Source: Kappaphycus alvarezii (taxonomy: Eukaryota; Rhodophyta; Florideophyceae; Gigartinales; Solieriaceae). Taken from it: a stretch of 64,000 bases of DNA. Within the stretch, counting starts at the first letter, position 1; each line of letters starts with the position of its first letter. The position numbers and the translations under genes are program-made. This document shows positions 1 through 64,000 of the stretch, piece by piece. The DNA is taken from positions 62,001 through 126,000 of the forward strand of contig NADL03000146.1 of assembly GCA_002205965.3 (NCBI GenBank), read 5' to 3'. A model generated the notes under the pieces. The model searched no databases. It was not told the DNA's origin and was given only the letters and a program-made list of their open reading frames with translations.

Positions 1-58
1 GAATATGAAACTACCAGAAAGATTTGGGTCAAAATTGAGGTAATTTTACAATTTAGAA

Positions 59-364
59 TACAAAAGTCATTCGAATCTCAAACAGAAGCTCTACTGTCTT
101 ATTTTTAAAAAAATCCGGAACTTTGAAGAGCGTGTTGCTTCCTTTTTCGCAGTAGCTGGAGAACTCTCAACATACAATACTGATATATCTGAGGAAGAAA
201 AGAATTCAAAAATATTAAGATCTTTGCCATTATCTTGCGCTCCACTAGCCATGATTTCAAGTCTAAAGGGTCTGGAAATAGAAACAATTTTGAATGACGT
301 TCAAGCTAAAATTGATAGAAGATCCAATACCCATAAAATAAAGCTCGTCAACAACATTATCTAG
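59..364 (+). pseudogene. Ty1/copia Gag (UBN2-type) remnant
   Basis: An open stretch without a clear start runs to a TAG at 362-364. It reads like the second half of a copia Gag (UBN2/gag-polypeptide family), with the typical order of a helix (FEERVASFF), the step 'DISEEEK', then 'ILRSLPLSCAP' and a closing helix 'ILNDVQAKID'. In the family this protein forms the cytoplasmic virus-like particle. Only about 100 codons remain. A stop lies just upstream, near base 40. Downstream at about 508-545 a CIFG...-like stretch may be the eroded zinc knuckle, but this is weak. No LTR or pol was recognised next to it. Family call fairly sure; function lost. Confidence 0.55.
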
Positions 365-1770
365 GATCAAAGGACATGTATAACCAATATAAGTTCTGAA
401 CTAGTGCATAGAGGTAGACAAAAAACGAGTAACCGACTTGGAAGCCGCAGCCGTTGAACTGGTTATGGTAATCGAATTAGAATTAATAAAAAAAACTTGT
501 ATTTTTGGCAGAAAGACCAAGTATTTTAGAAAATGATGGGATTTTACAGAGCAAAAAACCTTAAACTCCCTCAGTGAGTAGAAGTGCAGATCAGACTAGA
601 GTGCGAGATTTTAGAATGATGTAGAAGAGCTCATGAGGGTTTTCCTCTGAATAGATCAGTTAGAAAAGGTATAAATGTCCCTAACACCTGAAGTGGTTCT
701 CCGGGCGACTTCAGAAACAGTTTGAACCCTCTCAGATATTCTAAAATGTTATCCGAAAAGAGTTATAACGACCAAAAAAAGCCGATGGGGTTCAATATAA
801 TCATATAAAGTGATTGAAGAGAAGAGATCGAGTTTCGGAGAAAAGTTTCCACCCCTTCAGATGAAAATAAATCCTTTGCTTTAATCAATTTAGGTGGTAT
901 ACAATATTTCTTTATTCTTGAAAGTCCCTTATCCCTAATCTCGTTTACTTCCGCGAAATTTTCAATCACCATCAGGAATTTCGAATATCTTTGGAAAAGG
1001 ACTGGTACGCATACCGGTATGAGACGGTATAATAATTGAAGCATACAATGTCTCTCAATTCTTCTCCAACATAATTTCTGTTTTTCTTATGACTTATGAG
1101 TTCATCATTAAATTCACACGTCATTAAGCTGTTCAATTGATGCTTCTTCCTTGACTAAGAAAACTGATCTCTAGTATGTGAGATAACGAAAACAGATGGT
1201 TTATACAAATGCACGTGTGAACAGATGACAAGTGCTCATTTTTCATGTCAGTAACATCTGGCAGCTCTTTTAAGAGTATTATACTGAAATAGCATTGATA
1301 GACGGGAAATTTGAGCCAGATAGATACATTAGGCTTTCTTAGATCCAACCACCTGTGCTAAAAATTTGATCCATATTCTCTTCAATAACTCCCGCGTATC
1401 CCTTATATCAATGAAAAGGCCTGTATATGTCCCTAATTTGCTATGTGAATGTATGGAACAAAAACATTTGGCGCAATTTTGCGTTCCCTTCATGACAATT
1501 GTCTCAGCTCATGAAGCTTTTATTCTTCTCAGTTATGTACCCTTATTTATTTATTTTGAAGATGAATGCAGTTCATTTTGCCCAAAGGCGCGATAGAATA
1601 GTCATTTTGCTCCTTCCAGCAACTAGTTCATGTATTATTTTAAAAAAAGGCTTTCTAACCGTTCCGGGATCAAGATTTTGGGTTCTCTTGAATTGATGAA
1701 AAATATATCGCAACTGAGAGTTCTTCAAGGTCGACTGTGCTCATTCTCTATCCTGCACCTAATAATCAGG
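365..1770. other. AT-rich stretch without recognisable gene
   Basis: Only short overlapping open frames are present, for example minus-strand frames at 763-1044 and 1133-1348. They have no recognisable motif, no codon bias and no neighbours that support them. Probably decayed transposon sequence downstream of the copia Gag scrap. Confidence 0.5.
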
Positions 1771-1779
1771 TTACAGCTG

Positions 1780-1850
1780 AATACCCTAATCCACTAAATC
1801 CTCTAAATCCCTAATCCACTAATCCCCTAAAACCCCTAAATCCCTAATCA
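1780..1850 (+). repeat. Degenerate telomere-like tract
   Basis: About 70 bases consist of imperfect repeats on CCCTAAT, CCTCTAAAT, CCCTAAA and CCCCTAAA. The plus strand is the C-rich strand. This matches the plant/algal TTTAGGG-type telomere motif seen from the complementary strand. The interruptions (ATCCACTA) show an old interstitial tract, not an active chromosome end. The surrounding sequence is ordinary and continues on both sides. Confidence 0.55.
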
Positions 1851-3450
1851 TTATCTATCCTTCACCTTAGAATCATTTAGGTTACAGCAAATTATTAGAG
1901 CGCATACCTCTACCACTTCACGCAGACTTTCTCCCGTCATACGAAAATGGGCCTATTATCGCTCCCTCTTTAGACGTTGAGTATCGCTCCGCAGTCGGCG
2001 CTTTGTTATAAATATAGTAATTATAAGGCCAGATACGTAGCTCTCAATTTACGCTGTGCTCAAAATCTCCATGGACCCAATCCAATGCAGAATATCTCAA
2101 AACGTCTTATGCGATAAATAATCACGACAAAGCACTGTGGGCTCTATTTTCAGGGTAATAAGAAGATGATCGCGGATTCTTTCATTGTCCTTGTAGACAA
2201 CGACTGGGCGCAATATAGATAGACCGGAAGATCAACACTGGCTTTACTATCGCCGTCAACAATGCTCTCATTTTATGGAGAAGAAAGAGAAAATCGATTC
2301 TCATACGTTACATAAAAGAGTCAGACATAGAAAAATGGAAACAAAAAGCGTCATATAAGTAGTGAAAAGGGCAGATTTTTGGTGACTTTTCAGTAGCCAC
2401 CAGCGGAGTCCGACCAGCAGGTAGTAGTTGTGGTTTGCTGAGGTACAAAACATCAGCGGTGGGGTCGACGTTCGTTCCTCTATTATCCACGCACGATTTT
2501 CGAACCTTTCCGCACGCAAACATTGGTATTTGCCCGAGCGTACTAATGATGTTCAAAAAAAGTGTCTGCCTCCTCTTTTTCGTTCTTGTAAAGAGGATTT
2601 TATTTAGACTCGCGTTCCCACTCTACCCAGCAAGTACGATGGCGTATGGTGCGTCCACAGTGCACCACTTACCGGTTCACTATTGGCTACCAAAGTCGAG
2701 TGAAATGTTGACACGCACATTAAAATAAGTGGGGCGCCCCCAATAGGGGTACCCAGCCTCGAACCGGTTCCTCCAGGGTGTCTTGAGCTCGCAACCTGGC
2801 AAATGTCCCAACCCAACTGGAATTACTCTCAACTAGCCAAGAAAACTTGCTTGACGATGGTCTCTGTGTGTCAATTATTTACTACAAAATCACAGCAGGG
2901 AGCATTCCCAAGATAAGTAAAGAGTAACATTCTCTCTCATGGACATTGACGCCGCTGTGGTGTACCTTTGAGCATCCGGACGCTTATAGGGTGCTAACCG
3001 ACGTCGCGCGGAACGTAGCCGTTAGGGCGATGGAGGCATATGGTAAGGTCCGTGCGGTACTTACTCAGAGACACGCTGCGCGGCCGTAATGTCCAACGCA
3101 GCCTGTCTGCTGGAGCCTCGAGCCGGCTTTTTAGGGTAATTTCAGAGGTATTACTGGGCACCCTGTAGGATAATCCGGGCCACAACCGACCATATTTTTC
3201 AAATATTAAATCACCCCACATTTTCCCCTTTGAGTGATGACTGCTTTAACCTTCTGCGTCTTCATTGACCTTACCGTTATATCTCGTTTGATGTCGCTCA
3301 GTAGCGCGTAGGCATCTGGGTGCCAACCTCTGCGAGGGGAGATGGGACAGAAATGAGTCTACCTCCGGCAGAATTCGCCATAACAGTAAATGAACTCCAG
3401 GTGTTTCCTCGTTTGTGATAATTGCTGTGGACACAGCAGTCAGCAAGTCA
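1851..3450. other. No recognisable gene
   Basis: Several overlapping frames of 60-97 codons occur on both strands around 2300-3500 without motifs. A GGTTCGAGGCT sequence on the minus strand near 2755-2765 resembles a polymerase III B box, but no cloverleaf could be drawn. Otherwise nothing was seen. Confidence 0.45.
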
Positions 3451-3489
3451 TACCTGTACAGTACTGTACATGCAGTACTGTACAGGTAC
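3451..3489. repeat. TACAGTAC/TACTGTAC palindrome cluster
   Basis: A near-perfect inverted repeat: CTGTACAGTACTGTACA is followed by a mirror copy ending in AGTACTGTACAG. The same GTAC-centred motif recurs across the window, especially in spacers between host genes and inside the interspersed repeat at 3594, 26590 and 33218. Confidence 0.6.
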
Positions 3490-3593
3490 GTCACTTTCGA
3501 ATGCGGCGGCTGGGACGTGCAAATTATCGAGAATGGTCATTTTTTTCACCAAACGGTTACTATTATTGGTGTCGGTCGTTATGTTGTGAGTTT

Positions 3594-3825
3594 AATTACG
3601 CGCATCCGACGCTCCGCCTACATATAAAGGCAAGCGCCGAAAATGCATGTGGCCAAAGGGCGGCCGGTGGTTCCTAGAAAACTAATAAATTTCAGCACTG
3701 TACAGTAGTCTAAAATATAAAAATAAATCGTACAGTACAGTATTGTATTGTCATGTACAGTACTGTACTTGAAAATAATTAAAAAATCTCAGAATCCAAC
3801 ATTTGTCCCCGTCAACTCTTAGTAA
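3594..3825 (+). repeat. Interspersed repeat R1, copy 1
   Basis: Shares a run of landmarks with 26590-26805 and 33218-33550. In order these are a CGCG..CC-AC block, 'AGGCAAGCGC', 'GGCCA' blocks, 'TTCCT..AA', 'TAATAAATTT', an AGTACTGTA/CACTGTACAGTA block, 'ATAATTAAAAAA', and finally 'CATTTGTCCC' (elsewhere 'GCGTTTGTCCC'). There is no coding capacity. GTAC palindromes at 3692-3770 lie inside it. Probably a short non-autonomous element; ends not determined. Confidence 0.5.
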
Positions 3826-4900
3826 CGGAGCCATTCTTACCCCCAGCACTTCGCCCTTCGAATCATGCTCCTGCAGCGACGACTTATTACGCAAAACGTA
3901 TAAGCCGCGTAGATATAACCGACCACATCTTCCATGCATTAAAATAACCCAAAAATTCCCCTCTGCTTCTGCAGTGAACTCTAATGCTCTTCTGTCTAGA
4001 TAAGTGTGCGGTGTTCCTTATTTCACAGAATTCCTTATTGTCGACCAAGGACGCATCATTGATCACCAACCACACATTAAGCAGTCACTATTAGAGGGGC
4101 TTCCTCATGGAGTCCAAAGATGTCTCGAAGTTTGAACCCATATAATCTTTTAACGGGAGTAATACCTGTTGGCTTTCACTGTTCAGGAAATTCACTACCA
4201 CCATTCAAGTTGACTGGGTATCAACTGGCATATCTGTTAGAGTAAATGAATACCCAATGTTCCCATGTTTTATGATGGAAGTTAAGGAAACCACCCGTTC
4301 CGTTTTACCCCTATGTTCCTCCTGTTTAAAAGTATGCTCCATTGAGTCTCGGCATTTTCACTGATACTGAATGGTTAAACCAAACTACAGCTTATGAACA
4401 TCCTAATCCAGCTCGTGCCCCCCCCCCGCTAACCGCCGCCAATCCCCTCCTTGTGCGATATACCAATTCTCCCAATCTTGAGACTCCACCCGAACGAAGG
4501 CTACCCAGTTCGCTACGGGTGCAGCTAAGATCGCCCACCTTGATGAGGTCTGCAACTTGGATCGTAAATTGTCATGTCGATGGCCCTACTTCCCGCAATA
4601 ATTTGGGATAGAGTCGAATCTACCTCAACGGTAAAAAACCTACCCATTCCACCTGCCTAACCGTCCGCTTCCCTGCCGAAGTTACTTTCCAGCTCTATTC
4701 CGTTTAAAGCATTCGGTAGATTGAACCTTTAGTTAGCACAGTTTCAATGAACCCCGTAGGGAAGTGATCCTAGGCTGTATATAAGCAGGTTTGAATGGTG
4801 TAACGTGCGCGAGGAAAGCAGCTCGGTGTCCCCTGTAATGCCGCATTTCATCTCTTTGACTACTCTATGTCTTGCTTTTCCCTACAATTCTCTGCTAGTC
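3826..4900. other. No recognisable gene; one TATA-like box
   Basis: Short frames such as 4342-4611 have no recognisable motif. A TATATAAGCAG element near 4777 could be a core promoter for the LINE remnant that follows, but no start site can be confirmed. Confidence 0.35.
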
Positions 4901-4916
4901 CCAGCCGACTCCGCCC

Positions 4917-5512
4917 GTGCGGTCCGTTTCTTCCGATCCTGGAAGAACCATTCGCGCTCCCTACCGCGATGTAGACATTCTTCAGGATATTCCTGCCCCT
5001 GCCCTCAAAATGTTTATACTCCTGTTCATCAAGCTGGACAAGGCAATCGCAATCGCTCAAGGTGCGGGGGCCACGAATCGGGCCTTCCTTCATCTACATA
5101 TGCTGCCAACGGCAGTCCTTCGACGCAATCTCCTTGATGAGCAAGACTGGCACCACCAATGATGCCAACGGGCCGCCCTTCAAGATCGCCCCGGCGCTCC
5201 CACACTGATTCCCGATGGGGGCCCTGTGGGCAGGAGTACTGGCCGCACACCAAGCCCGGTCTGAATGGGTGGAGCGCCATCGCCCTGTTCCTGACTCCGG
5301 CTGCAGAGCCACTCGTCGCTCCTGTCGCGCCGAGGCCTCAACGCTGACGCCCGGTATGTTAAAGCCATGTGGTCTCTTCAAAATGCACGGCTGGCGGATA
5401 TCAATGACCCTGCAACATTCCAGCAGCTCCGAGACCTGCATTACATGCCCAGTACCCCATCACCTTCATCCCGGCCGACAGCCTTTTGCTTACCTCCTCT
5501 TCCAATTCGTTT
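4917..5512 (+). pseudogene. LINE-type retrotransposon, N-terminal side of reverse transcriptase
   Basis: Two frames carry the signal. One runs from 4917 to 5162. The other covers about 5340-5512 and shows the segment just before the RT domain in large single-ORF LINEs: 'ADINDPATFQQLRDLHY', matching the usual 'ad..datl..L..LHP' spacing. The RT core resumes at about 6740 with the palm motif. The two halves are separated by the acidic-ORF repeat ending at 6739, so the LINE was probably interrupted by it. Frameshifts and missing connecting sequence show it is dead. The LHP segment supports the call; the earlier frame is weaker. Confidence 0.4.
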
Positions 5513-5799
5513 TTTGAGAAAAAGGGCACAAATGGACAACTACAAAATCCATTACAGAATTACTTTACCTATTCCTAATCTATTAAACCTGCCCCGGAAG
5601 CCTATTTAAACCCCTTTATTCCAAGTTTTCAACGTCCTTGATCATTTTACTCATCACCTTTCTCCCCCCACTCACCCAAAAAACCCTCCATTGCCTCCAA
5701 TTACCCAAAGCCTACCAAAATGAACAATCTATGCTCCACGAAAGTCATTTCCAAAAATCGCCAGCCCCACCCTCTAAACTATATTCCCCTACTCTTTTT

Positions 5800-6739
5800 C
5801 GGACCTACTGATCGCGAGGACTACCTGCGCCGGCAAACCAAGAAAAGTTGATCGAATTCGTGCATCGCCTTTTTATTGAGGATGAGGCGGAGGAGGTAGG
5901 TAAGTTGGGAGTGGGACATCGAGGAGGGAGCTGGGGAGAGCTTCGAGAAGTGGGTAGCCCCTGAATTGGTCTATGAGGTTAATAACGAGGAGAACGGGGA
6001 GGATGAGGAGGATGAGGAAGAGGATGAAGAGGAGGAAGAGGAGGAAGATGAGGACGAGGACGAGGTGGATGAGGAAACAGGGGACATGGAAAGTGTTGGA
6101 ATGATGGTGCCTGGACTGGAGACTATGGAACAAGTGGTGCCGACGCTGGAACCGGATGGAGATATCTTTAGTAGTTTAGATATCTCCTAGGAGGAAATAG
6201 AGAGCTATGAGCCGTTCAGAGATATTTGTGGGGACTGTTCGGGGCAGCATGATATTTTGGAGGAGTTGTTTGGAGCTGATTTAAAGAATGGAAAAAAGAG
6301 GACCTCATTGATTGTTAGTTTCTTAAGTATCTTTTGATAAGAGTAAATCATCCACACAAATTGTTTCTATGCATTTCCTGGTACCTTTTGTACTTTTGTT
6401 CGGACTTTAGGGGTAGCCAAAAGTCCATATAAGCCGAGTAAACTGCTTCCTCATGGAGAGGTCAAGCAAGTTGGCAGACAACTTCAAGTCAAGTCCCGAG
6501 TAGTAGGAAGTTGAGAGTCAACTTCAGACCCAAGGAATATTTTCCCCACGTTGGTCGCAGACCATCAGTGGTAGACCCTGCCCCTGCCATACTTGCTTGT
6601 AGCCCTCTCAACTCTCTTCCATATACATACCTTTTTGTTCGTTCAACTATACCACGGTAGCACTTTTGTCGCTCGCAACAACTCCTTCTTGGGGTAGATG
6701 GTTCTATGTATCTCTTCCCCCGACGATTTACCCGTATCA
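5800..6739 (+). mobile_element. Acidic-ORF repeat element, copy A
   Basis: This interval aligns by eye with 23290-24227 over three parts: the start of the ORF ('EDYL.RQTKEK.IEF..RLFIE'), the later half ('APELVYE'), and a 350-base non-coding tail. The tail includes shared blocks 'AAGCCGAGTAAACTGCTTCCTC', 'AGTCAACTTCAGACCCAAGGA' and 'AACTCCTTCTT.GGGTA'. Both copies lose similarity right after TATCA, which fixes the 3' end at 6739. The left end is uncertain. The element sits inside a LINE reverse transcriptase gene. Whether it is an LTR-derived non-autonomous element or a domesticated gene family is unknown. Confidence 0.55.
5820..6190 (+). pseudogene. Acidic protein of unknown function (repeat-borne)
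   Basis: The frame is broken near 5847. The first part reads EDYLRRQTK, then (shifted) EKLIEFVHRLFIEDEAEE. The second, from 5966 to 6190, reads 'VYEVNNEENG' followed by a run of some 35 almost purely Asp/Glu residues, then 'VPTLEPDGDIFSSLDIS'. After the stop, the paralogous continuation (EPF.DIC.DC) is still visible near 6205-6245. Paralogue: 23300-23760. No known domain; the D/E run makes codon content GAG/GAT-monotonous. It could be a Gag-like or nuclear acidic protein; I do not recognise it. Confidence 0.45.
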
Positions 6740-7211
6740 CCCCTCATGTAGCCACCGTCTTCATTGACGCACAGAACGCGTTTAACCGAGTCAACTGCCA
6801 GTCCATGCTCAGCCTTGTACCCTCTCGCGCAACTACCCTTTCCCGATTCGTCCACATGATCTATGATCGCTCACTGCCACCGTTACAAATCCCGGACCAT
6901 GAGGGGACTACCTTTTATAACGCTAGGCACCCAAAAGGGCGACCCAGCTAGTATGCTGTTGTTCTCCTTAACGATAAACCGACTCTAGGATCATTAGGGG
7001 CAGCGGCATAGTCCTCAATCACTGATACGCGGATGACGGCATGTTCGCAGGATCCTTTGATGGTCTGAGACAAGACCAAGGCTTGCAACACAAGCTTTTG
7101 CGTCGCATGCGTCCCTCCTTGATGCCCAATGTCGTACACCGCACTTCAACCTCCAACCCATTGCATTGGGCCCCTCGCGCGCCCTCCCCCCAATGCTATC
7201 GTTATGCTTGA
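6706..7211 (+). pseudogene. LINE-type reverse transcriptase core, decayed
   Basis: The palm begins with 'FIDAQNAFNRVN' (RT motif with the first catalytic Asp), then 'MIYDRSLPPL' and 'ARHPKGRP', corresponding to the LINE motif G..QGDP. After a frame change the catalytic box 'YADDG' is at 7026-7040, followed by a readable tail to a TGA at 7209. The enzyme would prime reverse transcription of its own RNA at a chromosomal nick. Stops and at least one frameshift lie between the two motifs. It continues the fragment at 4917-5512 and probably belongs to the same large family as the C-terminal fragments at 45.1 and 47.4 kb. Confidence 0.65.
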
Positions 7212-7477
7212 GGAGTAAAATTTACGAATAGCCGGAAATTCTTTACTACTTTAGGCTCGATCCTATGACTCCCATGTCAGCGCCCGAGTTGCATCATTTG
7301 GTCTTCCATGGCAATGGCTAACCTAGCTCGCAACCTACTGCACATGGACGACGTGAAACACCCGATAAGTTCCTACCCGTGTTTGTCGGACCTGGAGTGT
7401 ACAGTGCATCCTAGACACCTCTTAACGTAAATGAGTTTTAACTGCTAGGAAGACAATATCCTGAACTATAACGTGTG
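7212..7477. other. No recognisable gene
   Basis: This short spacer lies between the LINE remnant and the copia 5' LTR. Nothing recognisable. Bases 7478-7482 (AGATC) are the target-site duplication of the copia element. Confidence 0.4.
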
Positions 7478-7482
7478 AGATC

Positions 7483-7690
7483 TGTGAGAAACCTGGACTG
7501 TGACGACGCTAGCTTACAGCTATGACGGCTGCAGAGGTTGCAGAGCCGAGTCCGGCTGCAGGGACCAGAAAAGAAGTGGCCTGGACACGTGTACTTGTAG
7601 GACAAACTGTCCTTGAGGGCAGCTGTAGATATGGTTGGTAACCCGATGACCGCCGAGGGTCGAATACTGTAAGCTGCCGGAAATTAGTAC
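7483..7690 (+). repeat. Copia 5' LTR, left part
   Basis: Starts TGTGAGAAACCTGGACTG and matches the 3' LTR start at 16607. Shared blocks include 'GTGACGAC.CTAGCTTACA', 'TTGTCCTTGAGGGC' and 'GAGGGTCGAATA' (7656-7667 versus about 16779-16790). Similarity stops between 7667 and 7690, where the DIRS-type insertion begins. Confidence 0.8.
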
Positions 7691-7879
7691 TACATATAAT
7701 AATACTTCTTTACTGATGGTGTTTCTGGAGTGAAGATCTCTGAGTTTACTTTCAGGGCAAGAGCATATGCCTCCTGTAGAGCCTACATGCTATCATGCAT
7801 TACTCGCGAATGCGCCTTTCTCCACCCCTTCAGAGACATAGACATGTTGAGATACCCAACGCATGGGATGATGGGTAGG

Positions 7880-8035
7880 AGAGAAATAGACACACCGAAC
7901 GTGTCCGGTTAAGGGCCGCTGGCGGTACTAATATCACCGTTACTCCAAGAAATCAAGAACACTCGGCTATGTATCGCTACTCCCAGTCATATCTTCACAC
8001 ACATACACACTTGTACACGACTCGAAGTGTCCCAA
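7880..8035 (+). repeat. DIRS-type element terminal direct repeat (3' side)
   Basis: Matches 11922-12058 in the same orientation. Shared blocks are 'ACCGAAC.TGT', 'AGAAATCAAG.AC.CTCGGCTAT', 'CCAGTCATATCTTCACACA' and 'TACACAC.TGTA.ACGA'. In Ngaro-like elements such split direct repeats allow a circular intermediate to form. Confidence 0.7.
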
Positions 8036-8421
8036 ACCTCAACCGAAGACGCACTTATCCCTTGCGGGCGAGGTGCGCCGAAAACCATGTGAAAGCAGGG
8101 CTGAGTTCGATGCTACTGTCGTATTAAACTCGTAACATCGACTCTGACCCCTAATCCATCCTCTGCATTATCCATTTCCTGGTGAATTTCAGGTTCACTT
8201 GCTCGTTAAATCTACCGATACGCAAACTATGTGCACCATAGAAGTTAGCCTCCAGTGCTCCACCCCTAGCTCCGACAATACCAAAGAAATTGCGTTACCA
8301 AGCGTAGCATTCCTCTTTTTCTTCTTCTTGCATACCGAACAACCGCTCCCTCCGCGACCTCATCCTCATCCATCGCTCGATAACTTGATACCGGTGTCTT
8401 CCTATAGTCAGCGTCCAGTCG

Positions 8422-8990
8422 TCACTTTTCGGATAACTCAACGCCAACGGCCCAACTGTCAGCTTTGCTTCGTTTCCGATGAGTGAATGTGGCGCGAATG
8501 GTCTCGTTATCGATCAACTTTACATGACAGGACACCACGTACCGCACTGATACTGACCGACACTGGGACAAAAAATATGCCAAAAAAATCATCATGCAAT
8601 CATCCAGTGCCTCCACTTTCGACATAATCATTCCCAATTGAACGACCGGTAGCCTCAATCGAACGGGCAACCCTACCTTATAGGCCTCACACTTAAACTG
8701 GTTTCCACCTTCTCCTCATACGCCTTGAGCAGATTCGACACCAACGTAGTTCTTGTGGGAGAGGGACAGCAGGCGCCTTCATGGTATCTCGACAATGCAG
8801 ACACATACTGCCTCGACGATGACGGCCCTACCCGTACTTCCAACGGGAGATACCCAATATACGCCAGCACATCCCCCTCCCCCGCCGGCAACGGCGCTCT
8901 CCCCTCCTCGTAGCACAACGCCAACCACAGTGTCAACTGACTCGCTCTGTTTTTCCACGTACCCTCTGCCCATCCATAGCCCGCAAGCAA
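8422..8990 (-). pseudogene. Tyrosine recombinase of DIRS-type element
   Basis: The N-terminal, SAM-like core-binding domain is seen in 8673-8990: 'GTWKNRASQLTLWLALCYEE', 'LPAGEGDVLAYIGYL', 'SSSRQYVSALSRYHEG'. This is the usual pattern of tyrosine recombinases of DIRS and Crypton elements. After a frame change, 8422-8670 carries a helix 'DDCMMIFLAYFLS' and 'VKLIDNETIRATFTHRKRSKAD', matching the strand with the conserved Arg/Lys (HRKR). The catalytic R..HxxR..Y C-terminal half was not found before 8035. The enzyme would recombine the circular DNA into the genome without target duplication. Dead by frameshift and truncation. Confidence 0.6.
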
Positions 8991-9184
8991 ATCAGCCGAT
9001 TCTGCAACTCAACTCGTGTCCCTATCTTGTCCTCCCATCCCGTCCGAGCAATAACCACAGCCCTCAACGCCTCTGCCCATTGCTCTCGCATTCGATCTCG
9101 GCTACGACAAATACCCCCCTTCCGATGAAGTAACTTTCACACGTGAACACCGCTTCCCCTACCACAACGTTACCAACTGTGAGC

Positions 9185-9900
9185 TTAGTGCCCGCATGCG
9201 CACGTACTAAGGTTTTCAGTCCACTTTGGAGCCAGCAGCACTCCCCGCACCCCCTCGACCTCCACCTTTCCAATAAACATCGGCAAGAAATTGAACGGCG
9301 GATTCCATAACATCGTCCTTTCGTCCCTCAATCCTATGAAATCTGGGTCGCCAAAATTTCCTGCTCGTCGCCCATCTGGAGAGACCGTAACACCATTTTG
9401 CCCACCCGATGCTCCCTTGCAATCGACACTACCACCAATTCCGTCGCCCTCACGTCCCCTGGTCCCACCTGTACAACGTGTCAACGAGGCGGTTCAATGC
9501 CGATGGTATCCATCGCACCTCGATCCGTTTTTCCCCACGCCCGTAAAACTGCGTAAAGCTTCCGCAACTCCGCCATTATTGGCCAGGAGGCCGACAACAT
9601 CGCGTTCAGAATGGAAACCACGGCCTGGTTGTCTCCGTCAGCACCGATTGTCGGACCTCCGGCCGGGAGACGTTGTCTGCGATGCGCCCTTGCATTAATA
9701 ATTGCAACACCGTCAGCTCCCTCAAAGAGATCGAGTGCGCTCGGTCTTCACCCCCCAAAAACCTGGACTTTCCTACAAACCAGGAAACCCTCTTCTTCCT
9801 TGAACCCTAACGTCCACCCATAGTCCACGTCCCCGGCGTCGCTGTGCATTACCATATCCGCGTCCTCGCAGTTCCCTGCCGCCCCCTCGCGCCAAAGAAC
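9185..9900 (-). pseudogene. RNase H / bridge region of DIRS-type element
   Basis: The frame 9185-9484 shows the segment that links RNase H to the recombinase in DIRS/Ngaro polyproteins: 'GNFGDPDFIG', 'LWNPPFNFLPMFIGKV' and 'GVLLAPKW', equal to the 'NPPf.ll..v..ki' and 'vlv.P.W' motifs. Sequence between 9484 and 9900 is frameshifted and without clear motifs, but it sits where RNase H belongs. Confidence 0.5.
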
Positions 9901-9939
9901 GCCAGTAATCGAGATTCCGCAAAGACTGCCAACTCAACC

Positions 9940-10960
9940 TCACCATTTCCATCGTCCCTTTCCTCGTGCGGAACGCCCTCGCATTTTCGCCGGGGCGGGG
10001 CGTTCGGATCCCCGACTGCTCCGGGCTCGTCGCTGTAGACTTTGCCCTCTCTCCTCGCGCTCCGCTCTCACTGAGGACCCCCGCTCCGATGTGGAAATAT
10101 CGAAGTAGATGAGCGTGTCAAAAAAGAGCTGTCGGGACGGTAGAGGTGGGAGACAAAAAAATTCCACAGAAAGAGCGAAAAAAACCATCGGCACTAACCA
10201 ACGGTTCCTGTGCGTCATCTCCACCACCTTCTTCCACCTTCTTCGCCAAATTCTCACCTGCCCAATGGTCCGATCGGTTACATATACCCTCATTTCTTCC
10301 GTATGCACTAAAAACCGTAGATGTTCGATACTCTTCACCCTTTCGCAGTTACATTTCTCCGGATACCTTACAATGCCCAGCCTCGCGAACAGCCCATCTA
10401 GTACCGATTTCGCCTCTCTCATTCCCTCTCTCCCGCCACTGTACCCGGTGGACTCGGCGCCACCAAGGAATCGTCTATGTAGGGTAACACGCGGAAGCCC
10501 AGAACGTCCCGCATGTACCTCACCAGCGGTCGAAGGATCTTGCAAAAACAATACCAGCACCTTCCTCTCCCGAACGGCAGCGCGATGAAAAGATTGAACC
10601 GCCCTGCATACCGGAACACACACTAGTCCCGGACGTCCGGGTGCAAGTACAAGTGCCGGTATCCACTCTTGAAATCCCACGGCATCAACATGTCTCTATC
10701 TCCAAACCCACCGTGAACCCCTGCAAAGTTTCCATCTTCACCATCCCTCTCGCCCAGTGCTTGCTCTGACGACTATAGTTGATCACAAATCTCCCTCCTT
10801 GTCCACACCTGCCCCTTGCCACATTACGAATGAAAAGGACACCATCTTTCATTCTCCCATCATATTACCCACCTCTCCCTTCCTGACCTCCTCAAAGATT
10901 CCAATCTCCACACCATTTTCCAACTCCCTCTCCGCAAAAGCCTGATCTTCTTCCGTCTGA
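9940..10960 (-). pseudogene. Reverse transcriptase of DIRS-type element
   Basis: Three frames together give an RT. 'FKSGYRHLYLHPD' (about 10.65-10.7 kb) matches the DIRS motif DLksGYhhv. Frame 10419-10619 reads 'FIALPFGRGR', 'KILRPLVRYMRDVLGF' and the catalytic 'YIDDSL' (10481-10464). Frame 9940-10680 continues with the thumb 'LFARLGIVRYPEKC', 'SIEHLRFLVHTEEMRVYV'. YIDD keeps both catalytic Asp residues. Upstream, about 10.9 kb, a stretch 'ENGVEIGIFEEV' resembles the RT leader. At least two frameshifts break the gene. Confidence 0.7.
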
Positions 10961-11268
10961 GGTATCTCCCCGATCACCAAAGCCTCTGTAAACGGCACTG
11001 TCTGCATATCCCTCACCCCATACTTCACCGCACCCACCATATACCCTGACGCCCCCAACACCTACTCCAAGAAGTCGGCCTTGGACGTGGTCCCACACCA
11101 CAGCGAATTCCCCTCCTCATTCTCCACAACTTGTCCCCCAGCCCTTTTCCAACGGCATCAATCATCATCAACGGCCGACGCCAGGACACCCCTTCCGTTT
11201 TGACCTCTTGTTCTCTCGAGCCTTTCCTTGGCCAGCTGCTTGGCTGCCTCCACCTCTAACCTATCCGT

Positions 11269-11617
11269 CTACGCAGCCCTGGCCGTCCTGTACAACTCTG
11301 AGAAAACAGCATCGTGACCTTGCTCAACCAAAAAGGCCATATGCTTCGCCGCCTCCACGCCATGCCCCTTGATGTCCCTGAAGTACTGGGCTTTCATCGA
11401 GAGCACCTCCACCACTGCCTTTACCGCCGTTTCGGCCATCTTTAATATCCTTCCCATCTCTTGTACGTCTCCGTCACCGTTCTTTGCCACATCTAACGCC
11501 ATCAATCCTAGCTCAGCCTATACCTCTACCGCATTCACATACTCCCATTCCTTCGCGGATCGTCGATCCTTGTTCCTCAGCTCCGAAAGTAATGCGTCCG
11601 CCGGAGGCTTGAAGTAG
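11269..11617 (-). pseudogene. Gag-like ORF of DIRS-type element
   Basis: A minus-strand frame of 78 codons (11269-11505), first in the element, is rich in helix formers ('ILKMAETAVKAVVEVLSM'). It has no known domain. Its position before the RT suggests the Gag-like first ORF, which in this group is poorly conserved. Call rests on position. Confidence 0.3.
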
Positions 11618-11921
11618 CCCATACGGGTAATGGGCACATGAGACCCTGCTAGAACACACTCCCCCCTCCTACCAGCTTCAAAGTGTTCAGTTCCGCGAAG
11701 ACCTCACCAAAGTCTTGGCACCCAGGCTTGAGCGCTGTCCACGACGCGCGCAAGCGATCTGCCGCATTACTGCCCCAAAATCCCGCCACGACCAGCCTGC
11801 ACCTGGTTTTCCGGATCTTGTGGTCTGTTCGCTAATAGCTTTGTAGGTGCTCTTGGTCACACCCGTTCAAAAGATGTCGCCATCTGACTTCTGTAAGGAG
11901 AATTTCTCTTTTATAGAGAAA

Positions 11922-12058
11922 TAGAAATACCGAACATGTACTTTCAAGGGTCGCCAGCGATATTTATACCATCAAGGTTCCCAGAAATCAAGGACGCTCG
12001 GCTATATCTCGCTACTTCCAGTCATATCTTCACACATATACACACGTGTAGACGATGC
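11922..12058 (+). repeat. DIRS-type element terminal direct repeat (5' side)
   Basis: Direct partner of 7880-8035; see the shared blocks there. A short hairpin (TTTCTC...GAGAAA) lies just before it at about 11907-11926. Confidence 0.65.
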
Positions 12059-12294
12059 GTAGACCATTGGCCTACTATTAAGTTAAGAACGAAATAGATG
12101 GTCTACATCAGTCACGTGCAGTTGGGCACGGAAAATGATCGCCATAGCCACCGAGGGCCACAGAACACAACTGAGGCGCTGTTAAATTAGCGAGCGAATA
12201 GTGGTGTAAAGCCATCGGTTTTGAAACATGGATTTTAAAAGAAAACAGATGGGTCTGTAACCATTTCTGGTCCTGCAAAATAGAAGGCGACTGA

Positions 12295-12345
12295 AGATGT
12301 AGTGGGTATCGAGAGAGGAAACACACGTTATCATTTTTCTTCGCA
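12295..12345 (+). repeat. Copia 5' LTR, right part, with primer-binding site
   Basis: Matches the last 50 bases of the 3' LTR: 'GGTATCGAGAGAGGAAACACAC', then 'ATTTTTCTTCGCA' (3' LTR: 'ATTTTTCTTCACA'). Position 12346 begins TGGTAGCATCG, the usual TGG start of a primer-binding site next to an LTR. The tRNA used cannot be named with certainty. Confidence 0.75.
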
Positions 12346-12619
12346 TGGTAGCATCGCCTAAAAAATTTCTTACAGCAACCGACACTGCACCTTTATTCAT
12401 ATTCACCATGTCGAACGGGCAAGAATCATTAGGCAAATTTCCAAGGCTAAGCAGCGCCAAGGGCTTCATTCTTTAGCGTCATCGCACGAGGGCGTTCATA
12501 TAATGCGAGGATATCGAAGTGCCTGGCTCAATGATCGCCCAGAGGGAGGCTCATCGAAAGCAAAAGCTATTTGCTGGCACAAGGCGGAAATTCGTGCTAA
12601 GGGGGTGATCTTAAGGCCG

Positions 12620-13475
12620 GTCTGATAGCACAGACAAGCTCAGTAATCGGTGACGACGTAAAATATGCCAAAGACCTTTGGGAAGCTTTTGGAAGGTTTG
12701 ACAACAATTCCAGCGAGCAAACTGTTATCAAACTTATGCAAGAAACCGAGAACCTAGAGTATAAGGAAGTATCTAACTGGGACGAACATCTACAGGATTT
12801 ACACGAAATTCTGAACAAAGTGGAGGCACTAGACAATAGTGTTCATGAACAGGAAAGATCATCCAAGCTAGTCTGACCCCTGCCTGAGGACTTCGCTCCG
12901 ATAGCCATGGTCTCCTCGCAGATGTCATGCGGAGACCCCATCAATACGATGCAAACGTAAATATATATGCACAAGCACAAAAGATTGACAAAGGAGGTGT
13001 TAACATCCCAAAGGTGTCAGTTGCGAAAAATAAGGGAAGCGCATCCGCATCGGGCGCACATGAGGGGAGAATCAAGAAATCATACAACGGGCCATGTTGG
13101 ATTTTTCGTAGCTTCAAATGCCGCGCTTTGGACTGTCTTTATCGCGTGAACAAGCAAGGTGACCGTAACCTAGCACCTGGACGAGAAAGTGCCCGTAATA
13201 GAGGCTTTAGTGGCGGCTATCGAGATGGAAAGAGCATGGAAAGAGGTCAAGGAACCTATAATCAGAGCTGGAATATGCAGCACCATGGTCAAGTTTCAGC
13301 ACCCGGGACACCTGGCTCAGCAAGGGGAGGTGGGAAGCAAACCGCAACAAAAGGCCCAGAGATAGGAACTGCACAGCCACCTCAACTTCTGGATGCTTCT
13401 CCGCTAGCGCAAATGACAAACCAATGTCAGCAAGGAGGAAGCAATAAACTATCCCACTACGGCTTTATGGCATAA
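12620..13475 (+). pseudogene. Copia Gag
   Basis: In one frame from about 12655: 'YAKDLWEAFGRFDNNS', 'VIKLMQETENLEYKE', 'WDEHLQDLHEILNKVEAL', 'PLPEDFAPIAMV'. This is the full UBN2-type copia Gag pattern. The frame 12927-13475 follows with a basic region and 'CWIFRSFKCRALDC', a degenerate CCHC zinc knuckle (second Cys and His replaced). The stop after 'SSKLV' (12874) and the TAA near 12957 break it. In the live family it packages the element RNA. Confidence 0.75.
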
Positions 13476-13539
13476 ATAAAGTTTCGAAGCTCAATTGCGA
13501 GGTTCACTACGAATAAATCAGAGGAGCACTCATCTAAAT

Positions 13540-14177
13540 TGTTGAGTCGCATCACTTCTTCCACAACAAGAGGTCGTTGGTAAACTACGAAACAATTGGG
13601 ACCTCTAATTTCCAATTGCGTCCGAGATTGTTGATCAGCATCAGAAATGGAACCTTTTTCATCCCATTTGGAAGAGAGAGATACATAGAAGCACACCATT
13701 TCCCATGTTTTCAAGCCAACATCCTTTCTTTCGGCCTGCTCAACAAGTACTTCTTTGTTATTCATAATGGAACCGCCCGTGGGTAAAATTATGAGCAGCT
13801 GTATCATCTACAACCGCATTAACCAGGACATCATCAAAATTATTGAAATCTCATCAAACGGACTTTACCATGTACACATCCCAAGATCGCAACCCTGCGA
13901 GAAAACAGTTTTCGCTGCCAAGAAAATTCCAGATTGTTTAGTCTGCGGAAATTTCGCCGCAGCTGAAAGAAAGACGGAACGGGGGCTGGTCTTTGAGTGG
14001 TACAGTACGGTGGGACATCCGTACCCCACACGGTATATCATCAGACTCTCACAAATGTTTGAGGACTTGCGTGTAGTCAAAGTCCCTCGCAGCATTCTCG
14101 AAAAAATTCAGTGCATGCCTGGCAATCTGGCCAAGGCCCAGCGAGCTTTTATCATGCGCAGTCAACGTGACACTTAG
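13540..14177 (+). pseudogene. Copia protease and GAG-pre-integrase domain
   Basis: The protease tail is recognisable at 13577-13786 ('HHFPCFQANILSFGLLNKYF', the usual 'v.P.f..NLlS...L' region). The active-site DSG region is eroded near 13540. Frame 13755-14177 gives the pre-integrase domain: 'YSTVGHPYPTRYIIRLSQMF' (wH..lGHp) and 'IQCMPGNLAKAQRA' (C..C..aK), with one zinc-binding Cys changed to Gly. Confidence 0.65.
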
Positions 14178-14600
14178 CAGCCGCTCGAGATCGTGCACCC
14201 CGACATCACTGGAAAAATCTCAACTCCCTCGCTAGACGGAAGCACGTATTCAACCGCTTTCGTGGAGAATCATACGGAAAAGACTGACGTTTACTTCCTC
14301 AAAAAGAAATCAGACCCCAGTAAGCACTGACTTACTGCAGGGAGCGATCTGAGATCACGACGAGGTGCAAAGTTTTTAAAGTTCGCCTTGACGGTGCAAG
14401 CGAAAACATGAGCAAAACGGTAGTTGATTTTGACATCGCCAATGGCTTAAATCTCGAACAATTTCCGGCTTATGCCCCGCAAGGCAATGAAATTGCCGAG
14501 AATTTCATGCAAGAGCCCGGTTTTCGGGCGCAAGTACTGCTGTTCGTTACACAGCTGGGACACGAACTGTGGGCAGAGGCCATGAGCCACGGCAACTGAC
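14178..14600 (+). pseudogene. Copia integrase core
   Basis: Directly after a stop, 'PLEIVHPDITGKISTPS' matches the first catalytic motif (l..iH.Di.Gp). After a frame change 'VRLDGASENM' takes the place of the second Asp motif (RsDnGgEf). The frame 14408-14599 then reads 'PAYAPQGNEIAENFMQEP' (PqqNGvaEr, third catalytic Glu) and 'LGHELWAEAMSHGN'. It would insert element cDNA into the chromosome. Multiple stops. Confidence 0.7.
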
Positions 14601-14879
14601 TTCGCGATCAACTAACCGCAGAGAGCATCAATGCGGGCATCGCAATCACCGTTTGGGACAGTCGGAAGAGGGTACGCATTAAAACCCTTCCGATTTTCGG
14701 ACAGAACAGACTCGCTTTTATGTACATTATTCTAATTTCGCTGACCATTGATGAGCTTCCTCCCCCGGGCCGAAGCCGCACGTCACTACTGGGATCCAAG
14801 ACCTCCGGAGAACTTCATCGAAGCCATTCAGAACAAATATGGTGGAAAGAAATTGACAGAGAGTACCTTGCAGTGCGTG

Positions 14880-15462
14880 ACCGCTGGACGTGGAAACTAG
14901 TCAAGCGCACCTCGTAAATGACCGTTCTGCCCATATAATGGGTCTTTCGCCTCAAGCTACTTGATCCAGAATGTACTGGATTCCTGTACAAGGTTCGTTG
15001 TGTCGCACGAGGACAAATGCAGAAATCAGGTGTTGAATTCGATCAGGCCAATCTTTAAGCCCCTGTGGCATCTCATGAAACGATACGGGCGCTACCTGTA
15101 ATCGCAGCGGAGCATGACATACTAGTTGAGGGGTTTGACGTGCCGCTTGCGTAATTACACGTAAATATTGACATTACAGTCTCTATCGAGCATCCTACAA
15201 AATCAGCAGGCGTAGAAGAGAAACCAGGCCAATACGAAAGCTTAAAGAATTTATGTACGGGATTAAACAAGCTGGAAACATCTGGAGCTCACTACTCATA
15301 AGTTATATTCGAAAACTAAGTTTTGTGAAATCAAGTATAGATGCACATGTCTTCATGAAAAACGTAAATAATGAATTTTTCATCTTCGTTATCATTGTTG
15401 ACGACGTAATTTACGTAAGCAGCTATGAAAGGCTTATGAAAATTTTTAAAAATATCTGATCG
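14880..15462 (+). pseudogene. Copia reverse transcriptase
   Basis: The strongest part is 15253-15459: 'MYGIKQAGNIWSSLL' (LYGLKQ.gr.W) and 'FIFVIIVDDVIYVSSYE', where IVDD at about 15394-15405 is the catalytic box (YVDD in most copias). The palm before it, near 15100-15200, is readable in pieces (HETIRALPVIAAEHD, 'VEGFDV') but full of frame changes. Confidence 0.75.
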
Positions 15463-15789
15463 AAGAATTTGACGTGAAGTTCTTTGGCATGATGACGTCG
15501 TTAATTGGATGGCAAAGGTAGCAGAGTCCTGCTGCCCTCAAGATCACTGAACTGAAGTACATGGATGAGCTGCTTAGAAGAATTGAACTGCATCAGGGCA
15601 ATCCCGCATGAAAGCCCCTTCCGGCAGATGCAGACCTGGCTTCGGCACAACCGCACGAAGTGCCTCTCTCAAAGGCGCAGCACTCATTGTACCGCAAGCA
15701 CATTGGAGAACATATCTACCTGTCAGTGAGCACTAGATCCTAAATCTTGTTCGAAATCGGTAAACTAGTCGCATAGCTACATGATTCAA

Positions 15790-16290
15790 AGGTCAGACAA
15801 GCGACTCTGCTGAAGCGTGTAGTGCGTTATGTTGCTGGGACTAAACAGCTTGGCATCAAATATCGTCGAGGCGCTGTAAATTCATCGGGAGGAAGTCCGA
15901 ACGCGAGTAGGCTTGAGTCATTTGAGGATGCAGAATGGGATTGGGATCGACAGACGAGTAGTTATGCGTCTGGAATGTTTTCGATGGTGAGCGGTGCGCA
16001 GGTGTCGTTGAAGAGCTAGCAACAAACGATAGTAGTACTTTTTTCTTGTGGAGTCAGAATACATCGCATTGTCGTATTGCGCAAAAGAAGTAGTATTGCT
16101 GAGGCGCCTGCAGTCGTAATTGACGACGAAGCCGCCGTTCAAGTAAAGTACAGACATACCGACGACAACATTGTTCACAGAGAACAAGGTTGCAATATTG
16201 ATCCCCAGGTCCAGCAAATATTTGCACGCAACAAGTATATTGAAGTGAAGTTTCACCACGCGAAGGATCAGGTCAGGAAGTGAATTTTCG
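15790..16290 (+). pseudogene. Copia RNase H
   Basis: 15822-16019 reads 'RYVAGTKQLGIKYRRG' (RYLkGT), then 'FEDAEWDWDRQTSSYASGMF' (DadWa.D...rrStsG) and 'VSGAQVSLKS'. After a frame change, 16077-16283 ends with 'FARNKYIEVKFHHAKDQV', the family ending (rtKHIdi.yHf.Re.V). It would degrade the RNA strand during cDNA synthesis. Confidence 0.75.
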
Positions 16291-16597
16291 CGCTGCATTA
16301 CATCTCGACGCCGGAGAAAATTCCAGACATCTTTCCGGAGCCTGTAGAATGCCAAGCTATGTATAATTGAGGTTTGAAATACTCAACTCACAATATAAAC
16401 GAGAAGTAAAAGCCATAAACGGAAAGGCCTGAGGCAAAAGGACCTAAAAATTTTGGAGCTGACTTTAAAAAGTTTTCTCTTAAATTGGTGCACATCTCAA
16501 TGCTCTCATTGGGCTACAGTTTGATTCAGCGTCAATTCGCGTTTTTAATCTTGCTGAGGGAATGAAAGGCCAGGAATATATATTTTTCTAGGTTAGC

Positions 16598-16606
16598 GCT
16601 GAGGGG
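16598..16606 (+). promoter_or_regulatory. Copia polypurine tract
   Basis: GCTGAGGGG ends exactly at the first base of the 3' LTR (TGTTTGAG). This is the purine run that primes plus-strand DNA in LTR elements. Confidence 0.55.
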
Positions 16607-16855
16607 TGTTTGAGAAACCTGGACTGTGACGACACTAGCTTACATAATTGACGTACCGCAGAGGGTGCAGAGACGGGACCCGGCTTAAGGGACCAGCAGA
16701 GAAGTAACCGGAATACGAACAGGTTTAGGAAAATTGTCCTTGAGGGCTAGTAGATTTAGTAACCCTATGAACGCTGAGGGTCGAATAAAACGGACTGCGG
16801 CCAAGGCCGTGATGGTTATAGAGAGAAGACACACAGATGACTATTTTTCTTCACA
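16607..16855 (+). repeat. Copia 3' LTR
   Basis: 249 bp, TGTTTGAGAAACC to ...TTTTTCTTCACA, followed by the target duplication AGATC at 16856-16860. It is intact and is the template that shows how the 5' LTR was split. Confidence 0.85.
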
Positions 16856-16860
16856 AGATC

Positions 16861-17229
16861 GACACTTATATTCTTTTCTTCTTTTTTTATCCCAGATAAC
16901 GTTACTTTAATGCCTATTGATGTGAACGGAATATCTAGATACCAAATATACCAAGATAGAGATCAAATTTAATACATTATCTGAATTTGCAAGATATCTT
17001 AAATTTTACTATGGAAAAGTGATGTTTTTTTACTAATTTATGACAAGTTGATTAAATTCAATGCCTGTCAACCCCGAGGTGTTTGGACATACTAGTTTTA
17101 TTCTGGCAAACCTATATATTGGCTAAATCAATTCAATTCTTTGCTGATAGATGATAGCAATGGAGTTGAAACCTAGATATTGCACTTGACGACATACGTG
17201 GCTTCTAGTAACTTCTGTCCATGCAGTTT
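16861..17229. other. AT-rich, no recognisable gene
   Basis: No frame with a motif; nothing seen. Confidence 0.45.
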
Positions 17230-17420
17230 ACTTGAAGGCACTATGTAGTAGTCAGTATGCATATAGAGACTTTAGAGTTAGCCAAATTTCTATACAAACT
17301 GAGTGCTTGTTTATATGGGGAGGTGAAGCTATTAGGCAATATATATATTGAAGTCCAGAACGAGATAGTCCCGGATTTAAAGTCATCTCTAGACTCAGAA
17401 AAAGCTTCAAATACGTTTAT
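17230..17420 (+). repeat. Diverged copy of the acidic-element 3' tail
   Basis: Weakly aligns with 6400-6530 and 23880-24010: 'GACTTTAGAGTTAGCC' (GACTTTAGGGGTAGCC), 'TA.A.ACTGAGT', 'GGGGAGGTGAAGC', 'GAAGTCCAGAACGAG'. It is the oldest of three copies and has no ORF part. Confidence 0.3.
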
Positions 17421-18080
17421 TCACTAAAGATAGGTGAAAAATATCGCCATTCGAGACTCAATTGAACTAATTGAAAACCATTTTTATTATTTGTTTTCAG
17501 AAATCATAGTATCCAATGCTGTCCGCTTATCTTTAAGGAAGCAAGAAATAGTTCTTTATATATATGTTAATATTTTGAATCGCGACAGAACAGACGAGTA
17601 GAATGCTGCAAATAGTTTCATCCTTCATTAATTCATCAAAGAGAATGGCGCGACATCCATGAGGAATTTGAGTGGCTTGCGAAAGAACGTAATGAGTGAA
17701 AAAACCAGATAAGATGATGCGCACAGCTGCAGAGGCCCGCCTCAACTTCTGTGACTTGCTAAGTTCGTCCATTTACTTCTTTGTTCTTTATTAATTGTGA
17801 TCTATATGAAAAATAGGGACCCAACATAAAATCTAGTACGAAAGGATTAGTAGAGGAGCAATCAAGGAAAATGCCTTTCCCAATTCCTGTACATAAAGGA
17901 CCTACCCCAGTTTCAATAGTCTGAACGTTAATTGTAGAGTTTGTCTAAAATTCAGTGACATTTTAATTGCGGAGCGATATACCGAGGGGAGGCAATACGT
18001 ATTGTTCCCCAACTCAGTAGACTAATTTATAACAAAAAATTTCAATTCAAAAGAAGCTAGAATCCACCACTACTGCCTAC
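17421..18080. other. No recognisable gene
   Basis: AT-rich; a minus-strand frame at 17533-17772 has no motif. Nothing else seen. Confidence 0.4.
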
Positions 18081-18084
18081 TCGT

Positions 18085-18480
18085 CCAATGTGTCTCCAGC
18101 AAGATGAAGTACGGACATTGTAGAGAGAAACCAGTGTGGATACCCCGGAAATCGACGAGGGCAGACGGATAAAACTTGGACAGTATATACATATTAGTCA
18201 TTAGACGAAAAGAAAGTAGTGACCAGGAACTAGAACTCACTGTTACGACTAACTGCAATGGACATGGAAATATATCAGAAAGCAGAATTTAGATAGGACA
18301 ATGACTAAAACTTAGCAACTGCGGGGCAAGAACAGTGTGCACGCGTTCAAATATGCGGCATAAGAAGACTGACGAAGTAATAAACACGCAAAGAGAATCA
18401 CTCTCATCGACTGAGCGCAGTAAATAATTACATGCATCGGAAGGAGATTTTGGATGGGTCCATGGTTGAATATTAGAACG
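18085..18480 (+). repeat. ~161-bp satellite, diverged block (about 2 units)
   Basis: The landmark 'ACT-AACTGCAATGGACATGG' at about 18249-18267 recurs as 'GACTGAGCGCAGTAAAT' at 18412, 162 bases on. Both are preceded by a '-ACTCACTGTTACG / -TCACTCTCATCG' block and match the units at 21.0-22.4 kb ('CTATCGACTGACTGCAATGTAC'). The second unit also keeps 'TGGGTCCATGGTTGAATATT', equivalent to 'TGG.TCGATGCTCG.ACATGG' there. Confidence 0.5.
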
Positions 18481-18868
18481 GAAGACAGATGCAGTACGAA
18501 CGCTTATATATCTCCGTAATGGCTAGGCCTTGTGATCCAGGTTTATCGACTAGATGAAGTGTAAATGGAACATACATCAAAATACGACGGCAAAATAATA
18601 AACTGTTTAGGTCATTCCAACAAAAAAATATTGTATTGAGCATAAAAATATTTTTACGCGATTCCATACCATTTCAACCTTTCCAACACTTTCTTTATTG
18701 TACAGTATAGGATTATCATCAGCGTACCGGATTGATCCTATACGAGTATCGTCCTCGCATTTGGGGCTTGGAAAATTGTATACTCTTCCTCATCTTGTTA
18801 TCACACCAATCTTGATACCAAGATGACATCCAAGAAAACTGTGAATGCCGTAGCTGCTGTCATCTCTA

Positions 18869-19300
18869 GTGTCTATACGACCATGGTCTGGCTCATATGA
18901 GAAACACTTTGTCCTCATATGAGGACAATTTCCGTTACATTTTGGAAAGGTGAAAGGTTTGGAAGGCCGAAATTTTTACTGGAAAAAAGGTTTTTCATGT
19001 TAAGTTACAGTACAGTAATTTTTACTGTACGTGCGCCCTTTTCTGAAACCCCCAGATAATACGAACTATTTTTCCTTCCAAAATGTAGTCGTTTTCACAA
19101 CTTCTTGCGAAGAGCGGAAGCTGGTGAGGGAAAATTGCTCTAGGCTTAACCGAGGTCAACAATCTTGAAAAGTTTGTTTTGATCGGCCATATACACTCAT
19201 GAACTAATGGGAGGGACAAGAAATGTGCTGAGGTAAAAAATTGTATTGGAAAAAAGGGCTAAAAGTTGTCCTCATATGAGCACAACGGTCCAATAGACAC
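18869..19300 (+). mobile_element. MITE, copy 1 (432 bp, TA target duplication)
   Basis: It begins GTGTCTATACGACCATG and ends GGTCCAATAGACAC, so GTGTCTAT/ATAGACAC are terminal inverted repeats, with TA on both sides. Near each end lies a palindrome, TGTCCTCATATGAGGACA on the left and a slightly eroded copy on the right. A second copy in inverted orientation is at 32643-33058 and matches over the whole length ('TTCCGTTACATTTTGGAA', 'GAAAAGTTTGTTTTGATCGGCC', 'CTCATGAACTAATG'). No ORF, so movement would need a transposase in trans. The TA duplication fits Tc1/mariner-type enzymes. Confidence 0.8.
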
Positions 19301-20392
19301 TAGACGTCGCAGACATAACGAGCCCGTTTTGACAGCAGTATTTACTTTCTTCTTGCTCATGCTCGGCGGTGAAGGGCGTGCGGAGCGCACCATACTCCGA
19401 TGTATTTTTTCATTCGCTACAGTGCTTGCAGGAACACCTCCATGGTTCTTCAAACGTCTCTATGGCATGTCTCATTCCACTTTCATGCTTCTTCAGAACA
19501 AATTGCTCTACTGGACGATTGCAAGTTTCGAAGGAGCTCTCCATTACAAAGGCTATCCGTTACGCTGCGGTGGCTTGCGGGAGGATCTTACCTCGACATA
19601 GCTCTGGCTCATAATCTATCTACGTCCAACATATATCACTACATCTATGAAACCCTATGTGCAATAGATAAAGCACTTGAAGTACGCTTTCCATATCGTT
19701 ATGAGTCTTGGTTGAAGGAAGTTTCTGAGGGATTTGCTCGTGGAGGACGTAGTGCGTTGGATATGTATTGCGGCGCTTTGGACGTACTTGCTGTTAAGAT
19801 TACATAACCTGCCCGCATGATAGGTACCAAATTCGTCTACATACTATAACAAAAAAGGCTTCTTTGCGCTGAAGCTGCAGGCAATGTGTGAGTCAAAGTA
19901 CAGATTCACATTCCTGTGATGTTAGTCGCCTGGATCAACGCATGATAGTACTGCCTACGCGTTAAGCATCCTTTGCAGAATACTTGAGCGAAGAAAGGGA
20001 GTACTGTTAGAAGGTTTTGAATTGCCGCGGATGATTCGTACACTTGCATCAACAGGCTCTTGACGCTTTGGCCTGGTAAGGCGTTGAGGGTCGCTAAGGA
20101 CTGTTACAACTACTGGAAGTCCAGTGCTCGAATTCACATCGAGCAGAGCTTTAGGATGCTTGTCGGAATGTGGGGTGTTTTCTGGCGACCACTGAAATGT
20201 ACTGTGACCAAAAACGCTACCATTATCGCAGTTTCTTACAAGTTGCACAACTTCATTATAGACAATGATGAAGACATCGATATCCCGCTGCCATCTGGTG
20301 CTGATGTTGGACATCATACAGAGCCAGATGATCGACTAAGTGCATTATTAGCATGCAGTCGGAGACGCCCGTTCGGCTTAGCGAGCATTTAG
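19301..20392 (+). pseudogene. PIF/Harbinger-type transposase (DDE_Tnp_4)
   Basis: In order: 'LSVTLRWLAGGSYLDIALAHNLSTS' (frame 19400-19807; helix-turn-helix before the catalytic core), 'FARGGRSALDMYCGALDVLAVKI' with the first catalytic Asp of 'GalDg..v.i', then eroded sequence, 'AADDSYTCINRLL' (about 20025; the usual GD..Y second-Asp motif), and frame 20060-20392 with 'DCYNYWKSSARIHIEQSFRM' (third catalytic Glu) and 'AVSYKLHNFIIDND'. Frameshifts near 19600 and 19810 and several stops break it. It lies directly behind MITE copy 1, but their ends differ, so they need not be related. Confidence 0.75.
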
Positions 20393-20955
20393 AACAGACT
20401 TAGCCCCGCATCCAAAAGGCCGATGCGCCTTAGCGCGCCCAATAGAATAGCTTGAGTCAGACGTCGTGGCTCGAGAAAAAAATCCCGTTCCGCAGGTTCA
20501 GAAGCTGATATTATCACCAAAGCGGCAGCGTCTGAAGAGATGGTGGGATTGGAGGTAGGAGATTGTTCTAGGGGAGCTGGTTGGGATAGGTTGGTACATG
20601 TTTGGGGTATGTGGTGTGAAGAAGGAAGGGAAAGGGGTTCACTCTCTTCAGGAGTGCGGTGAGATTTGGTGTTCGTGTCTGTCATGGTTAGGAAGGATAG
20701 GACGGCCGATTGCTACCAAGAATAGGGGGAGTTGGCGGGAAGGAGGTTAGGATATGTGGATAGACTGTGGAGATGTGAAGACAAATTTGCCGCTTCTATA
20801 CAAAAAAGGTTTGCTATTGAACTGTCACCGAAGTTCATCGAAGACCCAAAACATGGTTTACCCCAAACTACATATGACCAATCATCAGATGCCAGGTCGG
20901 ACAGCATTCATGATATTTTATGCTCCATACAATAAATTTTTTTTGTTTGAACGAC
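20393..20955. other. No recognisable gene; minus-strand frame of unknown nature
   Basis: A 98-codon frame (20389-20685, minus), rich in Ser, Pro and Thr, converges on the Harbinger transposase. Autonomous Harbinger elements carry a second Myb-like gene, but no Myb/SANT motif is visible here, so I do not assign one. Confidence 0.3.
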
Positions 20956-21849
20956 CCTTAAACGTGGATACAAGCTTCTCGAACGGAGAACGCACTACTG
21001 GCCAGGAATTGAACTCAACTGCTATCGACTGAAGGCTGTGTACAAGGACATTTTCGGCAAGTAGATGATGCATGGGTCGATTCTCGGATATGGACAACGG
21101 CAAGCAGGCGCGGTGAGGACCCGTTAAAATCTGCCACAGCATTATTCGGTAGACGCAGCAGTGGCCACATATGGGGAGGCACTGCCATAAGCTAGCTGCA
21201 GTGTACAAGAAGATGTACCGGCAAGCAGATGATGCGTGTGTCAATACTCAGACATGGATAACGGCAAGAAAGGGCAGTAAGGACGCGTTTACATCTGCTG
21301 CACTAAATAGCGGTCGTAGCAGTGGCCGAAAATCAGTAAATACTGCAATCCACTTGTTTCAGTGTACAAGAGCATTCGCGGATAAGCAGATGATGCATGG
21401 ATAGATGCTCGTACGTGATCAACGGTAGTAAATTGCAGCATGGACGGGCTTACATCTGTCAAAATACAGAGGGAAAGCAGAAGTGGACACGAATCTGGAA
21501 ACTGTGCCATCCACTTGCTGCATTGTACAAAGATATGCATCAGCAAGCAGATGATGCAGGGATCGATGGTTTGACATGAGCAACGGCAGGAAAGCGCATT
21601 CACGATGCGCTTACATCTGCCACACTACACAGCAGACGCAGTAGTGTAAACTCATCGGGAACCATTCTATCGACTGACTGCAATGTACGTGGCCATTTTC
21701 TTGCTGAGTCGGCTAGCAGACTATGTACGACTCAATTCCTAGGAAAGATTGCTGGATGATAATCGCAAGATGAACCCGTATTAATCCTCGATGTTAGAGA
21801 GCAGTACGGAACGGTAATTGGAGTCAGTTTCCACTGACTAGGTGCAGTT
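20956..21849 (+). repeat. ~161-bp satellite, main block (about 5 units)
   Basis: The 'TGTACAAG..AT...CGGCAAGCAGATGATGC' core recurs at 21038, 21201, 21362, 21523 and (diverged) 21683, that is every 160-163 bases. Between cores every unit keeps 'ACATGGACAACGGCAAG', 'ACATCTGCCAC' and 'GCAGACGCAGCAGTGG'. Units are 75-90 % alike by eye. The block resumes at 22126 after an insertion. Short frames in it are artefacts of the repeat. Confidence 0.8.
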
Positions 21850-22125
21850 CTAAAGTGTATTGTTGTGTCCCAGTCCCTCTCCTACTTCTTGTTTGTTGCT
21901 GATCCTTCCAAGTCAGCTATGCACCCCTTGGCGCCCTTCTTTGCCATCAAGCTTCCTTATTTCTCAATTCGCTCCTCCTCTTCATGAACTCTCGTCCGTC
22001 TCGCGCTTACCCTACACCTCCATTGACACATGTACCAATTTACATTCCGCGACCTTTCCACGCTTCCTCTCCCCCTTACCCTCCTCTACACCTACCCCTG
22101 CCCCGTTCGTACCCCTAAGTGTGTC
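21850..22125 (+). repeat. Pyrimidine-rich insert inside the satellite
   Basis: About 275 bases of C/T-rich sequence interrupt a satellite unit. The unit breaks off near GTGTATTG (21858) and the array resumes at a different phase with 'GGATATGGAAAAAGGCAG'. A 89-codon plus-strand frame covers it but looks compositional. Nature unknown. Confidence 0.4.
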
Positions 22126-22375
22126 ATGAGTAGATTATAGGATATGGAAAAAGGCAGACAAGTGTCGTGAGCAGTTGCATATATCTGTTGCACCAGACAG
22201 CAGACGCAGCAGTTGAATCGAATCGGGAAGCACTGTACATATCTGCTGCCTCGTACCGCAGAAATTGAAGTTTCCAGACACTGGTAACAACTTTCGTCAA
22301 CTAAGTGCAGCGTACATAGATATGAGTCGGTATGCAGATGCTAGATGGGTCGATGCTCGAACAGTAGAAGAGATT
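22126..22375 (+). repeat. ~161-bp satellite, terminal block
   Basis: Contains 'ATATCTGTTGCACCAGACAGCAGACGCAGCAG' equivalent parts and one further core at about 22311 ('GCGTACATAGATATG..CGGTATGCAGATGCTAGATGGGTCGATGCTCG'). The array ends near 22375. Confidence 0.6.
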
Positions 22376-23289
22376 ACTTAACTTGGACACATGATTTGCG
22401 ATGGAAGCTTGTCAAGGCTGTTCTGATTGGTATAATGCTGCGAAAAAGACCTTTTAAGAATTTTAAAAAGCTAAATGGTAGCTTCATAAGCCCACAGTGA
22501 GAGCGACTCAGTGTCAGCTCAATCATTCTTGTTCCGATTTTTTGTGGCTTCTCATATGAACAAAACAAATCATTATCTGAGAGACCAACTACGCAATCCG
22601 AAACAATTCCTTCGCTATAGATCATACCTACACTGAAAAAACATCCTCTATCTTACGATCATTGCGGAATAGTACCGGAATCTTGCCTTTTACAAAAGGG
22701 CTACTAAAAGTGTGTGATACGGTCGCTCACGTCCTCGTTTTCATCCCAAATGAGCATAAGATCTATGCCATGACCAGAATTTTTGACACCTGTCGGAACG
22801 AAAAGGTCCTCTTCGCTTCTTTAAATCCATCCTTGACCATCGTCCTACCTTTTTCTTTCCAAACCCAAATTCTAAATATTTTTTCCTTTATGAATCCAAA
22901 TTAACTGTACAACTCCATTTTCTATTTTTACGTTTGAAGATTTGGTCCCCCTTCTTCAAAAAGATGCTTTTCAATTATTGGTCACTTCGCCCTCCAAATT
23001 TAGTTCCGATATTTTATCACACAGATTTTTATGATGCCCCAGAATTCATGCAAATTCAAGGCCGCAGTATCAACTCGCATTTTTTTGACCAGACCGTGAT
23101 GATTACCGAAGACATGCTCTATTCAAAGTGATATAGCATTATTGCTGAAGCATCAGTCCTACCACCAACAATTCGATAAGCTGATTTCCCTTTTGTCAAC
23201 ACTCGCAACCCCGCTCACCCCTTTTCTAGAAATATGACGTCAAACCGCCTCTCTGTCTGTAACTACAAAAACCTCCCTTCCCATCCCAT
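22376..23289. other. No recognisable gene
   Basis: Frames at 22662-22904 and 22934-23131 (plus) have no motif and AT-rich codons. They could belong to the left part of acidic-element copy B, but copy A has no match here. Confidence 0.35.
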
Positions 23290-24227
23290 CAATGGCCTAC
23301 GTCTCGCCGCCTACAAGCTAACCGATGCGAAGACTACCTCCAGCGGCAAACTAAGGAAAAGATCATCGAGTTCTTTCGCCGCCTCTTTATAGAAGAAGAG
23401 GCGAGGAAAGCAATGAGGATGAGGCTGAGAAAGTAGGAGGAGAGCGAGACTCCTTCGAGGAATGGATAGCCCCTGAGCTGGTTTACGAGACTCAGGAGAA
23501 GGATGAGGAGAACGGGGATATGATGGAAGATCGGTCCATGGAGGAGGAGGTGAAAGTGCAGGAATTGGACCAGAGCACCCAGAACTTTGGGGCGGGATGG
23601 GAGCTAGGAATGGAGGACCAGGTGGTACCAGTAATGAAAATGGATAAAGATATCTTCAGTGTCTAGAGATTTCAGGAGAGGCCACAGGAAGCTGCGAACC
23701 GCTCGAAATGATATGTGTGGACTGTATGGGTACCATGGATACTTTGCAGGGCTGCTCGGTTCTAGCCTTGAGAATGAAGATTGTGAGGAGTAGATGTGGA
23801 TTTTTATTGGAAGTATCTTATTGCTAGTCTGTATCGTCCACATACAGAGTTTTAGTGTATTTATGGTATTTAGTGTGCGTTCTTGGTACTTTAGGATTAG
23901 CCGAAAAGTCCGTATAAGCCGAGTAAACTGCTTCCTCCTTGAGAGGTCAAGCAAGTGGGCAGACATTTTCAAGCCCAGTACCAAATAGTTAGGAAGTTGA
24001 AAGTCAACTTCAGACCCAAGGAGCATTTATTTTACGCAAGTCACTGGGCATAGACGGTACACCCAGCCCCTTTTATGCTCACTCAATGCCCTTGAACTGT
24101 CATCCCCATTCACCTCATTTGGTTCTCAGAACTATACTACGGTAGAAATTGTGTCGCTTGCAGCAACTCCTTCTTAGGGTAATTGGTTCCGGGAATCTCT
24201 TCCCCCGCCGATTTATCCCTATCAACA
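23290..24227 (+). mobile_element. Acidic-ORF repeat element, copy B
   Basis: Second copy of the element at 5800-6739. The broken ORF reads 'CEDYLQRQTKEKIIEFFRRL', then 'FEEWIAPELVYETQEKDEEN', and after a stop 'EATGSCEPLEMICVDCMGTMD', giving a C-terminal C-x2-C motif shared with copy A. The non-coding tail 23880-24227 is the best conserved part. Similarity ends after CCTATCA, fixing the 3' end at 24227. The D/E run is shorter than in copy A. Confidence 0.55.
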
Positions 24228-26585
24228 CGTGAGCTATAATAGCAATAAATCAGAATGGCAGACTTTTCACTCTCAAGCTTGTTGCAGAGTGTTGTATTTA
24301 TGTGTCTGAAATCACTCAAACTTTTCTCAACAGCAGAAGAAAAAAAGATGAAGATAGAATGCGCCCCGCAAACTATCGGAATTTTGTGTATCTGCAAGAA
24401 GAACAAGACTTTTAGTACTGCAACTGTGTGCCTTCGTAGTACTTGAGGCCAATACGCTTATAAGAAAGCCTCATAATTTCTAAATATTTTTGCTCTTTCT
24501 CGAATGAGCTCATCATTTGCTCAATTTTCAATCACCGCTAGCTTATATCACTACATTTGAATGTGCAGTAACTGGTTCTTCATTTTTAAATTTATTTTTC
24601 TGGAAATTGTGGACAACTTCCGGCAATTTTGAAAGGTCGTTTGGGTATCTAAGATTTTTGCTACCCCATGCACGTCTTGTAGCAGCAATACCTTTGTGGA
24701 CTGGGATAGAGGACCACCGCTTTGTTGGAAGTATACATTCATGACCTGATCATTTTGATACTGCTCAATTTGAAGGTTCGTAGTTTCCCTCTCCAAATCC
24801 AGCGTGACAGGTACATCTTTGAATAACTAGGTATCCTCAGAATCAAAAAGGTGAAGATATAAGCGAAAAACTCTCATAAGTGCGTGAATTTTCGTGACAT
24901 CCACGAGTAATGACGGAGACAGAACTGGGTCGACACAAATTATCTTTCTCTAGTTGCGCCAGTAAGTCAGAACACGGTACAAGTTTCTCTCGAGCCATCC
25001 CCTTCTACTGGCAAATCTCCAACATGGCTCCGATCTTTGAAATTGAAGCAACCAAGGTATGCTTCAGTGAAAAACTTACAGAAACTAACCAAAAATAGTT
25101 CATTTTCACTCTTGATGGAATATGTCCAGCCCCTATTGTCGTACTGATCAATAGCGCGCCTAGCTATGTTGAAATACTGTAGTTCTTTAAGTTTTTGAGA
25201 CTCAAAGTGCCAGTCTGTAACAAAAACGACATGATTTCAGAGTGATATACTCTAGAAATAATCTTGAGCGGAACATTAACTATATATTGCCGTCTAATGT
25301 CTTCCCAACAATCAAAAAATAGTTATTATCGTAGTTTTCGGAATATTCCCATCCATAATCCCTGTGCTTTCCGCCAAGATGTGTCCTCTCTTGTCTCAAA
25401 ATTCAGCTAGTACCTCCGGCTTTTTTTCTCCCAGAAGATAACGTACTAATAGCCCAGTTATGCCATGGGTATCTTCAATAATGTTGAAGATGTCAAATAT
25501 ATCCTGCCAGTATGTAGTAGTATCCAGCCCTGACAAAATTACAAAAGGTGCAACCGGGCGTGGAGTACTTTCAGATAAATGTTGAATGGAAGGATAATCC
25601 TCCTTCCCTAATGCTACGGATTTTTCCATAGATTTTGTTCTCATAAGATATAGTAAATCTCCCAAAGGCAAAACCCAACCGCTCCGTTAGTACTACTGGC
25701 ACAGGAACGGGAGACCCTTGGATTATCAATGGTGCAATTGTTGCCATACATCAGGATATAAGATCACTATGCTAGCACAATAACGTTTTTCTAGGCTGTT
25801 GAAACATCGCAATATTGTCTGCACTTGTAGAAAACGGGGTTTTGTCTGCGCTGCCAGCTAAAGAAGTGTCTACAGCCATCGTTTGTTCCTTTTCTGCAAA
25901 TGGTACTGACGCTCTTATGCAGAGGATCTGGGATCAACGTCAACACCAAATATTGGTATTGGTGAGTGAGGTATTTGTTATTCCAAAGTTTCTCTTTATC
26001 TTGCAATGATTCGGTTCTCATTAGCTGGATATATCTTCAATCGATTCCCTCGGTTTGATGAAGACATTTCAAAAAAATCTTTTGCAGAAAAGGGGTTTCA
26101 AGTGTTTGAAGTGTTTACCACGGTTTGTTTTAGATAGAAAGTCAAGTCAAGAACAGTCAAGAAAACAGTTGTGCGATTTGGCGCGATCGCAAAGTGTCCA
26201 CTGCCGTAGAACCTCCTTTTTGCCGTCCGAAAAACTTAGTTTTGAACTGTAGTTGTCGTTTGTCGGACTTAAATGATTAATAAAACGAAATTAATAAGTT
26301 TTGAACAAATTTTACAAGATTCTGGGTTCGTCTTCTTTTATAATGTAAAAAGGCAATTTCTCTGCAGTAACGTGGCAATATTTTCAGACTACAGCCTGTA
26401 ATTTAAAGGTGACAATATCGACGACGGTGAAACATTTGAAGGTTGATACAAGTGGACTACGACCAGTGATTACTTTTTCTGCCAAATGGCACGTGGAATT
26501 GTGCCAAAAACATAAAAATTTCGTTTAGCCGTTACGATTTTCTGTGCGCAAACTTGTTGGTGTGGGCATTCTTGCCGTTAATCCG
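24228..26585. other. Degenerate stretch; possible Gag-like fragment
   Basis: A minus-strand frame at 25396-25671 (91 codons) reads 'VILSGLDTTTYWQDIFDIF' and 'GITGLLVRYLLGEKKPEVLAEF', a pattern loosely like a Ty3/gypsy Gag (aromatic Trp, then long helices). It has no further support. Frames at 24255-24446, 24517-24744, 25815-26009 and 26055-26252 have no motif. Confidence 0.25.
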
Positions 26586-26589
26586 CCCC

Positions 26590-26805
26590 TTACTCGCGTG
26601 TACCCGAAACATAGCCTAAATAGTCAAACGCAGAGACGCAAGTGGTCAATAATAGCCAGTGCTTCCTAAAAGTATATAATTTCAGTACTGTAGTATAAAA
26701 TAGAAATATAAAGCGCACTGTACAACACAGAGGTCTGCACTGTCCTGCACTTAATATAATTAAAAAAATCAAATCCCGCGTTTGTCCCGGCACCACCCTC
26801 CAAGA
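26590..26805 (+). repeat. Interspersed repeat R1, copy 2
   Basis: Shares with copies at 3594 and 33218: 'TACTCGCGTGTA.CCGA.AC.TAGCCT', 'CAATAATAGCCAG.GCTTCCT.AAA', 'TTTCAGTACTGTAGTATAAA', 'ATAATTAAAAAAATCAA' and 'GCGTTTGTCCC'. Non-coding. Confidence 0.55.
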
Positions 26806-27133
26806 AGGAACACAGGAACAGATACTGTACAATACAGTACTTCAGATCGCCGGCCCTCCTCGACCCATTCCACCCAGAACCCACACATCGACGCGCCCTC
26901 ATTTGAGCTTGCATATTCGCGCTTCTCGCTTCTGTTTATCAGCTTGCGCGCCATACGCTGCACTTCTTGGTAGCGGGTCTTGGTTTGCTTTCTGTCTCTC
27001 CCTCTCTATCCTGTTCCTCTCCGCCTCCAGTGACGCAGAGACGGAGACGCGAAAGCTGAGAGGACCGGAGATGGAGTTTTAGTCTGCCCGTATACTCGTG
27101 GAAGCCTATTCTTAGTTGAACACAAGAACCGCA

Positions 27134-27328
27134 ATGGTGCCTACGAAGCAGCTGGCGAGGTTTAGCACGGGAGGCAAAGCTCCGCGGAAGAAGATCGATA
27201 CCAAGGCGTCTAGGATCTCAAGGGAGGCGGAGGCCGAAGTGGAGTCCAAGTTACCTCCGCAGGCAAATGCCCTTCTTGGGAGATCAGAAATTACTAAGAT
27301 CAACTATGTTTTGTCGATGGAACTCTAA
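27134..27328 (+). pseudogene. ORF beginning with a histone H3 tail-like sequence
   Basis: From the ATG at 27134 the first 28 residues after Met align without gaps to the canonical H3 tail (identities at T3, K4, Q5, A7, R8, S10-K18, T22-A24, R26 and S28; 19 of 28 by my count). The segment 'STGGKAPRK' is intact. Changed sites include A1V, R2P, T6L, K9F, Q19K, A21D and K27I, so the K9 and K27 acceptor lysines are gone while K4, K14, K18 and K23 remain. After residue 28 the sequence ('REAEAEVESKLPPQANALL') no longer resembles H3; no histone fold is present before the TAA at 27326. An earlier in-frame ATG at 27116 would add six residues. It may be a truncated H3 copy or a tail captured by a mobile element. 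Confidence 0.5.
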
Positions 27329-28889
27329 ATCGTTGAGTTAACCTCCAGATCTCCACAAATAACAAGGGGTCGCACATGTAACTTTCTAGCATTATTCTGA
27401 AATACTATAACGGACGAAGCTTCCTTCTTGCCTACCGAGGAGCTTACGAAGGAGTTTGCTTGCCAATTGGGCCTGGTGGAATCCCAATCTGACTCCCGTA
27501 CGTATAGAAAGATATCTGAAAGGGCCTAGATAGTCAAGTCTATAATGTGACACTAACAATCAACGGTGTACAACAGAAAAGACGAGTCCGCCAGAGAATT
27601 TCATAACATTTTCCTGTACACAATTTATTTGGGGGTGGTAGAAGCTCCTTCATGGACGGGATCAACGACGAGGGCCTATTCACGCTGGGTTCGGGCAATC
27701 GGTGGAAGGCGGTCTTCGAGATTCACGAATGGTTCCAGAAGCAACGTGACCAGAAGCTTCTTCTTTCCTTTACCCGCTCTCGAGAACAACATGTTGATGA
27801 AACCAGGTACCGGTCCTTCCCCCTCTCTCAAGAACCCTTTCACTGAAGCATGCATTGGCGCCTATACAGTTAATAGATTGCCAGAATTAGGTAAGTGAAG
27901 CGACGTGAACGGTTGATTTGACTACGTTTAGTCAAATTTGGCTCTATACGACGCGAATGAATTGGAAAAAGGTCGCATATGATACCTCTATAACTCACAA
28001 AAGCACCTAGCCTCTAGAGATATTTTTCTCTAAAAGCTCTTTATGATGTAATACTCCATCAAATACGCATTGGCTTTGGATCCCGACGTTTATATCGTGT
28101 CTATAGAAGCTTCCAACGGTGTCAGACATTATGTAGCGATGTACACTCGACTTTGCATCTCCTATACCCGATTGAAACGTTTGCCCTTAAGCTTTTCGAG
28201 AAGTCTATGGTTGAGAGCGGGGTCTGAAGCTCGAGCTTCCCCACGGTATTGAAAGTTCGAAAGCTGTCACTGAGAAGCTGAAAGGCATCAAAGCTTCCCG
28301 GCAGCCGTGGCAGGACCAAATCTGAAATCAGTGAACGTCACGGGAATGATAGAGCCCAGTCGGAGGTAATGTGAAAGCAAGGTAGCTCCAAGCAAAAGGG
28401 TTTACGGTTATTCAAAAGTTTCCATCAATCGATAGGCTTCTACCGTATATTCCATTTCTTCTAGTTTCTGTCGCGCTAGATAGATACTTCTTAGAAGGTT
28501 ATCCATCAAAAATGAAAGGGGTACCACTACAGATCTTGCAGACATGGGTATGGAAAGAAACATATTATTCAGCCAAACATGAGGCAGCTTATGTTACAAT
28601 GGTAATTCTGCGACCATTATGATCAGCAAAAATGGGTATACTAATTTTGAAGGTTAATGGGGCGGACAAAGAAAGGGACCAAAGGATTTGCGTAGATGAC
28701 ACGATGGAAGTGGCGTCCACCATGCCAGGTCAGCCAATACCCCAAGGGATCTTCATTCCATATATTGTCCGGCTAAAAGTACCGGTAATTGATGATTGTC
28801 CACATAAACCTTGTCAGCAATGCCGCTCCGTGTGCGAAAAGGACTCAGTCACTGATTTTGAACCCTATCAATTGTGCAAAGACCTTATT
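27329..28889. other. Degenerate ORF debris, no recognised domain
   Basis: Plus-strand frames at 27566-27898, 27652-27846, 28070-28252 and 28632-28895 look partly protein-like. One, after the H3-like ORF, reads 'DEASFLPTEELTKEF'. A GTAAGTG follows 'PELG' at 27891, which would suit a splice donor. No family recognised. These may be the rest of a broken element that starts with the H3-like ORF. Confidence 0.3.
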
Positions 28890-28933
28890 TCATGATACAC
28901 GCTCTTGATCACTAAGTAGTCGTGCTAGGAGTG

Positions 28934-29640
28934 CTAAGCTTGCTCGCAGCCCAATCGGCGGTAGCTCTCTGAGGAGTTGGAAATGAGAGCTACAGCGTCT
29001 GATGATTCCTTTTGTAGCACCAATCCGTACATCAACTCGAACGGGAATGCTCCGGCGGTGTAAAAAAAACGGATATATCCATACAAAACGTTCGGCATAC
29101 TCTTCTCCCAACCCATTGAGGGAACTGGAACCATTTTCTTGATGGCAATTTTCATAGTGCGTACTATTCTCTCGTGCCTCCAACTAGACATGGGTGCATA
29201 GGCCAGAACAGTGCTCCAAGGGACTTCTTGTTACCCAAAAAGTAAATAAGAGAAGCAGTGGAGAAAAATAAAGAGTTTTTGGATACAATTGTCTTCCGGG
29301 GATCAAAATGGATCAAAACTTCCTTCTGTATAAAATGAGCAACAGTCTCAGCCGACGAGTCTTCAGTGATTAAAACGACTGGCAAGTCCGTTAAATGCTC
29401 TACCGAAATGTAAAAAACTTCTTCCCTTCCTTCGACTTCGGAAGCGACCCGGCGAAATCGATCGATTAATATCGAATATGTTCTACAACGGTATTTTCAG
29501 GCTTGTACGGTATGATGGAATCGGTTTTGTCTTCTGACATCCCCACAACTTCTCCTGCAGTTTTGATGTTTTCATGCATAAACGCCTATCATTAGCGGTC
29601 AAAGAGAAACTTCTTCGTCGTTTCAGTGCCCCAGTGCCCA
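28934..29640 (-). pseudogene. Ty3/gypsy integrase
   Basis: 29164-29385 reads 'VVLITEDSSAETVAHFIQKEVLIHFDPRKTIVSKN', partly the D..a....e.v..fi...i..hG.P..ivSD pattern (the final catalytic Asp is replaced, VSKN). Frame 28934-29191 follows with 'HERIVRTMKIAIKKM' (Glu of E.iNrtlk) and 'FPFELMYGLV' (sPfellyG). It would join cDNA to the genome. Confidence 0.65.
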
Positions 29641-29828
29641 ATATCGTCGCGGATGCTGTAGATTATCTACCTCATATCCTGAATAAAGGGGTCAGTCTTG
29701 AGACTGGTTTTCGCCCGTTGCAGTAGTTGCTCTTCCTAAACCATGCAGCGCTTCGCCATACGCTTGATTAAACGCCTCTTGGCTTAGTCTTCTTCTTGTA
29801 TATTAAACCCCTGCAGACGAAGAGTGAC

Positions 29829-30224
29829 CTAAATAAGGTGGAATTCCAAGGAATGAACCTCCGAGACAGCGACTGAACCACATATTGCAGCAAAATCTCC
29901 TACTGCGACACCTGAGGATGGTGTGGAAAAAGTAGGGACGACTCGCGACAGGTAGTCCGCGGCTACATTATTTGCGACCGGAATATAATAGACTTCGAAC
30001 TCGTATTCCACAAGAAATTCCATCCACCACGCCAACGATCCGTGAATCTCGCTCCTTTTGAAGACGTAGCGAAGGGTTTGGTGATCAGTAACCAACCTGA
30101 ATAGATTTGTCAACAATAAATATACCCGAAACTTCCGCAAGGCAAAAATTACAGAAAGAGCTTCCCTTTCACATGCGAAATAGTTCTTCTCAGCCGAATT
30201 CATTGCGTAGCTATCGCACTGCAC
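29829..30224 (-). pseudogene. Ty3/gypsy RNase H
   Basis: 131 open codons: 'YAMNSAEKNYFACEREALSV' (the signature EknY...ErE.LAv), 'FRVYLLLTNLFRLVTDHQTL' (TDH), 'FLVEYEFEVYYIPVANNVAADYLSR' (iPG..N..AD.lSR, Gly changed to Val). It is the best preserved part of this element. Confidence 0.8.
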
Positions 30225-30479
30225 AGGAAGAATCTTCCATTTTTACGTTTTATGGGCGAGAAAATTCCGCTACTGCGACAATTGAAACGTTAATTTCCAC
30301 TATAAACGCAGAATCTTGGTCTAAAAATGCCTAAACTAGCTGAGTGGTGAGATTCTCATGTAAAGCTTCGAATACTTCCATCATTTCCTTTGTCCCGTTG
30401 AATTAATTATTAACAGACGTATAATCGTGTAACGCGGTGGAAATATCAGAAGATAAAAGAATAAAACAGCGATAATAAT

Positions 30480-31010
30480 CTACAATGTCAGGAAAACTGC
30501 GCAGCGTAGTCGAATACCTCGGCTCGGTGGATTCCTTGGTGGCTTAGATCTTCTCTTCGTCGATTTGAACCGCGTTTTTGTCAAACTTGTGTCCTTGTCA
30601 CTACACCAACGTTTTCGCAACGTTACACTTTGTAATCTTGAGCTTCAAGACAGCTTTTCCGGAAGCGTCGAAAATTGAATTTAAGTGATGAATATTTCCC
30701 TTGGCAGAGTTAGATAAAATACAACGTATTCTAGATAAACGCAGGCGAAAGGAATGTCCCATAAAAAATAGTCCATCATGCGTTGAAAAAGGACGGCCCA
30801 TTCATGAGACCAAAGAGCGTATCCTCAGACTTGAACGTCCCATAACGGGAAACAAATGTAGTCATCTCCTTTGACTCCTCGCTCATACGAACCTCCCAGT
30901 TTCCTGCGAAAATGTCGAGGGTATTGATTACGGAACTATTTTAGCTCGTCGAATATTTCTTCTATCTTGGGCAGAGTCCAACTATTAGCATTCATCTTAC
31001 GTTAAAGTGC
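30480..31010 (-). pseudogene. Ty3/gypsy reverse transcriptase, catalytic Asp lost
   Basis: Frames together give 'NANSWTLPKIEEIFDELK' (PLP.i.e....), 'GTFKSEDTLFGLMNGPSFF' (mPFGL.naPa.Fq), and at 30726-30737 'VYLEYVV', where the YLDD box should be. Both catalytic Asp residues are replaced. 'AVLKLKITKCNV' follows at about 30610. Several frame changes. Confidence 0.65.
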
Positions 31011-31129
31011 GGTAATCCAAAAAGAAACTTCTTGTCGAATCTTATCATTGTGGCACGGAGTCGGAGGACGAGCTCTGTGATAAACTGAAACTCAGTAATT
31101 TAGCTACATACTAGTTCCAAGTGCTTGAA

Positions 31130-31410
31130 TTCCGCCCCTGACATAAAAAGGGAAGCTCTGCGGGGAATTGATTACCATGTAACGGTTCAGGGATACATTT
31201 TTTGCGAAAAAGAAAGTAAATAGGGGTTTAACGCATAACAAAAGTTTTTCCTGTGCTGCAAAGAGTTGAATTTCCCGAAAATATTGTTTTAATCGAGTAT
31301 GCAAATGTCTCAATGAACAGGTGGGGCCGAAAAAATGCGAAAAAAAGTATTTTTATTTAAAAAAGGGTTTAAAATTTTTCCGCATATGAGAAAAATGGTA
31401 CTCTACACAC
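31130..31410 (+). mobile_element. MITE, copy 3 (diverged, partial)
   Basis: The right end matches copy 1: 'TTGTTTT.ATCG', 'CTCAATGAAC.GGTGGG', 'AAAAAAGGGTTTAAAA', 'CCGCATATGAG' and finally 'CTACACACTAG' against 'AATAGACACTAG'. The left part is lost or too diverged. Same orientation as copy 1. Confidence 0.4.
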
Positions 31411-32066
31411 TAGCAAAGCCTAAAAGTCAGTTCTGTAAACCATAAGATATACGACGCGTAATATGCGAGACTTCAAGATGGACACACCGGCGACACGGGT
31501 ACTCATTGCTTCCCGAGCAAACGGCGAGTTATCTTGGTAGATCAATCATCTCCTCCACGAAGTAGCCTTCTAAAAGTCAGACCGAAGTTGGCATTCGCAA
31601 GTTCCGACACAATATTTTCCCACGCACTCTTGGATCTTGTTCGGGTTTTTCGTTTTGCAAAATTATCTCTTCGGCTTCTAATTACAAAATTATTCTACCG
31701 GAGGGATTGAAGGAACAACTTGGGCTTACTTTAGGTTTTTCAAGGGAATTGATATCGTAATCCCCTCGTGGTTTCATTAATGAGGCTGTTTTCGTAAATT
31801 CTCGCCCTAAGATGTTCTTTTTGTTGCATTTTCGACTTCTTTGACGGCAGAATCAGTCTCAAAATGGCTTACACAGAGTAAATTAATCATATCTGATTTC
31901 CTATGTACCTCTTTCTCTCCATTTCTATTGGTAGCCCCAAAAAACCTGCTCCAAGAGACAGACCAAGAAGTGGCTTCCTAATGACACTTTTCCATCAATT
32001 TGAGAATCCAATATTGCATTGGAGGTTCCTCTCACAGTTTATAGCGTTATGAAAATTTTCGTTGCA

Positions 32067-32560
32067 TCAAGAGTATTGAGGAACTCTGCTGCCCGTCTGC
32101 TGTGCCAACGAAGGTCCTGCACCGCCCCAGCCCTTATTCTTTGAAAGACATTTAAACCTGGAAATATCCTCAGCTAGAGCGTCCACTTTGTTCTCTATGA
32201 TTCTGTGACAGGAATCGAGACGAATTAACAAAAAAAGCTGGTGATACGGGTGAGACACTGCTTGAATGTCCAATTGAAGTGAATCGATCCAAAAGGGAGG
32301 TCTCTTTTAGCCTTTCTAATGTCTGAGTAATCTCGAGGTCTACTGAAAGCTAAAAATTTCTGTAGCTCTTGGTGGCGGCAGGAGGTGGTGCTTAAAAATC
32401 CAAATCTTGCAAATTTTTTGAAGCCGTATTTCTTATAACACGGATCCTTTAAGCTGTCAAGCCAGGTCTTCGATGTCGAGCCCAACTTCTTCAGCTTGTA
32501 GAATGACATCTTCAGGATATCATTTCTTGACGAAATGCTCAAAGACGTTTTGTTTGACAA
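32067..32560 (-). pseudogene. Gag-like ORF upstream of the Ty3/gypsy pol
   Basis: 111 codons (32225-32560) with 'TWLDSLKDPCYKKYGFKKF', followed by an overlapping frame 32067-32273. Basic, helical, no CCHC knuckle seen. Position at the 5' side of pol suggests Gag; the sequence alone does not prove it. Confidence 0.35.
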
Positions 32561-32642
32561 TGGAGTAATTTTTTGCCTAATCTACGTCTTCTCCATTCGA
32601 GGCAAATGTATCGTTGTAAAAACTAAAAAACTACACCGTTTA

Positions 32643-33058
32643 GTGTCTATTGGAACGTTGTCCTCATATGAGAACTACTTTTAGCACTTTTTTCAATACA
32701 AATTTTTTTACCTCGGCGCATTTCTTGTCCCTTCGCATTAGTTCATGAGTGTAGATGGCCGATCAAAACAAACTTTTCAATATTGTTGACCTTGGTGAAG
32801 GCTAGAGCAGTTATCCCTCACCAGCTTCCGATCTTCGCAAGAAGTTGTGAAAACGGCTTCATTTTGGAAGGAAATACAGTTCGTATTATCGTGGGGGTTT
32901 TAGAAGCGAGTGTGCATGAACAGTAAGAATTACTGTACTGTAACTTATCAAAAAAAACCTTTTTAGCAGTAAAAATTTCGGGCTTCCAAAACATTTACCG
33001 TTCCAAAATGTAACGGAAACTGTCCTCATATGAGGACAGTGCATGGTCGTATAGACAC
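32643..33058 (-). mobile_element. MITE, copy 2 (416 bp, inverted relative to copy 1)
   Basis: TA, then GTGTCTATTGGAAC ... GGTCGTATAGACAC, then TA. It is the reverse complement of 18869-19300 along its length, with an almost perfect end palindrome CTGTCCTCATATGAGGACAG at 33020-33039. The pair forms a very long-range inverted repeat 13.3 kb apart. Confidence 0.8.
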
Positions 33059-33217
33059 TAGATGACCAGGAGGGGTGATCACCTTCTCCAGATCGAGTCT
33101 AGAGGCCATGACGATGTTCTATAGAAAAAGAAGAATTTCTGCGCACTACTAGTGCTGTCGAACACTAATGCACTGGTGCCAGTAATTTCAGTCCTGCGTA
33201 AGGGTACCATGTTGGGT
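33059..33217. other. No recognisable gene
   Basis: Spacer between MITE copy 2 and R1 copy 3; nothing seen. Confidence 0.4.
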
Positions 33218-33550
33218 TCACCCGCCATTTACTCGCGTGTAACCGACACTTAGCCTGCGTACATACAGGCAAGCGCGGCGTGTAGCCAATAATGGCCAGG
33301 TCTTCCTGAAGGATAATAAATTGGAGTACTGTAGCATAAATATAACCCGTACGGTACAATACGGAGGTCGATGATAACTTTATGGCATCAGTAGAACGGG
33401 TGTCCGCTGCAGGATCCGACTATACTGCTAGCTAAGTGCTAACCGGTTGTCCACGTCGGCCACGTGCAGCGGTCCGTACAGTACAGTACTGTGCTGTACT
33501 TTATATAGTAAAAAAAAACAATCACCAACGCAGCGTTTGTCCCAACAAAG
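33218..33550 (+). repeat. Interspersed repeat R1, copy 3
   Basis: Has 'TTACTCGCGTGTAACCGACA', 'GGCAAGCGCGGCG', 'CCAATAATGGCCAGG', 'TAATAAATT.GAGTACTGTAG', 'CGTACAGTACAGTACTGTGC' and 'CGCAGCGTTTGTCCC', as in copies 1 and 2. About 100 bases longer than copy 2 because of sequence around 33365-33470. Non-coding. Confidence 0.6.
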
Positions 33551-34163
33551 TTCGTCAATTTGCATTTTTTATTTGCTATCGGAAAAGCGATGCTGGTGAG
33601 GGCAGGTGACCGATTACCCCCCAATCCGACACTTCTCGCATACCGATCGAATTTTGGCATTAGATCTGAAATTACAGTCTACACAGCGGTGTACAGCAAA
33701 GAACACGCAAAATGAAAAATGAGTATACAATAGTACAGTAGTTTACTGTAACAAAATTCATCACTGCTGCACTACAAAAATGAGCACTGCTTCATCTCTC
33801 TCTAGAGAGAGAATCGACTGTTTGGGAACATATGATGCGTATGGTACTGCACTACAAGCTTGTTGTGGGTGAATTTAGTAAGACTTAATTCATCGCATCG
33901 AAGCCGAGGCGTAGAAATTATGGTGGCATGGATACGCTCTCACTATGCCAGGAGCTGTTGCTCCGAAGACCCGTGCCCACGGTTTGCGTCTATTCTCGTG
34001 AACTAAACAGGCTCATCGTTGAAAGTAGCACCTCGTTAATCCTCGCGATTTATTAGGAGACGGTACGCTGAACATGCATCGGAAAGACCGCCACCGTCCC
34101 AAACAGCCCGTTTCTCTTCGGCATCACCAGTCAACTCATTTGTACAGGAAGACCGCTTGTGCA
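33551..34163. other. Spacer downstream of the coiled-coil gene
   Basis: Holds TACAGTA motifs near 33732-33752 and a TCTCTCTCTAGAGAGAGA palindrome at about 33796-33813. No gene recognised. Presumably contains the 3' untranslated end of the minus-strand gene that follows. Confidence 0.45.
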
Positions 34164-37100
34164 CTAATCCCGCCGCCACCAGCTCATGCTTGGGCAAACA
34201 ACCGCGTTGAACATTCGTTTAGCGCTCGAAGGTCCACTCCCCTGACTGCTCTGCCCTAATTTTTCAGTTTGTTTCGCAACGGATAGTTTCCTCCTCGAGT
34301 AAGCCAGCTCCATCCGGGTGTTGATGAGATCTTGCAAGACCTCAGAATCCCGATTATCTGCGCTCTCCCTCAAATCATCAGCCTCTTTTCTCAGATTCGC
34401 ATTTGTTTCCCGGAGCTGATCTACCTCCACTTGCAGTGAATCTGTCATCGATTTCGCCGTACGTAGTTCTTTCCGCATATCTGCCACTTTGCGTGCCTCT
34501 TTATCGGCCCTCAACTTTGCGGATGCAATTGCTTCATCGCTCTCCTCTTGAACCATCGCTACACGCTTATGGATCTCAGAGAGCTCTTGCTCCAACACAC
34601 TCACTCTCTCTCTATTCAGGTCTTTGTCCTCACGCAGCTCGGCCAACTCCTCCTTGACACTGGCCAACTCCTGCTTGGACAGCAAATCCAGCTCAGCAAG
34701 TTGTGCTTGTGACGACTGCGACTCCTCATTAATCGATGTAAGCCGACTTACTCCAACCGGAGTTTGTCACATTCTTTAGATATTTCCCGTGTCGTCTCGT
34801 CCTTCAACTCCATCTCCTCATGAGCTTTCCGCAACATAGACTCGGTCTTGTCTCGCAGATCACCAACTGCCCGCAGTTCTTGTGCAATGTGGTCATGTTT
34901 TGACTGCAGCTCTGAATTACTTCTTGACAAGTATTCAGTCTCCTTTTGCAGGGATTGAATCAACTCCTTCTCCTTCTGATTGTGCAGTGACCTTGTTAAC
35001 CTCCAAGTCGCGGTCACGGAAAGATGCTCCAAGTCTGATTTTGTTCGCTCGAGATCACTTCTCAAATTCGCCAGTTCCTGTCCCACAGCCTCGCTCTTCC
35101 CCCGCCGCTATTGCCTCCTTCTCCAAAGTGTCTCGGGAAGCTTCCGCTTGTGTGATCTTGCTCCTCAACTTTTCAAGCTCTGCACTTTGTTCTGTGACTT
35201 GAGACTCTGCTAACTCCAATTGCTTTCTTGTGTTAGCGAGTCCTGCATCGATTGCTCCAACTGAGCTTGAATCTTTTTCGTCACATCAGTAACCTTTTGC
35301 TCATTTGTCTCCAAACTAGACACTTGATTTCGCAGTTGGTCAATCTCCTCCAAAGCAAAGACAATTTCTGTTGAGTTGTTTCCGAGTATTCTGCTCCTCG
35401 GCCAGCTTTTCTGTTAGGTCACTGTTCCGAGATTTCAAGTTCTCATTATTGCCATCGTGTCCTCGGATTTCTTCCTTCGCAATGCCAACTCTGACTCCAG
35501 ATTCGATCGCTCACGGGATATGTCAACCTCATTCTGATGTAGTCTGTCAGAGAGATCTTTAGCGGAAGATACCTCCTGTTCAACCTGCGACTCTAATCGA
35601 GCGATTTCGTTGCGAAGTTCTTCCTCCCTTTCATCGGCAGCTTTACTCAGTTCTCGGTGGCTTTCCTGGAGAACACGAGCGCCGCTGAGTCTCTGCATGC
35701 TGCTTCTGGATTCTTTCAATTTCGCGTTCTAATGATGGCGCTGATGCTGATGCCTTCCGCAAAGATTCTCTTAAAGATGTTATCTCCTCCGTCAACGCTG
35801 CAGACTTTGCAACTGCCTTTTGCTTTTCATGATTTGCTTCGTCGAATTTCCGAGAAAGATCGCCCTCTTTTCGTGCCGAAGATTCGACGAGCGCAGAAAG
35901 GGATGCAAGCTCCAAATCCTTCTCATCCAGTTTCGATTTGGACGCATCTCGCTCTCTTTTAACGTTTCCGATTTCCCCTAAAATGTCATCCCTCTCTCGG
36001 ATCAGCTTTTCTACTTCTTCGGAATTCTTGCGAGACGCCCCCTGGCATCATCGCTGAGTTTCTTTTGGCGTTTTTGAGTTGCTCGATCTCTGAACGGAGG
36101 CTTGCCAAAATGCTGAGAGCTTGTGAGCTGACATCATCTGCTGCTTCAGCTGATGACCCTGACTGCGACGAGAGGCTCTTTGGAGAATTCGTTGGGAATA
36201 TTTTTCGAAGCTTGTCAAGTTCTGCAACGGCCCTATCATGATCAGTGAGGGACGATTTGATACCCTCCGACTGGTTTTGTTCGCCGACATCAGCTAACTT
36301 TTGGCTAAGGTTGAGATTCTCACTCTTCAGTACCTTAATTTGCTTGTTCAGATTCTTACGCACACGGAAGAGTTCCCGAATGGCCTTGTCTCGTTCCTCA
36401 GACAAGCTTCTAGATTCTCCATCCGCATCAGCTGCGAGGGCACCCCGCTGAACAGCGTCAATATTGACTCTCGGGTTAGGGACAATCTTCCTTTCACGAT
36501 TCAATTCCTGAAGAGCTCTGTCTCGCTCTGATCGCAATCTAGTAACCATTTCACGCAATTCATCATGTTCAGAGTCAGCGGTTGCAAGCAGTCCTGCAAT
36601 GTCATCTCTCTTGCTCTTTTCAGACTTTACGATTGCCGCCATCTTACTGAGCTCCTCCTCAAGGTGGGCCACTGACTCGCTTTGGTCTGAAGCAGCATTC
36701 GGAGGTAAACTTTGCAAATCATCTTTTTCCTTTTGCAGCGCAATCTCGGCGCGTGCCGTTTCTAGCTCCTCGGCAACCTTCCGGGTGCGGTCTGAAACTT
36801 CCTGAGCCTCAGCTGTATTGCGTTCAGCCACAAGCAATTTTTCCCTAGCTTCTGCAAGATTTTTCTCAGTTTCGTCCTTGGCCCGTCGAGCCTCATCAAG
36901 TTGCTCCTGAAGGCTCGTGGACGCTTCGCTTCGAGCTTGTTCGAACTGTATCTCTTTTGCTTTCAACATTTGCGATGATTCGGTATCTTTTCGCTTCAAG
37001 ATCTCGTTTTCCGCTTGCATGTTCACCAACTTCTCTTGCAAGACCTGCAATGATTCGCGTGCATCTGCACTACTTTGTTCCAAATTTGAGACCTACTCTG

Positions 37101-38655
37101 GAGTTCTTCGTCATGTGCCTTCCGTAGTCCGTCGACCTCAGCAGCATGCTTTTGTGCAAGGGCATCCTCAAGCTCCTTGCGAGACCGCTCCAATTCAGCT
37201 TGATGGTCCGCTTTCATGGAAGTCACTTGTTTCTCAACAGCGTCATCAATAGCAAGCTTCCCCTCGGCAGATAAGCGGGATATCTCCTGTTGATGACTCT
37301 CTTTTAACATTTCCAATTCTCGCTGCAGCACCCCCTTAGCATCCTCCTCTGCCTTTCTTTTTGCATTTTCAAGGCCCTCTAGATGCGCGGCCCTGTCCTT
37401 TTCAAGGCGCTCAGTTGCAGCGGTAAGCGCCGCACTGCGTTCGTCCAGCAAAGTACCACGCTCTGCAAGCTGTTTCTTCAAGTCCTCCACCGCTTCGCGT
37501 AACCCTTCCGCATTATCCTTCTCATGCTTCAATGCATCCTCTGTCTCTTTTAATGTGGTCTGCGCTTTCCCATTGAAGCCCCAACTCTGCCAGTGTCTTT
37601 GCCTTGCTCTCTAGCAAAGCCGAGTTTCTGGAATAAACTTCTTTGCTTTGTCTCCTTTCGTTGTCTAATTCTGCCTGCAATTCATCACGCTCTTTTTCCA
37701 AACTGTGCACCTGCTCCCTATGATTCGTAGCACCATCACCGCCCGCACCAGCTGCAACGCCTACCTTTTTTTGCAATTCCTCGTGCTCATTCCTCAAGTT
37801 ATTGTACCAGGCTGCTAGGCGACTATAGGTTTCCTTGATCCTAGCAGCATGGGCGACATGAGCGTCAACCTTTCTGACAGAATCTGCGCGCTCCCTCTCC
37901 AGTAGGGCATTGGATTGTTCCAAAGCGCGAACCTTGTCCTTGAGGGTGACGACATCTTCCGCGGCAGCCTTTGCTGCCATCTTTGCGGTCTGTTTGACAA
38001 CGAGATCTAATTGCTCAGTGGAGGCAGCCAAGCGTTCTATGCGCTCGTCCCTCTCTCGCACCTCGTCTTTCAAACGCTCCAACTGATCGATGTTTGCACC
38101 GACGCCTGCATTCATCTCGTTTGCAATAGCATTCATCCAATGGGGTCAAAAAATTCTCACCGATAGCCTTGACACTCAAGACGACGCCCGCAGTAATACC
38201 GGCGGTAAAAGAAATATCGGTGGTAATGTTCTTCATTCCACCCTGAACAATGCGATGCAAAAATGCGGCAACATCAAAGCAGCATTAGCGACGGGGGTAG
38301 ACTGTGAGCCTTCAGTTGGATCCGTAGCGGCCAAAATAAGCTCTGTTTGCAGAGGCTCTGCAGAATCATCGGAGACAAACGTGGTACCCAGGCGTTTGAC
38401 GCTAGCGTAAAAGCCCATTCGACCTGAAAAGGCATGCGTTTCCGGCTGAATGGACTGTGCAGAAGTGTGTTTGACTTCCTTGGAGGCGCGAAGCCATCGG
38501 AAGGAATATTGTACAGGGTGGGGGAAAGATGGGCGCCTTGTAAGGATTTGACTTGAAGAATCATGCGAATGTAGGTGACGTTTGAGGAGGCGAGGGTGGG
38601 GATGTGGGGGACGTGGATGGGCTCGCGCGCGGGAGGGAACGGTCGCGGCGGCCAT
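34164..38655 (-). CDS. Long coiled-coil protein with leader and one membrane segment
   Basis: Successive minus-strand frames (38655-38233, 38260-38015, 38136-37522, 37532-37023, 37083-35986, 35915-35643, 35719-35435, 35086-34748, 34685-34164) join into one product of about 1,490 residues. ATG 38655 sits in a strong context (AAAAAATGGCC). The leader (residues 1-60) is rich in Arg, His, Pro and Ser and lacks acidic residues, as in organelle presequences. Near residue 140 comes one hydrophobic segment ('FTAGITAGVVLSVKAIG'), then about 1,300 residues of Glu/Lys/Arg/Leu heptads ('RDERIERLAASTEQLDLVV'). This layout recalls plant MFP1, a thylakoid-anchored coiled-coil protein, but golgin or mitochondrial proteins fit equally; coiled coils cannot prove orthology. 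Eight frame changes are needed, e.g. in a GGGAAA run near 37560. Confidence 0.7.
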
Positions 38656-39720
38656 TTTTTGTGGGGGTGAGATGTGGGTCGAGGTGCGTTGAGTATGTGA
38701 CAGAGTGGGTGGGGGGGAATGGAAGGTTGGAATGAGGGGGGGTAGGGAGGTTGGACGAGGGGAGGTTGTGGGATGGATGTGGCGGAAGACGTGAAGGGTA
38801 GATGAGAGGACCAAAGTGCGGTTGATGGGATGGGCGGATGGGGCGAATGGGCGAATGGGGCGAATGGGAGAAGTGCAGACTGCGAGTGGGACAAATTATG
38901 TATCAAGCGGTCGACAAATCTAGTGGTTGGTTGGGTACAATGTTGTACAACACGGTACAAATGGTACAATATTGTTGTTGAAAGAAAGCTCCAAAACAGC
39001 CGCATTTGATGATTTTGTGCCTCTATTTGCGGCTCACCAAAAATTACTTTTCTATAGGATACGTGTACAATTGCTGACGATTTGTTTGCAGACCCATCTG
39101 CACTTTGAGCGCAACGTGATGGCCGAGTAACACCTGCATCTATCGAAAAAGATACTTTTTCAAAGAGACGCCGCGGTGTCCGAGGGAATTGCATAGTTTC
39201 GGTACACTTGTTTTTGCCCACTGCAGTCCGCAAAGGCGGAATCGTCCCGACAATACAGCTTAATGCATGCTTCGAATCAGCTTTATTGAAAAAAAATTTC
39301 GCTACTCTGTCAGATTCCTCATAATTTTGCATTTTTGCCACCATTCAATTGGTAGACGCAATGCAAATCACCGTGATATCACCTACACTGCACTAGGTCG
39401 GGCTTGCCGTTTTCGTGATTCCATATCATTCCCAAAATATCAAATTTCAGAAAAAATTGTACAGCATCTAGCAAACATTTTCTCAAAATAGACAACAATG
39501 CATGATTGTTTTACTGTAAGGTTGAAAATGCAACTGTAAGATTTCCATTCCAAGAAAGCCCCGGATCTTGAAAGCACAGTTCAGTACAGTACGTACATAC
39601 TGTACAGTCTACAACTGCAACCAGAATTGCTTACGGTCACTACCATTCTGTTTTGCCAACATAAAACTATAGCCATTCAATACAATCCATCTATCGTCAA
39701 TTTCGTTCCGCTCCTGCTCC
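38656..39720. promoter_or_regulatory. Divergent spacer between coiled-coil gene and Rab3GAP2 gene
   Basis: About 1 kb between two gene starts. At about 38826-38877 a short tandem repeat of (G)GGCGAATGGG occurs. At 39577-39608 lies a GTAC palindrome cluster (CAGTACAGTACGTACATACTGTACAG). No clear TATA box. A minus-strand frame through 38274-39344 runs past the start chosen for the coiled-coil gene, but it has no motif. Confidence 0.45.
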
Positions 39721-42700
39721 ATGCCCTTCCAACCGCACTACCCACCGCCAATCGCAAGCTCGCTTCAAGACCGTCAATCGAGTCACATCATCTCTCTTTC
39801 CCTGGGCGCCACTGCGCTGTTACAAAACATGTCTTACCGTCTCCGCCACCGTCTTTCCTTCTCCCCACGCTCCCTCACCCAGTCTCTTAACCTCCGTCCT
39901 CCACGAACCACAACCCCTCCCGAGTGGTCCTGGACCTGGCCTCTTCAAGCTCCTCCTCCAACTCCACACCCCCGAAATCAAAACCCTTGGTTATCCGCCA
40001 TTCATTCCATTCCATTTCCGATGATGCCTCCACCATTGCCTTTCTCACGCATCATGACGGTCACATCGCTCTTCTCCACCCTTCCTCCACCCCAATTCCG
40101 CTTCCCCCCCTCCCCTCCCTTATCCATCCCCACCTCCTTAACACTGTTTAACTTTTCCACACCCTCACTCCTCCTTGCCGTAGGTTACCAGTCCGGTCAC
40201 ATCGTCCTATTCCAACCCCCAAATCCCACCCCCCTCTTCATCTCCCGCCCTTCTGCAACCCTCCCCATACGCCATCTCCGTTACATCCCTTCAATTCCCT
40301 CCGACCAACCCTCTCCACACACCGGTCTCTTCGCCCTCCTCGGTTACTCAGGTACCATCGCCCGACTTCCCACCGCCCAACTCCAGTCCCATCTCGCCGA
40401 TCCCCCCACCCTCGACGATTGTGGCTCCGGCTACACCATATGGCAAACCTCTGAGCAACAAGCCGTTCTCGACCTTGCCCCTGTAGGACCCGACCCCGCC
40501 TGGATTTGCGAACTAGATCTCGGTCCCCGCCCCTCAACGTGTCCTTCTTGCCGGCCAACCCCGCCCTCGTCGCTTATGCCATCTCCTCGGATCGTGCCTT
40601 TTCTGCACGTGATGTCGCTAAGCGCGCTGCAAATTCTGTCATTTCTGGTGTCAAGGGCTTGTTGTGGAGGGGGGCTACTGATACCACCGACGCTGATGTC
40701 AAGCAGCCCATCAAAGGTGTTGTGCGGGTCAGCAATTCTTGGGCCGATGATGGCGTCACAGCGGGCGCATTGATCATTTGGAGATGTTAGAGATTCGGCT
40801 AAGAAAAGTGTCCACGCCGTCCTGACGCGAGGCAGACGTCAGATGGATAAGGACGCTGCCTTAATTGAGGAGAGGAAAAGAAGTTTTGGCAGTGGCGATG
40901 AGAGAGAGGGATTGGTCGTTGGCATGATACAACGCCAACGGTCGCGTCTTGCAGGGGAGGAGGTCATCCAATTGGCAAAGTTGCCGCAAAATACGAGGGT
41001 GTGGAGAGGGTCGTTGCAGCACCGTTGCCATGTAGTTTAGTAGCTACTGCCGATACGTTGGGGAGAGTATTTGTTCAGGATTCCCGACCTGTGCGTTTTG
41101 CGGGTGCTGAAGGGCTATAGAGATGCGCAGGTGGCGTGGGTGAAGGAGGGTGGACCTGTATTGGCCGTGTTAGCCCCGAGGCTAAATGTCCTAGAGTTGC
41201 ATTGGCCTCTGGGGGGAAAGCGAGTCGCGGCGTTTGAGTTGGAATCGGGTTCAATGTTAGTGCAGAGCACAGAACATCGCGTGTTTTGTGTAACACCGGA
41301 GGGTGGTGTGTATGAGGTTATGCGAGCAAGAAAGGGTACTCGAGGAACAGATTCTGAGGGATACTAAGACTGACGCCGAAATGTCGCAAATGGAGGTTGC
41401 AAGAGGGACAAGAGGCGGTTGACAAGAACAGCACAGCGCGTAAGGATGGCTGGAGTGATGGTATGGCAGTGAGCACTGATGCGGCCGCAGATTACGAGGC
41501 CGTGGGCGGGTTTGTTGAGGCGGTAAAGCGAGGACAGACTACTGTCGCAATTGAATACTTGCAGCGTGCTGAGAACGATGCCGTGAAGGTTGCGCACTTG
41601 ATGGCATCCCTGGTGACATGTGCAGCGTATATTCGCACGGAGATGCATGTGGCTATTTCAGCGAAGGCTGCACAGATTGTCGAAAATCTGGGTCACGACG
41701 ACTTAGTTTCGCGTTTCGAGGCCCATGGGAAGCTCGCGGAGGCCTTTGCGCTACTAGCGGCAGAACACATGCCAGACTCACATGAGGCTGAGAGGGAACG
41801 CATATCAAGGTATGGTCATCTGCTTCTTGAGGAAGACGTGGGCGAGGGGCTTGTTGAAATTGCTGTGGATGGACGGGCTCTTGCGAGATCAACATCGACA
41901 GGTGCTGGCAAGCGGAAGAGAGCTTCAGTGGAGGATGACAAGGTCATTAACTGTGAGCGGTTTATCCTATCCCACGCCCTCGAACCTACTTTGGATCTTC
42001 GAGCAAAGCTAGACTATATCCTACTTCCAAGGAGAGACCTCTCGGCAAGTGAGCGCATTTGGCTGTCAAAGGTATACTTTTCAAGGTTGCTAGAAGTCGA
42101 TTCAGCAGATGTTCCCACGGAGGGTCGGGAACACCTAACTACAAAAGATGTGTTTCTTGCACTTATTGATTTTGTAGGGCTGTCGGAGGAGGAATTCACC
42201 CGACAGTTTGTAACTTTCTTTCTTAACTCATCTCTGGTATCCCTTTTACGTACACACGCGTCCCTGCATGCATCTCCTCTTCGTTGCACAATAGGACGAC
42301 TAAGAAACAGGTTCATGCGAGATGTTGTCGACCGCGTTGTCCTCGATTTATGTGAAAACAGCACTCAAGTGCCGAATGCAGTCCTTTTTATGCGGTTATT
42401 CACTTATCACGAGCAGCGCAGCTCTGGAAACACCACTGAGACCCATCTTTTGGAATCGTTGGAAAAGTTGGAGGAAGTGCTGCAATACCGCAGGTTCGTT
42501 GCCGGGTCAGCCGTACCGGTGCATGTCTGTGAAAGCTAACTGCTAGACGGTGCACTGGTGTGCCAGGAGATGCGGAGCGTTACGCCGTCAAATCTTTGAT
42601 CGATTGGAATGAGTTTGAGAAGGCATCGCAGATACTTAGATCTTTAGAAGAGTTGAGAAAACGGAAAAAGCTCGATTGGCACGAGTCAACGTCTGTTAGT

Positions 42701-43538
42701 GAGTCTGCGCTGCACGCGTGCCGAAAAAGGCGGTCTTTTTGATCAACGACGATTCTCGGAAAGTCATTCCCACGAGCGTGGTTTCCTGGATCATGCTCGC
42801 CGGCCAGAGTGAAACGCAGCCGGATTGGGAAACCCTTATTTCCACAAGGCGTGATACGGTACTTCGACAAATCAGATCAGTTCTGCTCTGCGCACATCAA
42901 TACTTTCCAGACTCGTCCGTGGATGCAGTTCGGTGCTTGCAGCTCGCAGAGGCTATGTCGGCTCTAATCGAACTGGATATGGGGTCTTCAGCGGGAAGCT
43001 CCAAAGATGGAGACGCTTCCCTGCCTGCAGAACCAACTGAAAGGGTCGACGGTCATGCGCAGGCACCAATGAATACTGCCGAAGTTCTTGACAGAGAAGG
43101 ATGCAGGTCCCATCGAGGTGGAAAGTGTTGAACTGGACAACTCCGGACCGACTGTGACGATTGGAGGGGAGACTCCTGGATTGACTAATACTAACGGACG
43201 CAGCAGTTATCAGTAGAATTAATGACAACGAGAGAAGTTCCGAGGAAATGGAACAGAGTATCCTACCTCTGGAATGCCAGAAAGTGGTACGTGTGCAAAC
43301 ATTGCTGGGAGATTCTGCTACGACAGGCCCTCCTGCACATGCTGATTTTTCAGAACAAAGTGCACTTCCTCGCCGGTCTGCTGGGTCTCTAGTTGCCGCA
43401 AAAGCACCGATACGCGTACCTGTTGCCTCGGATGTTGATGACGTTCCATACCTGCAAATGGATGCTATGGAAGTTGAGGTGGAGGGCAGTGATAGGGCTA
43501 CGGTCCGCACCATGGATGGAGATAACGAAGAGTTTTGA
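39721..43538 (+). CDS. Rab3 GTPase-activating protein non-catalytic subunit-like
   Basis: The key evidence is the Rab3GAP2 N-terminal signature: 'DTLGRVFVQD' (about 41050) then 'VLKGYRDAQVAWV' (41104-41142) and 'VLAVLAPRLNVLELHWPLGGKRVAAF'; in the family 'D..GRV.L.D...vRmwKGYRdAq' is diagnostic. Before it come WD-like strands ('LLAVGYQSGHIVLF', about 40168-40209) and 'NPALVAYAISSDRAF'. Frame 41397-42539 is a long helical middle part. 42718-43131 holds 'CAHQYFPDSSVDAVRCLQLAEAMSAL', resembling the C-terminal domain. Frame ends at 43538. With the catalytic subunit, Rab3GAP acts on Rab3 and as Rab18 exchange factor at the ER. About 1,270 residues, near the family's usual length. At least seven frame changes; convergent with IspD. 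Confidence 0.75.
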
Positions 43539-43776
43539 CGCAATTCCACACTCGACGTACAACCAAAAGACAAGGACTGAAACCTGACAAGTAGATAGAA
43601 AGAGCCACCAAAATAATCGAGGGCGGGCGGATTGGTGCAGAATAACAACTGGAGTGTACATAAAAGGCAACAGTGACACGAACGTGGCGCCATCGCGATG
43701 CTGTTAGGGAAGGTGCAGGCGTTACAAGTTAGTAGCAAATATTGTTTAGAAAAGGCGTGCGTGAGCGTGAAATATA

Positions 43777-44629
43777 TCAAGCTGATGGCGAGGCAAACGT
43801 TCTCGCACGATCAGTAAGGATGGACTCGGCAATATTCATGTCCTCGGGAGTTGTCAACTTGATGTTGGTGTATTCGCCCATTGTTATCTGACGGCTCGCC
43901 CAGTTGCTCGATAATGGAAACATCATCAGTTACCTCAAGGCCTTCCGCGTGTACCTTTGCAAACCCCCGTTTCAACAAGGCTGGGTTTATGACTTGAGGT
44001 GTTTGAATTTCCCAGAGACGATTCCGCGGGATAGTGCGCAAAACAAATTTACCATCCTCGCTCTCCTTGATGGTTGCTTTGGAAGGGACACCGAGCACAG
44101 CAGCGCCATGTGTGTGTGCATCACGGAGGACATCGCGGACGTTTTGAGGGGTAACAAGGGGACGGGCGGCGTCATGGATACAGACCAAGGAGGTATTGTC
44201 GCGTACATGGGACAGACCGTTGTAGACCGAATCCTGACGTTCTTTGCCAGGAGATGCGAATGAGAATTGAGATGGGAGAGTTTGGAATAATGGGAGAAGA
44301 GGGATGGTAGGAATCATCGAGGACGAGAATAATTTGCCAGACCTCCGACATGGCGGCGAAGAGCTGAAGAGAATGGTCGAGCACGGGGATTCCAGCAGAG
44401 GGAGGAGCTGTTTCGGACGATCGGCTTGCATGCGTTTGCCGGAGCCGCCGGCGAGGAGAATGACGGAGACATTCTGAAGAGGGGGGAGAGAGGCCCGGAT
44501 GATGGTGGGGGTGAGGTGAGAGCGGTGTTTGGATGGATGGGTTGGACTACGGAATCTCGAAGGGAGGGTTGCGGAGGAATGGATTTTCGGGTGGAATGTG
44601 CAGGGATAGGCATGGAGGGAGTGAAGCAC
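43777..44629 (-). CDS. ispD: 2-C-methyl-D-erythritol 4-phosphate cytidylyltransferase, plastid
   Basis: It joins MEP with CTP to give CDP-methylerythritol, the third step of the plastid MEP pathway. Residues 1-50 are Ser/Pro/Arg/His-rich without acidic residues, as in a transit peptide. Next come 'VSVILLAGGSGKRM' (nucleotide-binding loop, residues 54-67), 'RPKQLLPL', 'ASPGKERQDSVYNGL', 'CIHDAARPLV', 'AAVLGVPSKATIKE', 'LWEIQTPQVI', 'GLEVTDDVSI' and, in another frame, 'TMGEYTNIKLTTPEDM'. These are very close to plant IspD. Three frame changes occur: at about 44391 (a G run short by one base), about 44265 (return) and about 43890; the true stop is the TGA at 43777. ATG 44629 is chosen; ATG 44649 in another frame is possible if a further indel lies in the leader. 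Length 284 codons, normal for the mature enzyme plus leader. Confidence 0.9.
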
Positions 44630-44977
44630 GCGAAGTTTGCACGAGTCATGTTGACGCGATAATTCGGATAGGGCTTGGGAGTGGGATTGATTTTAGAGGA
44701 GCAACTCGAGGAGGCTTACTAACAGTCGAGTGCTGTTACTGTATCGATGGAGGTTGCATTCTGCGTAGCTGTGATAACGTGGGGATGCGTTCCCATTTTA
44801 CGAGGTTACTGTGGCCAGATACGGTGGCAGTGCCTTGCACTGCCTTGCTACTGGTCCATTGCCAGCGTAAAGTCAACGGCTGCCCACGATGGACAGCTGT
44901 GTGACGTGTCACCTAGAGCGCAGTTTTCAGTCATGAGTGCCTACCGAACTGTCAGTGAAATCATTACTTTTATCACT
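44630..44977. promoter_or_regulatory. Upstream region of IspD
   Basis: Short frames only. Probably promoter of ispD on the minus strand; no TATA box seen. The GTAC palindrome cluster follows at 44978. Confidence 0.35.
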
Positions 44978-45034
44978 TACAGTACTGTATGTACTGTACA
45001 GTATGTACTGTGCTGCACTGCACTGGACAGTATG
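44978..45034. repeat. TACTGTAC palindrome cluster
   Basis: Five GTAC-centred half motifs in 57 bases (ACAGTACTGTATGTACTGTACAGTATGTACTGTG). Same motif as in the other host spacers. Confidence 0.6.
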
Positions 45035-45099
45035 TTTGGGCAACACCGCAAAGTCACTAGAAACAAAGTTCATAACCGTAACCCGTATTAAGGATGCTG

Positions 45100-45680
45100 C
45101 GGGGCACGACATACTACAAACGCCGCGCCTGTGGGCCAAATCGCATCGCAGAGCTTCTGATTTATCCGAGTCTTCAATCCTCCCTCAGAACTTCCGCTGC
45201 GAGACGCGACTGCTGCAGCGTTTCTTTCCATGACCTTGGACGTCGTCTCCAGGGTGATCCAAACGAGTCAAAAGCAAGCGTCCATTCTAGCCTGGATAGT
45301 TCCTGCCGTGCCTCGCCAGGAATGGCTGCCGCTTCATTGGGGACGACTCGCGCTTCCCGTGCTCGCATGGACATGTAGCTCTCCTGGAATGGCGACGATA
45401 CGGTGATGTCTTACGCCTCTGGGAGAGGGGGTAGGGTGTTTGTTGCATCAGGCTGCGGGTGTACCAGAATGTCGTCGGTGTCGCTTTGAGTCGAGGGAGT
45501 AGATACTTAACCTCGTATTGGACGTCCACCCTTGCTGGCTGAAACAGCTCCCGCCAAAATACTTTCACCACTTTGTGCCGGTTGGTCCATCCGAGACCTT
45601 GCGTCTGCGATGCTAGTACAGCGAATACTAAACTGCAGGGTACCAGTGCTGCAACAACCCTTTCCTCAAGCATCGTGTTC
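45100..45680 (-). pseudogene. LINE 3' fragment (C-terminal domain), antisense copy
   Basis: The minus strand reads 'QGLGWTNRHKVVKVFWRELF', 'VQYEVKYLLPRLKATP' and, after frame changes, 'LAFDSFGSP'. These match the plus-strand copy at 47870-48350 residue by residue ('GLGWTNRHTAVVRVLGRELF', 'VQYEVKYLLPGLNARPADI', 'LAFDSLGSP'). The domain lies after the RT in large LINEs. This 5'-truncated copy sits between ispD and the dynactin-like gene. Decayed. Confidence 0.6.
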
Positions 45681-45862
45681 AGCGGCAGCTTGTGTCATTA
45701 GATCGCCTCTCTGTTGTTATTGGTGTTTCTCGGCGACATACCATCCAAAACACTCTCTTCTCTCTTGTAGCCTCCCTGAAAAGTTTTCCTCCCTCCAGTC
45801 ATGATAGTGCTTTTATCTAGGTGTGATATATGCCCGAGTCCCCCCACACACAAGCAATAAAT

Positions 45863-46925
45863 TCACTTTTTCATCCCCATGTGCTTTTCCAAAATCTCCA
45901 AGTTGTTGTCTATTGTGCGCATATTTCTCCTCATACTGCTCTGCACATTCGCAATCAGTTGCTCATTTCTCAACCGCCTGCCCTTCAACTCCTCAACCGT
46001 CTTCTCGACTCTCTTAAACGCGTCCACCATCGCCGCTGCCTCGTCATGTACCCTTTTCAAGCTTCTCAACCGCTCCACCACAATTGGTAGAGTCACCGCC
46101 AGCTCTTCCCATCGCTCCATCTTTTTCAATATTTCGGCCGTCTGCAACGCCGCAACACCGGCATCACTCTGCACATCTCTTCTCAAAATCTCGGCTATCT
46201 CCTTGGCCTCCTTTTTCAATCGCTCCCCAATGCCATCATCCTCCAAATATCCAGTCTCCTCTTCACGTCCTCCATAACCGACGCTACCACCAATCCCCCG
46301 CAGTCATCGATCTGCGTCACTCCAACCACCCGTTCCAATTCCGCCATTCGTCGTTCCAAGTCTACAACGCTTTGCGACATCTGGTGATCCAACTCTACGG
46401 TTATCCGCTTGCCATGTTCTGTATTAGCCTCTTTTCTTCTCTCTTCAATTAGCGGTAGCCGTGCCGCTGCGCGCTCACGCGCTCTCCGTGCCTTTTCCAA
46501 AGCGTCCAACTTGCGGCGTAGAGTAGCCAATTCGTAGCGCTCATCATCGGTGTCTTGTCCGTCTTGTTCCCTCTCTAAATCTTCAATTTCCGCAACTAGC
46601 CTTGCAATGGGCTTTTCTGGTCTCTGGTTTCGTAGTGATTTTGTGGGGTGAAAATTTCGTGACTGGTACAATTTCAGAGGGGGCGTACACTTGAGAGGCG
46701 AATTTAAGGAAAGCAGCCTCGGGAGTGACTGTTTCTGTTTCGGTATCCGAGGCGCCATAATACTCTGGTTCGGCAGGTTGAGTAGGGAGTGGTTCTACAG
46801 GGTGGAAAGGGGCAAAAAGATCGAAAGGTTGTGAGTGGAGGAGTGTGAGAGGGACCGTGAGCGTCTCCCTCGAAGAGTATCGGGGAGGGCGGAGGTGAGG
46901 AGTAGTACCATTCCATTTTGGACAT
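45863..46925 (-). CDS. Dynactin subunit 2 (p50, dynamitin)-like protein
   Basis: The C-terminal 127 codons (45863-46246) read 'ILKKMERWEELAVTLPIVVERL', 'LKRVHDEAAAMVDAFKRVEKTVEEL' and 'LIANVQSSMRRNMRTIDNN', in the order and spacing of dynamitin (W...a..LP.vv.RL..L...He.A, then LL..vQ..m..N...i..N). Frame 46216-46758 carries coiled coil and 'DLERRMAELERVVG', also typical. The N-terminal part has 'EPEYYGASDTETET' (dynamitin: EPDVYETsd) and an acidic stretch. The start is taken at ATG 46925. About 350 residues against roughly 400 in animals. p50 forms part of the dynactin shoulder that links dynein to cargo. Two or three frame changes. I am fairly sure of the family but not of orthology, since it is mostly coiled coil. 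Confidence 0.6.
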
Positions 46926-47402
46926 GATTCGATGTGGAATGTGAGGAGGACAGCTTGGGTTGAGTGAGTGAGAGGGGAGGGGCAAGGACAAAGGAGCGTA
47001 TTACTGACGACTTGTTCTACAAAAGCGGGATGAGGCACAACAAATAAGGTACTGTACTGTACGCTTGAAAAAAAGAAAACGAATCGTGGGGATCAATTAC
47101 AGGTACAGTATTGTACTGTACTGTACATTCGCCCGATGCATTGCGGCTTGGCGCCCGATGCAGTCAATGCATTCGAGTCGATTTTGATCCAAGAACATCC
47201 CAAAAGTTATCTCAAAAACCGGCAATAAATATTTAACAAAACCATAATGCTACATATTCAGTAATTACTGTACTGTACAGTACAGCACTTGCAATACAAT
47301 TGTTGCGTTGCAATTTGCAGTCTGCGGAATGGGCTACTTGAATAAATGTACATGCATATACTGTAGCTGACATTTGCCGGCTGCTGTGGAGCCCTGAGGA
47401 CA
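46926..47402. repeat. Spacer with three TACTGTAC palindrome clusters
   Basis: Clusters at 47048-47063 (TACTGTACTGTACG), 47102-47127 (TACAGTATTGTACTGTACTGTACA) and 47265-47286 (TTACTGTACTGTACAGTACAG). It lies upstream of the dynactin-like gene, so the clusters are in its promoter side. Confidence 0.6.
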
Positions 47403-48464
47403 GTGGTGAGACTGAACACCGATACTGAAGCGGACACACACCTCCGGGAGTTTGTCCGACGGCTCCCTGCGTCCGTCACTAATGATGGCAGTCTTCCGGA
47501 AACTTTGACAGCGGCAAGCCTCGCAGCCAAGCCCGATAGTACATACAACATTCTGTATCGAGCCTGGTGCGAGTCTGCAGCAAAGTTCTTCTGGAAGGAC
47601 GACGAATGGAAGAGGTTGCCAAACCCATATCGCATTCAGAAGCAGATATTCGGCGAAGAATTCGACGTCATGCATACTTGGAAACGCAGGCAGGGGCCTT
47701 CCTCACCGCACACCCCGCTGTAGTCAACCGAACGTCCAACGAGATGTGGACAGTGATGCTACGCCGTCACCTAGGAGTTCGCGTGTTTGACGACACCGCG
47801 CGCACCGCGCTGCAGTGGCTGAGTGCCATAGGCCCATGGATCTCTTAGGGGACCATGCAGCAGACCTTTGTAACAAAGGTCTCGGGTGGACCAACCGGCA
47901 CACAGCAGTTGTGAGAGTACTTGGGAGAGAGCTGTTTAAAGCAGCAGGAGTTGGCGTCCAATATGAGGTCAAATACCTACTCCCCGGACTGAATGCGCGA
48001 CCCGCAGATATTCTGGTGCACCCGCGATCCGACGCATTGAACACCCCGCCCCTCTTCCAGTGGCCTACGACATCACCGTATCCTCGCCATTCCAGGAGTG
48101 CTATATGTCAATGGGAGCACGAAAAGCGCGAGCCGTTGCCAACGCAGCAGACAAGCGAAAGAGGAGGGACCTAGCCACGAAAGTGGCTGCCATTTCTGGC
48201 GACGTCCTGCCTGGAAGATCAAGATTAGGATGGGATTTTGTGCCGCTGGCTTTTGACTCGTTAGGATCACCTTCTGAGACATCATCAAAGGTCATAGAGA
48301 AATACGCGGCAGCTGTCGCATCGCGCAGCGGATGTTACGGGGGGATGAAGACCCGCTTATACCAGAAACTAAGCTACGCTATTTGGTCCAAGTGGCGGGC
48401 GTCAGTCAAATGTCGTGCCCCGCCACACGCGGAAGTTGGTCACCTATTCGAATTAATGTTGTAG
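47403..48464 (+). pseudogene. LINE 3' fragment: post-RT region and C-terminal nuclease-like domain
   Basis: In order: 'QAGAFLTAHPAVVNRTSNEMW' and 'LRRHLGVRVFDD' (47.68-47.8 kb), then 'LLGDHAADLCNKGLGWTNRH' (zinc-knuckle-like GDHa..C....G...RH), 'VQYEVKYLLPGLNARPADILV', 'AYDITVSSPF', 'AVANAADKRKRR' and 'FVPLAFDSLGS'. The chain E..., R-P-A-D-I, Y-D-I-T-V, K resembles a PD-(D/E)XK fold, as in LINEs that nick target DNA with a restriction-like enzyme. Ends at a TAG at 48462. Frame changes near 47720, 47850 and 48060. Same family as 45100-45680. Confidence 0.6.
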
Positions 48465-48479
48465 CGACTTGACAGTGTT

Positions 48480-48685
48480 GCACATACTGTACGGGACATA
48501 TAGGGAAAAATTGGGGGTTAATTTACTGTGGTAGAGTATGTGGGTTGGTACCCAGTAAATTTGTACCGGAGCATACATATTACAGTGATAAAACACCGTA
48601 ACGAGACATGTTGGCTAAAACTCGTAGAGTCACATACAGTACACTGTATACTGTAGCATAGAGTACTGTACAGTATGGTCAAGAA
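48480..48685. repeat. TACAGTAC/TACTGTAC palindromes downstream of LINE fragment
   Basis: ATACTGTACGG near 48484 and a denser cluster at 48636-48676 (ACATACAGTACACTGTATACTGTAG, then AGTACTGTACAGTA). Confidence 0.5.
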
Positions 48686-50180
48686 GTGGGGGTATTCGCT
48701 CTATTCCTCAAAAGGTGAAGGCGTCGTGGAAGACCAGCGTCTTGATGCCATGCAGCTCATAGCGCTGCCGATAAATTCATACCTTGGCGTAATGTGGTCA
48801 CTTATCCAGAATCTGTCCTGAAACAGATGGACGCGTGATCGCTAGGTAGGGAATATGCTAGTGTTTGCAGCAACCCCCTATTGCCGATTAGGGTGACGTT
48901 TGTCAAAATGTTATAAACATGCGACAATATGTATGCTGAAAACCAGTTGACTCGGCGTTTGGGAAGCCACATGTCCATTCCTGTTACATACTATTCATAG
49001 AAGAGGCAGCAGCCACACTCCTGTGCAACCCCAAATGCTTTCTTGAAGCCCAACCCTATAAAACACGCACTTGCGTCATCGAGGTCATGTCACGCACCAA
49101 TCACTGCTAAAAAGCGCCGGCGCCGCCCTTGGGTACCCCGTGCCCTCTGCTAAAGCACAATCCGGCAACGTCAATAATACCCTCCGGAGCACGACAACTC
49201 TGCATCGATATTGACACACGCCCATTACCGGGACAGGTTGCACCCACATTGGCAACCACGCTCTGTCATGGAAATCATACCTCGCGGTCATCGGCCGCGG
49301 TAGTAACGTTGGTTATCCCATTGCAATGTGCTTTCTAATCCTTTCGAGTCATGTAAGACAGCGTCAAGACCTGTGCGGTGGTCCGCAGTTGGATTTCCGT
49401 AGAGTTGATGTGTGTTGGTTCGAGGTACCGCCCCTCCTGCCTCTGGCGCTGTGGCTAACAAAGCAACGGGCCATAATGTTACGGCCTGGGGCTGTTTTGG
49501 TGAACGCTTGGCACGGGTGGTACCGAAAGCAGCTACGAGCCAACCTGGTAAAGCCGGCATTGGATCCCGAGGTTGATTGCTGTGCCAGTTGGCGTTCAAA
49601 AGGTGTGGTGATGTGGTGCTTCATCACGTGTTGGTGTGAGTTTATTGTGTTACATGCTTCCCATATTGTTTTTAAGACCTCTGTGTGCTTGGTCGACGCG
49701 AGGCATCCAATTGGGAAGCTGTTTGTTTGCTCGATTTGATCAACTGCATATAGAGATGGCAGTCGATTGACGTGGACCAACATTTGCGAAACCTTTCGAG
49801 GAAATTTAGGTGCAGCGCAGCGACTCCCAACGTTTTCGGAACTAAAGTTTTCTCTGAGCATAGAGATTAAAATCAAACACTTTTGCAAACAGATACCTGT
49901 TTTAATTATTAGCAAACTATCCAAGGCCTTCGTCGACGACTGTTGAGGGACGAGACGGGGTAATTCGGTCCTTGGTCTAAGGTTGTTGATTGCTAACACG
50001 GATACTCAAGGATAATAGCCATGGAGCACGGTACAGCAATGCGCGACAAAAGGGTTGAAGAAAGGTACGGAAGAATGAAGAATGAGGATAGGAAACTTTT
50101 TTTGTTAAAATGAACGTGACTAGTAAATTTCCCCACTTATGGCACGCTCCACGTGGCAATGCAATTTGTGTCTGCAATAG
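48686..50180. other. No recognisable gene
   Basis: Frames up to 211 codons overlap on both strands (minus 49364-49999, plus 49326-49739) without motif. A CCTATAAAACACGC TATA-like box lies near 49056-49069, followed only by an eight-codon frame. Bases 49600-49740 and 49850-49930 are AT-rich. Possibly an old element. Confidence 0.35.
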
Positions 50181-50268
50181 AGTACAGTAAATTAGCTTAA
50201 TCATGTACTGTACTGTACTGTACAGTTGCAAAGGGCCAAGTACATTATAATACTAATACTGTACATGA
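50181..50268. repeat. TACTGTAC palindrome cluster upstream of secreted-protein gene
   Basis: ATCATGTACTGTACTGTAC, CTGTACAG and later AATACTGTACATGAT; the outer ATCATGTAC and GTACATGAT form an inverted repeat of about 85 bases. It is about 380 bases before the start codon of the next gene. Confidence 0.55.
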
Positions 50269-50646
50269 TAACATCTGCACCGTATTAATCCAAAACTATC
50301 AAGGTGCTCCCATTTGGTGCCGATTCAAGTGGGACCCTGGCCAGTTTATCATCGCATCATTCACCCATTTCTTCTTGCCCCCTTTATCCTATCCCCTCTC
50401 CCCGCCCCTCCCCAGCCCGCTACTCCTCACAACCGTCCAAAACCTCTCCTGGCCTCTTTCAACCATGTTTGCACCACATACTCGCCTGACTCCCAAACCC
50501 TCTCCCGTCCTACCGCTTCCAATCCCTCCCAATCCAGTCCTTATTCATGCATCCCACCCCATCCCTTCATAACCCCTACTCATTCCTCCGCTCATTTTTC
50601 GCTTATCCACCATCCCTATCCAGCCATCCCGCAACTACAAATCATC

Positions 50647-51929
50647 ATGCGCAAAACTCTTCCTCTCCTCCCCGTCCTTCTCCTCTTTTTCCCCCCTCAC
50701 CCTCGCTCAAGTAGACTCCAACGTCTCTTGTGGCTTCGCCTTTCGCGATTTGACACTCAATTGTGCCCATCCCACCGAATCTACCCTCTCCCGATGCTGT
50801 CCCTCTATCCGCATGTACAACAATGCCTACTGCTGGTGCCAAACCGCCGGCCTTAATCTCGCCTCCCTTCTCGCTACAAATGTTTACTCTCTCTCTCTTC
50901 GTGCGGAAGTCTGCAACGTTTCCCAGCCCCTTCGTCCTCCTTTCCGTCCACCCGTGACGGTCCTCTCACCCTCAACACGTGTCCCCCTGAATTCACTTCA
51001 CTACCGCCGGATTCTGATGTCGAGGGCTGTGAGAACCCACAGCAATTGCGTCGAAATCGCTCTGCTACTCTCGGCACTTTTGATAGACTTACTTTGGAGG
51101 GTTTGGACGCGAGCGATATAAACCGTTTTAAGAATACATTTGCCAATATATTCGCAAATGATTCCTCCTTTGCAAGCGTCGGCTTGTGGAGTACCATGGC
51201 GATAACGAACAAATTCTCGACTTTTTGTGGTCACGTCAGGCCGCATTAGGTTCCCCGTTGGCATGGGCGCCCGAAAATGTCCGCACTGAGATACGGGATC
51301 GCTTTTGGCGTCAAGCAAAAGTAAGCTATGCCCTTGACTATGCGGATTCGGAACGGTTTGCCACTCGTTATGTCTTGGCTACATTTGAGGAGTGCTCGCA
51401 TCGCCTTGCCGATGTGTATGTTGTGGAACCTGGCGTTGTGGATGCCATTACGGCCCAATTTTACTATCCCGCGGAACCCAAGGACGCCGTAAGTATGTAT
51501 AATGTGGAGGGTCGCACGATTTGCGAAAGAATCATGAACGGATGCGGACAACTGGCACCGTACGACAGTATGGCAGAGTGTATGACAGTGATGGCAAGGT
51601 TGAAGAGTGAGGGCAAGGTGATGTGTAATCGCTTTGGTGGGGAAGAAACGCCCGTCAATGCGTTGTTCGGAGATACTTTGGCCTGCAGGTATCAGTACGC
51701 GTTGGCTATTCCAACGGATCCTCAGCGGTATTGTCCCATGGTCGGGGAGGTGGGGAAAGGAACCTGTGTTGAGAGTTTGTGCATGGAGGATGAGTATGAA
51801 GATATTTTCGCAGATGATATCAATCCGAGGTATTCGGGAAGTGCTACATTTACTTGCAATAGCATTAGCGGAGAATGCCGAGAGCTTTGGCCGGTGGAAG
51901 ATGATGGATTTGGGGGTTTTAGGACGTAG
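50647..51929 (+). CDS. Secreted or membrane-lumen cysteine-rich protein, function unknown
   Basis: ATG 50647 begins a classical signal peptide: MRKT, then a Leu/Pro core 'LPLLPVLLLFFP', continuing after a frame change as 'LTLAQVDSNVSCGFAF'. A Cys module follows: 'TLNCAHP', 'SRCCPSI', 'CWCQTAG', with CC and CxC pairs as in small secreted helical proteins. A second part, 'FDRLTLEGLDASDINRF', leads into frame 51186-51929 with spaced cysteines ('EECSHRLADVYVVEPG', 'TICERIMNGCGQ', 'DTLACRYQYALA', 'QRYCPMVGEVGKGTC'). The product is about 425 residues with some 20 Cys, suggesting disulfide bonds outside the cytosol. Three frame changes (about 50690, 50975 and 51195). I do not recognise the family. 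Confidence 0.65.
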
Positions 51930-52739
51930 AGTAACTCTTGTTGTAATCAGAGGCCGTGGTTACCTCGCGGTGTAGCAACAGGCAGGCTTGAATTCGCTGT
52001 TTCAATTTAGGATGAATTAGGAACTCCGCGCATGTCCGAAGAGGCAGGGAGCACCTGACAAAAGCTGTATCGGTTACTTTTAATGCTACCGCATTTGCTA
52101 CTTGAACTCTCATGAATACGGTATCGCCGACAATTACGAAAGAGCTTCTACCTGGTCGAGCTTATAGTGAAGTACAGTTTGCAGTATAACCGACATTTCT
52201 CTAACTGTGGTTTTAGGCCGCGTTTTCTTTACAACGGCGAGCTTTGCCCGGATCCATGCCGCTATCAAGCTTGAGTCGCATTGTCCAGGCGGATAGAATG
52301 TAGCTGGTAATACTTGCAGAAGGGTCTTTTGAAGCCTCTTTTGAAAACTCATTTGAATGCGAGTCGAAATCTTGTTAGGGTAGACCCTTTTAAGAAGAAA
52401 TCTTTATTCATTACTTATCTTGATGCTCAACTTCATTTCGATTATACAGGGCGCCTTATAAATATAGAAACCTTAGAATTTAAGGCATAATTGTACAATA
52501 CGGAACGAGAGTGGCACGCAAACAACCCTTACTTATCTATAGAGACTGCGATAGGGCTGTTAAGGCCAGAACTAGTATCTACTCTCCTATTTACACAAGA
52601 AAGAGAGAAAGAAAGAGAAAGAGAAAAAGAGACCTTTTAAGTCGTGATTTCTACAAAAGAAAGAAAGAAGTTATTTGCGTATTGGATAATAAATATAGAG
52701 ACTAAACAGAAATACGATATACATCAACTAGAACACAGT
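51930..52739. other. No recognisable gene; GA-rich simple repeat
   Basis: The minus frames 51919-52113 and 52134-52352 have no motif. A GA-rich run (GAAAGAGAAAGAGAAAAAGAG) lies at about 52600-52632. 52440-52740 may hold one end of the Tc1-like element that follows, but no inverted repeat partner was found. Confidence 0.35.
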
Positions 52740-53739
52740 CTAGTAGTTTATTTTGCCTCCATTCGCGTTGAGAACTTCGACGCACCTTTTGTGGATCGAC
52801 TTAATTAGTTTCTGAGTCGCATTTTTCTCGATTTGGGCCCATTTTTGGCCAATTGCCACTTTTAAAGCGGAAACTGAGTCAAACTTCCTTCCATTACTGT
52901 AAAAAGCCCGCACCAAGATATCCCATACCGTAAGTTTTCGATTGGGTTTAGGTCTGGGGACCGTGCAGGCCAATCCATTACAGTAATGTCCTTCTCAGAA
53001 AGCCATGCCTTTGTATGCTGAGACACATGGATAGGGGTATTATCTTGCTGAAACATCCAATCAAATCCACCGTTTAATGGCCGCAAAATCTAATATATTA
53101 TACTCCAATGTCCTACAGTAACTTGCACACACCTGCTTTCCATTCAAATAACAATTAGACACATGTCAAATTAAGAGAAGCAAGCCCAAATCATAACTGG
53201 ATCCCACCATTTTGACGCTTGGCCAATAGCCTCTTCCTTACTAATATCATGCCAGTAATACTGAAAACCGTCTGGCCCGTCCAAATTTAACTTTTTTCAT
53301 CCGAAAAAACTCTTTCTTCCAATCATTCAGTTTTTCGCCCGCGATCTCCGTAGTTTAATCAAAACAAGTCTTGTTTTTTTGGGCTGCGGTAAGGAGCGGA
53401 ATCTATTTAATCTTCTTGTACGTAAGAGTTCTTGTTGCACGTAATAACTGCTGCAATCTCTTCTAGCTATTAGCAAATCCAAGGCGGTGCAGCACCGTCC
53501 CGAATTTTTCTCACTCTTGTGCGCCTGTCTTAGTAGATTTAATCTTTCAGTGGGAGATTTTTTTGGCGGCGTCCGCTGCTTTTTCTTTTGCCATACTTCT
53601 CCCGCGGCTTGGATAAATGTCGACACTACCTGCTTAGGGCGATTAATTTTCGATGCAATAGAATCAATGCTCTCCCCGGCACACCTCATCCTCATAATTC
53701 TTCTTTTTCTTGATCCGTCAGGGACCTTCCGCGAGGCAT
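52740..53739 (-). pseudogene. Tc1/mariner-type transposase
   Basis: ATG 53739 starts 'MPRGRSLTDQEK', followed by 'AGESIDSIASKINRPKQVV' (helix-turn-helix, Tc3 type) in frame 53327-53695. The catalytic core is in 52862-53086: 'FQQDNTPIHVSQHTKAWL' (second Asp, QDna..H) and 'MDWPARSPDLNPIENL' (third acidic residue, Glu). The C-terminal tail in another frame (52740-52973) reads 'DSVSALKVAIGQKWAQI' and 'KLIKSIHKRCVEVLNANGG'. The first catalytic Asp region, about 53.1-53.3 kb, is disrupted. Length 1 kb is normal for the family. It cuts and pastes DNA between TA sites. Several frameshifts; no terminal repeats seen. Confidence 0.8.
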
Positions 53740-54900
53740 TTTGTTGATGGGTATTCGTCGTTCTCTGCCGTTTAGATACTATTTGTAGTCGGTATTGTTA
53801 TTTAAAGTGTATACCAGAGTATTTTACTGTAAAGTTGCATTTCATACCCTGGGCTTTGCGTCTCATGTGTAATTCTCAGGTAAAGGGGTTATTTCTGAGT
53901 TTTGAGTGGAATGAAAAGTTCAGTATTTTACAAACGTGAAAGACGAAAGATGACCGGAAAATGGAGAAATTATGGGGAATGTACTTTTTCACTGTATTGA
54001 AAGTCTTATGCATCATGATCGGTCAATTTAGTGTCGGTGGTTGCCCTCTCGTGCTCGATTCTTGAGAAGAATACTTTCGCATCCTGTTCATGTCTTTCGA
54101 TTTGGCAGAAGTCAGGCTTTAAAAGCAGAGTGACTGTCCCATTGGAACAAATCATATCAATTTTGAAAGTACACCCTAAGGACGATACAAACAAGTGTTT
54201 CTGTGCCAGAGATAATCATTTTCTTTGCAAAGGAGATTAGTCTGTAGTGGTTACGACTTTCGCAGCACGCCGATCGTACCCGTATACAACAGGGGTATTT
54301 TTGATAGGTTATATATAGCGTAGGGATTAGGAATGGGGTAAGTAAAGAAATTTATGGAACGAGAAGGGCTGGGGCTAAACAATTCGGGAGGGGTGCGGAC
54401 TTGTGTTATCTACCCAGCGGAAACTTCCTTATTGTGCCTTGTCGGGAGAGAGGGAAGGAGAGGAGCGAGGCGGCGCGGGACATTGAAGCCGCACAGAGAC
54501 CTACTGTAATAGTGCTGACAGTAAGTCACGACAAGTAAATGGCTGCAATGCGCCAGAAATCCCGTTCTCAAATTGGTGCGGCGAGAGAACTTTACTGCAT
54601 TAGAGAACATATGCTACACGATATTTGTATATAATTTTCGTTTGTACCCGAAAAAATATGATACTTAGTTGCAAGATCGCTATGATTTACGCAATAAAAA
54701 CTTCGTATAACGACAAAAAGTACGGGCATGTGCGATTTCGGTTTTATTAAACCCTATTATCCCTGTGCTTTTGGAATATGAATGGGGTTTTTCAAGGAGC
54801 CCTTGGCTCATGATCCAACCCCACTTTACACTCTGCCGTACTGCGATTAAAGACTCTGTACACAAAAAGGTGAGCAAAACTAGCAATACAGACTGCTCAA
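53740..54900. other. No recognisable gene
   Basis: AT-rich; short frames (54006-54194, 54410-54610 minus) without motif. A TATATATAG element near 54310 and a G-rich stretch to 54480 could be part of an LTR or promoter; not resolved. Confidence 0.35.
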
Positions 54901-55800
54901 ATGGTGATATTCGCATACGCCGAGGATGAAGTAGCTGTCGCTGTCCTCGATCATCTAGAGGACATCAAGGGGAAATCCGCCGTATCAATCCCCGAACAAA
55001 GAGGATTTCACCAACGTTTTTTCAATTTAAACGCACTAAGCAACATGGAATGCTACATTCGCTATCGATTCCAAACGAGACATGTAGGGTCACTAGCTCA
55101 GCAAGTGTGCTTTGAAATTTCGTTTCATAAAAAAATTAGATACTCCTGCGAAGACGTAACTCCATGTTGTACTGTGATAAGGGAATTATCAAAACCGAGG
55201 GTCCTCATCGAGATGGAAGAGGAGTTTGGTATGTTTATTTCTTGTCTGAATGAATTATTTTAGGAGACGCTTTAATATTTTACATCGGCCTATGGTCAAT
55301 TTCTCGAATTTCGGCCTCTGTTGATGGCACATAGCGCAGCACTTTATGCAACAGCTGTAAAGAACACAGAGTACCACATCTAAAGTTGTACCAGCTTCAT
55401 ATACTGCACGAAAATGCGTATGACGCGCCCACGAAGTCATGGGAGCCAGCCGCACAGCTGTTATTCCGGTCACAAACGAATGCACTTCTTGCTTTACCAA
55501 ACAGTCTCCACTCCTGACCGGTTGATATTTTCAGCATACGATCTGATCGAAAGGAAGCGCAATGAACTTACTTTTCTTCGATTATCTGGGCTGGAGGAAG
55601 TCCTTTCAGCATACATGAAAGTGAGGGGAGACAGTTTCACATCTATGAGGACCTCGTTAGCATACTGGGATCGTATATGCAAAGATCGTTTAATGACGCT
55701 GGTGCGACTCCCGATCAACGGGCGTTTAATTACGTCATGAGTACACTCATGTTGCGGTTCATTGGAACTACAGAGATCTAAAGCAGCATTAATCACGCGA
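54901..55800 (+). pseudogene. PIF/Harbinger-type transposase, second family, first catalytic Asp lost
   Basis: 54901-55263 gives the N-terminal part: 'FNLNALSNMECYIRYRFQTRHVGSLAQQ' and 'VIRELSKPRVLIEMEEEFGM' (R.f..l..L..P.R...le..FG). The core follows: 'FIYCTKMRMTRPRS', where the family has 'FiDGT...i.RP', so Asp is Tyr at 55402-55404. Then 'CYSGHKRMHFLLYQTVSTPD' (ySGHKr.h..k.Q.v..Pdg) and 'LLSAYMKVRGDSFTSMRTSLA'. In another frame 'GSYMQRSFNDAGATPDQRAFNYVMS' matches the end with FN..ms. It differs from the 19.3-kb transposase (ALD type). Inactive. Confidence 0.75.
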
Positions 55801-55884
55801 CGACTGGGCTCTTTTCCTTAAAGTAAGACATGCACCAATTGAATTGATGTACAAGACATAGGCATTGCTGCATAACATGAGAAC

Positions 55885-56753
55885 GTGTTTACTGAGAGAG
55901 GTTTATGCTATATCGCATTTAAACCTGGACCAGCCCTTATTTCGAGAGCACTTGAAATTCTCCTAAATGGAATTTTCTTTTACTTTATATTACCTTGCAA
56001 GCTCGGGAAGCGGACTTGGCTCCTCGGGACCCACCGCGAGGAATCTAGTTCAGCTAATTCAAACTCGAGCATATGAATTCCATCATTTGACCCTCTCTGT
56101 CCTTGCGTCCATCCTTTCATCATTCTCCCACTCGAAATTCCTTTCTTTCAATTTGATCTGTTTCTCCATTATTTCTTGAACTTGTTTAACCGGCCATCAT
56201 CCGATGTAGCTCTCTCCAGTTCAAACTTTAAGCGTGCTTCCGATAGTGATAGCTGCCTTTCCTCAAGTTCCATTCTTTTTTCACAGATTCAACAACCACT
56301 TGATTGACCCTGAAACATCTTCAAAAACTGCCTTCTTTTCACTGGTGTTCCTCTATCCTTCGTTAGTTTCTCATCACTGGATCTACCGCTTGCAGAATAT
56401 CCCTTGTGGCGCTCAAGCACGGCACTCCTGATTTCATCATATGTCATCTCTGTTAGTGCAATGCACCGAACTGGACCTAGAAAGGTAACGTCCCTATTTC
56501 GTAAGGTAATGACTACTCTGGTTCGAACCCGCTTTCCCTTTACTCCCTCTGCAGGGTAGTAGCTCGAGAGTTCTAGGAACTCAAGTGGTAGAGGCTTTGA
56601 CAAGCAAGGGGAAAGAACGGGCAAAAGAGAGTTAATACGCCTTTTGCGTAAGATACCACAAAGGGCAAGAGCCACCGATACTCGTCCTCGGCGCAACGGG
56701 ACACCAGGGATACGCGTCCTCCCTATAGGGACAAACACACAAAAAAGGTACAA
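55885..56753 (-). pseudogene. Charged, coiled-coil ORF of unknown function
   Basis: 154 codons (56289-56753) with 'MTYDEIRSAVLERHKGYSASG' and 'KRRQFLKMFQGQ' are followed in another frame by 'MELEERQLSLSEARLKFELERA' and 'KLKERNFEWENDERMDAR' (56050-56290). The ending resembles the charged helix at the C-terminus of Myb/SANT-like proteins that accompany Harbinger transposases, and it converges on the transposase at 54.9-55.8 kb. No SANT domain is visible, so the assignment stays open. Confidence 0.3.
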
Positions 56754-56759
56754 ACCTGA

Positions 56760-57152
56760 AAAATGAACAGGCTACTAAGCTAAGCTGGCAGTCGGGGGCC
56801 GAAGGGGATAGATGCTACTATAGCAGCAAGCACGGAGCCTTAGCGAAAAGGGGTGTGACGTTGCAGGAGCAACAACTAGAGCCAAACGGAATAAAGGTGA
56901 AGAAGTCGGTACCTTCGGTACCTGTTTACTCGTAGTGGCACTCAGGACAAACAGTAAATACTAAGATAGAAGTTAGCTCTTTAGGCGGGCTCACTGGGTA
57001 GGGCAATTGTCACTCTGTCAGCTTGTTAGCAATAAATAAATATCAGGGTCAGTTAGGGTACCACTACTAGGCCCAGTTGGGTCAGTCTACTGAAATAAGT
57101 GTCACTGCTAGGGTGCTAACACAAGATAGGGCACGTGCCTCCAACATGAAGC
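56760..57152. other. No gene; start of hairpin-rich segment
   Basis: No frame with motif. Contains GGTACC-TTC-GGTACC at 56908-56922 and other short inverted repeats. Repeated GTCAGTTAGGGTA / GCCCAGTTGGGTCAG phrases suggest an LTR-like or untranslated region, unproven. Confidence 0.35.
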
Positions 57153-58675
57153 TTGAAAAACGAGTACAAAGTTAGGTTATTAGAACTGTTAACTCAATTA
57201 CCGTGCTATTGCACTACATCTCCTCCTTCTGAGCACTCATGCTCTTTGAATCAGTTTGCAATCGTCGGGTTACGACAGGCAAAGCGTGGCGTTTTCGCCA
57301 AGTGTTTTAAAAAAAAGTTTTACCCGTGGTCGGGTGTTTGGTGGTTCGAAACTTTCGAGGGTATGACTGAGTATGAGCAAGACCGATTTGGTGAATTGTG
57401 GCGTAAGGCATTTCTCCAACAAGATCGTTTACGATCAGTTCCTGCTATCCATGGCCCAAAATTTCACACTACCTCCTCCACGGATGGGCGTTCAAATTTG
57501 GAGTCTTGAAAAGATTTCTTCTGTTCCTGGGTTTTCAGAACCAATGGGGAACGCTTTTGGGGCGATAGCGTTATGAGTCTGATGACAGAAAAAGTAACAC
57601 TTATCGAGGTGATCGACAAGCGTTGGCAAGGAGTGTGCGGAGTACGCCAAGAGGCGATGTTCTGGCAAGAACCGATATTTCCGTTGCACTTTTGCTTAGA
57701 AAAGCGCAATAATATACCGTTCTTCAAGAAAAAAGTGCGTCTTGAAAGCAGAATTCGCGACGAGACGGGATATTTTATCCCATATCAATGCCGTGAGGCA
57801 GAAGCTATCGCACCCCAGCATCTGGGTCGTCGCTATCACGTGAAACCTGCTTTCTGGCCTCGTATCGAGGTGTGACAAGGCTTTTGGTCCGAATTGGGCC
57901 CTGCATTGACCTATTTTGGGTCTTATCGTACTGTTTCCATGCATGGGATGGTGTCAGTTTTTGAAGGAGTGTTGTGTAAAGCACGCTGCTTTCCTTCTCT
58001 GGGATGTGTACGACACATGGAGAGTATCGTTCTTACCCGAGAAGTTGATATCCTTTATGAAGAACCTTGACATGAGCATTCCCCTTGGGGGAAAGGAAAA
58101 TGATGCCGAGTTAAAAAGGCTATGGACAAAGATCGCAATTGAAATTGCTCTCGCAAGGCGGTAATCGCCATAATTTCTCGCCGGGGCGGAACGATCCGAA
58201 TGCCGGTGATTATTTTTTCTATAATCCCTGTAAGGGAGTGCGCGTTACGCCATTGGAGGCGAGGGAAGGGCGAATTGCGCCAACTGAATATGCGGCCACG
58301 ATAGCCATCCATGATTCTTCTCTGGGTCCTTCTGCAGGACCAATCTCAGCCGTCATGGCCTTGGAGGGAGATTAACCTCCACCAGCTTCATCCGTAGATA
58401 TTAATGATAATCCTGACACGGGAGACAAATACGTCGAAGTCAACGAAACTGGGGCTGCAGTCGATAAAAACAAGGACGGTGACGTCGCAATGACAAATGT
58501 CGCTTCAGGCGATGCGGGTTCGTCAGCTGCTGCAACCACTGCGCCTTCTGAGGCTGATGTTGTTCGTGATTTTCTTAAGAATTTAAGTTACTCTGATGAA
58601 GAGTTGGATAAGCCTTTGGCCGACCTTACAACGCACTTCAAAAACGCAATGCAGAGCCTTCAGCAGTCCTGTTAA
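57153..58675 (+). pseudogene. ORF cluster of unknown function
   Basis: Frames 57153-57509, 57573-57875, 57916-58164, 58139-58375 and 58490-58675 follow each other on the plus strand and look like pieces of one protein. The first is aromatic and basic ('FYPWSGVWWFETFEG'); a middle piece has 'VRLESRIRDETGYFIPYQC'; then 'KGVRVTPLEAREGRIAPTEYAA'. The last is acidic with a low-complexity Ala/Ser/Thr run and 'VVRDFLKNLSYSDEELDKPL'. No domain recognised. Two stops and frame changes. Next to a Ty3/gypsy element it could be a Gag or captured gene, but nothing proves it. Confidence 0.35.
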
Positions 58676-58679
58676 TCCG

Positions 58680-60115
58680 GCCTTTCAAAACCGCAATCGA
58701 GCTCCAAGAGCTCTTAATCGTCGTGTTCCACATTGGGAACCTCTCCGTATTGTCTGCGTGTGCTCCTCATGACCAACTATGAATTCTGAAAATTCGATCT
58801 AGTTTGCCTGTTAGCGGCCATATTTCTACCCGGTAGGTCGTACATGTCTTGAATAAACTTTTTTTATATATGCGAACCAAACGTTCCTACTGTAGTGTAG
58901 TCTTGTAGCTCTTTGCTCGTTTGCGTAGAACGCGTAGAGTAGATGTCAATGGTGACAGGCCAGTATCGTTCTGTGGGATGGTTGCAGTAAAAGTTTCCAG
59001 CTTCTTTCCAATGTGCTGCACTAGAACAACTGCGTGTACTGCAGAACCGTCAGGGTTGTCAAGCTCTGCTAATGTAGTGTCCCGATTGAGGGTTCTTGCG
59101 GTTTCAGATTTCCAAGTTCACTTTTTTGTGGAGGTTTTAAACCTCTTGTGCAATACCAGTGGCATCATTAATATCATTGCCCTTGTTAGGCTGCTTTGTG
59201 GTCGTTACCTACGCTCCCTATTGTCCAGTCCGGACTGGGACATTGGTAACGACCGGTTTGTAACTGACACCACTGTGGTGCAACCATAGAGCTTCGTGCT
59301 CTGCGTTTCTACATATTTGATTCCGGAGAAATCGCGTAATCACTGGGTTCATTCACCCTTGAAAAATCCTATAGGACCGCTATTTACTTGTTTAGCCATG
59401 AGGGCCGTCTTTTATTTATTCAGCACTTTGGAGTGCAAGGGATTCGTTGAGCTACACGGCTCTCCTCCGTCTTGGGAACCAAGTCTTTCGTTATCATATT
59501 CAAGGACGTTGTTTTACAGACATCTACTCTCTGATAGGGCTCGACTTCAGCCTGGTTAAGTAATTACGCGGTGCGTTAACCCGTCACGGGCTATCTTGCT
59601 CTCTTCAGTGAGTTTATGTTTTCGTCTATTAAAGAAACTGACATATAGCGCCGGTCTTTGACCCAGAAATCCTTCTGGAGCATACAATTCGATGATCCCA
59701 AGGATCTATAGCCCCTTCGATGTCAACGGCGCTTCCACTTTACTGCCTACACAAAGCGTTGTGTTCAATCGCTTCGGTGGCCTTTTTGCTTTGTTCTCTG
59801 GTGGGCGATCGTGGTTTCCTTCCCCGAGGGGGTTGGGTTCGCAGTCCTCATTCAATCGAGTCGTGTCGAGATCTACAAGATACAGAGTGGGAGCATACCT
59901 GAGACCTACCAAATGTAACTGATATCAAAATTCCAAAAAGCAACGACTGTAACTCCTTTGACGAGGACCGTTTTGTTGTCTTTTGACAGACTTTGCGTCA
60001 TATTTCATCGACGAACATGCTCATTCTCCCATTTGGGGCTTCACATGACATCTCCAGCGTGACGTTGGCTCCCGTTGGGGTTTTTGTTGGCGTTGACGCT
60101 CGAGTTAAGTGAATT
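58680..60115. other. No recognised gene; dense inverted repeats
   Basis: Frames at 58921-59289 and 59296-59559 have no motif. Notable structures: GAGGTTT-T-AAACCTC (59131-59145), a 10-bp stem GGTCGTTACC/GGTAACGACC (59200-59254) enclosing the 14-bp palindrome CCAGTCCGGACTGG (59225-59238), CACCAC-T-GTGGTG (59268-59280) and CCAGAA-ATCC-TTCTGG (59663-59678). Confidence 0.5.
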
Positions 60116-60834
60116 TGTTACACACTATTTTGATGCGGGAGCTGTCAACACACTCAGGTCGGGTGCGAGCACTGTGTGCTCAACATAAAGTGTACTGCTA
60201 CAGTACTGTTTTCTCATCATACAACATGATCCATTACAGTGTGCTACTGCACATTATGACGTCACAAAAATATTCTTTTTGGAATAGCGCCACTTGGCGT
60301 TTGCACATAGCTGTTATAGATAAATGGTGGCGGATTCTATCCAATCCAAATAAAACAATCCAAATAAAACAATTTAATTAAAACTTGACTTGGGCGGCTC
60401 CCGGTTTAGGGTTACAATGGCCCTCTTGTATATGTGTCACCCATGGTGGGTTCCTCTTGAACATGGCGTTCTCAACGTCTATATTGTTTGAAAACGTATA
60501 TATACCGCTTCCCGTAGAGGGTAGCTGCACAATATATATGGAAAATCCACTTCTAAAAAGTGTATAAAGGATGCGGTCGACTAGCAAGTCGAGGGAACTT
60601 CTGCTTCATCAAGCAACAACCTCTCCCAGACTTCTTTAGTCTATTACTTCAACTATCCATCAAGAATATTATTCACCTTATTGTTGTTACAACTTTTGCA
60701 ATTGTGTTCAAATACTTTTGGTATCCCAAGAAGGAACATGACCTGGGCTCCATGAGCATTGACGTTATCCTTCATGGATGACATACGTGGTGCTGTAAGA
60801 GCAACTATCGGGTGCCAAAGGCAAACAATGAACA
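60116..60834 (-). repeat. Probable 3' LTR of the chromodomain Ty3/gypsy element
   Basis: On the minus strand the purine run ends three bases before TGTTCATTG (60834), a standard LTR start. Reading to lower coordinates, the next good terminus is ...GTAACA (60121-60116), giving 719 bp with TGTT...AACA ends. The partner LTR lies beyond the window, so the length is a guess. Confidence 0.4.
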
Positions 60835-60837
60835 TTA

Positions 60838-60849
60838 CCCTCCCCTCCT
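60838..60849 (-). promoter_or_regulatory. Polypurine tract of the Ty3/gypsy element
   Basis: The minus strand reads AGGAGGGGAGGG just before the proposed LTR start. Such a tract primes plus-strand synthesis in LTR elements; it also supports the orientation and 3' end. Confidence 0.55.
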
Positions 60850-60986
60850 GAAGAGGAAAATGCGATGTTGATTCACAACTTGCATTTCACTTAGCCATTA
60901 ACGGCCTCATTAATGTGTGCCGGTATCGGCAACTTCTTTCTTTTATAGTATGAAACTACTTTTGTTCGTTGCAAACTTATAATTGG

Positions 60987-61388
60987 TTACCATATAGCGG
61001 TGGCCGCAGGATAACCGTACCATCGGACTTGGTATAACATTTCGCCGTCGTCGGCCTTGCCGTGATCAACAATTTGATCAATAACGTATTCCGTTATGTC
61101 CTTTTGGACTTTGTCCTTTTCATTCATTGAACTTTTTCGTGTTTGACTTCGAGTCATTCTACGTGATGACTTACTAGTCGACTGATGTCGAGACTTCTTA
61201 GTCTCTTGCTGTTGTGGAGTGTCGATCACTCCTGGATCTACATCAACGTTATCACGTAGTGATATACATTGTAATTGACTCTCAATCTCTTTTTCATTCT
61301 TTTCTGAGTCCTCTGACTTTTTCGAGTCTTCTGCTTGAACTTTTGGGTCCTTGGCAGTTAATTTAGGGTCTGTTAACCTGTGTATCAC
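60987..61388 (-). pseudogene. Chromodomain and C-terminal tail of chromovirus integrase
   Basis: The frame ends with 'YVIDQIVDHGKADDGEMLYQ' and 'VRWYGYPAATAIW', matching the chromodomain pattern (y.VE.Ildhr...g...YlVkWkGyp...tWE); the stop follows the last Trp. Before it lies a long Lys/Ser/Glu-rich linker ('SSRRMTRSQTRKSSMNEK'), the usual basic spacer between integrase and chromodomain. The aromatic cage residues Y, W and the final W are kept. Confidence 0.75.
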
Positions 61389-61999
61389 ATGAGTAAGGTC
61401 TTCCTCTGGGGGTTTCCAAGTAGAAACTTCGAGGGGGAGGTCCGAAAGACCTCTCTATAATATGTCTTCTTCTGGAATACTTACTTGTAAAGTTCGACTT
61501 TGCAAAGTCGCTTGCCGTGTTGTCACTTCAGTGACTTCTGTAATGTGGGTGTTGGTACGCGGTTCATTTACCCTATCCAAGGGACTAGGAGCTAGCTCCA
61601 CTCGGTCTCTTGAGACTCGCTCCACCATGTCTCCATCTTGGATAACAACGGTGTCATCACAGACTTCTTTACCCTGTAGGGTCCTGTGGCGACCGGTGCT
61701 AGCTTATACTGGCGGTCTTGCTCTCAAAAGTAGTCCTTTCTGAGGGACACATAGGATCCTACTGGAATGTTGTACTTAGGCTTTCGAAGACGTGCATCGA
61801 AGTTACGTGTATAAAGTGCTTGTTTCTTCTATATAGAAGCACTGGCTGTGCGCATAAGGCGATGCAGCCATGATTTACACTTTTAAAAGTACTGTCTTTC
61901 TGTTCCAAAGTCTTCTAAAGAAGTTACGGCTTGTAATGTCAAGCTCTTTGGAGCTCTTGATAATGACAACTCAAAAGGAGCTAGGGTCGTAGTCCTTTG

Positions 62000-62758
62000 G
62001 ACCTGAGTGTTGTATGCGTATGTCAACGCATCGGTGAACAAATCCCAGTCCTTTGGTGATCAGCGACATAGTGCCTCAAGGCAGCAATGATAGTTCTTTT
62101 GAACCTTTCTGCCTGGCCGTTGGCTTGGGCGTGGTACGTCGTTGTAAACGTATGACTGATTCCAAGGATCCTTGATACGTTCTGGAAGAACTTTGCCGAA
62201 ACTGCTTTCCGTTGTCGGAAACTAACTTGGCCGGTGGCCCATAGACAAAAACCCAATGTTACACAAATGCAAAGGCCATGGAAGCCGCGGTTATCCTCTT
62301 GAGAAGCACCGTTCGAACTAATTTCGAATAACGATCGGTTATTTTAAAAAGATAACGGTGACCACGTTTGGTATTGATCAATTCTCCAAGAATATCTATC
62401 GCAACAAACTCTAACGGAGCTTCTGGTGGAAATAACTTCAGCTCCTTACGGTTCTTCCGTAAATTGACCCGATTATGGGCGAATGCTGTACAATGGCGCA
62501 GTACGGCATAACACTCCAAGGCCATGGAGGGCCAGTAATAATCCTTCGATAGGGAATTGTACATTCGTCTCCTCCTGGGTGACCTGAGTTCTGGGCATAG
62601 TGCCCTATTCTTAATATTCTGTCTTGCAAAGACTTTAGAATGATAATAAGGATCCTGTTTGAGGATGTTCTACACAAGTGTCCTTCATAAGGTTTCGCAT
62701 CCATGGAGAACGGTATTTGTTCTCCGTTAACAAGTGTAGTCCTCAGAGTTTTACACAA
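62000..62758 (-). pseudogene. Chromovirus integrase
   Basis: 62438-62758 reads 'LRIGHYAQNSGHPGGDECT' (H..H region) and continues as 62259-62564 with 'KDYYWPSMALECYAVLRHCTAF', 'LKLFPPEAPLEFVAIDILGEL' (first catalytic Asp, in DILG) and 'YLFKITDRYSKLVRTVLL'. 62023-62256 then gives 'AKFFQNVSRILGISHTFTTTYHAQANGQAERFKRTI' in pieces (third catalytic Glu in QAER). The second Asp, SDNG, was not clearly seen (about 62220-62260). Frame changes occur. Confidence 0.75.
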
Positions 62759-62938
62759 TGGATCTGAATTTCTGTTTACGTACTAACTCTTCAGGGGTTA
62801 TGGCCAAAAACTCATTGAGTTTCGTCGGGCTCTGAAGAGAGAGTAACTTATCTACTGCTTCGTCGTAGATATCTAGGTCTTCTTTTGGAAGACCTTCTGG
62901 TTTATTCTACTACACATAGGAGACATGATGTCGTTTCT

Positions 62939-63415
62939 TCACATAAGAACATGGAACTCTTCTTTGACTTCAACAGTCGTTGCTCCCCCAGTCTCAAGAC
63001 GTGAGAGTGCATCTGCTTGGGTGTTAGCACGACCCTTCTTGTACTTGATTTCGAAGTCATATTCACTTAGACGTAGACGCCATCGAGTTAAAAGTCCTGA
63101 TGATTTCGTAACATTCATAAGCCATCTTAAGGATGCATGATCGGTATTCACAATGAACTTCTCCATCATCAAGTAAGGCCTTAATAGGTCTAATGCCCAT
63201 ACTGACGCTAGGCATTCTAATTCTGTAACAGAATATCTTGTCTCTACATCATGCAGTGTTCTTGAAAAGAAACCTAAATATTTTCGTTCACCATTAGGGT
63301 GAGTCTGAAATAACACAGCTCCAAGCTGTAACTTAGACGCATCTGTATCAAAAGAATATGGTAATCCTGGCTTCGTCAAAGCCAATAATGGTGGCGAAAG
63401 AGTCGTATCTTTCAA
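62939..63415 (-). pseudogene. Chromovirus RNase H
   Basis: 158 open codons. 'YSFDTDASKLQLGAVLFQ' carries the first Asp, 'FSRTLHDVETRYSVTELECLA' the Glu, 'FIVNTDHASLRWLM' the TDH Asp, and it ends with 'EYDFEIKYKKGRANTQADALSR' (yki.y..G..N..ADaLSR). All four acidic residues are present, so this domain alone looks intact. It would remove RNA from the cDNA hybrid. Confidence 0.85.
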
Positions 63416-63479
63416 CGTTTTGAACCATTGTTCCTCTGCGGGACCAAAAGTTCGTAAGTTAATTGGTTTTACTTTCCTA

Positions 63480-64000
63480 AGGAGTTTTTTGAAAGGATGC
63501 GCTCCACGCGTAAAATCCTAAATAAATCGTCTGTAGACGTTACACAAACATAAAAAGCTTCGTAGCTGAGTCTGAGTCTGAGGCATCTTTGCCTGTCGGA
63601 AAGCCGTAAGACGGACCTGATATATCTCTAGCCTTCCTGGCTTAATAACATAACCAAGATATTTGATCTTGTCCGTGAAAAATTCACACTTTTCTCAACT
63701 TGGGAGTTACTCCCGCCCTTTGAAGGGTCTCCAATATGTTATCCACATGTTGATGTGTTCCTCACCTGTCCGGAAAAAGATTATGAAATCATTCAGATAT
63801 ACGAGAAATGATGTCTACTTGTACTGTGACAGAAATATGTCGAGCGCACGTTGGAAAGTGGCTGGTGCATCGGTTAAACCAAATGGCATCCGCCTAAAAC
63901 GGTACAGTCCACTGTGACATGAGAATGCCGTCTTGTCTTGATCCTTTTTCGCAACTGGGATATGCCAATATCCCCAATTAGCATCTAACGCTTTGAAGAT
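63480..64000 (-). pseudogene. Chromovirus reverse transcriptase, YLDD changed to YLND
   Basis: From the window edge: 'FKALDANWGYWHIPVAKKD' (first catalytic Asp), 'RMPFGLTDAPATFQRALDI', then 'FLVYLNDFIIFF' at 63788-63799, where the first Asp of the YxDD box is Asn. Next comes 'FFTDKIKYLGYVI' and the thumb. The Asn would remove polymerase activity. A few stops lie nearby. The N-terminal fingers are outside the window. Confidence 0.8.

What the first reader, a model, noticed from the sequence alone, without database searches (positions are those of the whole stretch)
56900..64000. A 7-kb segment packed with consecutive short perfect hairpins, running through coding and non-coding parts
Seen: from about 56.9 kb to the right edge, perfect inverted repeats (stems 4-7 bp, loops 0-7) follow one another, often touching. 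Examples are 61081-61097 next to 61098-61109, and 61168-61179, 61179-61190 and 61190-61205 in a chain. In 61.0-64.0 kb I count about 20 stems of at least 6 bp, against about 4-6 expected by the simple 4^-n formula. The signal covers a chromovirus pol whose protein motifs are kept, an unknown ORF cluster of opposite strand and the spacer between. The other Ty3 element at 29-32 kb does not show it. It may reflect palindrome-making template switching during reverse transcription, selection for local RNA or DNA structure, or transfer from a hairpin-rich genome. I know of no described element class with this property.
Basis: partly seen in the sequence, partly recalled or inferred. Interest (0 to 1): 0.9.

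Follow-up and report, generated by a model that had tools for sequence, protein, structure and literature searches.

The report
Hairpin-studded retrotransposons in a red alga
A group of jumping genes in what looks like a red alga carries a short perfect hairpin about every 50 bases along most of its length, in a style that differs between families, and comparison of copies suggests the hairpins were kept by selection; this could be a packaging code, but its function is untested.

Summary
From 56.45 kb to the right edge lies part of one decayed Ty3/chromovirus LTR element (3' LTR, antisense gene, spacer, pol). It holds 99 perfect stems of at least 5 bp with loops 1-5, against 31.5 in dinucleotide shuffles; codon-preserving shuffles do not explain it (34 vs 11.2, 0 of 1000).

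Relatives in the same genome are richer: 217-228 stems per 9.9 kb against about 41 in three copies. Enrichment is 3.5-5.5x inside one copy with both LTRs and 1.3-1.5x outside. It is weak or absent in some families and strong in a distant clade. Loop length and arm composition are family-specific.

Hairpin arms change at about half the control rate, with few compensatory or multi-base one-arm changes in close pairs. Enrichment and arm conservation give similar selection strengths. This favours weak selection on each hairpin over template switching.

My reading: dispersed, family-specific, packaging-like sites read by an element protein, probably Gag. The selected array is well supported; reader and function are inferred. 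Against: strand preference is weak, and meaningless "complement" repeats are also raised.

The parts
56454..64000 (-). Hairpin-rich part of one Ty3/chromovirus LTR element (sense = minus strand); homology to relatives continues to about contig C145:128929, 2.9 kb beyond the window
   Evidence: 99 near stems (>=5 bp, loop 1-5) vs 31.5 expected, z 13; far stems 71 vs 74.5; best segment 56501-63750; homology limits
56457..57213 (-). 3' LTR, ends TGCAAT...ATTGCA
   Evidence: 56454-57218 is 79% identical to the LTR of the C460 copy, whose two LTRs are 97.2% identical; ends read by eye
57214..57231 (-). Likely polypurine tract next to the 3' LTR (pyrimidine-rich on +)
   Evidence: sequence read by eye
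57535..58675 (+). Remains of a broken antisense gene between pol and 3' LTR (approximate limits); an open 511-codon homologue is at L030:255-1787(-). About 0.8 kb present there and in L018 is missing here, judging by the alignment gap
   Evidence: frame 57510-57875; nucleotide homology 57540-58318 to L030 and 57526-58864 to L011; homologous ORFs in L030, L020, L011 by eye; no homologue in the protein database; for the L030 ORF no Pfam or PDB match
58676..60890 (.). Spacer between the antisense gene and pol; 57219-60890 as a whole (antisense gene plus spacer) has 46 near stems vs 15.2
60891..64000 (-). 3' part of decayed pol: RT end, RNase H, integrase, chromodomain (46 near stems vs 12.9); the lower limit is the stop read by eye
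   Evidence: tblastn map of homologues; stops and frames; hairpins
62939..63517 (-). RNase H frame, 192 codons open
   Evidence: PF17917 7.8e-31 and PF17919 1.4e-26
62259..62669 (-). Integrase zinc-binding region and start of core
   Evidence: PF17921 4.7e-05, slightly below its cut-off; 29 homologues of 62262-62669
60990..61088 (-). Chromodomain, first 33 of 53 profile positions before a stop
   Evidence: PF00385 4.6e-05, slightly below its cut-off; the L010 homologue passes it at 1.4e-08
61063..61264 (.). Example cluster of hairpins (61063-61080, 61081-61097, 61144-61156, 61178-61191, 61190-61205, 61216-61232, 61250-61264)
   Evidence: stem list

Best explanation
A clade of Ty3/chromovirus LTR retrotransposons in what looks like a red alga carries an element-wide array of short, perfect hairpins (mostly 5-6 bp, loops 3-5; about 20 per kb inside, 14 per kb in the LTRs). 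The array is maintained by weak selection on each hairpin while the element is alive and erodes after insertion. Because loop length, loop bases and arm composition differ between families, the hairpins are most likely low-affinity binding sites for an element-encoded, co-evolving nucleic-acid-binding protein, most plausibly Gag/nucleocapsid acting on the genomic RNA, so that many dispersed sites together drive packaging or compaction of the roughly 14 kb genome. SHOWN: real enrichment, confinement to the element in the copy with both LTRs, presence in relatives, family-specific style, slower change of arms, turnover of positions with density kept. Rough odds: element-bound array 0.97; selection rather than mutation bias 0.8; protein-read motif given selection 0.55; Gag/packaging given that 0.7. 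The confidence below is for the selected, protein-read array, with Gag as the likeliest reader.
For: Enrichment in relatives: of 20 fetched 9.3-9.9 kb stretches (19 other copies and the continuation of the window's own), 15 show at least 2.3x, 3 show 1.5-1.7x, 2 show 0.86x (stems >=5, loops 0-6); six reach 4.0-4.6x. In 8 pooled copies loops 1-5 are 3.3-6.6x, loop 0 1.6x, loop 6 1.3x, loops 7-20 0.7-1.15x. Bounded in the C460 copy: outside 1.34x and 1.51x, LTRs 3.5x and 3.65x, inside 4.0-5.5x. Coding constraint does not explain it: four L010 frames 4.0-5.6x and the L030 antisense ORF 3.15x over codon-preserving shuffles, 0 of 300 each. Family style: loop 3 12x but loop 5 1.8x in L020/L021; loop 5 10x in L010; C/T-rich 5' arms next to the loop in four tested groups of the main clade, G-rich in L031, L032, L033; preferred loop bases such as T2-G3-A4 in 5-base loops of L010/L014 and G1 in 3-base loops of L020/L021. 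Selection: arm substitution 0.043 vs 0.088 in far-stem arms in 6 close pairs; far-stem and mirror-repeat arms are hardly slowed (0.076-0.086 vs 0.081 outside). 2Ns from enrichment 1.5-1.6, from arm rates 1.7 (1.3 uncorrected). At greater divergence double changes restore pairing more often than in far stems (0.49 vs 0.37 and 0.47 vs 0.35). Hairpin-arm codons keep the family residue: 34 of 39 vs 77% of 159 outside at conservation >=0.7 for stems >=5 (for stems >=6 no difference, 0.81 of 16 vs 0.80 of 193). Dispersed packaging stem-loops with a shared motif are described for ssRNA viruses (PMC6281560, passages).
Against: No direct evidence that any protein binds these hairpins. Strand use is weakly resolved: G-U stems are slightly favoured over A-C in the first 6.3 kb and not in the 3' part; folding z-scores of both strands are similar, and substitutions to G-U are about as common as to A-C, unusual for a plain RNA role. 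A-rich flanks favour the sense strand but not over the antisense gene; loop bases lose their sense bias in the 3' part of the L010/L011 groups, though not of L020/L021. Families with little enrichment also look recently active (L022/L023 97.0% and L027/L028 99.4% identical), so hairpins are not needed for mobility as such; L022 also has a CCHC-like knuckle by eye. Close pairs show no compensatory excess (0.34 of double changes vs 0.38 in far stems). [quoted passage not shown] Copies are related and pairs were counted in both directions, so pooled counts overstate independence. Complement repeats at gap 0-6 are 1.84x in the window's copy; imposed hairpins reproduce only part of that (50 to 70 against 84 observed). 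In L031-L033 longer loops are raised too.
Confidence: 0.4

Rival explanations
1. Selection for short perfect hairpins as such, without a dedicated reader: element-wide structure that shields the RNA (or both sense and antisense RNAs) from RNAi, nucleases or sense-antisense annealing. The antisense gene makes transcripts of both strands plausible, and only Watson-Crick pairs fold in both strands.
For: Near-symmetry of the two strands and little G-U tolerance; hairpin positions turn over while density is kept (61%, 31% and 19% of stems kept in three identity bins); antisense gene present.
Against: Generic stability would also favour loops of 6-9 (thermodynamics recalled, not tested), but in the main clade enrichment falls to 1.3 at loop 6 and about 1 beyond. 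It does not predict family-specific loop lengths, loop bases or arm composition. Hairpin-poor families also carry antisense ORFs (L022, L027). Folding z-scores are modest, about -1.2 to -1.45 in the sense strand of three rich copies.
Confidence: 0.3
2. Mutation bias: reverse transcriptase (or host polymerase) folds back on short imperfect inverted repeats and makes them perfect (quasi-palindrome correction, template switching), so hairpins accumulate without function.
For: Perfect pairing with little G-U excess in the window's copy; loops 3-5 suit single-strand foldback; template switching is held to make or repair hairpins (PMC8794818, abstract and passages) and is offered for over-represented short inverted repeats (PMC6649704, discussion).
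Against: A host process is disfavoured: within the main clade the four copies on the longest end branches (0.16-0.20) have 2.7-3.3x, the nine others (0.05-0.13) 3.9-6.7x. For an RT process, correction should yield many compensatory pairs; 22 of 11903 in close copies. No excess of several changes in one arm. Arms change more slowly, not faster. Preferred loop bases, A-rich flanks and family-specific loop lengths are not expected.
Confidence: 0.12
3. A DNA-level role: hairpins in single-stranded cDNA, or cruciforms, that pause RT, promote strand transfer and recombination between co-packaged genomes, or act in integration.
For: Nearly strict Watson-Crick pairing, weak strand preference and a loop optimum at 3-5.
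Against: Sense-biased loop bases and A-rich flanks over gag-pol; it does not explain why related families lack the trait.
Confidence: 0.14
4. Statistical artefact of composition, codon usage or search bias.
For: The segment was picked by eye; complement repeats are also raised at short gaps, direct repeats at distance 9-11 too (12 vs 4.5).
Against: Far-loop control flat, dinucleotide and codon shuffles exceeded, and independently chosen relatives show it more strongly.
Confidence: 0.01

Closest known systems
Ty3/gypsy chromoviruses
   Same: RT, RNase H, integrase and chromodomain in that order; LTRs; CCHC-like knuckle in Gag by eye
   Different: Element-wide array of short perfect hairpins; about 14.4 kb; antisense gene 3' of pol
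Dispersed packaging-signal stem-loops of ssRNA viruses (MS2 and others; PMC6281560, passages)
   Same: Many dispersed short stem-loops sharing degenerate, family-specific loop and stem features
   Different: Here in an LTR retrotransposon, with dense, nearly strict Watson-Crick hairpins; strand not settled, protein binding untested
Genome-scale ordered RNA structure of RNA viruses (recalled)
   Same: Structure spread over coding and non-coding parts
   Different: Short perfect hairpins with loops of mostly 3-5; modest folding z-scores
Coding palindromes in nematomorph mitochondrial genes (PMC6649704, abstract and discussion)
   Same: Perfect inverted repeats inside conserved coding sequence
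   Different: Those are up to 284 bp and proposed to be kept by repeat conversion; here 4-7 bp, without the frequent compensatory pairs that conversion would leave
Retand elements with antisense ORFs (PMC11963269, abstract)
   Same: Long region between pol and 3' LTR with antisense ORF
   Different: Retand is a non-chromovirus plant lineage; no hairpin array is mentioned in the abstract

Membership tests
Ty3/gypsy chromovirus | RT-RNase H-integrase order with C-terminal chromodomain | tested here: met
   (the window's own zinc-binding and chromodomain hits lie just under Pfam cut-offs; the L010 homologues pass them)
Ty3/gypsy chromovirus | Two LTRs, TG...CA ends | tested here: met
   both LTRs found in the C460 copy; TG...CA ends read by eye in the window's 3' LTR only, whose 5' LTR was not found
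Dispersed packaging signals | Many dispersed stem-loops above chance with shared features | tested here: met
Dispersed packaging signals | Coat or Gag protein binds them and they promote assembly | not testable with these tools
   no binding data
Dispersed packaging signals | Sites lie on the genomic (sense) RNA strand | tested here: inconclusive
Template-switch (quasi-palindrome) product | Clustered changes in one arm or frequent compensatory pairs between close copies | tested here: not met
Genome-scale ordered RNA structure | Markedly lower folding energy than shuffled controls over the genome | tested here: inconclusive
   mean z -1.2 to -1.45 (sense) in three rich copies, -0.36 in a poor one
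Retand-type antisense-ORF element | Non-chromovirus lineage | tested here: not met
   chromodomain present
Retand-type antisense-ORF element | TRP28 domain in the antisense ORF | tested here: inconclusive
   no Pfam family found in the 510-residue ORF; whether this Pfam copy holds TRP28 was not checked

The most novel reading that the evidence does not exclude
These elements carry a distributed hairpin code: several hundred weakly selected, family-specific hairpins per genome that are read by the element's own Gag, so that packaging specificity is spread over the whole genome instead of one psi site. Sister families differ in code (loop 3 against loop 5, C/T-rich against G-rich 5' arms), as expected if code and reader co-evolve and let families in one nucleus tell their RNAs apart.
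Probability: 0.3. Interest if true: 0.95.

Novelty: new variant of a known kind. Interest (0 to 1): 0.85.

Why it matters
The listings of seven searches (open-access papers, top titles only) show no retrotransposon clade studded with short selected hairpins. If the hairpins are binding sites, packaging specificity in LTR elements can be distributed over the genome, and one genome with rich and poor, loop-3 and loop-5 families is a natural experiment on how nucleic-acid code and protein reader co-evolve. It is also a case where mutation bias and selection for structure can be told apart by counts.

Tried and rejected
Rejected: chance or composition; Rfam match (0 hits at gathering threshold); host-wide property (rest of window 1.17x; flanks of the C460 copy 1.34x and 1.51x); loci in viral or prokaryote collections (none confirmed); a common hairpin sequence in the window's copy (no dominant 4-mer, spacing cv 0.97); template switching as above. 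The complement-repeat excess was simulated and only partly explained. Stop codons in RNase H do not track hairpin loss cleanly (L014 3 stops at 5.6x, the window's copy 0 stops at 3.2x); end-branch length does better. Antisense gene: no homologue of the window's part, no PDB or Pfam match of the L030 ORF; no structure prediction was asked for, since loci from the fetch from genomes are not on that tool's list. A test of another retroelement group (Pfam PF07727) did not complete, as did a search with the antisense protein. Host name: red alga inferred from one named homologue (Agarophyton chilense; the other names in that list were a bacterial MAG, Drosophila and a hypothetical protein) and an IspD gene. 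The 336 Mb size reminds me of Kappaphycus alvarezii (recalled; none of the 8 papers listed mentions it).
Full report
CHECK. I counted maximal perfect inverted repeats and compared them with shuffles that keep dinucleotides within 500-base blocks. In 56900-64000 there are 47 stems of at least 6 bp (loop up to 7) against 12.5 expected; none of 100 shuffles reached that. The rest of the window has 131 against 96.0, and the Ty3 element at 29-32 kb 8 against 5.9. The best segment is 56501-63750. The excess lies at loops 0-6 and values from 7 to 60 are near expectation, an internal control that composition cannot pass. Stems of 2 or 3 bp are at expectation, those of 4-7 bp in excess. Codon-preserving shuffles of four pol frames give 11.2 against 34 (0 of 1000). 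Results against: direct complement repeats, which cannot pair in an ordinary way, are also 1.84x at gaps 0-6 and not beyond; imposing 100 hairpins on shuffled sequence raises them from 50 to 70, while 84 are seen, so only part is shown to be a by-product. Direct repeats at distance 9-11 are 12 against 4.5, and mirror repeats at gaps 7-30 are 1.2-1.5x.

WHAT IT IS. The minus strand encodes RT, RNase H, integrase and chromodomain of a Ty3 chromovirus, decayed by stops and frameshifts, with YLND at the RT motif. The window lies in a 336 Mb assembly as C145:62001-126000; the RNase H query gave 150 scored matches, one of them itself, out of 7016 candidates of a first look. A less decayed copy on C460 has two LTRs of 776 and 774 bp, 97.2% identical, 14.4 kb from end to end. 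Its LTR matches window 56454-57218 at 79%, so the left edge of the hairpin-rich segment is the end of the element (56457 by its TGCAAT end). Relatives share homology up to about C145:128929; no second LTR was found in the 19 kb stretch examined, so the window's copy looks truncated. The opposite-strand frame at 57.5-58.7 kb is the remains of an antisense gene; a 511-codon open version lies at L030:255-1787 on the minus strand and homologues in L011 and L020 (by eye).

THE TRAIT BELONGS TO THE ELEMENTS. I fetched 20 stretches (19 other copies chosen from the 150 listed, plus the continuation of the window's own). Stems of at least 5 bp with loops 0-6 are at least 2.3x in 15 of 20, 1.5-1.7x in 3 and 0.86x in 2. 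With 7 shorter stretches and the window's copy, 17 of 27 RNase H-centred regions are at or above 2.6x and 10 below, from 6.67x to 1.01x (loops 1-5). A tree of 27 rows needs at least three changes of the label; a distant clade (L031-L033, RNase H 45-50% identical to the window's) is rich, while closer families (L022-L024, L035) are at 1.4-2.0x. In the C460 copy the enrichment is 1.34x and 1.51x outside (z 2.2 and 3.3), 3.5x and 3.65x in the LTRs, and 4.0-5.5x inside. Codon-preserving shuffles are exceeded 4.0-5.6x in four sense frames of L010 and 3.15x in the L030 antisense frame, 0 of 300 in each; L031 pol is at 4.4x (its far stems are also up, 42 against 23.9), L022 at 1.9x and L027 at 1.13x. 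Within the main clade of 13 copies, the four on the longest end branches (the window's, L015, L016, L018; 0.16-0.20 changes per column) are at 2.7-3.3x and the nine others (0.05-0.13) at 3.9-6.7x, which suggests that hairpins erode after insertion. Stop codons in RNase H track this poorly (L014: 3 stops, 5.6x).

HAIRPIN STYLE. In eight pooled copies the enrichment is 6.6x, 5.3x and 5.2x at loops 3, 4 and 5, 4.2x and 3.3x at 1 and 2 (these may be loops of 3-4 whose end bases pair), 1.6x at 0 and 1.3x at 6. Families differ: L020/L021 prefer loop 3 (12x; loop 5 only 1.8x), L010 loop 5 (10x). The four tested groups of the main clade have C/T-rich 5' arms next to the loop; L031-L033 have G-rich ones, and there loops 7-10 are raised too in part. 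Far stems of the main clade show no such arm pattern. Arm composition reads the same on both strands and so says nothing about strand. Loop bases and A-rich flanks do: flanks favour the sense strand over gag-pol but not over the antisense gene, and loop bases lose the bias in the 3' part of the L010/L011 groups but not of L020/L021. G-U versus A-C stems, substitutions and folding energies give only weak strand information.

SELECTION OR MUTATION. Between close copies, arms of near stems (loops 3-5) differ at 0.043 per site, arms of far stems at 0.088 and other sites at 0.081 (six pairs, both directions). Mirror repeats are hardly slowed (0.076 against 0.081). The poor family L022-L024 shows a smaller slowing (0.064 against 0.085), in line with its weak enrichment. 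Perfect 5-bp windows are 6.4x and those with one internal mismatch 1.24x, which under mutation-selection balance means 2Ns about 1.6; the arm rates, corrected for an estimated 18% chance stems, give 1.7, uncorrected 1.3. The two estimates use different features of the same copies and agree, though stationarity and independence of copies are assumed. Template switching predicts compensatory pairs or several changes in one arm; 22 of 11903 stem pairs are compensatory (identity bin 0.85-0.97), and one-arm doubles number 37 against 50 with one change in each arm. At greater divergence double changes restore pairing in 0.49 and 0.47 of cases against 0.37 and 0.35 in far stems; in close pairs there is no such excess (0.34 against 0.38). 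Positions turn over (61%, 31%, 19% kept in three identity bins, against 35%, 13%, 4% of far stems) while density stays. In the window's pol, hairpin-arm codons keep the family residue at least as often as others (34 of 39 against 77% of 159 at conservation of 0.7 or more, 17 partly covered codons set aside; no difference for stems of 6 bp or more), so the hairpins probably predate its decay.

MECHANISM. Selection on many interchangeable hairpins with a family-specific style suggests a multi-site reader encoded by the element. Gag is the obvious candidate: in Ty3 the capsid has 540 CA copies (PMC6525542, passages), and the excess here, about 26 hairpins per kb in L010 counting stems of 4 bp, would put several hundred sites on a 14 kb RNA, the same order of magnitude. 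Dispersed packaging stem-loops are a published model for ssRNA viruses (PMC6281560, passages). This step is inference. Shielding against RNAi or sense-antisense pairing, and a DNA-level role, remain open.

NOVELTY. The listings of seven literature searches show no retrotransposon with such an array; only open-access papers were searched, and only the top titles and abstract starts were seen. The element class is known; its hairpin array looks new.

Noticed in passing
window, e.g. 3456-3761, 33476-33744, 39584-39605, 44978-45011, 47050-47285, 48485-50257: The motif TACTGTAC occurs 20 times against about 1 expected (its reverse complement GTACAGTA 17 times) and makes up several stems in the other palindrome peaks of the window; unrelated to the finding.
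   Followed up: partly
window 43814-44692 (-): IspD (MEP pathway) gene, PF01128 1.3e-36, in keeping with a plastid-bearing host.
   Followed up: no
window 1783-1849: Degenerate CCCTAAA-like short array, resembling interstitial telomere repeat.
   Followed up: no
window 53327-53797 (-): ORF that looks by eye like a Tc1/mariner-type transposase remnant; no family search was run.
   Followed up: no
L030:255-1787 (-): Open 511-codon antisense ORF between pol and 3' LTR, no Pfam or PDB match; L022 and L027 carry antisense ORFs of 391 and 394 codons downstream of pol.
   Followed up: partly
L031, L032, L033 (distant rich clade): Far stems are also raised (1.4-1.8x) and stems are often 6-8 bp by eye in L031, so this clade may have a somewhat different structure habit.
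   Followed up: no
window 34164-38145 (-): Long ORFs that read by eye as coiled-coil protein pieces.
   Followed up: no
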